NCBI GenBank assembly: GCA_018970165.1
Contig: JAGWWZ010000016.1
Location: forward strand, 1 to 42,820
Reading direction: 5' to 3'
Source of the DNA: Planctomycetota bacterium
GTDB lineage: Bacteria > Planctomycetota > Planctomycetia > Pirellulales > Pirellulaceae
DNA: 42,820 nt
Both the position numbers and the translations under genes were made by a program. Shown piece after piece: positions 1 to 42,820 of the stretch. Under the pieces are notes generated by a model that worked only from the letters and a program-made list of their open reading frames with translations, did not search any database and had not been told where the DNA came from. How positions within the stretch are numbered: the stretch's first letter is position 1; every line of letters begins with the position of its first letter.

Positions 1-693
1 TGATTGATGGAACCCCGTGCCAGTAAGGTGATTGCCCCATCGCTTGAGTTCACCGGAGCATCGATTGTCAGATTGCGAGTAGCCCCTCCGGCTACCAAGA
101 GGATATTCAATCCTGCGTTAACGGGATTATTGATGGCCAGGTTCCCATCTATCGTCTCTACCTTGACATGTTCCCCACCCTCCGATCCCGCTAGGGTCGG
201 TGTCCCCACCGCAGTTACCGTTGAATCGAGGTTCACGCGGGTAACGCTACTCCCGGATACGTTGCCGATCACCAGAGCATCGGTCTCGTAAATGTAAGTG
301 TTCAAGCCAACTTCGGTCGCCAGAGTCTCGATGGATGTGTCCAGCGGATTGGTCGCCACCCCAATATCGCCGAGGGTTCGCAGCACCGCAGTGCTGGCAA
401 TCAGGTTGACCACTCGCGTGCCGGGATTGGTCTCTTGAGCGAAGCCATCGGTATCGACGCCCACCGTATCGTTCTGTGCATCGAAGATGTTCCCTGCTGC
501 TTCGACCCAGATACCTCCGTCGCCTGCGTTGAGGACTCCTACGGTGACGTTGTTGGCTGCGCGGTAATAAATGTTTCCACCCTGAGTCGACGACGTTGCG
601 TTTGTCGACATGGTGATCGAACCGGTCATTGCCGTGGCATAGATCGTGTTAGCGGTGACATTGGCACCAGACGTGACATTGACGTCTTCGTTC
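1..693. repeat. 693-bp tandem repeat unit 1 (231 codons)
   Basis: This unit aligns base for base with 694-1386 at a constant offset of 693. About 165 bp at the left and most of 290-660 are nearly identical between the copies. Roughly 166-285 is diverged but of equal length. The offset is a multiple of three, so the coding frame is kept. The array may continue beyond the left edge. Confidence 0.9.
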
Positions 694-2867
694 TGATTGA
701 TGGAACCCCGTGCCAGTAAGGTGATTGCCCCATCGCTTGAGTTCACCGGAGCATCGATTGTCAGATTGCGAGTAGCCCCTCCGGCTACCAAGAGGATATT
801 CAATCCTGCGTTAACGGGATTATTGATGGTCAGGTCCCCGTCTATCGTCTCTACCTTGACATGTTGTACGCCCGAGGCACCTGACAGTCCGGATGTCGCT
901 ATCGGGGTCACGCTCGAGTCGATATTAACCCCCTCTACGCTACTGGCCAAGATATCGCCGATGGTGAGCTCGTCGGACTCGTAAATGTACGTGTTCAGGT
1001 TAACTTCGGTCGCTAGAGTCTCGATGGATGTGTCCAGCGGATTGGTCGCCACCCCAATATCGCCGAGGGTTCGCAACACCGCAGTGTTCCCGATCAAGTT
1101 CACGACCCGCGTGCCGGGATTGGTTTCTTGAGCGAAGCCATCGGTATCGACGCCCACCGTATCGTTCTGTGCATCGACGATGTTCCCTGCTGCTTCGATC
1201 CAGATGCCTCCGTTGCCGGCATTGAGGACTCCTACGGTGACGTTGTTGGCTGCGCGGTAATAAATGTTTCCACCCTGGGTGGTCGAAGATGCGTTGGCAC
1301 CCATCGTGATCGATCCGGTCACCGCAAGGGCGTAGATCGTGTTTACGGTGATACCGTTTGCGGAAACGTTCGTGATAGAAACGTCAGCATTCTGATTAAT
1401 GTTTTGCTGGGCCAGCAATGTCATTGGTCCGTCTGCTGCACTGACAAGTGCATTCAGAGTAATGTTGCCTGTGGGGCCATCGGCTTGGAGCAATAGATTA
1501 CTACCGTCGTTCTGCACGACGCTATCGACCATCAAGTTGCCGTTAGGGAGGTGGACAACGAGACTGCCGTTCGCACTTAGAGCAATGGTGTCGTTGTTGA
1601 GATCCACCAGGCGTAGATCACCTGTTTCGATCACGGTCAGGTCAGCCAAAGAGCGAGCATCCAAGTCATCGACGGTGGTTTCAAGGATCTCGGAGTTCTC
1701 TGAATAAAACATCAAGCGTTGAGCTTGGGCCACGATAGTTGGGCCTGAACTGATCACGTCAAATCCGCTGAGCCGCAGATCGCCGGTTGCCGTGATGGGA
1801 TCCGTGACAGTAAGGTTCCCAACGCTGTCGCCATCCACATCGGCGATGAGAGCGAGGTTCGTTTTGCCGACCAAAAGAGCCGGCGGAAGTGTGCTGGCGT
1901 CGAGATCCCCGACAGATTGGATCCAAAGCGTGTTCGTGTTTGCGGTGATTGTTGATGCATCACCAACATCAATAGCGATCATTCCGGCCGCCGTTGCCGT
2001 GAAATTGCCGATACTGACTACCTCCAAAGGGTTGGGTTTGTTGGGAAATACATCGGCGAGGAAGATATCCGATACATTCGAGCCGATGTTTCCTGCAGTC
2101 GTTGTGAGAGAGACATCCCCAGCGGAAGAGATGTCGGGATCATCAATCGCTCCATCGCCATCGAGGATGTTGCCAGTCGTGTTGACTGTAATGTTTCCTC
2201 CCGCCTGCAAGAAAGCTATGACCACGTCACCAGCGGTCCCCTGAATATCGATCGTGCCTACGGCTTGAATCTCAGAATCATTCTGCATGACAATGGACCC
2301 AGCGTTGAAGTCTACATTCTGCTGGAACTGAAGCCGGTTCGTGTTTCCGAACTCCAGAGTGTTTTCAACGGACAGGGAAGTATTCTGTGCGACGGTCGCA
2401 CCGGTTTGGAAGAAAGCTTCTTGTACGCTGTTGAATTGAATAGAATTCAGGTTGAACAAGGCGAGGGATGCAGCTGGCTGCGGATCAATCCATTCGAAGC
2501 GACGCGGACCGCCGTTTGATCCAGAGCCGTTCACGATAATCTCCGTCAGGAGATTTTTAAAACCACCCGCCTCGTTGGTGGAGTCAAAACTGCCATCGCC
2601 GTTCTCGTCCAGAAAGAATTGGTTTCCAGACGGGTCCGCGGGATCATCAAGCAGACTCGCCGTGTTAGTTCCTAGACCGTCGGCAGTGATATCGACCGCG
2701 AGAACGCCTGCTGCAAACGTACCGTTGACCGTCAGAACACGGCGCGGTTCGAGGCGCCGGAAGCTGGCAGCGATGTCTGCTTCGAGGGCTTTTCTACGAA
2801 GTCGTTTGAGCTCATTGGAAATCGCACGACGCAACAACCGAGCGGCGTTCTGAACAAGCTTTTTCAT
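1..2867 (-). CDS. Giant LEPR-XLL repeat protein, adhesin/beta-helix-like (N-terminal part, runs off the window)
   Basis: The minus-strand frame opens at an ATG (2867-2865) and stays open for 955 codons to the left edge, so the C-terminus is missing. The start MKKLVQNAARLLRRAI is basic. Residues 39-45 read LEPRRVL, the LEPR-XLL motif found at the N-terminus of giant repetitive surface proteins in planctomycetes and some proteobacteria. The rest is rich in Gly, Asn, Thr, Asp and Val, with short alternating strands such as GNITVNTTGNI and GDVSLTTTAGNIG, as in filamentous-haemagglutinin-like right-handed beta-helices. Near the left edge it contains two copies of a 231-residue repeat. No classical signal peptide is seen. 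No clear Shine-Dalgarno precedes the ATG and no in-frame ATG lies just upstream. Known for the family: secreted or surface-attached. Inferred here: surface or matrix protein, possibly a client of the HlyD/TolC genes at 13-20 kb. Confidence 0.85.
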   Translation of the reverse strand, partial: MKKLVQNAARLLRRAISNELKRLRRKALEADIAASFRRLEPRRVLTVNGTFAAGVLAVDITADGLGTNTASLLDDPADPSGNQFFLDENGDGSFDSTNEAGGFKNLLTEIIVNGSGSNGGPRRFEWIDPQPAASLALFNLNSIQFNSVQEAFFQTGATVAQNTSLSVENTLEFGNTNRLQFQQNVDFNAGSIVMQNDSEIQAVGTIDIQGTAGDVVIAFLQAGGNITVNTTGNILDGDGAIDDPDISSAGDVSLTTTAGNIGSNVSDIFLADVFPNKPNPLEVVSIGNFTATAAGMIAIDVGDASTITANTNTLWIQSVGDLDASTLPPALLVGKTNLALIADVDGDSVGNLTVTDPITATGDLRLSGFDVISSGPTIVAQAQRLMFYSENSEILETTVDDLDARSLADLTVIETGDLRLVDLNNDTIALSANGSLVVHLPNGNLMVDSVVQNDGSNLLLQADGPTGNITLNALVSAADGPMTLLAQQNINQNADVSITNVSANGITVNTIYALAVTGSITMGANASSTTQGGNIYYRAANNVTVGVLNAGNGGIWIEAAGNIVDAQNDTVGVDTDGFAQETNPGTRVVNLIGNTAVLRTLGDIGVATNPLDTSIETLATEVNLNTYIYESDELTIGDILASSVEGVNIDSSVTPIATSGLSGASGVQHVKVETIDGDLTINNPVNAGLNILLVAGGATRNLTIDAPVNSSDGAITLLARGSINQNEDVNVTSGANVTANTIYATAMTGSITMSTNATSSTQGGNIYYRAANNVTVGVLNAGDGGIWVEAAGNIFDAQNDTVGVDTDGFAQETNPGTRVVNLIASTAVLRTLGDIGVATNPLDTSIETLATEVGLNTYIYETDALVIGNVSGSSVTRVNLDSTVTAVGTPTLAGSEGGEHVKVETIDGNLAINNPVNAGLNILLVAGGATRNLTIDAPVNSSDGAITLLARGSIN
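694..1386. repeat. 693-bp tandem repeat unit 2
   Basis: Second copy of the 231-codon unit. To its right, from about 1387, a third, strongly diverged relative begins: ttctgattaatgttttgctg compares with ttctgattgatggaaccccg at 691. The array therefore looks like recent duplication or gene conversion at the left and older copies toward the protein N-terminus. Confidence 0.88.
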
Positions 2868-3250
2868 AAGGGGTGCATTCGTGGAGACGGTAGATTGTGC
2901 AGCGGGTTGGGGGCAAGGGTGGCTGACGACCGCTCTGCGCGGAGGTGACTCCAATGTAATTGCGTTGCGATAATTTGCGTAGTTTTTTTCTGAGTGGCTC
3001 GGAAGCCGGATCGTCGACCCGCCTCCCCCCCCGATGGGATGGACTCCTGGGCCTTCCTGGCGTCATGCTGGGTGGTAGAGCTGGCCCGTAAAATCAGGAA
3101 GGATCATCTAGAATTTTGAATTTCCCGCAACTTTTCCTGTTTTCTTCCGATAACCTATTAGATTGATACGTTGGGTCGCTAGGGAAATCCATTTGGTCTC
3201 GCCTCCAGCATGCATTTTACTGACAGCGTGAGAATGACATCGACGACATC
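2868..3250. other. Intergenic, divergent promoter region
   Basis: This 383-bp gap separates the divergent giant repeat gene and the FHA gene, so promoters for both should lie here. I see no convincing -35/-10 pair, no conserved ORF and no RNA gene. The short frames in it have no recognisable protein features. Confidence 0.5.
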
Positions 3251-4375
3251 ATGATTTGCGTGCTCAAAGTACTACGTGGTCCGACGAATCGGTCCTCTCG
3301 GTATGTTCTCAGGGAGAACCAACATGTGGAGATTGGGAGGTCGACGAGTGCTGACATTTCTTTGCCCTCAGACTCGCATTTGTCTCGCAGGCATGTCCTC
3401 GTCGACTCGTTTGGTCGTGGGTTCTCTATTTGTGATTTAGGGAGTGTCAACGGCACCTACCTCAATGAAGAGCGTGTCATTCGTCGAGTTGAGTTGAAAA
3501 ACGGGGATGTGATTCGAATTGGCACGACACAATTTCGAGTCACGATGCTTGAGGACGATGCGAATCCTCATGCGGAAGACGGCGTTTTGTTCTCTTCTGC
3601 GATGACACAAGACATGGAACCCAAATGGGGAAGCAACGATGGACGCGAGCGGTCTGTCTCATTTCCGAATGCAGTACTTGACGACCAGACCTCCCGATGC
3701 GTTCCACAACCTGTGGCGCGTGTGGAAACTTTTCGAGACCCATTGCAACAAGCTACCGATTCCATCCAGAAAACTAAGGATTGGCATGCGCTCAAGGACT
3801 CACAGACTCCCGTTCGCATAGCGGCTTTTCCCGACGAAACAAGGAGTGAAGGATCGAGTAATACCCAGTTACCCTTTGCACTTCGGCATCCTTTTTCCGA
3901 TTACTTTGCTCCGTGCGAGGAACCGAATCTTTACAAGCTTACCAAGAAACCCGACTCCCCCTGGGGAAGTTTTGTGGGTTTGTTGCTTCTTGGTTCTCAT
4001 ACTGATCAGATACTATCGATTTTCAATCTGACTCAAGTGCAAACACGCGAAGCGAGCCTTTTGGATCGTCGACATCGAGATCGTCAACTGGCCTATCTTT
4101 CACGGACCATTCTTGCTGGAAGACTATCGGTTTCGGATTCGAGTCTGGGCTTGCTGGAAGCCTGTGCTGGTTGCGATGGTTTGATTTGTGTTGGTTCTCC
4201 CGAACGAATCGATTCCGAGGAACTCAAACCGTTTGCCAACTCTTTCAGCTATCCGTCCTTGTTCGGAGAGCACATGAAGGATCTCCGTTCACCCGCACGG
4301 CACTTCCTGCTCTGCAAAAGAGCTTGGGTTCTATTTGAATGGTCTCTCGAGGGACCGCTTGGCCTTTTTGTGTAG
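3251..4375 (+). CDS. FHA domain protein (374 aa), next to the DotU/IcmF fusion
   Basis: Residues 1-100 form a forkhead-associated domain, a phosphothreonine-binding module. It has the expected landmarks: VEIGRSTSADISLPSD (GR-S), the LSRRHVLV strand (S-R-x-H) and DLGSVNGTYLNEE (N-G-T). Residues 100-190 are polar and probably disordered. The C-terminal half (about 195-374) is a compact domain I do not recognise. No signal peptide or membrane segment is seen, so the protein is probably cytoplasmic. The ATG at 3251 lacks an obvious Shine-Dalgarno. The gene is convergent with the DotU-IcmF fusion, 26 bp away. FHA proteins (TagH/Fha type) commonly accompany T6SS genes, where they receive kinase signals. 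A role as phospho-sensor for the neighbouring membrane protein is inference. Confidence 0.85.
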   Translation: MICVLKVLRGPTNRSSRYVLRENQHVEIGRSTSADISLPSDSHLSRRHVLVDSFGRGFSICDLGSVNGTYLNEERVIRRVELKNGDVIRIGTTQFRVTMLEDDANPHAEDGVLFSSAMTQDMEPKWGSNDGRERSVSFPNAVLDDQTSRCVPQPVARVETFRDPLQQATDSIQKTKDWHALKDSQTPVRIAAFPDETRSEGSSNTQLPFALRHPFSDYFAPCEEPNLYKLTKKPDSPWGSFVGLLLLGSHTDQILSIFNLTQVQTREASLLDRRHRDRQLAYLSRTILAGRLSVSDSSLGLLEACAGCDGLICVGSPERIDSEELKPFANSFSYPSLFGEHMKDLRSPARHFLLCKRAWVLFEWSLEGPLGLFV

Positions 4376-4401
4376 CAGAACCTGCTAACTGCTAGGCCCG
4401 T

Positions 4402-6468
4402 TTAAAGCAGACTTTTGATCCACAGGGCCAGCACCGCAACGATTGCTATCAGCGACCCTAGTCCTCCCACCAGAGCGATCGCATTGGCGATGCGTCGATA
4501 GTGAGTATTCTTTTTGCTGGCTTCCTCCACCCATTCGACATCGTCGCTTACCTCCATAACTTTGTTGATCGCGCTTGGAACGAATGCCTGCCGTTCCTTC
4601 TTCGTACCACAAGCGATAAAGTAGCAACCGCTAAACAGGAACTGTGTATCGGACAGTTCGGGTTGCCTCAGAGGGTTATATCCAAAGCTGGTTTCCATAA
4701 TCTTGGATAGATTCTGTGCGAAAGTACCTCGCATTCGGCCGAGCAGACTGAAGAGTTTGGCATTTTGTTTATCTTGAAACCTGTCCTCTTCTTGGAAGAG
4801 TTCGAAGCAAAGATCTTCAAAAACTGCTGTCGCATGTTTTGCTAGGGAGGCCAAGCGTTTATTTTCAGGGCTAACCCAAACCTCGGAGCCTTTCCCAATT
4901 CTCGCCTTCTTCGTCCGTTGGGATCCTAATCGCGTCGTCATTGCGATGAATCCAGGTTCGTTTTCCATTCCGGTGACCAGCAGGGTATTCGCCACGCGAA
5001 CTTGCAATTCCTTTCTCAAGACTTTGAAGTCGGCTTGGAGGGCGATTGAAAGTTGTTCATCGTTGCTTTCGATCAACTCGAAGGGAATGGTTGTGACCAA
5101 TCCATTAATAGGGCAGACATTTTTTCGTGCGTTCCTGAGGATAGTGCATAGGTATCGGAGTCGATCTTCGGTATCTGCTAGGTCTTGGACCTGAACTCTT
5201 TTTTGAACTGCAGGAGTTGATATCGGGCCCTTCTTGTCGCGAATTTTGAAGTCATCGGTCAGTTGAATCGTTCCACCGGGGGCACCTGAGTCATCATCCT
5301 TTTCCCCATCGCCAGCCCCCCATTGGCCATCGTCGTCCTCATCATCCAGATCGGGGATGCTTTCCTCTACAACCATGGTGCCTTGGATGTCATCTTCATC
5401 TATGTCCTTTGCATTCCGGCTTGCTTGCTTGGCTTTAGCGGTTGGGGCATCGGAGGAATTACTCAACCGCGAAATCGCATTGCAGAGGTGAGGCATGATC
5501 CAAACAGCTTCCTTCGAGGCATGGATCGACAACGGCCCCTCACCTGACTTTGGTGAGACGATGGGTATCTTCAAGTTTGCAGCTTCGAGCAGTCGACGGT
5601 TTACGGCGAAATCCTGTGTTCCGAGCACGATGAAGATCGGAGTGGAATTGATGGAGATGCCATTGGCAACTAGCTGTTGGAATCCTTCTGTCATCACTCG
5701 ATCGATATCAGGGTACTTGGACGACTCTTTCTTCTTCTTGAGGACCAGGAACCAATATGCAAAGCCCGCAAGGACACAGACGATCGGGAGCCCGATCAGG
5801 GCGAGCAACCACTGATTCAGATAACCTGACCACAGCAAGATCGCGAGAGCAAGCAGAAAGAGACTGATCAAAGAATATTGGAGTATCTGCTTTTTTCCGT
5901 TGAGAGGGGTATTTTTTCCACCCACGATTGCTTCGCCGGGAATCTCAGGGCGTCCTTGCCGTAGGTCCAAAGATTTGGTGAATTTTTGAAACCACCGTTC
6001 CAGACTCTCAGGCAAGTCTAATTCGCGGGCTTTTTCCCGAACGGCTACTGATGGTTCATCGTAGAACCCGCGAAACCCTAAGACGACAGCAAGATAAAAA
6101 ACCTCCAATGCGTCTCTTTCCGCCAGATTGTCTGCGATTGATGCTTTAACAAAAAACTGTTCCCTCGCTACCTGCGTTTTGAAGTAATGCGATTCGAGGG
6201 AGTGGCTCTTCCACCAATTGCTCTCTTTCCATGGACTGTTGATCAGTCGAGAATCGATCCAGCAACAGATCGCGTATTTTGCCAGTTCCCATGCCTTCTT
6301 GTTGCTCCTTCCCAGCGCCTTGTCCGCAGCATCGATTCCGCTCGTCAATTTGGCTCTTTCATCGGAAGTGTTGAAGGAACTGTTGCTCTGCGAGGCCTCA
6401 ATTTTCGAAAAGAACTGCAACGCCGTTTCAAAAATAGGGTCGACTGCTTTGGCAAATTGAGGGGTCAT
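4402..6468 (-). CDS. DotU/TssL-IcmF/TssM fusion protein, T6SS-like inner-membrane anchor
   Basis: The protein has 688 aa. Residues 55-140 match the DotU/TssL core: AKYAICCWIDSRLINSPW, then FF, then EVFYLAVVLGFRGFYD. Two membrane segments follow (about 197-215 and 220-242), as at the IcmF N-terminus. Residues 270-335 and 430-650 resemble the IcmF/TssM cytoplasmic domain (PINGLVTTIPFELIE, VLRKELQVRVANTLLVTG, LFSGCYFIACG). A last membrane helix (about 658-685) ends the protein, so the large IcmF periplasmic domain is absent. Where IcmF has its Walker A loop this protein reads VLGTQDFAVN, so nucleotide binding is probably lost. An acidic linker (about 338-405) carries GTMVVEE and GGTIQLTDD, possible FHA-type phosphothreonine sites. 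GAGGAA at 6479-6474 sits 5 nt before the ATG. The DotU match is strong and the IcmF match moderate. Confidence 0.8.
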   Translation of the reverse strand: MTPQFAKAVDPIFETALQFFSKIEASQSNSSFNTSDERAKLTSGIDAADKALGRSNKKAWELAKYAICCWIDSRLINSPWKESNWWKSHSLESHYFKTQVAREQFFVKASIADNLAERDALEVFYLAVVLGFRGFYDEPSVAVREKARELDLPESLERWFQKFTKSLDLRQGRPEIPGEAIVGGKNTPLNGKKQILQYSLISLFLLALAILLWSGYLNQWLLALIGLPIVCVLAGFAYWFLVLKKKKESSKYPDIDRVMTEGFQQLVANGISINSTPIFIVLGTQDFAVNRRLLEAANLKIPIVSPKSGEGPLSIHASKEAVWIMPHLCNAISRLSNSSDAPTAKAKQASRNAKDIDEDDIQGTMVVEESIPDLDDEDDDGQWGAGDGEKDDDSGAPGGTIQLTDDFKIRDKKGPISTPAVQKRVQVQDLADTEDRLRYLCTILRNARKNVCPINGLVTTIPFELIESNDEQLSIALQADFKVLRKELQVRVANTLLVTGMENEPGFIAMTTRLGSQRTKKARIGKGSEVWVSPENKRLASLAKHATAVFEDLCFELFQEEDRFQDKQNAKLFSLLGRMRGTFAQNLSKIMETSFGYNPLRQPELSDTQFLFSGCYFIACGTKKERQAFVPSAINKVMEVSDDVEWVEEASKKNTHYRRIANAIALVGGLGSLIAIVAVLALWIKSLL

Positions 6469-7088
6469 CTACGTTCCTCGCTTGTTCATGGGGTTGAACG
6501 TTTTTCGAAGGGGACGAATTCCATGGACTCAACCGCAATGGAACCGCCATGAATATCAGCGGACAACCGCGTGCTACCGCGGATCGCTTCGTTGCTGGCA
6601 TGCGGCGCGTTCATGCCATTGCCGGGTCGGAAACTGATCCAACCGCGGAAACATCTCTGCAAAACAGAGGGGTGGGGCATTTTTCATCGAGCTTTCCTGC
6701 GAGGGTACTCAAAGTTACGACGAATTTCCTGATTCTCGCACCGCGTAATGATAATCGTGGACTTGCAGGATACAATCCGCTCCCTATTTTTCCTAACCAA
6801 TGATTGTTGCAAGCGGAATTTGCGAGGCCCTGCCCTTGCAGCCAGGCTCAGGTGTGCGGAACTCGGCAAGTCGAAGCTGCCGTACATTTCTTTCCGTTCA
6901 TCTTCACACATGTTTCTGTCTGAACACTTAGCACGAAGGAACCGATGTGAAGATGCGTAATCTTTGACGAGGATGGCGAATATACGAACTATTTCCATTT
7001 TTACGTGACGATACCCTCTCTGGGGTGTCAGATGTTTTGAACCCATGCCCCCCAAGGCCCGAGCCACCCTTTTTTCAGGAATCAGGCG
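6469..7088. other. 620-bp intergenic region, divergent promoters expected
   Basis: The gap lies between the leftward DotU-IcmF gene and the rightward lipoprotein gene. Short frames on both strands lack family motifs and overlap one another, so I call none. A weak promoter-like pair, TTGACG (6964-6969) and AACTAT (6987-6992) with 17-bp spacing, precedes the lipoprotein gene but matches consensus poorly at -10. No RNA gene is seen. Confidence 0.4.
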
Positions 7089-7799
7089 ATGGATCGCTCA
7101 TCGATTTCGAAGAAGCAAAAGTACCTTTTTTTGGTATGTGCGTTTGGCCCTTTGCCGGGATGCGTTTCGGACCCGTACCAAGGTGCACCAGTTTCGAGTC
7201 GTCCTGTACCGACGAAGACTGTTCGCAGCGGTGATATAGCCGGAGACATAGCCGTTGATTCGAACAGTGCATCAAACGGGGCTCCTCATGATGTGATACT
7301 CTGCTCGGACAAGACTTCCAAAGTCGCTGTGGATCGGGAGGACCCGACCGACGTTGTAGTTACCAAGGTCTCGTTCGCTGGCGGAGGTGATCCCAAGGTC
7401 GAGACTCATATTCGACCTGCCCAGGATCCGTTGTGGCAAGTTTCGCAAAAAGCCAAATCCTTGGGCGAACCGTTTGGAGATGGAACGGAACCGGTCCGAT
7501 TCGCGCAAAGGAAGAGCAAAGCCGGGGACTTTATTTCCGGGATTGCGAACGCTGAACAACTCGTTCAAGCCAAAGTTGTCAAAGTCAGTGGCACTCGTAG
7601 CGCGATAGAATTTGACATGCCGCAGGCTTACGACCTTTCAGAAAACCAGCAGCTGATTTTGGTGGATCGCGCAGGCAATATTCAGGTCGGTTCGATCTCC
7701 GCAGTCCAAGGCAAGCGGATCAGCGTCAAATTTGACGACGCGATCATTCTTGGATCTTCAAAAGGGGATTCCGTGCGGGTTGGCTTGCTGAACCTGTAG
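7089..7799 (+). CDS. Putative lipoprotein with C-terminal beta domain (236 aa)
   Basis: The N-terminus has a basic stretch (SSISKKQK), a short hydrophobic core (YLFLVCAFG) and LPGC at the end, consistent with a lipobox with Cys at about residue 25. This suggests an exported lipoprotein, though Pro at -2 is unusual. Residues 30-150 are polar and low in structure. Residues 155-236 look like a small beta domain (QAKVVKVSGTRSAIEFDM, QLILVDRAGNIQVGSI). AGGA at 7077-7080 lies 8 nt before the ATG. The large pseudo-caspase/VWA gene follows in the same direction after 239 bp. Its place beside a DotU/IcmF homologue invites comparison with the T6SS lipoprotein TssJ, but I see no sequence similarity to TssJ. 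Function unknown. Confidence 0.7.
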   Translation: MDRSSISKKQKYLFLVCAFGPLPGCVSDPYQGAPVSSRPVPTKTVRSGDIAGDIAVDSNSASNGAPHDVILCSDKTSKVAVDREDPTDVVVTKVSFAGGGDPKVETHIRPAQDPLWQVSQKAKSLGEPFGDGTEPVRFAQRKSKAGDFISGIANAEQLVQAKVVKVSGTRSAIEFDMPQAYDLSENQQLILVDRAGNIQVGSISAVQGKRISVKFDDAIILGSSKGDSVRVGLLNL

Positions 7800-8027
7800 C
7801 CATCCTTCTTGAACACGCTGAAGTCCCGGTGTTTGCTTTGAGGCCACTTGTTTTCCATGGCAAGATCGGCTTTTCTCTTTTTTCGTAGCGGCCCGAGAAC
7901 ACCTGTATAAATGCGGGTGCAATTGTCTTACTCAGCCCGAAATCGCTTGTTATCATAGGGCGAAATAAAGAAAATCGCCTAATCGACGAGAGCGTCTGGG
8001 CAGATCATCTCTTGCACTACACACCTC

Positions 8028-8032
8028 GGGAG
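8028..8032 (+). promoter_or_regulatory. Ribosome binding site deciding the start of the 1653-aa gene
   Basis: GGGAG lies 6 nt before the ATG at 8039. The alternative TTG at 8012 has no comparable Shine-Dalgarno, so the shorter protein is preferred. Confidence 0.6.
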
Positions 8033-8038
8033 TTCACC

Positions 8039-11000
8039 ATGCCTGACTGGAGAGGAGGGGAGTTTTCGCGCAAAAAAGAGAAACCCAAGCGCGAATTCCC
8101 GCCGGTTTCACCCCAGCGCGAAAAAACTACTCAACCACAGGGTAAGCCAGAAGCGTTGCCGGGCAAACCGGTGGTGACGCGCAAGAAAATCAAGGAGCGT
8201 AAGAAGACCTGGGCACAAGGTGCAACATCTGGCTCGCTGGACCACAAAAAAATCTTGAGAGGGCTATCCCTTTGGGTTCTGGCGCCGGGAGCCGTTTTTG
8301 TTTCAGCATTGCTGATATACGTAGCTTCCGTCGGCAATGGTGAAGTGGAGCGAAGTGCGATTCCGCTACTGATGGTGCTCGCCAGCGAAAACCAGCCTTC
8401 CGAGTTAGGAGCATTAGGTGATCCTGACTCGAAGGGGACGCTGAATTCGGTTGCCAAGGTGCTGAGACCAAAGAGCAGTATCCTCTCAAACATGCGCGAG
8501 GATCCTCAGAACTGGCTACAAAAATTGTCCGATGATTTGGATGCAAGGAGCTTTTTCAAAGCTTCCAACTCCTCCCAAACTCTCCTGCGGGGTGGCGGAG
8601 CTTCGAACAATCTTATTGCATTCTATGTGAACTGCCACATAGTTCGTCGAGACCAGGAACTCACCTTGGTTTGCGATTCAAGCGAAATGGAATTCCCCTC
8701 TCCATGCGAGTCGAGCAACACCTCTAAGAAGCAGTTATCGTTAAAAGAGTCTCTCAAATATTTTGCGCAGCTAATCCCTGAAGACTGCTTCGCAATGGTC
8801 GGGTTCGACGTACGTACACCCACCCCAATTCACAACCTTGGGGATATCGGTTTTCCCGCCGACATCTTTCAAGCCGCGTTCGATAGCCTTACCAAGGAGG
8901 AAAAGCAAAAGCTCGTACTGTTTCTTCCCTGTGGCCAGGGACAGGAGAGTTGGGTGATGCCGAGCCACAGTATGTCGGTATTTGGCTTCTATTTTCTCGA
9001 GGCGCTTTCGGATCAACTTGAGGGGAATGATTTCTGCTCGGTCGGGGACTTCGATGAGGTACTGCGACGGAAAGTTTTCCACTGGGTATCGCGAAACCGC
9101 AACTCTCACCAGGAACCAGTGCGGATAGGCGATGAAGAGACTTGGAAAAGAATCCAGTCCGAAAAATTTGTTGGTTTTTTCTATGAGCATGCTAGGGGTG
9201 AGCAAAAGAAAGATGTACTCGATACCAGGAGGTTCAGCACTCGCTACAAGGAATTGAACAGCCTCTGGAAGCAATATGAGGAAGTCACAAAGGATCGGAT
9301 GGATCCCGATAAATTTCCCGCGCTAGCAAGCCTGGAGTCGCATCTACTGTTCTTAGAGGAGATGGTTGAACTCCAATCAGCAAACTGTGAGCAAATGCTC
9401 ATGGCAACTGAGAATTTGCTGAAACAGTTGAAGCCCGTGAGACGCGAGTACCAGGTCAGCCGCTTCGAAGACCAAAAAACAGAGGACGACCCACGCGTTG
9501 GAAACAAGGATTTAGAAAACCATATCTTCGAGATCCTGAGAGCGGAAATCGACCCGGATTCTCGCAACGATGAGAGCAAGAACAACCGTGCGGAAGAGAA
9601 ACTCGAATTGCTCATGGAGCGATGGGCTGAACTGCAGCGATTGGCATGCCATCCTCGGCGGGAACTTGCCTGGTGGATGCATGATCATGTAATGGCCCTT
9701 GATAACGAATTTCTGTGGGCAGTGGACGAGTTCACGGCGAACCATTTCGAAAAATGCGGAGATCTTTTAGTCAAAGCAAAGACTTCGATTGACAAAGCCA
9801 AAAAGTATCAAGTGAAGCTTCGGGAATGCATGGATTTTCGGGACGATGCAACTTCCCTACTTCCCCACGCCATGGCCTTTCTGTTGCGGATGGAAGCTTC
9901 CCTTCCACCAACCGTTCAAAATAAGACACCCCAAGAATTGGTGGAACAAGCCAAGCATTTAGCCATTATCGCTCTGGAAGTGGAACGCATTGAGAACCTT
10001 CTCAGTGAGCCCACCGCAGATCAGCAAAAACTGCTAAAGCTCGAAGTTGAGGAAGCCCCACGTTCGCGACTCAAAGCTTTCAAGGAGTGGGTCCTTCTAG
10101 GAATCATAAAGTCTTGGCTGGAAGACGAGAAAGTAGATGCAGAGGCGATTCGCAGATTGCGAATCGCCGTTCGCTATCCATTTCTACCGAACGATATGAG
10201 GAAGCGAGCCTACCATAAACTTGCTCAGCGTTTCGAGGAAGAATGTATACCTTCGCAGGAAGCCCGGGCTAGTGACCAATCCAGGACTGAATCAAACCGA
10301 TCAAGCAGCATTGTAACAGATGCCTTCCTCGATCAATTGGCCGCAACCGGGGCTTCCCAAGAGCTTCAAGCGTATTGGAAGACCGTCCTCCAAGAGGACC
10401 TTCGAAGCTCGAGGTTTTGGAAGATCGAACTCGCACAACCCAGCAAATATCGAGAGCTTTACGAAAATGTGCGAAAAGTCCGACGGGTTCTTGGATCTAT
10501 CGGAATGCATTCCGTTTCGCACGGTGACATGCTCACCTCAACGTGCGCGGGTAGGATCCTCGATTCCTATGGAGCGTTAAACGAACTTAAGTATCGCTAC
10601 ATGCAACAAGAGCGATTACTGGTCGCTGGGTGGGGTTCTCAAGAAATGGATCTCGCACAATTTGAGGGTGATTTCCCGTTCTTGGACTTCGCACGAAAGT
10701 ACTCATCCGGTTTCGAGGAAGTGCGCAAGAGAATCCTGCCTGCCTGGGACTTTCAAGAACAGATGCAAGAAGACCTCGATAATCGCTTTCTGTCTGATGC
10801 GAATCTATTGAAAGAGATGAGCCGTTGGCTCAAGACCGAAATCGGCGAGGACGCCAAGCTACAAGTAAACTGGACACCTAGCATAGAGCGCAACCTTCTA
10901 GAAGCCTGGGAGAGCATCAGGCCCACGGTGAAGATCGCCATGAATACTCTCTCCGGTAATGCATCTCTCGTATCATTGAGTCAAAAAGCAAGCGAACATA

Positions 11001-13000
11001 TCAGATATCCGGCCGATCAAGATATGAACTCTGCAGACATCGATGTAATGGTTGCCTTTCGCGGACACCGTATCAAATCCCAAGCGATGTCAAAACAGGT
11101 GCTCTATGCGAGCAACTTTCAACCGCAGCCACAATCGGAGATTATCGCATCGATGAAAAAGGCGAAGCGATCGGTTGTCATTCTCTTGGATTGCTCGGAC
11201 TCGATGGATAGCGAACGCATGAAGCAATCTAAAGAGCTGGTGACCGATCTGATCAACACGTTGCAAGAACAAGTCCTCACGGGCCTGGAAATCGAAGTCT
11301 CACTTGTGGTTTTTGGGATCTTGTCGACGGAAGAGGAACTTAAGCGATATCAATTTGCCCCCAGCAAGATCGCAAACAAAAACCTTGGATTTCTGCTTGC
11401 GGAAAACGGTTCTAGATTTTGCAGCGTCGCGCATACCGAGTTCTATCCGATCAAGGCAGATGAGCAAACTCGCACTCAATGGGCCAACTACCTAAGCACC
11501 CCATTTGTCGCTCCTGCGATCCATGCGCCATTGTATGATGCTATCGACTTTGCGTATTCCCATCTGCCGCCAGAAACGTCCATGGACGTAAGGGAGTTGG
11601 TGATCTTCGGGGATGGGGCAAATAATTTGGTACCTGCGATCTCCTACGATTCGATCATGAATGCAACAAAAGGGAGCGAGGGGGCAAAAGTGGCGAAAGT
11701 TGAAAAGCCGTACTATCTCAATGTCCTACAGCAAATTCCGGAGAAGCTTCGGAAAACGAAGCTATCTTATGAGGGTCCGAGTCGCGAATTACCGGATGTG
11801 ATCAGTCAGTTAGACAAGAAGAACCCTCGCATCTATCTGTATGACTGCGGTAGGATCGGCGATGGGAAAGGAAAACAGGAATCGCGAAGTTTTGAAGAAG
11901 AGCTCCTAGCAAGAGATTTGCTTCCGAAGTCAACTGTAAAGGCAAACATAACCTTCGATGGAATGAAACAAGGGATGCTCAAGGATTTCGCGTTGCCGCA
12001 GATCAAGGTCTCCTATGTGGATTCATCCAGCGAGCAGGAAACCGCCGTGTCATTTCTGGAAGAGTCTCCTACTTCGATCCGACCTGCTCCGATATCCCTA
12101 AAAGTTTTTGGAAATTCGAGTTTCGAGTCCCCAAAGAAACGACCCGAAGTAATTGAAGCCTTCCCTGGACAAGTTATTCGGGTCGAATCCGATATCCGAG
12201 GAAACGGATTGAATTTCAAGTCGCCGCAAACGCTTCGGGAAAATAATCCGTTGAGTGCAAATCTGGTTTCCAAGTTGGACATGGGTAAAGTCAATAACGC
12301 ATCGAACTACAAGATGACTTGGGAGTTTCAAAAAGCCGAACGGAGGAATGGCAAGTTCGATTTGCTTGTGGAACTACGGAGAGAGCAAGAGTGGGATCCA
12401 CCTAGCTATATGCCTTGGCCAAAGTTCGCTGTCGGAAAACTCCTTCGCAAGCATCCGAGTGGAAATGCGACCTCAATTGCAGATGCCATCTTGTTTACCG
12501 ACTTGGATTTTGAAAAGAAGCATTACCCTACGTTGAAATTTCGTGTCGAGAAGTTGAAAGACGACTCGTGGGATTTGACGGCAGGAACTTTGGACTTATG
12601 GTGGTCTTTTTCCAGTGCCCAGGAGCTTTTTGGAAATCGCGAAGATATTCGGACCAAGGTGAAAAGCGATTTATCCTCGAAAAAATTCCGAAATTGCTCG
12701 ATCGCGCGGAAAGATGGATCGATTCAAGTCGAACGAGAGTTGCAAGTACGGGAGAACGCCTATCAGTGGATACTTTGCCCGGACGCTGCGATGGTGAGCC
12801 GCGAGTATCGAATTCGTGCAGGCAAAGAAAATCGCTGGAGTGAGGTTCATACTTTTGAATTGCCCCTCGCGAATGCAACGAAGGAAGTGGACATGTACAT
12901 CTTCTCTGAAGAGGATGTCTCATACATTGCCGAGGATTCCGTTTCAGAAAAATCCCCGATCTTCTGGTATACAGGGGAGACGAAACCGCGGTCACAATAA
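8039..13000 (+). CDS. Giant membrane-anchored protein with caspase-like and VWA domains (1653 aa)
   Basis: Residues 1-72 are basic and Pro-rich, and a single membrane helix lies at about 76-98. Residues 190-380 resemble a peptidase C14/caspase-like fold: LIAFYVNCHIV at the usual GHG position, MVGFDVRTP where the catalytic DxC is expected, then KQKLVLFLPCGQGQESW, SVFGFYFLEALSDQL and QEPVRIGDEE. The usual catalytic Cys appears replaced, so this is probably a pseudo-protease. Residues 400-1030 are mainly helical and unrecognised. A VWA domain starts near 1040, with MIDAS motif LLDCSDSM (DxSxS) and later VIFGDGANN. The last 350 residues look beta-rich. The ATG at 8039 is chosen over an in-frame TTG at 8012 because GGGAG (8028-8032) lies 6 nt upstream of it. 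It lies downstream of the lipoprotein and near the DotU-IcmF fusion. A scaffold role at the inner membrane is inference. Confidence 0.8.
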   Translation: MPDWRGGEFSRKKEKPKREFPPVSPQREKTTQPQGKPEALPGKPVVTRKKIKERKKTWAQGATSGSLDHKKILRGLSLWVLAPGAVFVSALLIYVASVGNGEVERSAIPLLMVLASENQPSELGALGDPDSKGTLNSVAKVLRPKSSILSNMREDPQNWLQKLSDDLDARSFFKASNSSQTLLRGGGASNNLIAFYVNCHIVRRDQELTLVCDSSEMEFPSPCESSNTSKKQLSLKESLKYFAQLIPEDCFAMVGFDVRTPTPIHNLGDIGFPADIFQAAFDSLTKEEKQKLVLFLPCGQGQESWVMPSHSMSVFGFYFLEALSDQLEGNDFCSVGDFDEVLRRKVFHWVSRNRNSHQEPVRIGDEETWKRIQSEKFVGFFYEHARGEQKKDVLDTRRFSTRYKELNSLWKQYEEVTKDRMDPDKFPALASLESHLLFLEEMVELQSANCEQMLMATENLLKQLKPVRREYQVSRFEDQKTEDDPRVGNKDLENHIFEILRAEIDPDSRNDESKNNRAEEKLELLMERWAELQRLACHPRRELAWWMHDHVMALDNEFLWAVDEFTANHFEKCGDLLVKAKTSIDKAKKYQVKLRECMDFRDDATSLLPHAMAFLLRMEASLPPTVQNKTPQELVEQAKHLAIIALEVERIENLLSEPTADQQKLLKLEVEEAPRSRLKAFKEWVLLGIIKSWLEDEKVDAEAIRRLRIAVRYPFLPNDMRKRAYHKLAQRFEEECIPSQEARASDQSRTESNRSSSIVTDAFLDQLAATGASQELQAYWKTVLQEDLRSSRFWKIELAQPSKYRELYENVRKVRRVLGSIGMHSVSHGDMLTSTCAGRILDSYGALNELKYRYMQQERLLVAGWGSQEMDLAQFEGDFPFLDFARKYSSGFEEVRKRILPAWDFQEQMQEDLDNRFLSDANLLKEMSRWLKTEIGEDAKLQVNWTPSIERNLLEAWESIRPTVKIAMNTLSGNASLVSLSQKASEHIRYPADQDMNSADIDVMVAFRGHRIKSQAMSKQVLYASNFQPQPQSEIIASMKKAKRSVVILLDCSDSMDSERMKQSKELVTDLINTLQEQVLTGLEIEVSLVVFGILSTEEELKRYQFAPSKIANKNLGFLLAENGSRFCSVAHTEFYPIKADEQTRTQWANYLSTPFVAPAIHAPLYDAIDFAYSHLPPETSMDVRELVIFGDGANNLVPAISYDSIMNATKGSEGAKVAKVEKPYYLNVLQQIPEKLRKTKLSYEGPSRELPDVISQLDKKNPRIYLYDCGRIGDGKGKQESRSFEEELLARDLLPKSTVKANITFDGMKQGMLKDFALPQIKVSYVDSSSEQETAVSFLEESPTSIRPAPISLKVFGNSSFESPKKRPEVIEAFPGQVIRVESDIRGNGLNFKSPQTLRENNPLSANLVSKLDMGKVNNASNYKMTWEFQKAERRNGKFDLLVELRREQEWDPPSYMPWPKFAVGKLLRKHPSGNATSIADAILFTDLDFEKKHYPTLKFRVEKLKDDSWDLTAGTLDLWWSFSSAQELFGNREDIRTKVKSDLSSKKFRNCSIARKDGSIQVERELQVRENAYQWILCPDAAMVSREYRIRAGKENRWSEVHTFELPLANATKEVDMYIFSEEDVSYIAEDSVSEKSPIFWYTGETKPRSQ

Positions 13001-13067
13001 TCTCGAGGTCTTGCGGTTCGCAATTGTCTGAAGGAATTTCAAACTGCCGAAGGCCCGTATGCGTTTG

Positions 13068-15269
13068 CTATGGCAATTGCATGCTTCGGCGGAAAGCATT
13101 CTGAACTTTCTCGGCGATGGTCTTCCGCGGGAGTTCAAAGTGGATCGTGGCGATGGCATAAATTGCTAGGTAGCCATTCAGTGGCAGACTCGGTTCGAGA
13201 ACCACTTGATAGTGGGGCGAATCAAACTGCATTTTCCCGCGTTCGTCACGTATTCCGACGATGCTAGGATCCCCCATCAATGGTTGTGGTAGTTCGCGCA
13301 GAGGTTCTGGCGAGATTTTTTTCACTGTACATGGCCAACGGCGATTGGGTTGCGAATCCAAGATTGCTTCTGCGCGACTGCCGATCGTCAGGGCGCGAGC
13401 CTCTGACTCGGGAACAGCTACCTGAAAAACGTATCGCTCATCGGAGGATAGCCAACCGACCACTGTTCCTCGCTGGATAGAAGCGCCTGTTGGAGGATTA
13501 TCGAAAATTGGCCGGCGCACCCAGGTTGGCTCGCCCAGTTCGAAAGGCATCATCAGAGGGATCGATACGGGTGTAAGAATCTTTGGTTCCGATGCTACCA
13601 TGCGGAGAGCATCGACTTCCTGTTGCTTGATGGTGAATCTTGCATCTAGCTCCTCCTGCAGTTCCCTCAATGTAGGCAATTCAAACTCCGCCTCATCGGC
13701 ATTGACTTTGGCTTTTTCCAGCAATCGTATCCGGGTAGTAACTTCTTCGCGTTGATGCTTTAACTCCAACCACTCTTTTCGCCGCTCGAACGATTCGGTG
13801 TCGAGGACAATTTGCCCAGACTCCATTGGGCCCACTCGAGCGGCAACGGACACTAAATCGGCGGTATCATGCATGAAGATGGGCTGTCGGTTTTCTTGTT
13901 CAAGGTAAGCTCGCGAATGCACATAACCAGGAATCGGAATATAGAAGATAAACCATACCACAGCAGCAATCGCTGCAACTAAGACCGCGACTCGAGATAG
14001 ATGAATCGGTCGAGGACTGAAGGACTCGAGGATCAGCCCTTGGGCAAAACGGATGTTTACTATCACCAGACCGAGTCCTAAGGAACCGATGATCAGCAAA
14101 GCGAGAATGCCAAAGCCGTTAGGCACTAACAGCGTCCAAACAACCAGCACGATCAAAATGAGCATCGCAAATCGATATAAACCCGATACCAACGCGAACA
14201 GGGCCAACTGCCAAACGGGTTTATCGAAAACGTGACGTTGCGGCTCTCTGCCGCCGAGGAAGTGTACCATGGTCTGCCACAAAGCGGTCTGGCTCTGAGG
14301 TCCTAAATTAGGTACTCCCCATAGATCGGAAAGAATGTAATAACCATCGTAACGGAAGCAGGGGTTACCGTTGAGCAACAGAGTTCCAACCGTACATGTA
14401 ATCCAGGCCCCCGCTCCGATCGTCTGCCAAAATTCATGATCTGAGTTCAGGAAAAGGAGCCCGCCAAAGATTGCTAACCAGAGTTCCACATAGATCCCGC
14501 CAGCTGAGATAGCGGATCTTTGCCAACGAGACCTTAACTTCCAAGCATTCGTCGTATCGCAGTACAGACATGGGGAAAAACAAAGAAGCATGAACCCCAA
14601 TTCCTGGCAGTCAACTTTCCAGCGGGCACACGCGAGGTAGTGCCCCAATTCATGCAGAGTCTTGATACCCACCAACATCAGCAAGAGAGCTAGCCATCTA
14701 TCTCCCTGAAGTCGCGAGATATCAAAAAAAATTCTTTCCGGCTGGGTAAGCCATTGTGAGAGGAGCAGGAAACTGACAATGGCCATGCTGATACAGCCAA
14801 GAATAATGGTCCACGGATGGTACAGCATTGCACTGATCCCACTAGCCATCCGCGAATATCCAGATGGCCGAATCAGGGGGATCCTAATGGATAGAGGGTT
14901 CGCCGCGATTTGTAGGACAAGCCTTTTCCAGGTGCTGTTGTACGTCGGATAACGTGCGGGGCCTCCCGTGGGCATTAGCAAACCAGCCATATGCAGTCGC
15001 TTGGTCAGCGACTCGATCCACGACAACTGGGATGCAACCGCACTTTGCCATCGGCTGCAGATTTCGACGATCTGGCTAAGACTTTTCGAGCCATCAAATA
15101 GTTGGGCGGTGCGGTGCTCGATCTCGTTGAAGTAGAAGAACGCGTTGGAGACCGGATCATGCAGGACCCACCTGTGGTTCTTGGAGTAGGGGATCCAATT
15201 CAGATCCTTTCGCAACACAGGATGGAACGACTCAGGGATTCGGCATGGAAGATCCTCCTCAACGCTCAT
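13068..15269 (-). CDS. M50 zinc metalloprotease fused to HlyD-type domain, winged-helix/PqqD-like N-terminus (733 aa)
   Basis: Residues 1-100 look like a small winged-helix/PqqD-like domain (FYFNEIEHRTAQLFDG; RLHMAGLLMP), the sort that binds peptides in RiPP systems. The M50 (site-2 protease-like) core has the zinc motif HELGH near residue 210 and NPCFRYDGYY near 300 (NPxxxxDG), set among several hydrophobic helices. After the last membrane segment (about 430-450), residues 455-733 form a HlyD-like periplasmic part with a coiled coil (about 500-555) and a barrel (VVGWLSSDERYVFQVAVPESEARAL). This layout is that of the putative peptide zinc metalloprotease family common in planctomycetes. Its ATG overlaps the stop of the HlyD adaptor gene by 4 nt (ATGA), so the two are translationally coupled. 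Likely role: processing or export of a substrate across the inner membrane with the neighbouring adaptors. Confidence 0.87.
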   Translation of the reverse strand: MSVEEDLPCRIPESFHPVLRKDLNWIPYSKNHRWVLHDPVSNAFFYFNEIEHRTAQLFDGSKSLSQIVEICSRWQSAVASQLSWIESLTKRLHMAGLLMPTGGPARYPTYNSTWKRLVLQIAANPLSIRIPLIRPSGYSRMASGISAMLYHPWTIILGCISMAIVSFLLLSQWLTQPERIFFDISRLQGDRWLALLLMLVGIKTLHELGHYLACARWKVDCQELGFMLLCFSPCLYCDTTNAWKLRSRWQRSAISAGGIYVELWLAIFGGLLFLNSDHEFWQTIGAGAWITCTVGTLLLNGNPCFRYDGYYILSDLWGVPNLGPQSQTALWQTMVHFLGGREPQRHVFDKPVWQLALFALVSGLYRFAMLILIVLVVWTLLVPNGFGILALLIIGSLGLGLVIVNIRFAQGLILESFSPRPIHLSRVAVLVAAIAAVVWFIFYIPIPGYVHSRAYLEQENRQPIFMHDTADLVSVAARVGPMESGQIVLDTESFERRKEWLELKHQREEVTTRIRLLEKAKVNADEAEFELPTLRELQEELDARFTIKQQEVDALRMVASEPKILTPVSIPLMMPFELGEPTWVRRPIFDNPPTGASIQRGTVVGWLSSDERYVFQVAVPESEARALTIGSRAEAILDSQPNRRWPCTVKKISPEPLRELPQPLMGDPSIVGIRDERGKMQFDSPHYQVVLEPSLPLNGYLAIYAIATIHFELPRKTIAEKVQNAFRRSMQLP

Positions 15270-16228
15270 GGTTGCCCTTTGAGATGGACGGTTGGACGGA
15301 GACCCGGTCGGAGTTTTTGCTCTTGGTTTTCCACTTCGATAAAGACGCGAACCTGCCCACTCACAGGATTGGCATCAGGACTAATGAAGACCAATTCCCC
15401 TTCCGTTTCTAAAGTGGAGCCAGCAAAGTCAACGCGTACCATCGCCTTGGTACCTATCCATCTCGGATCGGCATCGGCAGCATTCAGAAAACCTTCGACT
15501 CTCAGGCGATCGATCTCCACAATTCGGACGACGACCGTTCCTGGTTCCACCCACTCACCAACACGTTTCTCGACAGCCACCACCATCCCTGCACAGGGTG
15601 CGATCACACGGTGTCGAAGAAGTAATTCTTGGTTTTGCCTCACTTCGGCCTCAGCAAGCGTTGTCTCAAGCCTCGCCACCTCACGCAGGTACTCAGCACG
15701 TTGCATCTCGAGCACGGAGCGATCGAGTATCAACTTCAGCCGATCGATCTCGTTGGGGGTGTAGACATTGTTCACACGCGAGTTGGCATCCATTGCTCTT
15801 TGATATTCATTCGTGGCAACAGCCGAACCCTTCTGTGCGATTTGCAGATCAATGTCGTTGTCTTGCTTCTTTTTCGCAACCTCCACCGCCGTTTGAGATC
15901 GTTCCAATTGAAGACGAATGGTTACATCTCGGATCCGAGCAATCTCTTCTCCCTGATTAACCCTCGAGCCTTCTTTGATATGCAGGTTCTGTAAGATACC
16001 CGCAACTTGAGAAGCCACCGCAGTAGATTCAATCGTTTTCAGTATCGCTCCCTCGACGACTACGGCCGCCGGCTGGGAATCGGATCGATTCGGTGCTGGC
16101 TGATCCAAATCCTGGCCGAAAAGGGATGTTTGTGCGATAAAGACTGCTCCTGCACTAATCGCTATACGCAAAACAGAACGTACCAAGGGACGGTGTTGGT
16201 CGGTAACCCTGTTAATCGCTGACATCAT
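15266..16228 (-). CDS. HlyD/RND-type periplasmic adaptor subunit (320 aa)
   Basis: A membrane or signal segment (LRIAISAGAVFIAQTSLFGQ) is followed by a biotinyl-lipoyl-like half-motif (VASQVAGILQNLHIKEGSRVNQGEEIARI), an alpha-helical hairpin (about 105-205) and the second half-motif (VIAPCAGMVVAVEKRVGEWVEPGTVV). A barrel with LRPGLRPTV at the C-terminus completes the membrane-fusion-protein order. The start is set at the ATG at 16228 because it overlaps the upstream gene stop as ATGA, like the junction with the M50 gene. An in-frame TTG at 16270 would add 14 residues and is less likely. Adaptors of this family bridge an inner-membrane pump and a TolC-type channel. No pump gene is in the window, and the M50 protein is the only inner-membrane candidate in the operon. 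Confidence 0.88.
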   Translation of the reverse strand: MMSAINRVTDQHRPLVRSVLRIAISAGAVFIAQTSLFGQDLDQPAPNRSDSQPAAVVVEGAILKTIESTAVASQVAGILQNLHIKEGSRVNQGEEIARIRDVTIRLQLERSQTAVEVAKKKQDNDIDLQIAQKGSAVATNEYQRAMDANSRVNNVYTPNEIDRLKLILDRSVLEMQRAEYLREVARLETTLAEAEVRQNQELLLRHRVIAPCAGMVVAVEKRVGEWVEPGTVVVRIVEIDRLRVEGFLNAADADPRWIGTKAMVRVDFAGSTLETEGELVFISPDANPVSGQVRVFIEVENQEQKLRPGLRPTVHLKGQP

Positions 16229-18219
16229 CGGAAATCCGTAGTAGGTGCGGCGGTAGAATGTTGTTGCCAACTGAATAGACGAAATCTCTTCTGCAGGAAT
16301 TCAATCAACGGCCGACTCCAAACGTAGCCGAATGGTTCTTTCCCGCATGCAAAGCGAACCCGAGCGGTCGCACCCATATGTACTTTTGAGGCATCCTCGC
16401 GGATGACATTTGCCAGTACTTCCTGAAATCCCCCTGTACCGTCGCGGTTCTCGATGACGCGAGAAATATCCTTAACCGCGGCGACGAACTGCTGGCTGGG
16501 TAGACTATCGAAACTGTATTGAATCTCCTTTTCCAGCGGTTTCCCACCCCGTTCGCCGTAGTATCTGCCAACGTAATCAGAGTCTCTGTCCGCAACTTGA
16601 ATTCTCAACTGCCAATCACCGGATAGATCTACCACTTGCAGAATCGGATCGCCGCGTCGAATCGGTCGATTTTCCAGTTCCTGTTTCAGTTGCTTGGCAA
16701 CGATGATACCGTCGATCGGGGATCGCAGGACCAAGCGAGCTTGCTCTGCTTGGTAGAAGGACAACATCTCGCGAGCTTGTGTCTCGTTGGAATCCAACAT
16801 CAGCAATTCGGTCGATAAACGCGTCTGATTAGCGAGGGAATCCTGAGCGTTAGGGGACAGCTGATTTATGGCCACCTTGAGTCCATTGCGTTTTTCCGCA
16901 ATTGCACGAAGTCGCCCCATCGCTTCTTCAATCTGCAAATCCAAGCTTGGGGATCGCAGACGAGCAAGTTCCTGCTGGGCGACTACTCGGTCTCCATCAT
17001 CCACCAACAGCTCGGCAACATATCCGTCTGCAGATGCGTGAATCAAGCGACGGGATACCGGCTCGAGGATCGCCTTGGATTCAATGCTCATTGGAAAGGG
17101 TAGGGTCAGCCCCCATAAAAGTCCTGCTATCAATGATATCCACAGCAACCTGCGAATCCACTTTCTGACGACCCTCGGGATCATCGATGCGTGGGATTGG
17201 GTGAAACGTTCCCGCAACCTCATTGGGAGGCGAGTCCAACGATCTTGTTGCAACCAAACACCGTGTAGCGAATTGCACCAAGAAGAAAGAAACGGGATCG
17301 CCTTATTCATCGAGACCGTATCCGACCATTCGATGATCAGCCAAGAGACAGGGGTTCGATCGGTGTTTCGATCCCAAGTCAGCGCGATTCCATTGGCGAA
17401 GACGCCGAAACTGTCCCGATTCGAGACTCCTGAATCCACAGGTATTGCCGGCTCGTCGGGATCACGAACCGGCGATCGATCGCTCCATTGCAAGACGCCC
17501 GTAGACCTCGAGGCTATTTCAGCGATTTGCTCGAGCCGTTTTACTGTCGGGCTGGTTCGGTCTACCCCATGCGCTCCACTCGAGCACGAGAGTCGAAAGG
17601 AGTTGCTTCCCAACTCTATGCGATTCACCATCGAAGCACGGGCACCCTCGAGAGCTAGCACCAGTTGGTCTACCAAACTTTGACCGACCTGTTGGGGCGA
17701 AGAGGCCGACGTCAGGCTACGAACCGCCGACTCCAGCCGACTAAACCAGGAACGATCCAGTGCCGATCGCGAAAACTCCAGCCTCGTTTGGATGATTTCA
17801 CAGAAGGGATCCAACAAGAGCCGACCACTCTCGACCAATGAAGAAGGGGAATCGGAGGAGTACTCAAACAGTAGTATTCCGCTTTCGGACTGACGGGTAT
17901 CGATGGTGGCGGCTACCCATTTTCCGGAGGATTTCCCCCCCTCCAGCACGAAGCTTGTAGGACTTCGCCTTTTCAACTCCGCGAATTCAACCAGGTGGTT
18001 GCTGGAGACTTCACCGGACGACGCGACGATCAACCATTCACCATTGGCTGGACAGAGAATGCTGACGCTTTGGGCGTGGGTCAGTCCCTGAGCCACCATG
18101 AAAAAATGGCGATAGAAGTCTCCATCCGAGTTGGCTGTTAGAGCAAGTTGCTCCAAACCCTCAAGCAGTTGATCTGCTTCAGCAACGCTAGCAATAGAGC
18201 CAACAAGTGATGGAGGCAC
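16225..18219 (-). CDS. GAF-like/HlyD hybrid adaptor protein (664 aa)
   Basis: The first 330 residues are cytoplasmic in character and resemble one or two degenerate GAF domains (HFFMVAQGLTHAQSVSILCP; SLVDQLVLALEGARASMVNRI). One membrane helix (about 352-372, WISLIAGLLWGLTLPFPMSI) leads into a HlyD-type adaptor: RLIHASADGYVAELLVDDGD, a helical hairpin (about 430-510), LVLRSPIDGIIVAKQL, and a barrel with VHMGATARVRF. The start codon is GTG at 18219; an ATG 5 nt upstream is out of frame. It is the first gene of the three-gene minus operon and is divergent from the TolC-like gene across about 235 bp. A GAF-HlyD combination suggests that export is gated by a cytoplasmic signal. The GAF assignment is tentative. 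Confidence 0.82.
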   Translation of the reverse strand: MPPSLVGSIASVAEADQLLEGLEQLALTANSDGDFYRHFFMVAQGLTHAQSVSILCPANGEWLIVASSGEVSSNHLVEFAELKRRSPTSFVLEGGKSSGKWVAATIDTRQSESGILLFEYSSDSPSSLVESGRLLLDPFCEIIQTRLEFSRSALDRSWFSRLESAVRSLTSASSPQQVGQSLVDQLVLALEGARASMVNRIELGSNSFRLSCSSGAHGVDRTSPTVKRLEQIAEIASRSTGVLQWSDRSPVRDPDEPAIPVDSGVSNRDSFGVFANGIALTWDRNTDRTPVSWLIIEWSDTVSMNKAIPFLSSWCNSLHGVWLQQDRWTRLPMRLRERFTQSHASMIPRVVRKWIRRLLWISLIAGLLWGLTLPFPMSIESKAILEPVSRRLIHASADGYVAELLVDDGDRVVAQQELARLRSPSLDLQIEEAMGRLRAIAEKRNGLKVAINQLSPNAQDSLANQTRLSTELLMLDSNETQAREMLSFYQAEQARLVLRSPIDGIIVAKQLKQELENRPIRRGDPILQVVDLSGDWQLRIQVADRDSDYVGRYYGERGGKPLEKEIQYSFDSLPSQQFVAAVKDISRVIENRDGTGGFQEVLANVIREDASKVHMGATARVRFACGKEPFGYVWSRPLIEFLQKRFRLFSWQQHSTAAPTTDFR

Positions 18220-18455
18220 GTCATTCTCAGTTCACACGAGGTTCTCTTTACTCGAGCAATCGTATCATTCTGCTGGAGCAATAACCACCATTCAAACTAC
18301 CCTTTCGCGGGGAGGTCAAGCGATTCCGTCCGGAAGTGGCCAAGAATTCGGTGGGGTAGTTACATATGTATCAAGTATAGGGTCTTTGCTATCCGACAAC
18401 GTAAGGGGAGCGCCGCAAGCTCCGTAATTCGCGACTTCGCAGAGTGTGGCTAGCC
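18220..18455. promoter_or_regulatory. Divergent intergenic region between adaptor operon and TolC-like gene
   Basis: About 235 bp must hold the promoters for the GAF-HlyD operon (leftward) and the TolC-like gene (rightward). A small inverted repeat, GGAGC-gccgcaa-GCTCC (18407-18423), lies just upstream of the TolC start. No convincing sigma70 pair is visible. Confidence 0.4.
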
Positions 18456-20363
18456 ATGAGAGCCCGACACATGACCCTGAAAAAATCGTATGAAGAGTCC
18501 TACCGAGCATTTCGCTTCATAGCGGTGCTAGCGATTTCGTGCACTGGGTGCAATCTTTCGGAAAGCCGCCCAAAGTTCCACGCCAGTCATTTTGGCAATG
18601 GGCCAATTCCGCAACTGCGGCCTTCCGATCCACTGGACTCCGCGAATATGCCAGCTTATGCGGAGCCGCTTTCTCCGTTTGACATACAGGAGACGGACCT
18701 GACGCCGGACCGTTTTCGCGGAATGTCACTGGAGAATTGTATTGCCGAAGCGCTGAGCAACTCGCGTTTGATGCGTGATCTGGGTGTGACCGTTCTGCGT
18801 TCCAGCGCTCTGGCGCGCACGAACTTGGATCCTGCGATTGTCTACAGCGATCCGCGGCAAGGGGAAGAAGCAGCATTGAGTGCTTTCGACGCGAACCTGT
18901 TCGCATCGAGCTTCTTCGAGAACAACAACAAAGGATTCAATAACAGTTTCTACGGTCAAAACGGTATATTCAGTCAGGATCTTAGCACCACTCAGGTGGG
19001 TATCAACAAGCGATCGGCGACCGGTGCGATCTTTACGGTTAGAGAAGTCTCGGTTTTCGACCGAAACAACCAAGCTGGCAACCGCTTCGGCCCCTACAGT
19101 TGGGACAATTTCATTGAAGCTCAAGCAAGGCAGCCTTTGCTCCTCGGGTCTGGAACCGAATTCAACAGAATCGCTGGTCCCGGCGCGACACCTGGGCAAC
19201 TTAACGGTGTATTGCTCGCACGCGTTCGCACCGACATCAGTCTCGTTGAGTTTGAGACTTCGGTCCGCGACTTCGTAGCCGACGTGGAAAATGCCTACTG
19301 GGACCTCTACTACGCATACCGCGATTTGGACGCCCGCATCGATGCTAGAAATATCGCGCAGGAAACCGAAAAATACATTCTCGCGAAGAACGACACTCCC
19401 GCCCAAGATCTTGCGCAGGCCAAAGAGCAAAGCATTCGGTTTCAAGCCGACGTTGTCGATGCATTGAACGGAAGACCATTGGACGGAACCAGAACCAACA
19501 ATGGAAGTTCCGGAGGCACGTTCCGTGGTGCGGGTGGAGTACGCGTTTGTGAAAGAAAACTAAGGCTTCTCATCGGCGCACCCATTAATGATGGGATGTT
19601 AATCCATACGCTCGATCATCCTACGACTGCGAACGTGTTATTTGACTGGAGTACTTGCATCGATGAAGCTCTCCAATTCCGGGAGGAATTGCGTCGCCAG
19701 AGATGGGTCATCAAGCAACATGAGTTGGAACTGATCGCGAATAGGAACTTTCTCAAGCCTCAGTTGGATGCGATTTCGACTTACCGGATTCGCGGATTCG
19801 GAGAGGATTGGCGATCTCCTTGGAACTCCGATTTCTCCGAATGGGCGCTCGGCCTTGATTACCAAATGCCGGTCGGTTTCCGTCGCGGGAATTCAGCAGT
19901 TCGGTTCTCGCAATTGCAACTCGTTCGTGCTACGGAATTGCTCCGAGAACAGGAACGAGCGGTTCACTTTGGATTGAGCAATGCGATTAATGACGCGAAG
20001 CGATCGTTCGATATCGTAAATCTTCAACGAGAACGTCTGGTCGCCATCACCGACCAGTTAGAGGCAACGCGAGAAATCTTTACAAAGGATGGATTCCGGG
20101 AATTGGACGTCGTTCTGGAGACACATCGCCGACTGCTGGATGCTAGGCTTCGATACTTCCAGGCCGAAGTGGAATACGGATTGTCTCTGCGGAATGTCAA
20201 TCTGGAGAAAGGTACGTTGTTACGATACTGCAACGTCTTCCTGAGCGAATCAGCTACCGACGGAGTTGCGGTTGCTAAATCGCGTGATCGCGTAGAAGCT
20301 CAGGATTATAATAAGGTTCCCGGTTATCGGGATTTGATTATCGGACGCCCCTCTTACCGCTGA
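18456..20363 (+). CDS. TolC-like outer-membrane efflux protein (635 aa)
   Basis: A basic start and hydrophobic segment (FRFIAVLAISCTGC) end in cysteines compatible with lipoprotein processing, as in OprM-type factors. The body has the alternating coiled-coil and strand pattern of outer-membrane efflux proteins: LENCIAEALSNSRLMRDLG, then VRDFVADVENAYWDLYYAYRDLDARI, and the second repeat RFSQLQLVRATELLREQERA with VNLQRERLVAITDQLEATREIF. At 635 aa it is longer than typical TolC (about 470-490), with extra sequence around 100-240 and 340-380. The start is uncertain: GTG at 18444, ATG at 18456 and ATG at 18471 are all in frame, and none has a strong Shine-Dalgarno. It is divergent from the adaptor operon and probably the outer-membrane channel of the same export complex. 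Confidence 0.87.
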   Translation: MRARHMTLKKSYEESYRAFRFIAVLAISCTGCNLSESRPKFHASHFGNGPIPQLRPSDPLDSANMPAYAEPLSPFDIQETDLTPDRFRGMSLENCIAEALSNSRLMRDLGVTVLRSSALARTNLDPAIVYSDPRQGEEAALSAFDANLFASSFFENNNKGFNNSFYGQNGIFSQDLSTTQVGINKRSATGAIFTVREVSVFDRNNQAGNRFGPYSWDNFIEAQARQPLLLGSGTEFNRIAGPGATPGQLNGVLLARVRTDISLVEFETSVRDFVADVENAYWDLYYAYRDLDARIDARNIAQETEKYILAKNDTPAQDLAQAKEQSIRFQADVVDALNGRPLDGTRTNNGSSGGTFRGAGGVRVCERKLRLLIGAPINDGMLIHTLDHPTTANVLFDWSTCIDEALQFREELRRQRWVIKQHELELIANRNFLKPQLDAISTYRIRGFGEDWRSPWNSDFSEWALGLDYQMPVGFRRGNSAVRFSQLQLVRATELLREQERAVHFGLSNAINDAKRSFDIVNLQRERLVAITDQLEATREIFTKDGFRELDVVLETHRRLLDARLRYFQAEVEYGLSLRNVNLEKGTLLRYCNVFLSESATDGVAVAKSRDRVEAQDYNKVPGYRDLIIGRPSYR

Positions 20364-20378
20364 TCGAGGACGGGTTGT

Positions 20379-21530
20379 CTAGCGGAAGTCCAGGGAGTCC
20401 AATACTTCAACTTGGTCTCGGATAGTGTGAGCAACGATCCGAGATTCCCGCAAAAAAATTAAGCCTGACAGGGATACTCCCAACCATTTCGCAATCGTTG
20501 CGTCGGGCATGGATTCCAGCACATTCGCAACGCCGCTGGGCCAGCACCAAGGAACAAACCCCCCTCGTTCGCTGAAACCTGGGACAGCCGCGACACCCAG
20601 ATCGGTAAGGCACTCTTCGAGTCCTTCGCTTTTTGGTCGATACGTGACGAGAATCAAGCCGTCGAGTGCGATGAGTCGTTCTGCGAAACGACTATGCAGA
20701 TGCGAGAACCATTCGGTTTTTTGTATGGCTACAGGGAAGGCAGAACCCTTCGGGTCGAGATGCGGATACAAAGGGATTCTCTTGATGGATGGCATGAGGT
20801 TCAGATCGATTTTCGCGAGATGAACGATCACGAAAAAGTCCAGATGGTTTGCCAAAGCTTGTATCGTTTCCTTGAACTCAACGATCGGCTTGCCCGTGAC
20901 CTTCATCATTCGAACGACGGATTCCACCGAGCTTATGTCAGGAATCGAATGATCCGTCTCATCCGACACATCTTCCGGGGCCGCATCGAGCCGCTTCACG
21001 ACCTCGCTCAAGTTGGTTCCAGACTTCCGAAAATAACTCGAAGGGCCCACGACAAGACTCGATTCCAACGAAGAATCATGATTCGAGACCTCGGATTCAG
21101 GGCTGATGATGTTCAAGTCTTCCTTGGCTTTGAGGGGTTGCCCCTGGTTTGATTGCGCCACTGGTTGATCAGACGGTGACGGATCCTCGTCTGACTCCTC
21201 GACAATCTTCTCCCATCGGACTTGAAATCGAGTTCGCCCCGCCTTGAAAATCGCCCCTGCGGAGATCGTCTCCTCTGTCACCTTCCGACCGTCGAGCTTT
21301 GTTCCATTCTTGCTGTTGCAATCCTTGAGCTTGACCTTCCCCTTTTCGTTGATCACTTGGAAGTGGAATCGTGACATGGCGGGGTCGTTGATTGCGGTCA
21401 CCAACTGGGAAGTTCCGCGGACTCCACCGAACGTACGAGTGATGCCGTTCTCCACAACATATGACTTCAATTCCACCCCTTCGGGACCTGAAATCACTTC
21501 AACAATCAGATTCTTTGGCGGCGGGCTCAA
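20379..21530 (-). CDS. FHA domain protein with possible DUF4123-like C-terminal domain (383 aa)
   Basis: The N-terminal 110 residues form an FHA domain: TRTFGGVRGTSQLVTAI, then MSRFHFQVI (S-R-x-H) and LKDCNSKNGTKLDGRKV (N-G-T). A polar linker (110-225) follows. The C-terminus (about 226-383) resembles the layout of DUF4123, the T6SS effector-chaperone family: FVIVHLAKIDLNLMP, a middle FSHLHSRFAERLIALDGLIL helix, and FVPWCWPSGVANVLESM in place of the usual fRfyDprvl block. This match is weak and by eye. The start is TTG at 21530: an in-frame TAA lies 18 nt upstream and the next in-frame start would cut into the FHA fold. It is convergent with the TolC-like gene (15 bp) and divergent from the exported protein gene. 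Confidence 0.8.
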   Translation of the reverse strand: MSPPPKNLIVEVISGPEGVELKSYVVENGITRTFGGVRGTSQLVTAINDPAMSRFHFQVINEKGKVKLKDCNSKNGTKLDGRKVTEETISAGAIFKAGRTRFQVRWEKIVEESDEDPSPSDQPVAQSNQGQPLKAKEDLNIISPESEVSNHDSSLESSLVVGPSSYFRKSGTNLSEVVKRLDAAPEDVSDETDHSIPDISSVESVVRMMKVTGKPIVEFKETIQALANHLDFFVIVHLAKIDLNLMPSIKRIPLYPHLDPKGSAFPVAIQKTEWFSHLHSRFAERLIALDGLILVTYRPKSEGLEECLTDLGVAAVPGFSERGGFVPWCWPSGVANVLESMPDATIAKWLGVSLSGLIFLRESRIVAHTIRDQVEVLDSLDFR

Positions 21531-21784
21531 TGGCTTGAAACACTCTTATGGGAAAGGTAAAGAAGTGGATTATTCCATGGTAGTTTAACGCGAATCGATG
21601 CGCCAAGTTGTTTACTGAGCTAGCTCGCAAGCTTTTGTGACTTCTTAAACTTTTGGGATTAGGAAATCTGTGCGGGCGAGCATATCAAGGCTTTCCAAGG
21701 GATCATCGAATTTACAGGAAAAACGTAACGGTTGAACCGAGAAATCAACCGATACCCAAAAAATGGCTCTGTCTCGTGTTGATT

Positions 21785-21790
21785 AGAGGT
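21785..21790 (+). promoter_or_regulatory. Ribosome binding site of the exported protein gene
   Basis: AGAGGT lies 5 nt before the ATG at 21796 and supports that start. Confidence 0.6.
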
Positions 21791-21795
21791 AAGTT

Positions 21796-22617
21796 ATGCA
21801 AATCAAGACACACCCGATTAGGTGGTTCCATCTGTGCCTATATTCCGCCATCGGCATTTTTTCAGGCCCCATATTGTCAGCCAATGGACAAACGCAAGTT
21901 TCGCTGAAAGCTTTACAGCCTATTTCAAATACCCCGGTGCTTGTCTCTCTCCCATCACCTGAGTCTAGCGAATTGTCTGCAGACAATTCGCAAACAGAAC
22001 CCGCTCGGTCCCAAGTCGATACAGTTTCACCCGGAGTGATTACTGCGAATATTGCCTTGCAACCACTCCCGATCATCGCGGAGAACCTTCCCTCACCGCA
22101 CCCAGTGATCAGTGTCGTTTCCCTACAACCTCTCCCAACAACGCAGGAGAAAGACCAAGGTAAAGAGCAGGGAGATGCTCTTCTCAACAGACTGTTCGCT
22201 TTCGATGTGGTCCGACTCACAGAGAATCCGACCGATCCAAATAAACTCATGAAGGATTTGCCCATGCAGGGTTTGCCATTGGATCGAAGGTATTTCGAAT
22301 CTGCTTTGGTCGCGGAACCAACGAGGTTGCAAAGCCCGGAAATCGGTCCTTATCCTTGGAGTGCCCACGGATATTGTTGGGAGAGTCCATCTTTCTGTTT
22401 CTCTCCTCTGTATTTCGAACAGCCGAATTTGGAACGCTATGGACAGGGGGTTGGTCGCCCATTCACTTCGGCATCGTCGGCCGTTGCATTCGTCACCGAT
22501 ATAACCACTCTCCCGATTGCATTGATATGCAGTCCGCCTCACAGCAAGTCGTGCACCTTGGGACATCATCGTCCAGGAGATTGCGCTCCGTACCAAAGGA
22601 AAACATCGGATCATTGA
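21796..22617 (+). CDS. Planctomycete-type exported protein, function unknown (273 aa)
   Basis: A signal peptide (basic MQIKTHPIRW, hydrophobic FHLCLYSAIGIFSG, end near SANGQ) precedes a Pro/Ser-rich linker in which LQPLP or LQPIS recurs three times (about residues 40, 75 and 113). The C-terminal 80 residues hold Trp, Cys and Tyr in a pattern seen in planctomycete exported proteins: GYCWESPSFCFSPLYFEQPN followed by LERYGQG, then RPFTSASSAVAF. Several cysteines (at least five in the last 90 residues) suggest disulfides in the periplasm. The coding sequence contains a 24-bp perfect palindrome (21968-21991). The next gene, the sigma54 activator, begins 88 bp downstream. No function can be assigned. 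Confidence 0.75.
   Translation: MQIKTHPIRWFHLCLYSAIGIFSGPILSANGQTQVSLKALQPISNTPVLVSLPSPESSELSADNSQTEPARSQVDTVSPGVITANIALQPLPIIAENLPSPHPVISVVSLQPLPTTQEKDQGKEQGDALLNRLFAFDVVRLTENPTDPNKLMKDLPMQGLPLDRRYFESALVAEPTRLQSPEIGPYPWSAHGYCWESPSFCFSPLYFEQPNLERYGQGVGRPFTSASSAVAFVTDITTLPIALICSPPHSKSCTLGHHRPGDCAPYQRKTSDH
21968..21991. repeat. 24-bp perfect palindrome inside the exported protein gene
   Basis: The 12-bp arms GCGAATTGTCTG and CAGACAATTCGC are perfect reverse complements with no spacer. The site encodes part of the low-complexity linker (SELSADNSQ), about 170 bp after the start codon. The outer flanking bases do not extend the symmetry. It could be a dimeric regulator operator, a cruciform or hairpin in the mRNA, or chance. 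Confidence 0.85.
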
Positions 22618-22705
22618 TGCCACTTCCTAGGGACTACTTGTAGCAAAATGAGACAGCCTGCTCTATACTAGCGCTGTTTCACCCTCCAGGAATCTCACCC
22701 TTGGC

Positions 22706-24559
22706 ATGTCGACTTATTTGGCCGTAACGCGCGGCAATGATCTCAATGCTCGGTTCCCGCTTAACCGCACGCTGGAAAATCGGATCGGTCGCGGGATGGA
22801 ATGCCAAGTCCAGATCAGCGATCCGCTTGCATCCCGGGTCCATGCAACCATTTTGCACCAAGAGGGTCAGTGGGTCGTTGTGGATGCGGGATCGCGAAAC
22901 GGAACGCTCCTGAACGGTTCGCGGATCGACTCGGCGACTCTCGCCAACTGCCACAAGATCCGAATTGGAAACACCGAGTTTCAATTCGTCGACGACACGA
23001 TCACCGAGGACTTGACCCTGGAGCGGATCAACTTGTCCCACGACCTTGTTGCTGGGGAAGGGACAAAAGGATCTGCGGGCTACGTAACCGGCATGAGCGC
23101 CTTTGAATCCCTTCGCAAGGAGGGTCGCGCCGAGGATCTATCGGATCTACATCAATTGTCGCTCCGATGCATTTCGATCTCCCGATCCGACGAGTTGGCT
23201 CGTATGGCACTGGAGGTCATGCGTGCACGGACCCGCGCGACGGTCGCCGCCTTCCTCATCGCCAACGAATATGGGGGCTTGGATGTGCATTCTCAGATCC
23301 CGTCTTCATCGGAAAAGCATTTCCCATTGAGCGATCAATTGACCGATATGGTCTGCAAACATTCCCAGGCTGTTTGGTTGAAAAAAGAATCCAAGGGTAC
23401 GAGCGAGAGTTCGAAACGCCATTATGTCGATGCGATTTGTGTCCCGCTAATCGACGGTCAGAAGACGATCGGCGCAGTCCACCTATATCGTGAGAAACAG
23501 GTTTTTGAAAGTCATGCGTTTGATTTCGCGATTGCTGCATCGAATATTTTATCCGCAGCGCTCGTCCGAGCCCGTTCGGCCGAGTCTCTCAGAATTCATC
23601 ATGATCGGATCGCTGACAAAAACGCGGCGTTCGATGAGTTGCTCGGTGAGAGCAATGTCATGCTCGAACTCAAAGAGCGATTGACGCGTGTAGCCCGGGC
23701 ATCGGGATGTATCTTGATTCGAGGCGAAAGCGGCTCGGGCAAGGAACTTGTGGCCAGGGCTATCCATCGCGCTAGTCCCCGGGCGAACGTACCGATGCTC
23801 AGCGTGAACTGCGCAGCGATCCCATCGGAGCTGATGGAGAGTCAATTGTTCGGCCATATGCGAGGAGCGTTCACGGGCGCTGACAAAGACCATATCGGTT
23901 GGTTCCAACAAGCCAACAACGGGACCCTGTTCCTCGATGAGATCGGCGAGATGACTCTCGATGGCCAAGCGAAGTTGTTGAGAATCCTCGAAGGCCATCC
24001 TTTCCTGCCGGTCGGAGGGCGAAAGGAGATTCGTGTGGATGTTCGAGTGCTTGCAGCGACGAATCGGGATCTGCGCGAGTTTGTTGCGGAGAAACGATTT
24101 CGTGAGGATCTGTTTTACCGGCTGAGTGTTTTCGAAATCCTGGTGCCGCCTCTGCGTCAGCGAGGCGAAGACATCAGACTATTGATCGATCATTTCTTTG
24201 ATCACTTCTCGCGCCAACACGGTCGCTCGGGATTGAAGCTGAGTGCATCGGCCCGCAGCATGTTGCTCGAATACACTTGGCCGGGAAACGTTCGGCAACT
24301 GAGAAATGTGATCGACAGCGCAGTTGTTTTGGCGGTGGGCAATGAGATACGCCCATGCGATTTGACGCTTCATGAAGCCCGATCTGATTCGTTTGACACG
24401 CTCAATATCGAGCATTGGGAACAGCGACTAATCCGCGAAGCGCTTCGACGTACTCGGGGAAACATTCCGGAATCCTCGGAACTGTTAGGAATCTCTCGCG
24501 CAACACTTTATAGAAAACTCGATACGTATTCCATCCAGCGAGAGGAATTCACGGGTTGA
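22706..24559 (+). CDS. Sigma54-dependent activator with FHA and GAF sensor domains (617 aa)
   Basis: Residues 1-95 are an FHA domain (IGRGMECQVQISDPLASRVHA; AGSRNGTLLNG). Residues 150-300 resemble a GAF domain (ARMALEVMRARTRATVAAFL). The AAA+ domain (about 313-545) has Walker A GESGSGKE, the sigma54-contacting loop GAFTGA, Walker B TLFLDEIGE, and the arginine-finger region FREDLFYRLSVF. A Fis-type HTH ends the protein (IPESSELLGISRATLYRKL). All parts needed to activate RNA polymerase-sigma54 are intact. The FHA in place of a receiver domain suggests control by Ser/Thr phosphorylation rather than a two-component phosphorelay. The ATG at 22706 starts directly before the FHA. Its targets are unknown; neighbouring FHA and export genes are possible ones. 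Confidence 0.93.
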   Translation: MSTYLAVTRGNDLNARFPLNRTLENRIGRGMECQVQISDPLASRVHATILHQEGQWVVVDAGSRNGTLLNGSRIDSATLANCHKIRIGNTEFQFVDDTITEDLTLERINLSHDLVAGEGTKGSAGYVTGMSAFESLRKEGRAEDLSDLHQLSLRCISISRSDELARMALEVMRARTRATVAAFLIANEYGGLDVHSQIPSSSEKHFPLSDQLTDMVCKHSQAVWLKKESKGTSESSKRHYVDAICVPLIDGQKTIGAVHLYREKQVFESHAFDFAIAASNILSAALVRARSAESLRIHHDRIADKNAAFDELLGESNVMLELKERLTRVARASGCILIRGESGSGKELVARAIHRASPRANVPMLSVNCAAIPSELMESQLFGHMRGAFTGADKDHIGWFQQANNGTLFLDEIGEMTLDGQAKLLRILEGHPFLPVGGRKEIRVDVRVLAATNRDLREFVAEKRFREDLFYRLSVFEILVPPLRQRGEDIRLLIDHFFDHFSRQHGRSGLKLSASARSMLLEYTWPGNVRQLRNVIDSAVVLAVGNEIRPCDLTLHEARSDSFDTLNIEHWEQRLIREALRRTRGNIPESSELLGISRATLYRKLDTYSIQREEFTG

Positions 24560-24574
24560 TTGCGAGGAGAAGAT

Positions 24575-26281
24575 CTACTTCTTCTTTTCACTACCGCGCA
24601 AGGAGTTGAAGTATTCCTTGAGTTGATCGCGCTGGGCCTTTGGCAATTGAATATTCTCAATCGCGTCGGGTTCATCGGGCTGGGATGAGAGTACCGCATC
24701 GCGAGCTTCTTCGCGGGTTACTCCCTTGCGGTTTTTGCCACCAACTTTGCCGCCGTTGACCGTTTCCCCTTTGCGAATCTGATCTCGGACTTGGGCGTCG
24801 TATTCGTTGAACTCGGATTCCTCCTCATCTCGATCCCCTTCGCCTTGCCCCTCTCCCATACCGTCCCCGTTCCCCTTTTCTTTTCCTTTTCCTTTCTCCC
24901 CCCGCTGGCCCTTCTTGCCTTGGTTGCCCTTGGATCCCTTGGATCCCTTTTGGCATTCTGAACATCCTTCCCCCTGGCATTGGTCGCATCTGGATGCGTT
25001 CTTGGCTTCTTCGAATTGCTCGAGCATTTCCTCAAGCTCGTCGGCATTAGCTTGATTCTCGCTCAACTCACCGATCTGCTCCTTCATTTCTTCGAGAGCT
25101 TTGGCAGCGGATTGTTTGTCCCCTTCCTTCATGGCTTGCTGGGCTTTGGCTAGCTGCGATTGGAGCTTTTCCATAGCTTGGGATTCTTGTTCGCCATCGC
25201 CGAGTTTTTCGAGTTGCTTTCGGAGCGCGGCCGCCTTCTCGGTGTTCCCTTCCTGTTCGGCCTTTTCTAGTTCGCGCTTGGCGTCCTCTTTCGCCTGCTC
25301 TCGCTTTGCCTGGGCTTCCTGCATCGCCTTTTTCATTTGCTCGAGTTGGTTTTCGAGCTGTTTGGATTGCTGTTCGTCGAGCGATCCCGATTTCAGCCCG
25401 TCGATGACTTGTTCAAGTTCCTTTTCAGCTTGATCGAGATCTCCATCCTTAAGAGCCTTGGCGAGCTTTTCGGCGGGCCCTTTATCGAGATCCTTCAGGT
25501 TCTCAAGGGACTTTTTCATGCGTTCGCCGCCACCGAGAGCGTCTCGCTTTTGTTGCAGTTCCTGCTTGATGGAGTTCAAGTCAGCGAGTACTTTCTTGCG
25601 ATCCACGTCTTGGGTGTTTCGCAAGCTGTTTATTTTTTCTTCTATCCGTTTGAAATCTTCTGCTGCTTCAAGATCTCCAGCCTCCTCGGCTTCCTGGCGT
25701 TTCTTCTGAACCGCCTTGAGGATGGGTTGTGTACTGTTCTTGACGTTGACCATCGGTTGCGATGGCGAGTTGCCTGTCAACGGGTCGGATGCGACTTGGG
25801 CATCTGGCACCCAGAACAATGCGATGCATGCTGCCATGGGTAGTGCTGTCCATCCGATTTGCGGAGCTGGACGAATGGGGAACTGATCGCGTATATCGAT
25901 CCTTTCCAGCTGATGTTGGGTATCTTGAATCAGCGCCTTACCAACGGCAGAATCTCGATCCTGGGACTCGAGTACCAAAGCACTGGAACATCGTTCACGC
26001 AGTGAGAATCTGCGATCGAGTTCCACGGCTGCCGCCAGTCGGGATGGGCTAGTCCACCACGATCGCAGGAGGGACAGCAGGACTGCCGCGATCGCAGCCC
26101 CAATCATCCAAACGCGACTCCAAGAGTCGAACGTGTACGGAATAAACCAGAGTTTCGGGACGAGCATGGCGATGAAGCAGACCGTGAAGGCGGCTATCCA
26201 AAACCATCCCAAGTGATTGAGCCAGGACTGAAGCCACAGTCGCCGCCAGACCTTCGCGAGTTGTTTGTGCAAGATTTCCAT
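24575..26281 (-). CDS. DUF4175-like membrane protein with long coiled coil and CxxC zinc motif (568 aa)
   Basis: Two membrane helices lie near 24-42 and 56-74 and a third near 142-160 (GWTALPMAACIALFWV). The segment between them (LAAAVELDRRFSLRERCSSALVL) is typical of DUF4175-like proteins found beside MoxR/VWA genes. Residues 190-430 are highly charged (E, K, Q, A) and predict a long periplasmic or cytoplasmic coiled coil. C-x2-C-x4-C-x2-C follows (CDQCQGEGCSECQKG), a half DnaJ-type zinc site, then a Gly/Lys/Glu-rich tract. Its gene lies 37 bp downstream of the VWA protein gene on the same strand, so they probably form an operon. In related operons such pairs work with a MoxR ATPase, but none is present here. 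Role unknown. Confidence 0.78.
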   Translation of the reverse strand: MEILHKQLAKVWRRLWLQSWLNHLGWFWIAAFTVCFIAMLVPKLWFIPYTFDSWSRVWMIGAAIAAVLLSLLRSWWTSPSRLAAAVELDRRFSLRERCSSALVLESQDRDSAVGKALIQDTQHQLERIDIRDQFPIRPAPQIGWTALPMAACIALFWVPDAQVASDPLTGNSPSQPMVNVKNSTQPILKAVQKKRQEAEEAGDLEAAEDFKRIEEKINSLRNTQDVDRKKVLADLNSIKQELQQKRDALGGGERMKKSLENLKDLDKGPAEKLAKALKDGDLDQAEKELEQVIDGLKSGSLDEQQSKQLENQLEQMKKAMQEAQAKREQAKEDAKRELEKAEQEGNTEKAAALRKQLEKLGDGEQESQAMEKLQSQLAKAQQAMKEGDKQSAAKALEEMKEQIGELSENQANADELEEMLEQFEEAKNASRCDQCQGEGCSECQKGSKGSKGNQGKKGQRGEKGKGKEKGNGDGMGEGQGEGDRDEEESEFNEYDAQVRDQIRKGETVNGGKVGGKNRKGVTREEARDAVLSSQPDEPDAIENIQLPKAQRDQLKEYFNSLRGSEKKK

Positions 26282-26318
26282 AGCGACGATTTTGGCGAGT
26301 GCCGAAACGATTGGGAGA

Positions 26319-28556
26319 TTAGATCTTGGTGATGGGTCTCTTGGGAGGCGGAGGCGTTAGCATTCGGGCCTTGTCGTCCTGCGGTAGAGCTGGATTGTTG
26401 TTGTTTGGCGGGGTTCGATTGTTTTGACGGGCGGGAGGATTCAAATCGGTCACCGACTCGACCCATTCCCACCCGATCGGATGGTTCAATTCTCTCTGGG
26501 CGAGGAACCCCCAAGGAGTCCCGCGATGTTTTTCGGCGACACTTTCCAGAAGGCTCGTTGCAAGCTTGGCCTCTTTTTCCAGTTTGCTGTCGACCGTGAC
26601 CTTGTTGCTCGGTTTGAGATTCCAAGTGTTGCTATCGGTATTTTCGAAGTTCATTCCCCGCTTCGCTTTTGCGAGCATCGCGTTGTAGGACTCAGCGCGA
26701 ACTTTGGCCGCTAGGGATGTGCCGTAGGAGAGTTCGTAACTTGCAAGCCATCGTGGCGAGGTTTCCTTGCTGCGGAACTTTTCACCCTCGGCAAGTACCT
26801 CACACATCTGCGCCAATTCGGGATACAGTCGCGCTGACTCCAATTGCGCTTCGGTCAATTCTCGATTGAAAAGGGCTTCATCCCGTTTGATAAATATCAT
26901 CTTGGGTCGAGCAAGGGTACCAACCCGAGATAGCTGAGAAGCGTTCAAGAGAGTCATTCGAAGTTGGCTTTTCTTGGCTCGGTTCATGTACTCGCTCTCG
27001 GTCAAATAATCGGGCCGATAGCGTTCCATGATTTCCGGGTCGAAGAAGTAACTCATCTGCGATGCAAATGCTTCGACTTCATGCCGATCGACCCGCGAAT
27101 TCAAACGCCGGTTCGGATGGATCGTGAAATAGATACCACCGGTTTCATAGCAGAGCTTGGAGAGCGCATAGGGTCCGAAGCCGGAATCGATTACAGGTTC
27201 CTCCATGTAGTCGTCGGCGTAACCGATTTTCACGCGTTCAGGAAATAAAGACTCTGGCCCCTGATCGACCTCCGCCCAATCTTCACCCTGCGCGTACTTG
27301 GGGTCGAACTCGACGAACTTGATGTATGCCTTGTCTCGGCCAAACGGTGAAGGAACCCCCATGACATAGCAGGGCATCGCATGGAAACGGCATACATTGA
27401 TGGTTTCTTCGGCAACCTGCAAGTCATCGCCTCTTTCGTCCGTAACGACGATCAGCATCACGTTCCGTGCTGGAGAACCTGAACCGCGATTTTGTCGGAG
27501 ATTCTTGTGACGATCGATCGCGTTGCGAATCGCATGGAAAACCATTTCATCGCCACCCTCATTGCCGATCGAATCGATGGCCTCACGAATCTCATCCAAG
27601 TTATCGGTCGGTTGCTTGGTCAAGAGTTGAACTTCGCTGCCGAAGGACATGACCGATGTCAGCAAAGGAGCGACCTCGGGCTCCCCCTCTCGCTCGTTCT
27701 TGATCTTCTGAACAATTCCAAGCTGCTCGTAGATCCGATCGAAACGATCGCGAATCTCTTTGCGTCGTTTTACCATTGAGATCGAGCTGTCGAAGATCCA
27801 AACCACGGCGGTGGGTTGATTCTCGATAGAAGCGAGTATCTCGTAAGTGATTCGGTCAACCGCGCCATCCGTGCCGGTAGTTCCAACCCCAGTGCTGCCC
27901 CGCACTGTCTTGGGAGCTTGGGTCAATCCAAGTGCTTGTTGAACGGTTTGAGATACCGCCACATTGCCATCTGGAACCTCCATGTTGAAGTCGACGGTTT
28001 CTACTTGCGAAATGTCCGACAACACCGGAGCGGTAGAGAGTGCCATGTCGATCGATCCCACCGAATCGGCTCCGAACTCTTCGCTCACATCGTCGGAGTA
28101 GGCGATTTCAGTGACAATATCCAATGCGGGAACATTCTCCTCGATCGGCTTGGAATCGATAAAGACCGACAGAAGATCGGGTTGCGTGACGATAGTTACA
28201 GAAGCCAGCGCAAGAATGACGGAAACATGCGCGACCATACTCGCGATGAATGCAGCGGTATCTCGATCGAACCAGGCCATGATGCCTTCCTGTTCGTCGT
28301 CTAGCTCTTCACTGTCGACATCCTCTTCGTCGTATTCGCCGTCTTCATACTCGCCATCCTCTTCCTCCTCATACTCCTCCTCGTCTTCATCGCCATCGTC
28401 TTCATCGCCATCGTCTTCATCGCCATCGTCTTCCCCCATGGCACTTTGGCCACGGCGGCTACCTCGGGAAGGAAGGCTGGCTTTCTCCTGACCAGAGGCT
28501 GGCGAAGCCTGGGAGTCGCTGGACGAAGAAAAATGTTGGCGCAATCGTTTGAGCAT
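26319..28556 (-). CDS. Acidic VWA-domain membrane protein (745 aa)
   Basis: Residues 41-91 are almost entirely Asp, Glu and Gly, built partly from a 15-bp tandem repeat (GDEDD units). One membrane helix (about 102-124) follows. The VWA domain (about 247-440) has the MIDAS motif IFDSSISM (DxSxS) and VVTDERGDD, so metal binding looks intact. The last 300 residues are helical and end in a Pro/Asn-rich tail (TPPPPKRPITKI). The N-terminus is probably cytoplasmic and the VWA domain periplasmic. The start ATG at 28556 gives a basic opening (MLKRLRQHF). Downstream, 37 bp away, is the coiled-coil protein, and an ABC ATPase gene lies 195 bp upstream. A role in a surface or envelope assembly complex is inference. 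Confidence 0.85.
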   Translation of the reverse strand: MLKRLRQHFSSSSDSQASPASGQEKASLPSRGSRRGQSAMGEDDGDEDDGDEDDGDEDEEEYEEEEDGEYEDGEYDEEDVDSEELDDEQEGIMAWFDRDTAAFIASMVAHVSVILALASVTIVTQPDLLSVFIDSKPIEENVPALDIVTEIAYSDDVSEEFGADSVGSIDMALSTAPVLSDISQVETVDFNMEVPDGNVAVSQTVQQALGLTQAPKTVRGSTGVGTTGTDGAVDRITYEILASIENQPTAVVWIFDSSISMVKRRKEIRDRFDRIYEQLGIVQKIKNEREGEPEVAPLLTSVMSFGSEVQLLTKQPTDNLDEIREAIDSIGNEGGDEMVFHAIRNAIDRHKNLRQNRGSGSPARNVMLIVVTDERGDDLQVAEETINVCRFHAMPCYVMGVPSPFGRDKAYIKFVEFDPKYAQGEDWAEVDQGPESLFPERVKIGYADDYMEEPVIDSGFGPYALSKLCYETGGIYFTIHPNRRLNSRVDRHEVEAFASQMSYFFDPEIMERYRPDYLTESEYMNRAKKSQLRMTLLNASQLSRVGTLARPKMIFIKRDEALFNRELTEAQLESARLYPELAQMCEVLAEGEKFRSKETSPRWLASYELSYGTSLAAKVRAESYNAMLAKAKRGMNFENTDSNTWNLKPSNKVTVDSKLEKEAKLATSLLESVAEKHRGTPWGFLAQRELNHPIGWEWVESVTDLNPPARQNNRTPPNNNNPALPQDDKARMLTPPPPKRPITKI
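28386..28430. repeat. Three 15-bp tandem repeats in the VWA gene
   Basis: The unit ttcatcgccatcgtc occurs three times perfectly and encodes DDGDE on the minus strand. It builds the acidic stretch of the VWA protein and is likely to vary in copy number by slippage. Confidence 0.9.
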
Positions 28557-28751
28557 AACTCACCGGTAGGTCCGCAATGCTACGGACCCTTGCACTAGTA
28601 GTGGATTCGACTGGACGAGACACAGTCCTGTTTTATTGTCTCGGGTTGACGCGGATGCTTCAACTGGAATAGCTCGGTTTTCCTACCGGAGATACTCACT
28701 TTTTCCCTCGACCGGCAAAGATTCTTGCCAACTACCCCGACACTTGCCCAG

Positions 28752-29738
28752 TCAATCCCGAAGCTCGCGACCGGTCAAATGGAGAAAAACATCGTGCAGA
28801 TTGGGGGTGTGCACTTCCAAATCCTCGATGGCCCCCCCAGATTGCTCGACCCGCGAAATCCAATCGGGTAGTTCCTCCGCTAAACTCTCGACCGAGCAAG
28901 CATAACGTTTCTGAGAGGTATCCCAGGTTAGCCCCGAGGGAAGAGAAGACAACTGGCCGAGGACTTGAAAGGAAACTCGCCTTTGGGGGCCGACGGTACG
29001 CTCAACCAACTCCGGAAGCGTTCCGTCCGCGATCACCTGCCCGTGGTCCACGATCACGATTCGGTCGCTTCGCTGCTGGGCCTCGTCGAGGTGGTGTGTG
29101 GTCAAGACAATCGAAGTTCCCAGATCGCTCAACTCGTCGAGCATATCGAAGATCCGTTGCCGACTCTGCGGATCGACGCCAACGGTCGGTTCATCCAGCA
29201 ATAGTACTCTGGGACGATGCAGGACACCGCAGGCGATATTGACTCTACGCTTCATCCCTCCGGAAAAGCGGTTTGCAAGTTCATTGGCTCGATCCTCGAG
29301 AGCGATCCAGCGAAGAGCCCAATCAACCCGATCGCGTAGCGAGCGGCCTCGCAAGCCATGATATCTTCCAAAACAAACAAGGTTCTCGCGGGCGGTCAGG
29401 TCGTTGTAGATCGCCAAATCCTGCGGCACGACCCCCAACAGATGATTAGCACCCGCCTTCCAAATCGACTTTCCAAATACCTCCACCGTGCCTGTATCTG
29501 GCCGAACTCTACCGCTCACGCAACGAATTAAGGTGGTCTTTCCTGCTCCGTTTGGACCCAAGAGAGCTACTCGCTCCCCAGGCCGGACACGAAACGAAAC
29601 TCCCTGGAGCGCTTTTCTCTCCCCGAACGACTTAAAAATATTGTCTACCGCCAGTGCGACTTCCGGCGGAGCGACGGAGTAGTTGCTCCTCGCGGGAAAA
29701 TGCTCAAGGGGGTTAAGAGAGCTTTGAAGGTCTTTCAT
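28752..29738 (-). CDS. ABC transporter ATP-binding protein, ABC-2 type (328 aa)
   Basis: The ATPase has Walker A GPNGAGKTT, a Q-loop region (VVPQDLAIY), signature FSGGMKRR (LSGG variant), Walker B VLLLDEPTVGVDP and the switch His in LTTHH. The D-loop and long C-terminal extension (about 240-328) fit drug/lipid/polysaccharide ABC-2 exporters. The start is placed at the ATG at 29738 (MKDLQSSLN) because the frame further upstream has no domain content and would run into the divergent kinase gene. No ABC-2 permease lies next to it: downstream is the VWA gene, 195 bp away. The partner may lie elsewhere. Divergent from the kinase gene across 235 bp. Confidence 0.92.
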   Translation of the reverse strand: MKDLQSSLNPLEHFPARSNYSVAPPEVALAVDNIFKSFGERKALQGVSFRVRPGERVALLGPNGAGKTTLIRCVSGRVRPDTGTVEVFGKSIWKAGANHLLGVVPQDLAIYNDLTARENLVCFGRYHGLRGRSLRDRVDWALRWIALEDRANELANRFSGGMKRRVNIACGVLHRPRVLLLDEPTVGVDPQSRQRIFDMLDELSDLGTSIVLTTHHLDEAQQRSDRIVIVDHGQVIADGTLPELVERTVGPQRRVSFQVLGQLSSLPSGLTWDTSQKRYACSVESLAEELPDWISRVEQSGGAIEDLEVHTPNLHDVFLHLTGRELRD

Positions 29739-29973
29739 GGCGGTTCCAATGTTAGCCCACAATGGGTTTTTCCCACAATGCCGCTTGATTCCGCAACCGT
29801 GCGACCTGAGCCCCTTTTGTCGACCACATCTAAGGTGATTACCCCCATGATTCGCAGTCAACGCATTCGGAAACAAGTGCCGATTGAGGTTATAATGCTC
29901 AAGAGTTCCACACATGGGAGCCCAAAAACTCCGCACAGGATTCTCCCAGCAATCAAAAAAATCGTGAGGTCTC

Positions 29974-30894
29974 ATGGGAATTTTCGACAACCTATTCAAG
30001 CGATCCGATAGCAAGACCGGTGGTAGCACGTCAGGGAGCAAAGTCGCCGGAAGCAAAGGGGTAGATATCGAGGCCCGATTCGAGCGACTCCGGTCCGCCA
30101 TCAGCGGCACCATGAGCAATTTCTACGTCGCCAAAGATCGGGTTCACGGCGACCGAATCGTCGGAGTCAAGCTATGCGATATGGAGAAGGTCGAATTCTT
30201 CGAGAGTCGCTTTAAGGGACTTAAAAAGCCCTCAGAAGGTGAGATTGCGATTCAACTCAATCATCCGAATATCGTCAAAACTTTCGAATACGGCACATCC
30301 AATAAAGGTCAACAGTTCCTGGTCATGGAGTTCATCGATGGTCCAGGTCTACAACAACTGATCATGGAACGGGAGGAGGAGAAACTCCGAGGCAGACGTC
30401 TCAGCATGATCGTACAGATGGCCGAAGCACTTCTTTACGTTCATCGAAAGGAGTTTATCCACCGAGATATCTGCCCTCGAAATTACATGGCAAGCGCAGA
30501 TCTAGAAACGATCAAGATGATTGACTTTGGTTTGACACTCCCAGCCACGCGAGCTTTCATGGCCCCCGGCAATCGAACCGGGACACCGCTGTACATGTCA
30601 CCCGAAATCGTGCGCAGACGAGCGACCGACCATCGTGTCGACATCTTCTCATTCGCCGTCACCTGTTACCACCTGATCACCTTTGAATTGCCGTGGCAAA
30701 TGTCCGATACAACAGGACGAGCCGCACTGCATCACGACACATCCCCTCCACGGGACATCATGGAATTGTGCCCCCATCTGGATCGAAATCTCGGTGCCGC
30801 AATCATGCATGCGATGATCGCTAATCCCGATCAACGCACCCAGGATATGGAAACATTTCTGCGACAGATTCGCACCGTAAAAATCTCACCGTAA
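29974..30894 (+). CDS. Hanks-type protein kinase, divergent (306 aa)
   Basis: A Gly/Ser-rich N-terminal 30 residues precede a kinase domain. VAIK-like Lys is in VGVKLCD (near residue 66), the catalytic loop is HRDICPRN (near 163), the Mg site is IDFG, and GTPLYMSPEI follows as the activation segment end. The glycine-rich loop is poor: SGTMSNFYVAK instead of GxGxxGxV. With Lys, Asp-Asn and DFG present, activity is plausible. No membrane helix is seen. The 3' end lies in a 14-bp tandem repeat that duplicates the last codons and stop region. It could phosphorylate ligands of the FHA proteins in the window; this is inference. Confidence 0.88.
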   Translation: MGIFDNLFKRSDSKTGGSTSGSKVAGSKGVDIEARFERLRSAISGTMSNFYVAKDRVHGDRIVGVKLCDMEKVEFFESRFKGLKKPSEGEIAIQLNHPNIVKTFEYGTSNKGQQFLVMEFIDGPGLQQLIMEREEEKLRGRRLSMIVQMAEALLYVHRKEFIHRDICPRNYMASADLETIKMIDFGLTLPATRAFMAPGNRTGTPLYMSPEIVRRRATDHRVDIFSFAVTCYHLITFELPWQMSDTTGRAALHHDTSPPRDIMELCPHLDRNLGAAIMHAMIANPDQRTQDMETFLRQIRTVKISP

Positions 30895-30914
30895 AAATCT
30901 CACCGTAGAAACTT
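30873..30914. repeat. 14-bp tandem repeats at the kinase stop codon
   Basis: The unit caccgtaaaaatct occurs at 30873-30886 and 30887-30900, with a degenerate third copy at 30901-30914. The kinase stop TAA (30892-30894) lies in the second copy. Confidence 0.85.
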
Positions 30915-30924
30915 TACCGTGATG

Positions 30925-30962
30925 GCAGGGCGTTCCCCTGCATTGAGGCGAGTTATCCTCGC
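30925..30962. terminator. Two small hairpins between convergent genes
   Basis: GCAGGG-cgttc-CCCTGC (30925-30941) and GCGAG-ttatc-CTCGC (30948-30962) lie between the kinase and nitroreductase genes. There is no clear U-tract, so this may be a weak bidirectional terminator or just structure. Confidence 0.3.
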
Positions 30963-30971
30963 AGGAACGAT

Positions 30972-31622
30972 TCACAAACGCACGATCACTTCGTCGCTTG
31001 CGAAACGGACTTTCGCATTCATTGCATACCCGTCATCGGTGTGGCGATATCCGAGAGCGCAACCGACGCGCGTTGCATAGGGGCCACCGGCCAACCCGAG
31101 AAGCTCGTCATATTTTGCAGGAACGATGCCTTCCATCGGACAAGCATCGATTCTTAATGCTGCAGCCGTCGCCATCAGTTGGCCGAGCGCGATGTACGCT
31201 TGATGCGCCGACCATACGGCATGCTGTCCTCGCGTGGCATCCATGAATCCCATGATTACCTTGCGATATCCCTCCAGGCTCGAGAGCGGCACGCTGCGGA
31301 CGCGTGAAATGTTCTCTAGGAAATGATCCACGTGATCCACCGTTAACTCTTGCAACGAAGCGAACACGACCATGTGCGAGCAATCCTTGGGCTGCGACTG
31401 TCCCCAGGAGATTGCTGGAAGCTGATCTTTGATTTCCTGCGACGAGATGACGATGAACTTCCACGGTTGAAGTCCGAAACTGCTCGGTGTCAGCACCAAG
31501 CTCTGCTCGATCTTGCCCCATGTTTCTGCATCGATACGCCGCGATGGATCAAAGCGTTTGGTGGCATAACGCCAATGAAGGGAATTCAGCCATTGGTCTG
31601 GCGGGATGACGGGTGATTGCAT
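30972..31622 (-). CDS. NAD(P)H-dependent nitroreductase family protein (216 aa)
   Basis: The protein has the NfsB-like nitroreductase pattern: LHWRYATKRFDPSRRI at the N-terminus (the R-T/S-x-R FMN phosphate region), LTPSSFGLQPWKFIV (S-S-x-G-L-Q-P), and ACPMEGIVPAKYDELLGL near the C-terminus. Length is normal for the family. These are FMN flavoproteins that reduce nitro compounds or quinones with NAD(P)H in the cytoplasm. ATG at 31622. It stands alone, convergent with the kinase gene and divergent from holA across 327 bp. Physiological substrate unknown. Confidence 0.92.
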   Translation of the reverse strand: MQSPVIPPDQWLNSLHWRYATKRFDPSRRIDAETWGKIEQSLVLTPSSFGLQPWKFIVISSQEIKDQLPAISWGQSQPKDCSHMVVFASLQELTVDHVDHFLENISRVRSVPLSSLEGYRKVIMGFMDATRGQHAVWSAHQAYIALGQLMATAAALRIDACPMEGIVPAKYDELLGLAGGPYATRVGCALGYRHTDDGYAMNAKVRFASDEVIVRL

Positions 31623-31949
31623 GCTTGATAGGTTGAAAGTAGTTGATCGAGAAAATCCTTGCGAATTCCTTCGCCTAGACGGAGAAATATCGGAGGGCCC
31701 CGCAGGTTGAGGGCGCGATCAAAAGATAGGATACGAAAAAAGGGCCCGAAGACAAACGCCCTGGAGCCCCCCACACGCTACTCAAGCTTCTGGAAACTTG
31801 AGGAACTCTGCCTACAATCTACAAGCGATTTGTCAGCTACCCCGAGTTGGCGAATGCGGGTTCATACACACATTTTCAGCCGCGAGAGTGTAGTCTTGCG
31901 GCAAGTGGCGTGAGCCGGGGCAGGGTGGAATTTTTTTGTCGGAACCTAC
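31623..31949. other. 327-bp intergenic region, divergent promoters expected
   Basis: The gap separates the nitroreductase gene from the holA operon. No conserved ORF or RNA gene is seen, and no good promoter match was found. Confidence 0.4.
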
Positions 31950-33017
31950 ATGGCTGCCAACGACCAATCTTTCAGTGCATTCGACTTTCTCGAACGGAAC
32001 GACACAGGAGAACTGCCACCCGTTGTCGCCTGTTTTGGCACGGATGACTTTTTGCGGCACAAGTCGTTTCAGCATGCGATGGAGATCGGTCAAGTCGACG
32101 CATCGACGGTTCGTACCTTCGAAGGGGACGAAAGTCCTTGGTGTGATGTCCACGACGAATTGGCAACACGCAGCCTGTTCGATCTCGCTGGCCGACGCGT
32201 TGCTCGACTCCGAAATGCTGACTCGTTCGTCACCAAACATCGAGAATCTCTGGAGCGTTGGGTTGAAAAACCATCGCCCGGGGCAACGCTCCTTTTGGAC
32301 CTTCAAACACTCGCAGCAAACACCAACCTTTACAAGAAGATCAAGAAGATCGGTTGGCTCGTATCCGCCGGTGACGTCAAAGACGCAGAACTCTCGGGAT
32401 GGATTGTTCGATGGGGGAAAAAGGAACATGGTATTTCCCTTACTCGCCCTCAAGCCAACGTTCTCGTCGATCGGATCGGCCCAATTTGCGGTTTGATCGA
32501 CTGCGAGTTGGCAAAGCTTGCGTTGTTCGCTGAATCGAAAGGGACCGTGAGCGATGCTCGCGTCGATGAACTGGTCGGCGGCTGGCGCACACAGACGGTT
32601 TGGAACTTGGCCGAGTCCATTGCCGATGGAAAAATCAATCATGCGCTCAGGCAAATCGATAAGCTCATCATGGCTGGGCAGTCTGTTTTTGGTATCGCCG
32701 CCCAATTGTCCTGGTCGCTGAGACGCTACGGCATCGCAACTCGATACATCGAGCAATTGGAACGGAAGGGTCAAAAAACCTCGCTCCAGAATGCTTTGGC
32801 AACGGCTGGATTTCGTGGTCATGAGCTGAGCAAAGCAGAATCCAGTATTCGACGCCTTGGACGACCTCGCGCCCGTGAACTGCTATCATGGCTGCTGGAA
32901 TTAGAACTGCAACTCAAAGGGAGCCACAGCAACGAAGAACGCGGACGTCTAGCTCTGGAGACCTTTCTACTCAAACTCATAGATCACCCACAACCCTCCC
33001 CGAGGATCGCATCATGA
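31950..33017 (+). CDS. holA: DNA polymerase III, delta subunit
   Basis: At 355 aa it has the size and order of HolA: an N-terminal degenerate AAA+ domain (VVACFGTDDFLRHKSFQ; LFDLAGRRVARLRNADSF), a middle lid region (LVDRIGPICGLIDCELAKLAL), and a C-terminal collar (HALRQIDKLIMAGQSVFGIAAQLSWSLR and ARELLSWLLELELQLKG). Delta opens the sliding clamp in the clamp-loader complex. GGAAC lies just upstream of the ATG at 31950. The stop overlaps the start of the next gene (ATGA at 33014-33017), so it heads an operon with an exported protein and a prepilin-peptidase-like protein. Delta subunits are poorly conserved, but the pattern is clear. Confidence 0.9.
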   Translation: MAANDQSFSAFDFLERNDTGELPPVVACFGTDDFLRHKSFQHAMEIGQVDASTVRTFEGDESPWCDVHDELATRSLFDLAGRRVARLRNADSFVTKHRESLERWVEKPSPGATLLLDLQTLAANTNLYKKIKKIGWLVSAGDVKDAELSGWIVRWGKKEHGISLTRPQANVLVDRIGPICGLIDCELAKLALFAESKGTVSDARVDELVGGWRTQTVWNLAESIADGKINHALRQIDKLIMAGQSVFGIAAQLSWSLRRYGIATRYIEQLERKGQKTSLQNALATAGFRGHELSKAESSIRRLGRPRARELLSWLLELELQLKGSHSNEERGRLALETFLLKLIDHPQPSPRIAS

Positions 33018-34150
33018 ACCTGTGCGTCTCGCCTGTTAGCAATGCTTGGATCGGATTGATCATCGCGACCGCCGGACTTGCCATCGCTGGCTCTCGCGAT
33101 GCCATCGCTCAAACACCTGCAGTAATGAACGCCATGCATCTGGCTGCAGGTGATCAAGGCCGGCGGGTTTTCCTGCAGTCGAATTCCAGTGGCCAGCTTT
33201 TCTTCTCTCGTCAACCGATCGGTGTTGAATCTGCCTGGTACATCACCCCTGTAGCCCAAGACATGGTGCGCATTCAACAATCGATCGGCGGCCGATGGTT
33301 CGCTCTCGGACTCGATTCCGTCGCTTTGAACAACCCAGGACCTATGGGACCACAGGTCGGATTCTTTCCTATCGGCAATTCGGCTCAGCAATTGTGGCGT
33401 ATTCAGTCGCTCAATGTTGGCGGCTATTGGATCGAAAGCGTCGGGATGCCGGGAGTCTGGTTAACCTGCGGGCAAAATGGTGGCCTGTGGTTGCAACCTC
33501 TGGTCAACTCCCCCTATCAAGTTTGGTGGCCGCAACAGCCATCTTTCCCGCTCCCTATTCCACAATATCGCAATGTCGCCGAGCAATATGTTCCCAATCC
33601 TCCCCTGCCCCCCGCCAATTTGAGAGTCAATAACACGCACACCGACACGCTGTTCATCCTGCTATCGGATCGCCGTACCGCTAACCAACTGACCAAGTTG
33701 CGAATTCCCGCTGCAGGCTCGCAGACCGTAACCCTCCAGCGAGATGCTGGCGGAACGATCGTGCAAACCATCGAAATGGCCGATGCCTTGGGGAATTGGG
33801 ATCGCTATGAATATCAAATCCCCGTTCCCCCAAGTATCCTTTACGACATGAGTGTCTATGAGGAGTTCCTTCAATCGATCGCTATCGACCGCACCGGCAA
33901 GAGTCCGAACGTGATTGAAGATATCAACTACCAACCGCGCAGCGTCGGCTTCTTCCTCCTTCCCGCCGGCGATGCCCTTCCCGAGAGCGGCGCAATCGAT
34001 GCCTATGGGGCAGCCGTAGAGGCCAACAACCCTGGGGCTGTTCGACGAATACCCAAAAAGGATCTCCCCAACTCCTCCTCGCAACAACCGCCCCGCGATC
34101 CGCTCAAAGATCTCCTCGATCAGATCCAGAGCAAGCGAGGCAAATTTTGA
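33014..34150 (+). CDS. Exported protein, possible beta-trefoil (378 aa)
   Basis: A signal peptide (WIGLIIATAGLAIAGSRDAIAQ region, cut after AIAQ) starts the protein. Three short blocks with Gly-Trp/Tyr spacing follow (GGRWFALGLDS, QLWRIQSLNVGGYWIESVG, GGLWLQPLVN), which suggest a ricin-type beta-trefoil in residues 35-190. The middle and C-terminal parts are beta-rich with a disordered tail. The start is the ATG at 33014, overlapping the holA stop; a frame running 42 codons further upstream would lie inside holA and hide the signal peptide. It is periplasmic or surface located. The 3' end overlaps the next gene by 4 nt. No function is recognised. Confidence 0.8.
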   Translation: MNLCVSPVSNAWIGLIIATAGLAIAGSRDAIAQTPAVMNAMHLAAGDQGRRVFLQSNSSGQLFFSRQPIGVESAWYITPVAQDMVRIQQSIGGRWFALGLDSVALNNPGPMGPQVGFFPIGNSAQQLWRIQSLNVGGYWIESVGMPGVWLTCGQNGGLWLQPLVNSPYQVWWPQQPSFPLPIPQYRNVAEQYVPNPPLPPANLRVNNTHTDTLFILLSDRRTANQLTKLRIPAAGSQTVTLQRDAGGTIVQTIEMADALGNWDRYEYQIPVPPSILYDMSVYEEFLQSIAIDRTGKSPNVIEDINYQPRSVGFFLLPAGDALPESGAIDAYGAAVEANNPGAVRRIPKKDLPNSSSQQPPRDPLKDLLDQIQSKRGKF

Positions 34151-35460
34151 GCGATGATATCACCTCGCTCTCTCCAGCCTCGCCAAACGGAGAGGAAATT
34201 TCTGAACAAGTCGATGCGCCGAAGTTATCCCGGGTTCGCAAACGCAAGAGAAGGCGTCATCGATGGGGAAGACATGCTCCGATTTTGATCTTGATAGGAT
34301 TGCTCATCCTGGGCTGGGTTCTTTACGGACTGGTTTGGCCCCTCTTAGAAATCCGGCACAAGATCGCCACGACAAAGTGGAAAATTTATCCCGACGACCC
34401 AGAGATCTCCGTGTCGATTCGGATCATGATGCGGACCTGCGAATATCTCTACTGCTTTTGGTTTTTTTACCTCGGTGCCAGTATCGGCAGTTTCATCAAC
34501 GTCGTCGCGAGTCGAGTCCCTCGAGGAATGACGATCGTATCGCGAGGTTCGCATTGTCCGTATTGCGATAGGCGACTGAGTCTGCTCGACAACACCCCGG
34601 TTTTTGGTTGGGTCGCGCTCCGGGGGCGATGCAGGTCATGCCACCTCCCGATCGCCCCCCGTTACTTGATCATGGAAATTGTAGTTGGTGCGATATTTAT
34701 GAGTCTGGCGGTCGTCGAACTTATGGGTAATGGTATGAACCTACCCTATCGAGAATGGAAATTTGGTTCGGGTATCGTCAATACGGTCTTTTACCCAAAA
34801 TGGAATCTCATCGGGACCTGCGCCATTCATGCCAGTTTGTTCGCCGTCGCAGTCATGCTGATCGGTTCCCACATGGATCGACTTCGGTTTCCTTCGTTGC
34901 CGCTGATCGTCATCGGGGTGATCTACATCGCTTGCGCTACCTTCCAACCACTGGTAGCACCTGTCCGATGGATCGAGCCGTGGGGACCAAATTATCCTCG
35001 AATGACTCCAGTGCCTTGGGAACGACTGCAGACCTCAATGATAGGACTTGCCGCAGGCACTTTGATCGGGCTCGGTTTCGCAGCACTTCTTTGGTTTACA
35101 CTTTTGCGACCGAAGGATTCCGTGGATTCCTCGATCGAGGGTGCTCTCTTGGATGACTCGCCAACCCATGAGCAATCCTATGCGTTCCCTTGGTTCGTTC
35201 ACAGTATTGTCATCTTTTTGCTGACCGGCGCGCTTTTGGGTTGGCAGGTGGTTTTCAATGTTGGACTCGCTGCATCGTTGCTCACCCCGTTGATATTGAG
35301 TTTCTTATCTTTCGAAAAATGGACAGGGTTTTCAAAGGATCCGGTTTTGCGTCCCCAGGTTCTTGCACTGGCAATCTTGACTATTACCCTATTCCTGCAT
35401 CATCTGCTTTGGCGGCAGCTTGCCTTACTCCCCTTCCTCCCGTTCCGATCTGAAAGCTAG
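34147..35460 (+). CDS. Prepilin peptidase-like protein, catalytic Asp motifs apparently lost (437 aa)
   Basis: A basic tract (about 29-44) and a membrane helix (45-67) start the protein. FYLGASIGSFINVVASRVPR, then the zinc pair CPYCDRRLSLLDNTPVFGWV and GRCRSCHLPIAPRYLIME, match the N-terminal domain of type IV prepilin peptidases (A24/GspO). The following membrane part keeps GALLGWQVVF (usually G-A-F-L-G-W) but where GxGD is expected it reads WFVHS, and the first Asp site (usually lvDl...P-D) reads SHMDRLRFPS. Both catalytic aspartates therefore look changed. TTG at 34147 is the start; it overlaps the previous stop as TTGA. It may be a pseudoenzyme or membrane chaperone. Confidence 0.82.
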   Translation: MSDDITSLSPASPNGEEISEQVDAPKLSRVRKRKRRRHRWGRHAPILILIGLLILGWVLYGLVWPLLEIRHKIATTKWKIYPDDPEISVSIRIMMRTCEYLYCFWFFYLGASIGSFINVVASRVPRGMTIVSRGSHCPYCDRRLSLLDNTPVFGWVALRGRCRSCHLPIAPRYLIMEIVVGAIFMSLAVVELMGNGMNLPYREWKFGSGIVNTVFYPKWNLIGTCAIHASLFAVAVMLIGSHMDRLRFPSLPLIVIGVIYIACATFQPLVAPVRWIEPWGPNYPRMTPVPWERLQTSMIGLAAGTLIGLGFAALLWFTLLRPKDSVDSSIEGALLDDSPTHEQSYAFPWFVHSIVIFLLTGALLGWQVVFNVGLAASLLTPLILSFLSFEKWTGFSKDPVLRPQVLALAILTITLFLHHLLWRQLALLPFLPFRSES

Positions 35461-35472
35461 AGAGGTCCTCTC

Positions 35473-37017
35473 ATGACGATTTGTAAATCGGCTTGGACGC
35501 ATCGCATTGTTCTAATTTTGAATTTGTGGGCCGGTGCTGTTGCATCCTTAGCAACGGCGGAAACCAAGCTCCCGAACATCTTTTCCGATGGCATGGTTCT
35601 GCAGCAAGGACAAGAGAACAAGGTCTGGGGACGCGACAACCCAGGCCAGGCCATCGCGATCTCGATCGGAGACCACAAGCTTTCAGCCACAGCAGATGCT
35701 GCAGGAAACTGGGAAGCGAAACTGCCATCACTCGCCGTTGGCGGTCCTCATACGCTGACCGTTATTGGCAGTTCGGAAAAAAAAGTCAGCGATGTTCTGG
35801 TCGGCGAGGTATGGATCTGCTCTGGGCAATCCAACATGCAGTGGACGATCAACGCCTCCAACGATCCCGACTTGGAAAGGCTCGCAGCTAATTTTCCGAA
35901 AATACGAATGATCAATTTTCCTCAAACCGGTTCGCAGGAGCCGATTTGGTCCCACGACGATCGCAAGTGGCAGGTTTGCACTCCTGAGACCGTCGGAGGT
36001 TTTTCGGCGGTCGGGTATTTCTTCGCCCGTCAACTTCATCAAACAACCGGCGTTCCCATCGGGATGATCAACAACGCTTGGGGTGGCTCGGCCTGCGAAG
36101 CTTGGATCAACCGGGATGTGCTCACTAGCAACACTCGCTTTCAGGGGTTGATGGATCGATGGAAGGGGACCGAGGCTCGCTATCTAGAAATGAGCACCCG
36201 GGGGGAACGCAACGAGCAGGAAGAAAAAGACTTCAAGAATATGGCCAACAATATGCGTGGCAATCAGCGGCCCGCAAACATCTATAACGGTGTTCTCAAG
36301 TCCCATATCGGATACGGGATCCGCGGTGCGATTTGGTATCAAGGGGAGTCTAACGCGGGCCGAGCCTATCAATATCGCGACCTATTCCCTCTGATGATTC
36401 AGAACTGGCGCAATGAATGGGGACAAGGGGATTTTCCGTTCTACTGGGTACAACTCGCTGACTTCAAAGCCGAGAAGACAGAACCCGGGGATAGCGATTG
36501 GGCAGAGCTTCGCGAAGCTCAAACCATGACCATGGACCGCCTCCCGAACACCGGACAAGCGGTCATCATCGATATCGGCGAAGGAAAAGATATTCACCCG
36601 ATGAACAAGGTGGACGTTGGGCGTCGATTAGCCCGGTGGGCGCTGGCCAAAGAGTACGGTATCCCGATCGAGTACCAAAGTCCACGCTATGCTTCCATGC
36701 AAGTCGACGGCGAGGGTGCCGACGGAACGGGTATCGTGTTGACCTTCAACCATATCCCCAACGGTTGGCGGCCTTTCGATGTCAATGAGCCAGTCGGGTT
36801 CACGATTGCTGGGGAAGACAAGAAATTCTATCCAGCGGAAGCCAAGATCCTCGATGGCGGGAAGATTCGCGTCTCGAGTTCCAAAGTTGCGAAACCCATC
36901 TCAGTGCGTTATGCATGGGCCGACAACCCGGTCTGCAACATGTACAGCCGAGCCGGTCTCCCGTTGACTCCATTTAGAACGGATGAATGGCCTGGAGTGA
37001 CCGCGGATAAGGAGTAG
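35473..37017 (+). CDS. Sialate O-acetylesterase family protein, exported (514 aa)
   Basis: A signal peptide (RIVLILNLWAGAVASLATAE) is followed by LPNIFSDGMVLQQGQENKVW, the usual opening of the family. The SGNH/GDSL-type catalytic serine lies in CSGQSNMQW (near residue 118). WYQGESNA and the oxyanion block NAWGGSACEAW are present, and the C-terminus keeps DIHPMNKVDVGRRLARWAL (the D-x-H pair). The enzyme removes O-acetyl groups from sialic acids or other acetylated sugars. Planctomycetes use many such esterases on algal polysaccharides. AGAGG lies 7 nt before the ATG. The gene follows the prepilin peptidase-like gene after 12 bp and probably belongs to the holA operon. Real substrate unknown. 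Confidence 0.93.
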   Translation: MTICKSAWTHRIVLILNLWAGAVASLATAETKLPNIFSDGMVLQQGQENKVWGRDNPGQAIAISIGDHKLSATADAAGNWEAKLPSLAVGGPHTLTVIGSSEKKVSDVLVGEVWICSGQSNMQWTINASNDPDLERLAANFPKIRMINFPQTGSQEPIWSHDDRKWQVCTPETVGGFSAVGYFFARQLHQTTGVPIGMINNAWGGSACEAWINRDVLTSNTRFQGLMDRWKGTEARYLEMSTRGERNEQEEKDFKNMANNMRGNQRPANIYNGVLKSHIGYGIRGAIWYQGESNAGRAYQYRDLFPLMIQNWRNEWGQGDFPFYWVQLADFKAEKTEPGDSDWAELREAQTMTMDRLPNTGQAVIIDIGEGKDIHPMNKVDVGRRLARWALAKEYGIPIEYQSPRYASMQVDGEGADGTGIVLTFNHIPNGWRPFDVNEPVGFTIAGEDKKFYPAEAKILDGGKIRVSSSKVAKPISVRYAWADNPVCNMYSRAGLPLTPFRTDEWPGVTADKE

Positions 37018-37089
37018 TTCCTGCCGCGGCCACTCGTCTGAAGTACTCGTCGAGAAGAGTATTACAAGCGGATGATTCGCAGGTGGAGA

Positions 37090-37917
37090 TTAGCGTCCGC
37101 GTGCGTCCCGCTTGCCCTGGGCTCGTTTTCCTTTACCTGAAACGTGGCCGGCGATCTTGTTGGTGCGGACTGCAATGGCAGTTCGCGTCGACTTGATCTT
37201 GCCAGCCAAACTCGTTTGCGCAGCGGGTGAGCCTTTGGCTTTGATCGCCTTGGGGGGCTTCTTGGTTGCTGGAGCAACGGAGTTTGAGGAAGCGGCCTGC
37301 GCGAGAGCGGCTGCCCGTTTCTTGCGTTGAGCGGCAAGCTTGGTTGCAGCAGCCGTCTTTGCCGCCGGTTTTTTCGTTGCGGTCTTCTTGGTTGCGGTCT
37401 TTTTGGTGGCAACTTTCTTCGCCGTCGCCGTCACTTTTGTTGGGGCCGGATCGGCAGTTGGAGTTGGGGTGGCAACAGGTGCTGTCCGAGCGGTTGCTGG
37501 CTTCGCCGAACGATTCAGCGATTGTTTGACATTGCTCAGTGCCTTGCGCGTCGAGCGGCGTTGGGACCGGGCTTCGATACTGCGGGTCTTGGAGGTTGGC
37601 TTCCCCGCGGCTGCAGCAGCGGGTGCGGTTGGTGCGGATTTGAGAGCCCCTTGGAATGTGCCCAAGGCCTCTTTGAACGCCTGATGCTTCTCATGGCTGC
37701 GAGAGTCGAGATTTGGGGATCCGCTCTTGCGGCTTTCGGTTCGACTCTGCGATCGCGAAAGATCCTGCCATTTGGAGACAAGCTTCTGCGCGTTTGAAGC
37801 GTGTTTCTTCAGATCGGCTTGCGACAGTTTCTCAACCGTTCCCGGTTGGCTGGCGAGGATAATCGCCCATTCCTTGGTGGTGCATAGTTCTCGGAGCTCT
37901 TGGGATGACAAAGCCAT
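37090..37917 (-). CDS. Histone H1-like Ala/Lys-rich protein (275 aa)
   Basis: Residues 1-90 form an ordered helical domain (LRELCTTKEWAIILASQPG; LKKHASNAQKLVSKWQDLSR). The rest is low complexity, rich in Ala, Lys, Thr, Pro, with the repeat VATKKTATKKTATKKPAAKT (about 165-190), as in bacterial histone H1-like proteins such as Hc1/Hc2. The pI must be very high. The start is ATG at 37917 with AGGA at 37929-37926, 8 nt upstream; a frame extending to 38139 would overlap the rhodanese gene. It sits 64 bp downstream of that gene, same strand. Likely DNA- or RNA-binding and nucleoid-associated; the ordered N-terminal domain may be a separate binding module. Confidence 0.82.
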   Translation of the reverse strand: MALSSQELRELCTTKEWAIILASQPGTVEKLSQADLKKHASNAQKLVSKWQDLSRSQSRTESRKSGSPNLDSRSHEKHQAFKEALGTFQGALKSAPTAPAAAAAGKPTSKTRSIEARSQRRSTRKALSNVKQSLNRSAKPATARTAPVATPTPTADPAPTKVTATAKKVATKKTATKKTATKKPAAKTAAATKLAAQRKKRAAALAQAASSNSVAPATKKPPKAIKAKGSPAAQTSLAGKIKSTRTAIAVRTNKIAGHVSGKGKRAQGKRDARGR

Positions 37918-37981
37918 AGGTGTATTCCTGGAAGGGGAAAGGTGTTGCACGACAACTGATTCCAAAGAGTACTTGCGTTGT

Positions 37982-39802
37982 CTACAGATCGCAACGGGAT
38001 GGTGGGCTACAAAATGCGACTCTCTGATGCGTGAGAGGATGACGGAACTCCAGCTTCCACGCGTGCAGATGCATGGTTTGATCCGGTTCCCATTCGGTCG
38101 CCATGCGGCTTGAGCCCCCGGACTCATACAACGGATCACCGATGACAGGATGCCCGAGCGCTGCCAGATGGAGTCGGATTTGGTGAGTGCGACCGGTCCA
38201 TGGCGATGCCTCGATGAGGGTCTGCTCGCCCTGTCGCTCGACGACTCGAAACTCGGTTTTTGCGCTCTGGCCGGATGGATTCAGTGCGCGGCCGCCGTTG
38301 GGAAGCGTTTCGTTTGCGATCGCCAACTCGCAGATCATTTCATCCCAATGCGGGTTTCCCTCGACCCAAGCCAAATAGGTTTTCTTGACAGTGCCCTCGG
38401 CAAACTGCTGCTGCAGTATCGATGCGAATTGGTACTTGCGAGTAAAGACAACCAGGCCGGTTGTCATTGCATCGATGCGATGGGCGGGGCGCAATTTTTC
38501 GGGATGGTAGGCGGCGAGCATGATCGCTTCGAGTGTGTTCTGCTGGTATCGTCCGGATGGATGCAGAGGCAACGGCGCCCCCTTGCTGACAACCACAATC
38601 GCTTCATCCTCGTAGAGCAAAACGATATTTGGATCGATAGAAGGCTCCGTGTAGTTTTCAATCTCATGCAAAAAACGTTCCCCCTCGCGCACGATGCGAT
38701 CGGCTTTTACATGTTCGGTTCGCCAAATTTTTTCTTTCGTTGCCGGGATTGAAAGCGAACCGGATTCGATCGCTTGCTTCCATTGCTCCTGTGTGTAGCC
38801 CGGGTAGATCGTCATCACGGCTTCGATCAGGGGCATACCGGCACAACGCTGAGGAATCGAAATCCATCGGCGATTGGTGTAGGGAATGCATCCTCGCTGC
38901 TGCTCGGCGATTCGCAGAATCACTTGTTGCCGAGAATCCAGGCGATCGGCGCGTTGCGATTCGGGAGGAACGTAACAGTAAGGGCATGAGATTCCCTCGC
39001 GATACATGGGTGACCGGTAATCGTCAGGCACGAGTGGATGCTTGCACGCATAACACTCGCGCATATCGGTCGGGGCGAGCGCGGGATCGAGAGCGACCCG
39101 TTGATCGAATACGAAACAATCACCCTCGTAATGCGACTGTTTGCATTCCTCGAAGTACTTGAGGATACCTCCATCGAGTTGATAGATCTGTTCGAATCCC
39201 AAGCCCTTCATGTAGGGACCGATCTTCTCACAGCGGATGCCGCCGGTGCAAAACATGACCACCGGCTTCTTCTTGATCTCGTCGGGGAGTTGAGCCGCTG
39301 CATCCGGAAACTCGCGAAACGTCTTGAGGTCCAAATCGATCGCACCGCGAAAGGTTCCCAATTCTACTTCGTAGTCGTTGCGAGTATCCAACAGCGCGAT
39401 ATCGCGGTTTTGATCGAGCCACGCCTTGAGTTCCTTCGGGGACAATTTGGGAGTGGCATTCTGAACAGGCTGAATATCACGGCACCCCACAGGAATGATC
39501 TCGCGCTTGATCTTGACCAGCATGCGATGAAAAGGCTGGTAGTCGGTCAAGCTCTCTTTGACTTGCAGCGTGTCCATACCTGGGATGGAGCGAATCTCTG
39601 CCAGCACGGCATCGACGGCTGCGCGGGAGCCAGCCAGGAACAGATTGATTCCTTCGCTGCTAAGAAGGACGGTCCCTTTGGTTTGCACCGTTCGACACAG
39701 GGATTTCAGTCGCTCGCGCCGCGTGCTGAGTTCCTCCGGATGGATCGGATGGAATCGGTAGGCAGCGACGTTGACCATTTCGAGCGTGCCGTTGGGCTGC
39801 AT
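37982..39802 (-). CDS. Fusion of TrhO-type tRNA uridine hydroxylase (rhodanese) and RluA-type pseudouridine synthase (606 aa)
   Basis: Residues 9-330 match TrhO (YceA): VNVAAYRFHP, GTVLLSSEGINLFLAG, the rhodanese domain LLDTRNDYEVELGTFRGA, active-site Cys in CTGGIRCEK, and a C-terminal zinc-like CYACKHPL...CPYC. Residues 330-606 are an RluA-like pseudouridine synthase with HRIDAMTTGLVVF (catalytic Asp), GTVKKTYLAWVEG, and PWTGRTHQIRLHLAALGHPV. An S4-like region lies near 355-400. The ATG at 39802 is used (GAGA 4 nt upstream); ATG at 39778 is also possible. A longer frame to 39916 would overlap tRNA-Leu. TrhO hydroxylates tRNA U34; RluA family members modify rRNA or tRNA. Two RNA uridine modifiers in one polypeptide is notable. 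Confidence 0.9.
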   Translation of the reverse strand: MQPNGTLEMVNVAAYRFHPIHPEELSTRRERLKSLCRTVQTKGTVLLSSEGINLFLAGSRAAVDAVLAEIRSIPGMDTLQVKESLTDYQPFHRMLVKIKREIIPVGCRDIQPVQNATPKLSPKELKAWLDQNRDIALLDTRNDYEVELGTFRGAIDLDLKTFREFPDAAAQLPDEIKKKPVVMFCTGGIRCEKIGPYMKGLGFEQIYQLDGGILKYFEECKQSHYEGDCFVFDQRVALDPALAPTDMRECYACKHPLVPDDYRSPMYREGISCPYCYVPPESQRADRLDSRQQVILRIAEQQRGCIPYTNRRWISIPQRCAGMPLIEAVMTIYPGYTQEQWKQAIESGSLSIPATKEKIWRTEHVKADRIVREGERFLHEIENYTEPSIDPNIVLLYEDEAIVVVSKGAPLPLHPSGRYQQNTLEAIMLAAYHPEKLRPAHRIDAMTTGLVVFTRKYQFASILQQQFAEGTVKKTYLAWVEGNPHWDEMICELAIANETLPNGGRALNPSGQSAKTEFRVVERQGEQTLIEASPWTGRTHQIRLHLAALGHPVIGDPLYESGGSSRMATEWEPDQTMHLHAWKLEFRHPLTHQRVAFCSPPSRCDL

Positions 39803-39852
39803 GGTTCTCGAATGGGGCCAGAAGGCCACCAGAATGGTCGCAGGAAGAAAAA

Positions 39853-39884
39853 AGTCGAACGAACAAAAAGTCGAACGAACAAAA
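39853..39884. repeat. Two 16-bp direct repeats downstream of tRNA-Leu
   Basis: agtcgaacgaacaaaa occurs twice head to tail at 39853-39868 and 39869-39884. On the minus strand they put several T-runs in the trailer just after the tRNA 3' end, which might act in termination or processing. Confidence 0.85.
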
Positions 39885-39889
39885 AAGAG

Positions 39890-39973
39890 TGCGGTCGAGA
39901 GGGCTCGAACCTCCAAGGTATTTCTACCACTAGCCCCTCAAGCTAGCGCGTCTGCCAATTTCGCCACGACCGC
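39890..39973 (-). tRNA. tRNA-Leu (anticodon GAG)
   Basis: The 84-nt sequence folds as a class II tRNA. The acceptor stem is GCGGTCG/CGACCGC with discriminator A. The D-arm contains TGGCGAAATTGGCAGACGC, and the anticodon stem CTAGC/GCTAG holds loop TTGAGGG with anticodon GAG. The variable arm is long (TGGTAGAAATACCTT), and the T-arm is GGAGG-TTCGAGC-CCTC. The CCA end is not encoded. It reads CUC/CUU leucine codons. The TrhO-RluA gene starts about 88 bp downstream on the same strand. Confidence 0.96.
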
Positions 39974-40220
39974 AGGGTGGGAGTCGGGTAGTTCACCCGG
40001 ACCGATTCGAGTGTAGAACCAAACCGCTGGCCGTCAAGTCCTGCGTGCCCAACCCTATCGGTTTCGGGGTGCCGTTCTCCCTTGCCTAATCGTTGTGTCT
40101 CCTCAATTCTATTGGTTTTTCGGTTCGATCATTCGCCTGGGTGGGAACAGACGACCGGAACCGTCCGAAAACGATTCCAATACGGTCGGGACTGCATGGA
40201 TTCCGCGGGGTGCTAATTCG

Positions 40221-40598
40221 ATGTCTTTGAATTCAATGTCGTTAAACCGGTTATTTGAGAATGGCCGACCTGGTCTTCGGCTGCACACTTGTTTGCCGAT
40301 CGGTGCGATTCTGTTTGTCGGTGCGATTCTGTTTGTCGGCGCGATGATCGTCTCCGAGCCTGCACTGGCGCAAGGACTGAGTACGTCGCACACATCGAGC
40401 AAGTCGTATGAATACCGAATCCTGAAACAACCGGACTCGAAGCAGACGGCCGAAAGCGTCCCACAGCCCGCTAAATCTCTGATCGTTGCCAAACCGGTGC
40501 AACCCTACTCCTACGGTTGGTTCGGAGCGAAATCGTCGATGCACTGGCATCGGCAATTTGGGAATCGTCGCGTCCACACTCAGTGGACACTCAAATAA
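40221..40598 (+). CDS. Small exported planctomycete protein (125 aa)
   Basis: The ATG at 40221 (or 40236) gives a signal peptide whose hydrophobic core contains a duplicated unit (IGAILFVGAILFVGAM) and ends at EPALAQG. The mature part is about 75 residues, with a C-terminal block rich in aromatic residues: PYSYGWFGAKSSMHWHRQFG, then RRVHTQWTLK. Similar Y-G-W-F-G / W-H endings occur in small planctomycete proteins. A frame extending to 40095 exists, but its N-terminus would bury the signal peptide. It precedes the kinase gene by 61 bp. No function is known. Confidence 0.68.
   Translation: MSLNSMSLNRLFENGRPGLRLHTCLPIGAILFVGAILFVGAMIVSEPALAQGLSTSHTSSKSYEYRILKQPDSKQTAESVPQPAKSLIVAKPVQPYSYGWFGAKSSMHWHRQFGNRRVHTQWTLK
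40303..40338. repeat. Two 18-bp tandem repeats in a signal peptide
   Basis: gtgcgattctgtttgtcg is present twice in a row and lengthens the hydrophobic core of the small exported protein by six residues. Confidence 0.9.
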
Positions 40599-40659
40599 TC
40601 GGTTTGCTCGGCTACAATTAGGACTTCGCTTCGCTAACTTCTGATAGTGCGAGTTCTCT

Positions 40660-42540
40660 GTGCCGTACGATTTTGAAACTATTGGACCCTATACGATCGT
40701 CGACATCCTGGGACAGGGTGGTATGGGAACGGTCTACAAGGGTGTCCATGCCAAATCGAAAGACACGGTGGCGATCAAGGTCATCTCAGCCGCCATCGCT
40801 CAGCACGCTCGCTTTCGCCGACGGTTTGATGCCGAGATCCAGACACTGTTGCGACTCAAGCATCCCAACATCGTTCAGTTGATCGGCTTCGGCGAAGAGA
40901 AGGGTTTACTCTTCTACTCGATGGAGTATGTCGATGGCGAGAATCTGCATCAAATGCTGAGGCGTGAAAAGAAGTTTTCGTGGGAGAGAGTTCTCGACTG
41001 GGGAATTGAGATCGGCAGTGCCCTCAAGCATGCCCATGACTTTGGAATCATCCACCGCGACTTGAAGCCCGCGAATCTAATGGTCAACACCGAGGGTCAC
41101 ATTAAGTTGACCGACTTTGGCATCGCAAAACTGTTCGGCGCTTCTGAAGATACGGTTCCTGGATCAGTTATTGGAACTGCGGACTTTATGTCTCCCGAGC
41201 AGGCTGAAGGGAAACCGGTTACGCTTCGCAGCGATCTGTATGCCCTCGGGGCCATTCTTTACACGGCGATTGCCGGTCGTACTCCCTTCAGCGGCAGTAA
41301 CGTACCCGAGGTACTGTTTAATGTTCGATATGGAAGCTTCACCCCTCTACACGAATTGGCCCCCAATACGCCGATCGAATTCTGCGATCTTATCGAAGAG
41401 TTGCTCAAGCGGGAGCCTGCACAGCGTCCGCCGACGACCATCGTCGTCAACAAGCGACTGCAGTCGCTCAAGATCGGGCTCGCGAAATTCGGTTCTATAT
41501 CGTCCGATCAATGTTCGATTTCGCAATCGGAACCCATGCTCACCGATGTCTCGGGTGACGTGACCAGCATCGATCTGAGCGATCATCCTTCGATTGCTGG
41601 AATGGGAAATGATCCGCAACGGACCCGTATATTGAAATCGGATAGCCCTCTGCTGCCATCGCAATCGGTCGTATCGAAGCAACCAGCAATTGCTGGCCCC
41701 CACGACGACACTCTCGCGGCCGCCGATGTCCCCGAACCCTCACTGACCGATTTCCCCAGCGGGATCGGACAAGCCAGAAGTACCAATTTCAAACAAGTTA
41801 CAGACTCCGATCGCGAACGGTCGGCTTTGGTGATCAGTTTGCCAGATGAACATGAGCAGTGGAGTTCATGGTGGGGCATCGGGGGCTTGGCTTTATTGCT
41901 ACTGGCCTGCTTGGCTGCTGGGTATTGGTTTTCTCGGCCCCCGAGTCCAGACTCACTCTATCGTCCGATCGCCGAGGCTTTGGCAAGCGAGGATCGAGAG
42001 ATGTTCGAGTCGCTTGAGGAGTCGGCGAAGCGTTTCGTCGAGTTGTATCCGGATGATGCTCGGGTTCCGGAGATCGTTGCTCAGTTGGATTCACTTCAAG
42101 TCGATCGAACGATTCGCCAGCTTCAACGACGCTCGCGGGGTCGATCCGCTTCTCAGTTGGATGCGATCGAACAGGCATTCGTCGATTGCTCGCGCGCTGT
42201 GGAGACCAATCCGGAACAGGCGAAGCGCAAGCTGGCCGCCTTGCTGACCGTGTTCCCCATAACGGAGCAAATGAGTCTGCGTCATAGGAGGTTGATCGCG
42301 GCAGCCGAACAGATGCTCAAGGGTTTGGGTGTAAGCGATCCCGAAGCGAGTGATCCCGAAGCGAGTGATCCACGTGCCGCAAACTCACTCGAAGAACAAA
42401 TGCGTTGGGCCGAAACCCATCTTTCCGGAGAAGAACGCAAAGCATGGTTGCAAAGCATGATCGAGCTTTACCAGGAAAAGCCATGGGCCAGGCAACTCGT
42501 GAAAGAGGCCAAGCAAATGATTGACCAATCAAATGGTTGA
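40660..42540 (+). CDS. PknB-like Ser/Thr protein kinase, membrane-anchored (626 aa)
   Basis: Residues 10-275 form a complete Hanks-type kinase: ILGQGGMGTVYKG, VAIKVI (catalytic Lys), HRDLKPANLMV, TDFGIAK and GTADFMSPEQ. After a Ser/Pro/Asp-rich linker a membrane helix (about 408-424, GGLALLLLACLAAGYWF) leads to a C-terminal domain of 200 residues that is helical and not PASTA-type. The start codon is GTG at 40660, immediately before the kinase fold. A 15-bp repeat near the 3' end adds SDPEA units. The gene lies 61 bp after the small exported protein gene and 153 bp before argB. It could phosphorylate ligands of the FHA proteins found in this window; targets are unknown. Confidence 0.94.
   Translation: MPYDFETIGPYTIVDILGQGGMGTVYKGVHAKSKDTVAIKVISAAIAQHARFRRRFDAEIQTLLRLKHPNIVQLIGFGEEKGLLFYSMEYVDGENLHQMLRREKKFSWERVLDWGIEIGSALKHAHDFGIIHRDLKPANLMVNTEGHIKLTDFGIAKLFGASEDTVPGSVIGTADFMSPEQAEGKPVTLRSDLYALGAILYTAIAGRTPFSGSNVPEVLFNVRYGSFTPLHELAPNTPIEFCDLIEELLKREPAQRPPTTIVVNKRLQSLKIGLAKFGSISSDQCSISQSEPMLTDVSGDVTSIDLSDHPSIAGMGNDPQRTRILKSDSPLLPSQSVVSKQPAIAGPHDDTLAAADVPEPSLTDFPSGIGQARSTNFKQVTDSDRERSALVISLPDEHEQWSSWWGIGGLALLLLACLAAGYWFSRPPSPDSLYRPIAEALASEDREMFESLEESAKRFVELYPDDARVPEIVAQLDSLQVDRTIRQLQRRSRGRSASQLDAIEQAFVDCSRAVETNPEQAKRKLAALLTVFPITEQMSLRHRRLIAAAEQMLKGLGVSDPEASDPEASDPRAANSLEEQMRWAETHLSGEERKAWLQSMIELYQEKPWARQLVKEAKQMIDQSNG
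42337..42366. repeat. Two 15-bp tandem repeats in the kinase gene
   Basis: gatcccgaagcgagt occurs twice in tandem and starts a third time, giving SDPEASDPEASDPRA in the extracytoplasmic part of the kinase. Confidence 0.9.
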
Positions 42541-42693
42541 CATTGGGGCTCAATGCCAACTACAATTCTGAGCTTCCAAACCGTCGCCCACTCGTCGCCG
42601 ACTCGCTCCAACGTGTCGGCGATTGTTATTTTGTGGACCTTTCATTTCGTCGCGGTGCCGACACCGTGATCCAGACCCAGCGGGAATGCCATT

Positions 42694-42820
42694 TTGAACG
42701 ACGAAGTCGAAGCTATCAACAAAGCAGACATCCTGATCGAAGCGATGGGTTGGATTCGACGATTCCGTGGCAAGACGACAGTGATCAAGCTCGGGGGTTC
42801 TTTGATGAACAACCCGGACG
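42694..42820 (+). CDS. argB: Acetylglutamate kinase, N-terminal part (runs off the window)
   Basis: The 42 visible codons read [19 protein letters not shown], then [18 protein letters not shown]. This is the N-terminal helix and the first Gly-rich strand (K-x-G-G) of the amino acid kinase fold, as in ArgB (typically [19 protein letters not shown]). The enzyme phosphorylates N-acetylglutamate in arginine synthesis. No in-frame ATG lies between an upstream TGA (42667-42669) and the helix, so TTG at 42694 is taken as the start, with GGGA about 8-10 nt upstream. Only the first part is present. Confidence is high for the family and moderate for the start. Confidence 0.88.

What the first reader, a model, noticed from the sequence alone, without database searches (positions are those of the whole stretch)
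4402..6468. DotU-IcmF fusion lacking both P-loop and periplasmic domain
A TssL/DotU domain is joined to the cytoplasmic part of TssM/IcmF in one polypeptide, which ends directly after the third IcmF-like membrane helix. The Walker A site reads GTQDFAVN instead of GxxGxGKT. Seen: the DotU core, the helices and the truncated end. Known: in canonical T6SS these are two proteins, and TssM has a large periplasmic domain that contacts TssJ. Inferred: a reduced T6SS-like anchor, perhaps a membrane platform unrelated to contractile injection.
Basis: partly seen in the sequence, partly recalled or inferred. Interest (0 to 1): 0.82.

Follow-up and report, generated by a model that had tools for sequence, protein, structure and literature searches.

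The report
Orphan fused T6SS membrane anchor
A planctomycete genome keeps the membrane anchor of a bacterial injection machine, with two of its proteins fused into one, although the main parts of the injection machine were not found; its relatives show that this group builds the anchor in an unusual way.

Summary
One intact 688-aa ORF (4402-6468, minus strand) joins a TssL/DotU domain to the cytoplasmic part of TssM/IcmF and stops after a last membrane helix. Two corrections. First, the missing P-loop and periplasmic domain are not peculiar to this gene: 25 of 25 aligned short TssMs (this one included) lack the P-loop, and nearly all end just after the last helix. Second, the fusion is what is unusual: 0 of 59 loci from named genomes have it, 48 of them holding both ORFs. 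It kept DotU's helix and dropped one IcmF helix, which preserves topology. In relatives the pair belongs to real T6SSs: 15 of 15 class relatives with the match have TssK and sheath genes. This genome gave no match to TssK, VipB, TssF or Hcp. Beside the fusion remain a lipoprotein, a giant one-helix VWA protein and an FHA protein with homologues in T6SS loci. Best reading: a T6SS membrane platform kept without its contractile machine, probably repurposed; a decaying relic is the main rival. Function is inferred. The half TssM with giant partners may be a third T6SS membrane-complex design.

The parts
4402..6468 (-). DotU(TssL)-IcmF(TssM) fusion, 688 aa
5899..6468 (-). DotU/TssL cytoplasmic domain (residues 1-190)
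   Evidence: PF09850 85.2 bits over residues 28-216; TssL fold Z 19.0
5830..5886 (-). membrane helix 1 (residues 195-213): best read as DotU's own C-terminal helix
   Evidence: hydropathy; aligned to DotU helices
5743..5799 (-). membrane helix 2 (residues 224-242): IcmF helix 2; IcmF helix 1 is missing
   Evidence: hydropathy; alignment; BLAST boundaries
5599..5622 (-). dead P-loop GTQDFAVN (residues 283-290)
   Evidence: alignment with 24 other short TssMs, and three full-length TssMs that have the P-loop
4531..5715 (-). pseudo-GTPase (IcmF cytoplasmic) domain, residues 252-646, with a low-confidence acidic insert at about 342-425
4423..4479 (-). last membrane helix (residues 664-682); the protein ends 6 residues later
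7089..7799 (+). lipoprotein (lipobox-like LPGC, 236 aa), shortened homologue of 364-396 aa proteins in T6SS loci; candidate TssJ analogue (inferred)
8012..13000 (+). giant protein type B, 1662 aa: N-terminal tail with WRGG, a membrane helix (89-107), about 1550 aa presumed periplasmic, VWA domain with DxSxS
3251..4375 (+). FHA-domain protein, convergent with the fusion (26 bases between the two stop codons); link to the anchor by position only
20379..21530 (-). FHA protein; homologues along most of its length stand near giant B in G509 and G413 (in G520 only the FHA domain matches)
21796..22617 (+). protein of unknown family; homologues stand next to giant B in G413 and G520
13068..20363 (.). 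M50-peptidase/HlyD, HlyD, HlyD and outer-membrane efflux (OEP) genes; homologous M50/HlyD block beside T6SS genes in G413 and G137; link to the anchor unproven

Best explanation
This is the inner-membrane platform of a planctomycete-type T6SS, kept after the contractile machine was lost. SHOWN: the TssL domain and the pseudo-GTPase half of TssM are one polypeptide; TssK, sheath protein VipB, TssF and Hcp are not found in the genome; a lipoprotein and a giant one-helix protein related to T6SS-locus genes stand beside the fusion. INFERRED: in relatives, separate TssL and short TssM dock the TssK baseplate at the inner membrane, and giant single-helix proteins plus the lipoprotein do the envelope-crossing job of the missing TssM periplasmic domain and TssJ. 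In this genome TssL and TssM became one protein when the stop codon and the first TssM helix were lost, which leaves both halves on the cytoplasmic side. The platform now holds giant B and the lipoprotein as a fixed envelope scaffold, perhaps controlled through neighbouring FHA (phosphopeptide-binding) proteins, and no longer fires.
For: Ancestry: 15 of 15 other class genomes with a match have both TssK and VipB; in the family census 80 of 83 genomes matching the fusion, among 199, also have TssK (lists compared by eye). Absence here: no TssK, VipB, TssF or Hcp match in G000, while all four other genomes of the genus that match the fusion have TssK, TssF and Hcp. Same locus: closest relative G537 reads IcmF-DotU-TssK | giant A - lipoprotein-like - giant B; the window reads fusion | lipoprotein - giant B, with no significant trace of tssK or giant A by tblastn. 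Neighbours at 20379 and 21796 have homologues near giant B in relatives. Maintenance: ORFs of 688 and 1662 aa are intact; a neutral simulation with 0.1 amino-acid changes per codon over both left at least 8 stops in each of 50 runs. The DotU part departs at only 1 of 44 positions invariant in 8 relatives.
Against: The IcmF alignment departs from 6 of 40 positions invariant in 14 relatives, against 0-2 of 34-36 for each relative, and its branch is long (1.14; five of six clade mates 0.36-0.74, L087 1.21), which also fits relaxed constraint. The lipoprotein has lost its middle part and the giant's VWA metal-site threonine reads alanine. The assembly has 330 contigs and 95.9% completeness, so absence is not proof. 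No function was tested. The giants' placement in the periplasm rests on hydropathy only; just 21 of 37 suitable loci hold a giant, and G566 and G572 have shorter type-B homologues (1204 and 1174 aa) without a predicted helix.
Confidence: 0.55

Rival explanations
1. Relic in decay: the T6SS was lost recently and the anchor genes are a non-functional remainder that has not yet collected stops.
For: Nine of 14 genomes of the genus examined give no match to the fusion protein, TssK or TssF, so absence of the system is common; faster evolution of the IcmF half; shortened lipoprotein; VWA threonine lost.
Against: Large ORFs intact with normal codon-position composition; DotU part still conserved; the fusion is in frame and keeps topology; 0.1 neutral changes per codon would already leave several stops over fusion and giant B. 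A very recent loss is not excluded by this.
Confidence: 0.3
2. A working T6SS whose other genes fall in the unassembled part of the genome; the fusion is just a fused TssLM in a normal system.
For: Genome is 95.9% complete in 330 contigs; in some relatives TssK lies far from DotU-IcmF, e.g. G339 and G121. Six further T6SS markers were not searched.
Against: Four markers missing that in G537 lie in separate places (Hcp on C42; TssK and TssF about 59 kb apart on C87); the usual tssK place beside DotU is assembled here and is empty.
Confidence: 0.11
3. The fusion is an assembly or sequencing artefact (lost stop codon, deletion), the real genes being separate as in relatives.
For: 0 of 59 named loci (48 with both ORFs) are fused, and the window's is the only ORF hit by both profiles among 121 further, partly overlapping, loci (60 with both ORFs); no raw reads could be checked.
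Against: The junction is in frame and removes one helix, which keeps topology; the model is confident on both halves.
Confidence: 0.04

Closest known systems
TssJLM membrane complex of proteobacterial T6SS (T6SS-i)
   Same: TssL fold and IcmF-related cytoplasmic domain; TssK encoded beside them in many relatives
   Different: One polypeptide; P-loop dead; no periplasmic domain (canonical TssM has about 750 residues there, passage of PMC4256274); no TssK, VipB, TssF or Hcp found in the genome
TssNQOPR membrane complex of Bacteroidota T6SS-iii (PMC10781749; abstract, outline and passages seen)
   Same: A T6SS whose envelope part is made of phylum-specific proteins
   Different: Here TssL and half of TssM are kept; the giants scanned have no over-cut-off Pfam or NCBIfam family other than VWA
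Acinetobacter non-canonical membrane complex (PMC10564176; abstract and outline seen)
   Same: Lacks a canonical TssJ and uses extra envelope proteins
   Different: Per the abstract that TssM gained an extra domain; here TssM has lost the whole periplasmic part
Interrupted tssM of Citrobacter rodentium (PMC4256274; passages seen)
   Same: A tssM that stops early
   Different: There slippage restores the full protein; here the convergent FHA gene ends 26 bases from the fusion's stop, and no PF06761 match exists in the six-frame genome

Membership tests
TssL/DotU family | DotU profile over cut-off | tested here: met
   PF09850 85.2 bits, cut-off 27; the NCBIfam model TIGR03349 gives 65.5 bits, below its cut-off of 89.95
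TssL/DotU family | all-helical cytoplasmic domain followed by a membrane helix | tested here: met
TssM/IcmF family | IcmF-related_N cytoplasmic domain | tested here: met
   PF14331 34.9 bits, cut-off 25
TssM/IcmF family | Walker A P-loop | tested here: not met
   GTQDFAVN; 25 of 25 short TssMs lack it, three full-length TssMs have it
TssM/IcmF family | periplasmic domain (PF06761) | tested here: not met
   6 residues after the last helix; no PF06761 in G000
TssM/IcmF family | three own membrane helices | tested here: not met
   first IcmF helix missing, DotU's stands in its place
Complete T6SS | TssK baseplate protein | tested here: not met
   no match in G000; incomplete assembly
Complete T6SS | contractile sheath (VipB) | tested here: not met
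   no match in G000; incomplete assembly
Complete T6SS | TssF and Hcp | tested here: not met
   no match in G000; incomplete assembly
Complete T6SS | ClpV, VgrG, TssA, TssB, TssE, TssG | not tested
Type IVB (Dot/Icm) DotU/IcmF pair | IcmH/DotU type IVB profile over cut-off | tested here: not met
   NF038228 26.6 bits, cut-off 50
T6SS TssJ lipoprotein | TssJ fold or profile | tested here: inconclusive
   lipobox-like site in the 7089-7799 protein, no Pfam or NCBIfam TssJ match; no structure predicted

The most novel reading that the evidence does not exclude
Pirellulales-type T6SSs use a third membrane-complex design: TssL, a P-loop-dead half TssM without periplasmic part, an envelope lipoprotein and giant (about 1450-1900 aa) single-helix proteins, one kind with a VWA domain, that replace TssM's periplasmic domain and TssJ. 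In this genome that complex, with TssL and TssM fused, has been freed from the contractile tail and serves as a stand-alone trans-envelope platform.
Probability: 0.3. Interest if true: 0.85.

Novelty: new variant of a known kind. Interest (0 to 1): 0.7.

Why it matters
It separates two things normally seen together, the T6SS membrane platform and the contractile tail, and suggests that a large group of planctomycetes solved envelope crossing differently. It makes the role of the TssM GTPase fold and periplasmic domain testable: nature has made many TssMs without a P-loop or a periplasmic part.

Tried and rejected
Readings rejected. (1) 'Fusion is common in relatives': the open_frame_aa of 804-821 suggested fused genes in G381, G327 and G087 (and my first notebook entry says so, wrongly); the DNA of G327 and G087 shows stops after DotU and G381 has separate ORFs. 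A later check of 121 fetched loci, partly overlapping, found no ORF but the window's hit by both profiles; the 683-aa IcmF ORF of L094, which looks long enough, is in another frame than its DotU. (2) 'Dead P-loop is special': it is family-wide. (3) 'Full TssM elsewhere': none found. (4) 'Slippage restores the C-terminus': no PF06761 anywhere in the genome and the FHA gene lies 26 bases on. (5) Hidden tssK or giant A remnants in the window: best tblastn E 1.0 and 2.3. (6) Sigma-54 promoter sites: 21 matches against 18 expected. (7) A caspase-like domain in the N-terminal periplasmic part of the giants: an impression from motif memory only; Pfam gave only VWA as a recurrent match and the model is poor (pLDDT 55), with VWA-domain chains, mostly Ku80, filling its best PDB matches. 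No solved structure matches the giant by sequence. VIA-align showed no TssM chain for the IcmF part among its 50 rows, which is no evidence of difference.

Rows dropped and exceptions: of 34 ORFs labelled IcmF, 25 went into A1; left out were L034 and L036 (near copies), L038, L039, L041, L085, L094 and the two full-length TssMs L050 and L095. A4 holds 9 DotU rows: the window's and 8 chosen for closeness. In one search, 48 of 59 loci had an IcmF ORF; exceptions to 'ends 1-22 residues after the last helix' are the 202-aa pieces in L150, L157 and L163, L158 (53 aa by hydropathy) and the full-length Ignavibacteria gene L178 (704 aa). L050 (G217) is a 1175-aa TssM in which PF06761 was not found. 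Giants: 16 of 37 suitable loci had none by my profiles. The 26 genomes and the 20 were chosen by me: matching class members plus some without a match.

Papers: PMC10781749 (abstract, outline, passages) and PMC10564176 (abstract, outline); passages only of PMC4256274, PMC5394234, PMC6461901, PMC8508121 and PMC12316311; all others only as search listings. No listed title on a TssL-TssM fusion, a planctomycete short TssM or the giant proteins appeared in searches (0 papers hold all four terms), 71, 73, 89, 99 and 100 of an open-licence library; that is not proof of absence from print.

Full report
WHAT IS THERE. The window is the whole of contig C48 of a 5.2 Mb, 330-contig genome (95.9% complete, 1.8% contaminated). 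The ORF at 4402-6468, minus strand, codes for 688 aa without a stop. It has a DotU domain (85.2 bits) and an IcmF-related_N domain (34.9 bits), both over Pfam's cut-offs. An AlphaFold model from 34 rows has mean pLDDT 84.5. Its first 172 residues match the solved cytoplasmic domain of TssL (Z 19.0), and residues from about 252 to 645 match small GTPases (best Z 10.6). So the second half is a GTPase fold, and at the P-loop position it reads GTQDFAVN.

THE JUNCTION. Against the closest relative (G537, same genus), similarity to DotU runs over residues 1-210 and reaches into the membrane helix at 195-213. Similarity to IcmF starts at window residue 217, matching IcmF residue 72, which lies after that protein's first helix (41-59) and before its second (79-97). 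The helix at 195-213 follows the PLNGK stretch that precedes the helix in other DotUs. The fusion therefore seems to keep DotU's helix and IcmF's second and third and to drop IcmF's first. With L080 and L082 the IcmF alignment reaches further left, to window residues 172 and 188, so the first hydrophobic stretch can be aligned to either; the count of helices, two instead of three before the IcmF cytoplasmic part, does not depend on this. An even number of helices keeps both halves on the cytoplasmic side. A whole helix lost in frame argues against an artefact.

RELATIVES. In 392 genomes of the phylum 64 match, in 199 genomes of the family 83. In 59 loci from named genomes (mostly Pirellulales such as Rhodopirellula, Stieleria and Blastopirellula by record title), 48 have both ORFs and none is fused; among 121 further, partly overlapping loci, 60 have both ORFs and again none is fused. 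The short IcmFs lack the P-loop: 25 of 25 in alignment A1, whereas three full-length TssMs in the same data have it (GPPGSGKS, GESGTGKT, GPSAAGKT). They end 1-22 residues after the last helix, with the exceptions listed under Tried and rejected. The periplasmic domain PF06761 was found in 2 of 26 genomes, both outside the class, in open frames of 1133 and 1157 aa. So the two features in the finding's title are group traits; the fusion is not.

T6SS CONTEXT. In G205, G381, G333 and G327 the order is TssK-DotU-IcmF. In G339 DotU and IcmF lie among TssA, TssC, TssE, TssF and TssG. All 15 other class members with a match have TssK and VipB. In the family census the fusion protein matches 83 and TssK 81 of 199 genomes; by comparing the two lists 80 have both, G000, G453 and G503 match the fusion only, and G470 has TssK only. 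In G503 the DotU match starts at base 24 of a 4.7 kb contig, so its TssK may simply be off the contig. G000 has no match to TssK, VipB, TssF or Hcp. Of 14 genomes of the genus, four others have the pair together with TssK and TssF, nine have no match to any of these, and G000 alone has the anchor without them. Hcp was found in 7 of 10 genomes examined and not in G000, G453 or G503.

THE LOCUS. In G537 the order is IcmF, DotU, TssK on one strand, then giant A (1483 aa), a lipoprotein-like protein (389 aa) and giant B (1673 aa) on the other. In the window it is the fusion on one strand, then a lipoprotein (236 aa) and giant B (1662 aa; 23% identity to G537's over 1279 columns) on the other. TssK and giant A leave no significant trace. 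The window's FHA protein at 20379 matches proteins near giant B over most of its length in G509 and G413, and the gene at 21796 matches ones next to giant B in G413 and G520; the efflux gene at 18444 is 60% identical to one beside giant B in G509. The window lipoprotein has a lipobox-like site and the C-terminal domain of its four homologues (364-396 aa, three of them with a lipobox-like cysteine) but lacks about 150 residues in the middle.

THE GIANTS. Proteins of 1448-1910 aa recur beside these genes: of 44 in the fetched loci (the window's own among them, and one partial), 42 have a hydrophobic helix in the first 300 residues and 40 a W followed by R, T, K, M or S before it. Shorter type-B homologues of 1174-1204 aa in G572 and G566 have no predicted helix. 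Type B carries a VWA domain with the DxSxS metal motif: VWA_2 matches 11 of 12 members at E up to 1, and Foldseek's best matches are VWA domains. In the window protein the conserved threonine of the metal site is alanine. A giant lies in 21 of 37 loci that hold TssK and at least 5.5 kb upstream of it, so linkage is frequent but not universal. That the giants stand in for the missing periplasmic domain of TssM is inference.

KEPT OR DECAYING. For: intact ORFs, normal codon-position composition, and a simulation in which 0.1 neutral amino-acid changes per codon left at least 8 stops over fusion plus giant B in each of 50 runs; the DotU part departs at 1 of 44 invariant sites. Against: the IcmF alignment departs at 6 of 40 sites against 0-2 in 14 relatives, its end branch is 1.14 against 0.36-0.74 in five of six clade mates, the lipoprotein is trimmed. 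I read this as changed rather than absent constraint, with limited confidence. The time since the T6SS was lost is unknown, so the simulation does not by itself exclude a recent loss.

LITERATURE. One paper notes many T6SS-related genes in R. baltica (PMC5394234, one passage) and another T6SS in freshwater Planctomycetacia (PMC6461901, one passage). Bacteroidota and Acinetobacter show that T6SS membrane complexes can be built from other proteins (PMC10781749, PMC10564176). No listed title in the searches concerned a TssL-TssM fusion, a half TssM as a group trait, or the giant proteins.

VERDICT. A real, unusual gene; a new variant of the T6SS membrane complex rather than a new kind of system. 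The orphan state and the group-wide redesign are more interesting than the fusion itself.

Noticed in passing
window 13068-20363: M50-peptidase/HlyD, HlyD, HlyD and OEP genes; the M50/HlyD block also follows the T6SS cluster (after ClpV) in G413 (L117) and stands beside DotU in G137 (L049), so it may be a T6SS-linked export module.
   Followed up: partly
window 22706-24559: Sigma-54 activator with FHA and GAF domains close to the anchor genes; no excess of -24/-12 sites in the window.
   Followed up: partly
window 4-1496: Short ORFs at 4-291/697-984 and 435-719/1128-1496 are pairwise similar, suggesting a tandem duplication of about 690 bases at the contig's left end.
   Followed up: no
G490:C1:1158397-1161279 (not fetched): Six consecutive Hcp matches reported in one 1136-aa open frame: perhaps a poly-Hcp protein in a same-genus genome.
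   Followed up: no
L150 9446, L163 10662, L157 870: TssM-like ORFs of only 202 aa; in L150 and L163 followed by a giant, with another IcmF-like ORF of 521-605 aa on the other strand: possibly a split TssM.
   Followed up: no
L182 9415-11700 (G453): DotU stops and IcmF follows at once, apparently without its N-terminal helices; TssK and Hcp not found in this genome: maybe a second orphan anchor.
   Followed up: partly
window 26319-28556: Another protein with a weak VWA match (745 aa, 22 bits, below cut-off) near the anchor locus.
   Followed up: no
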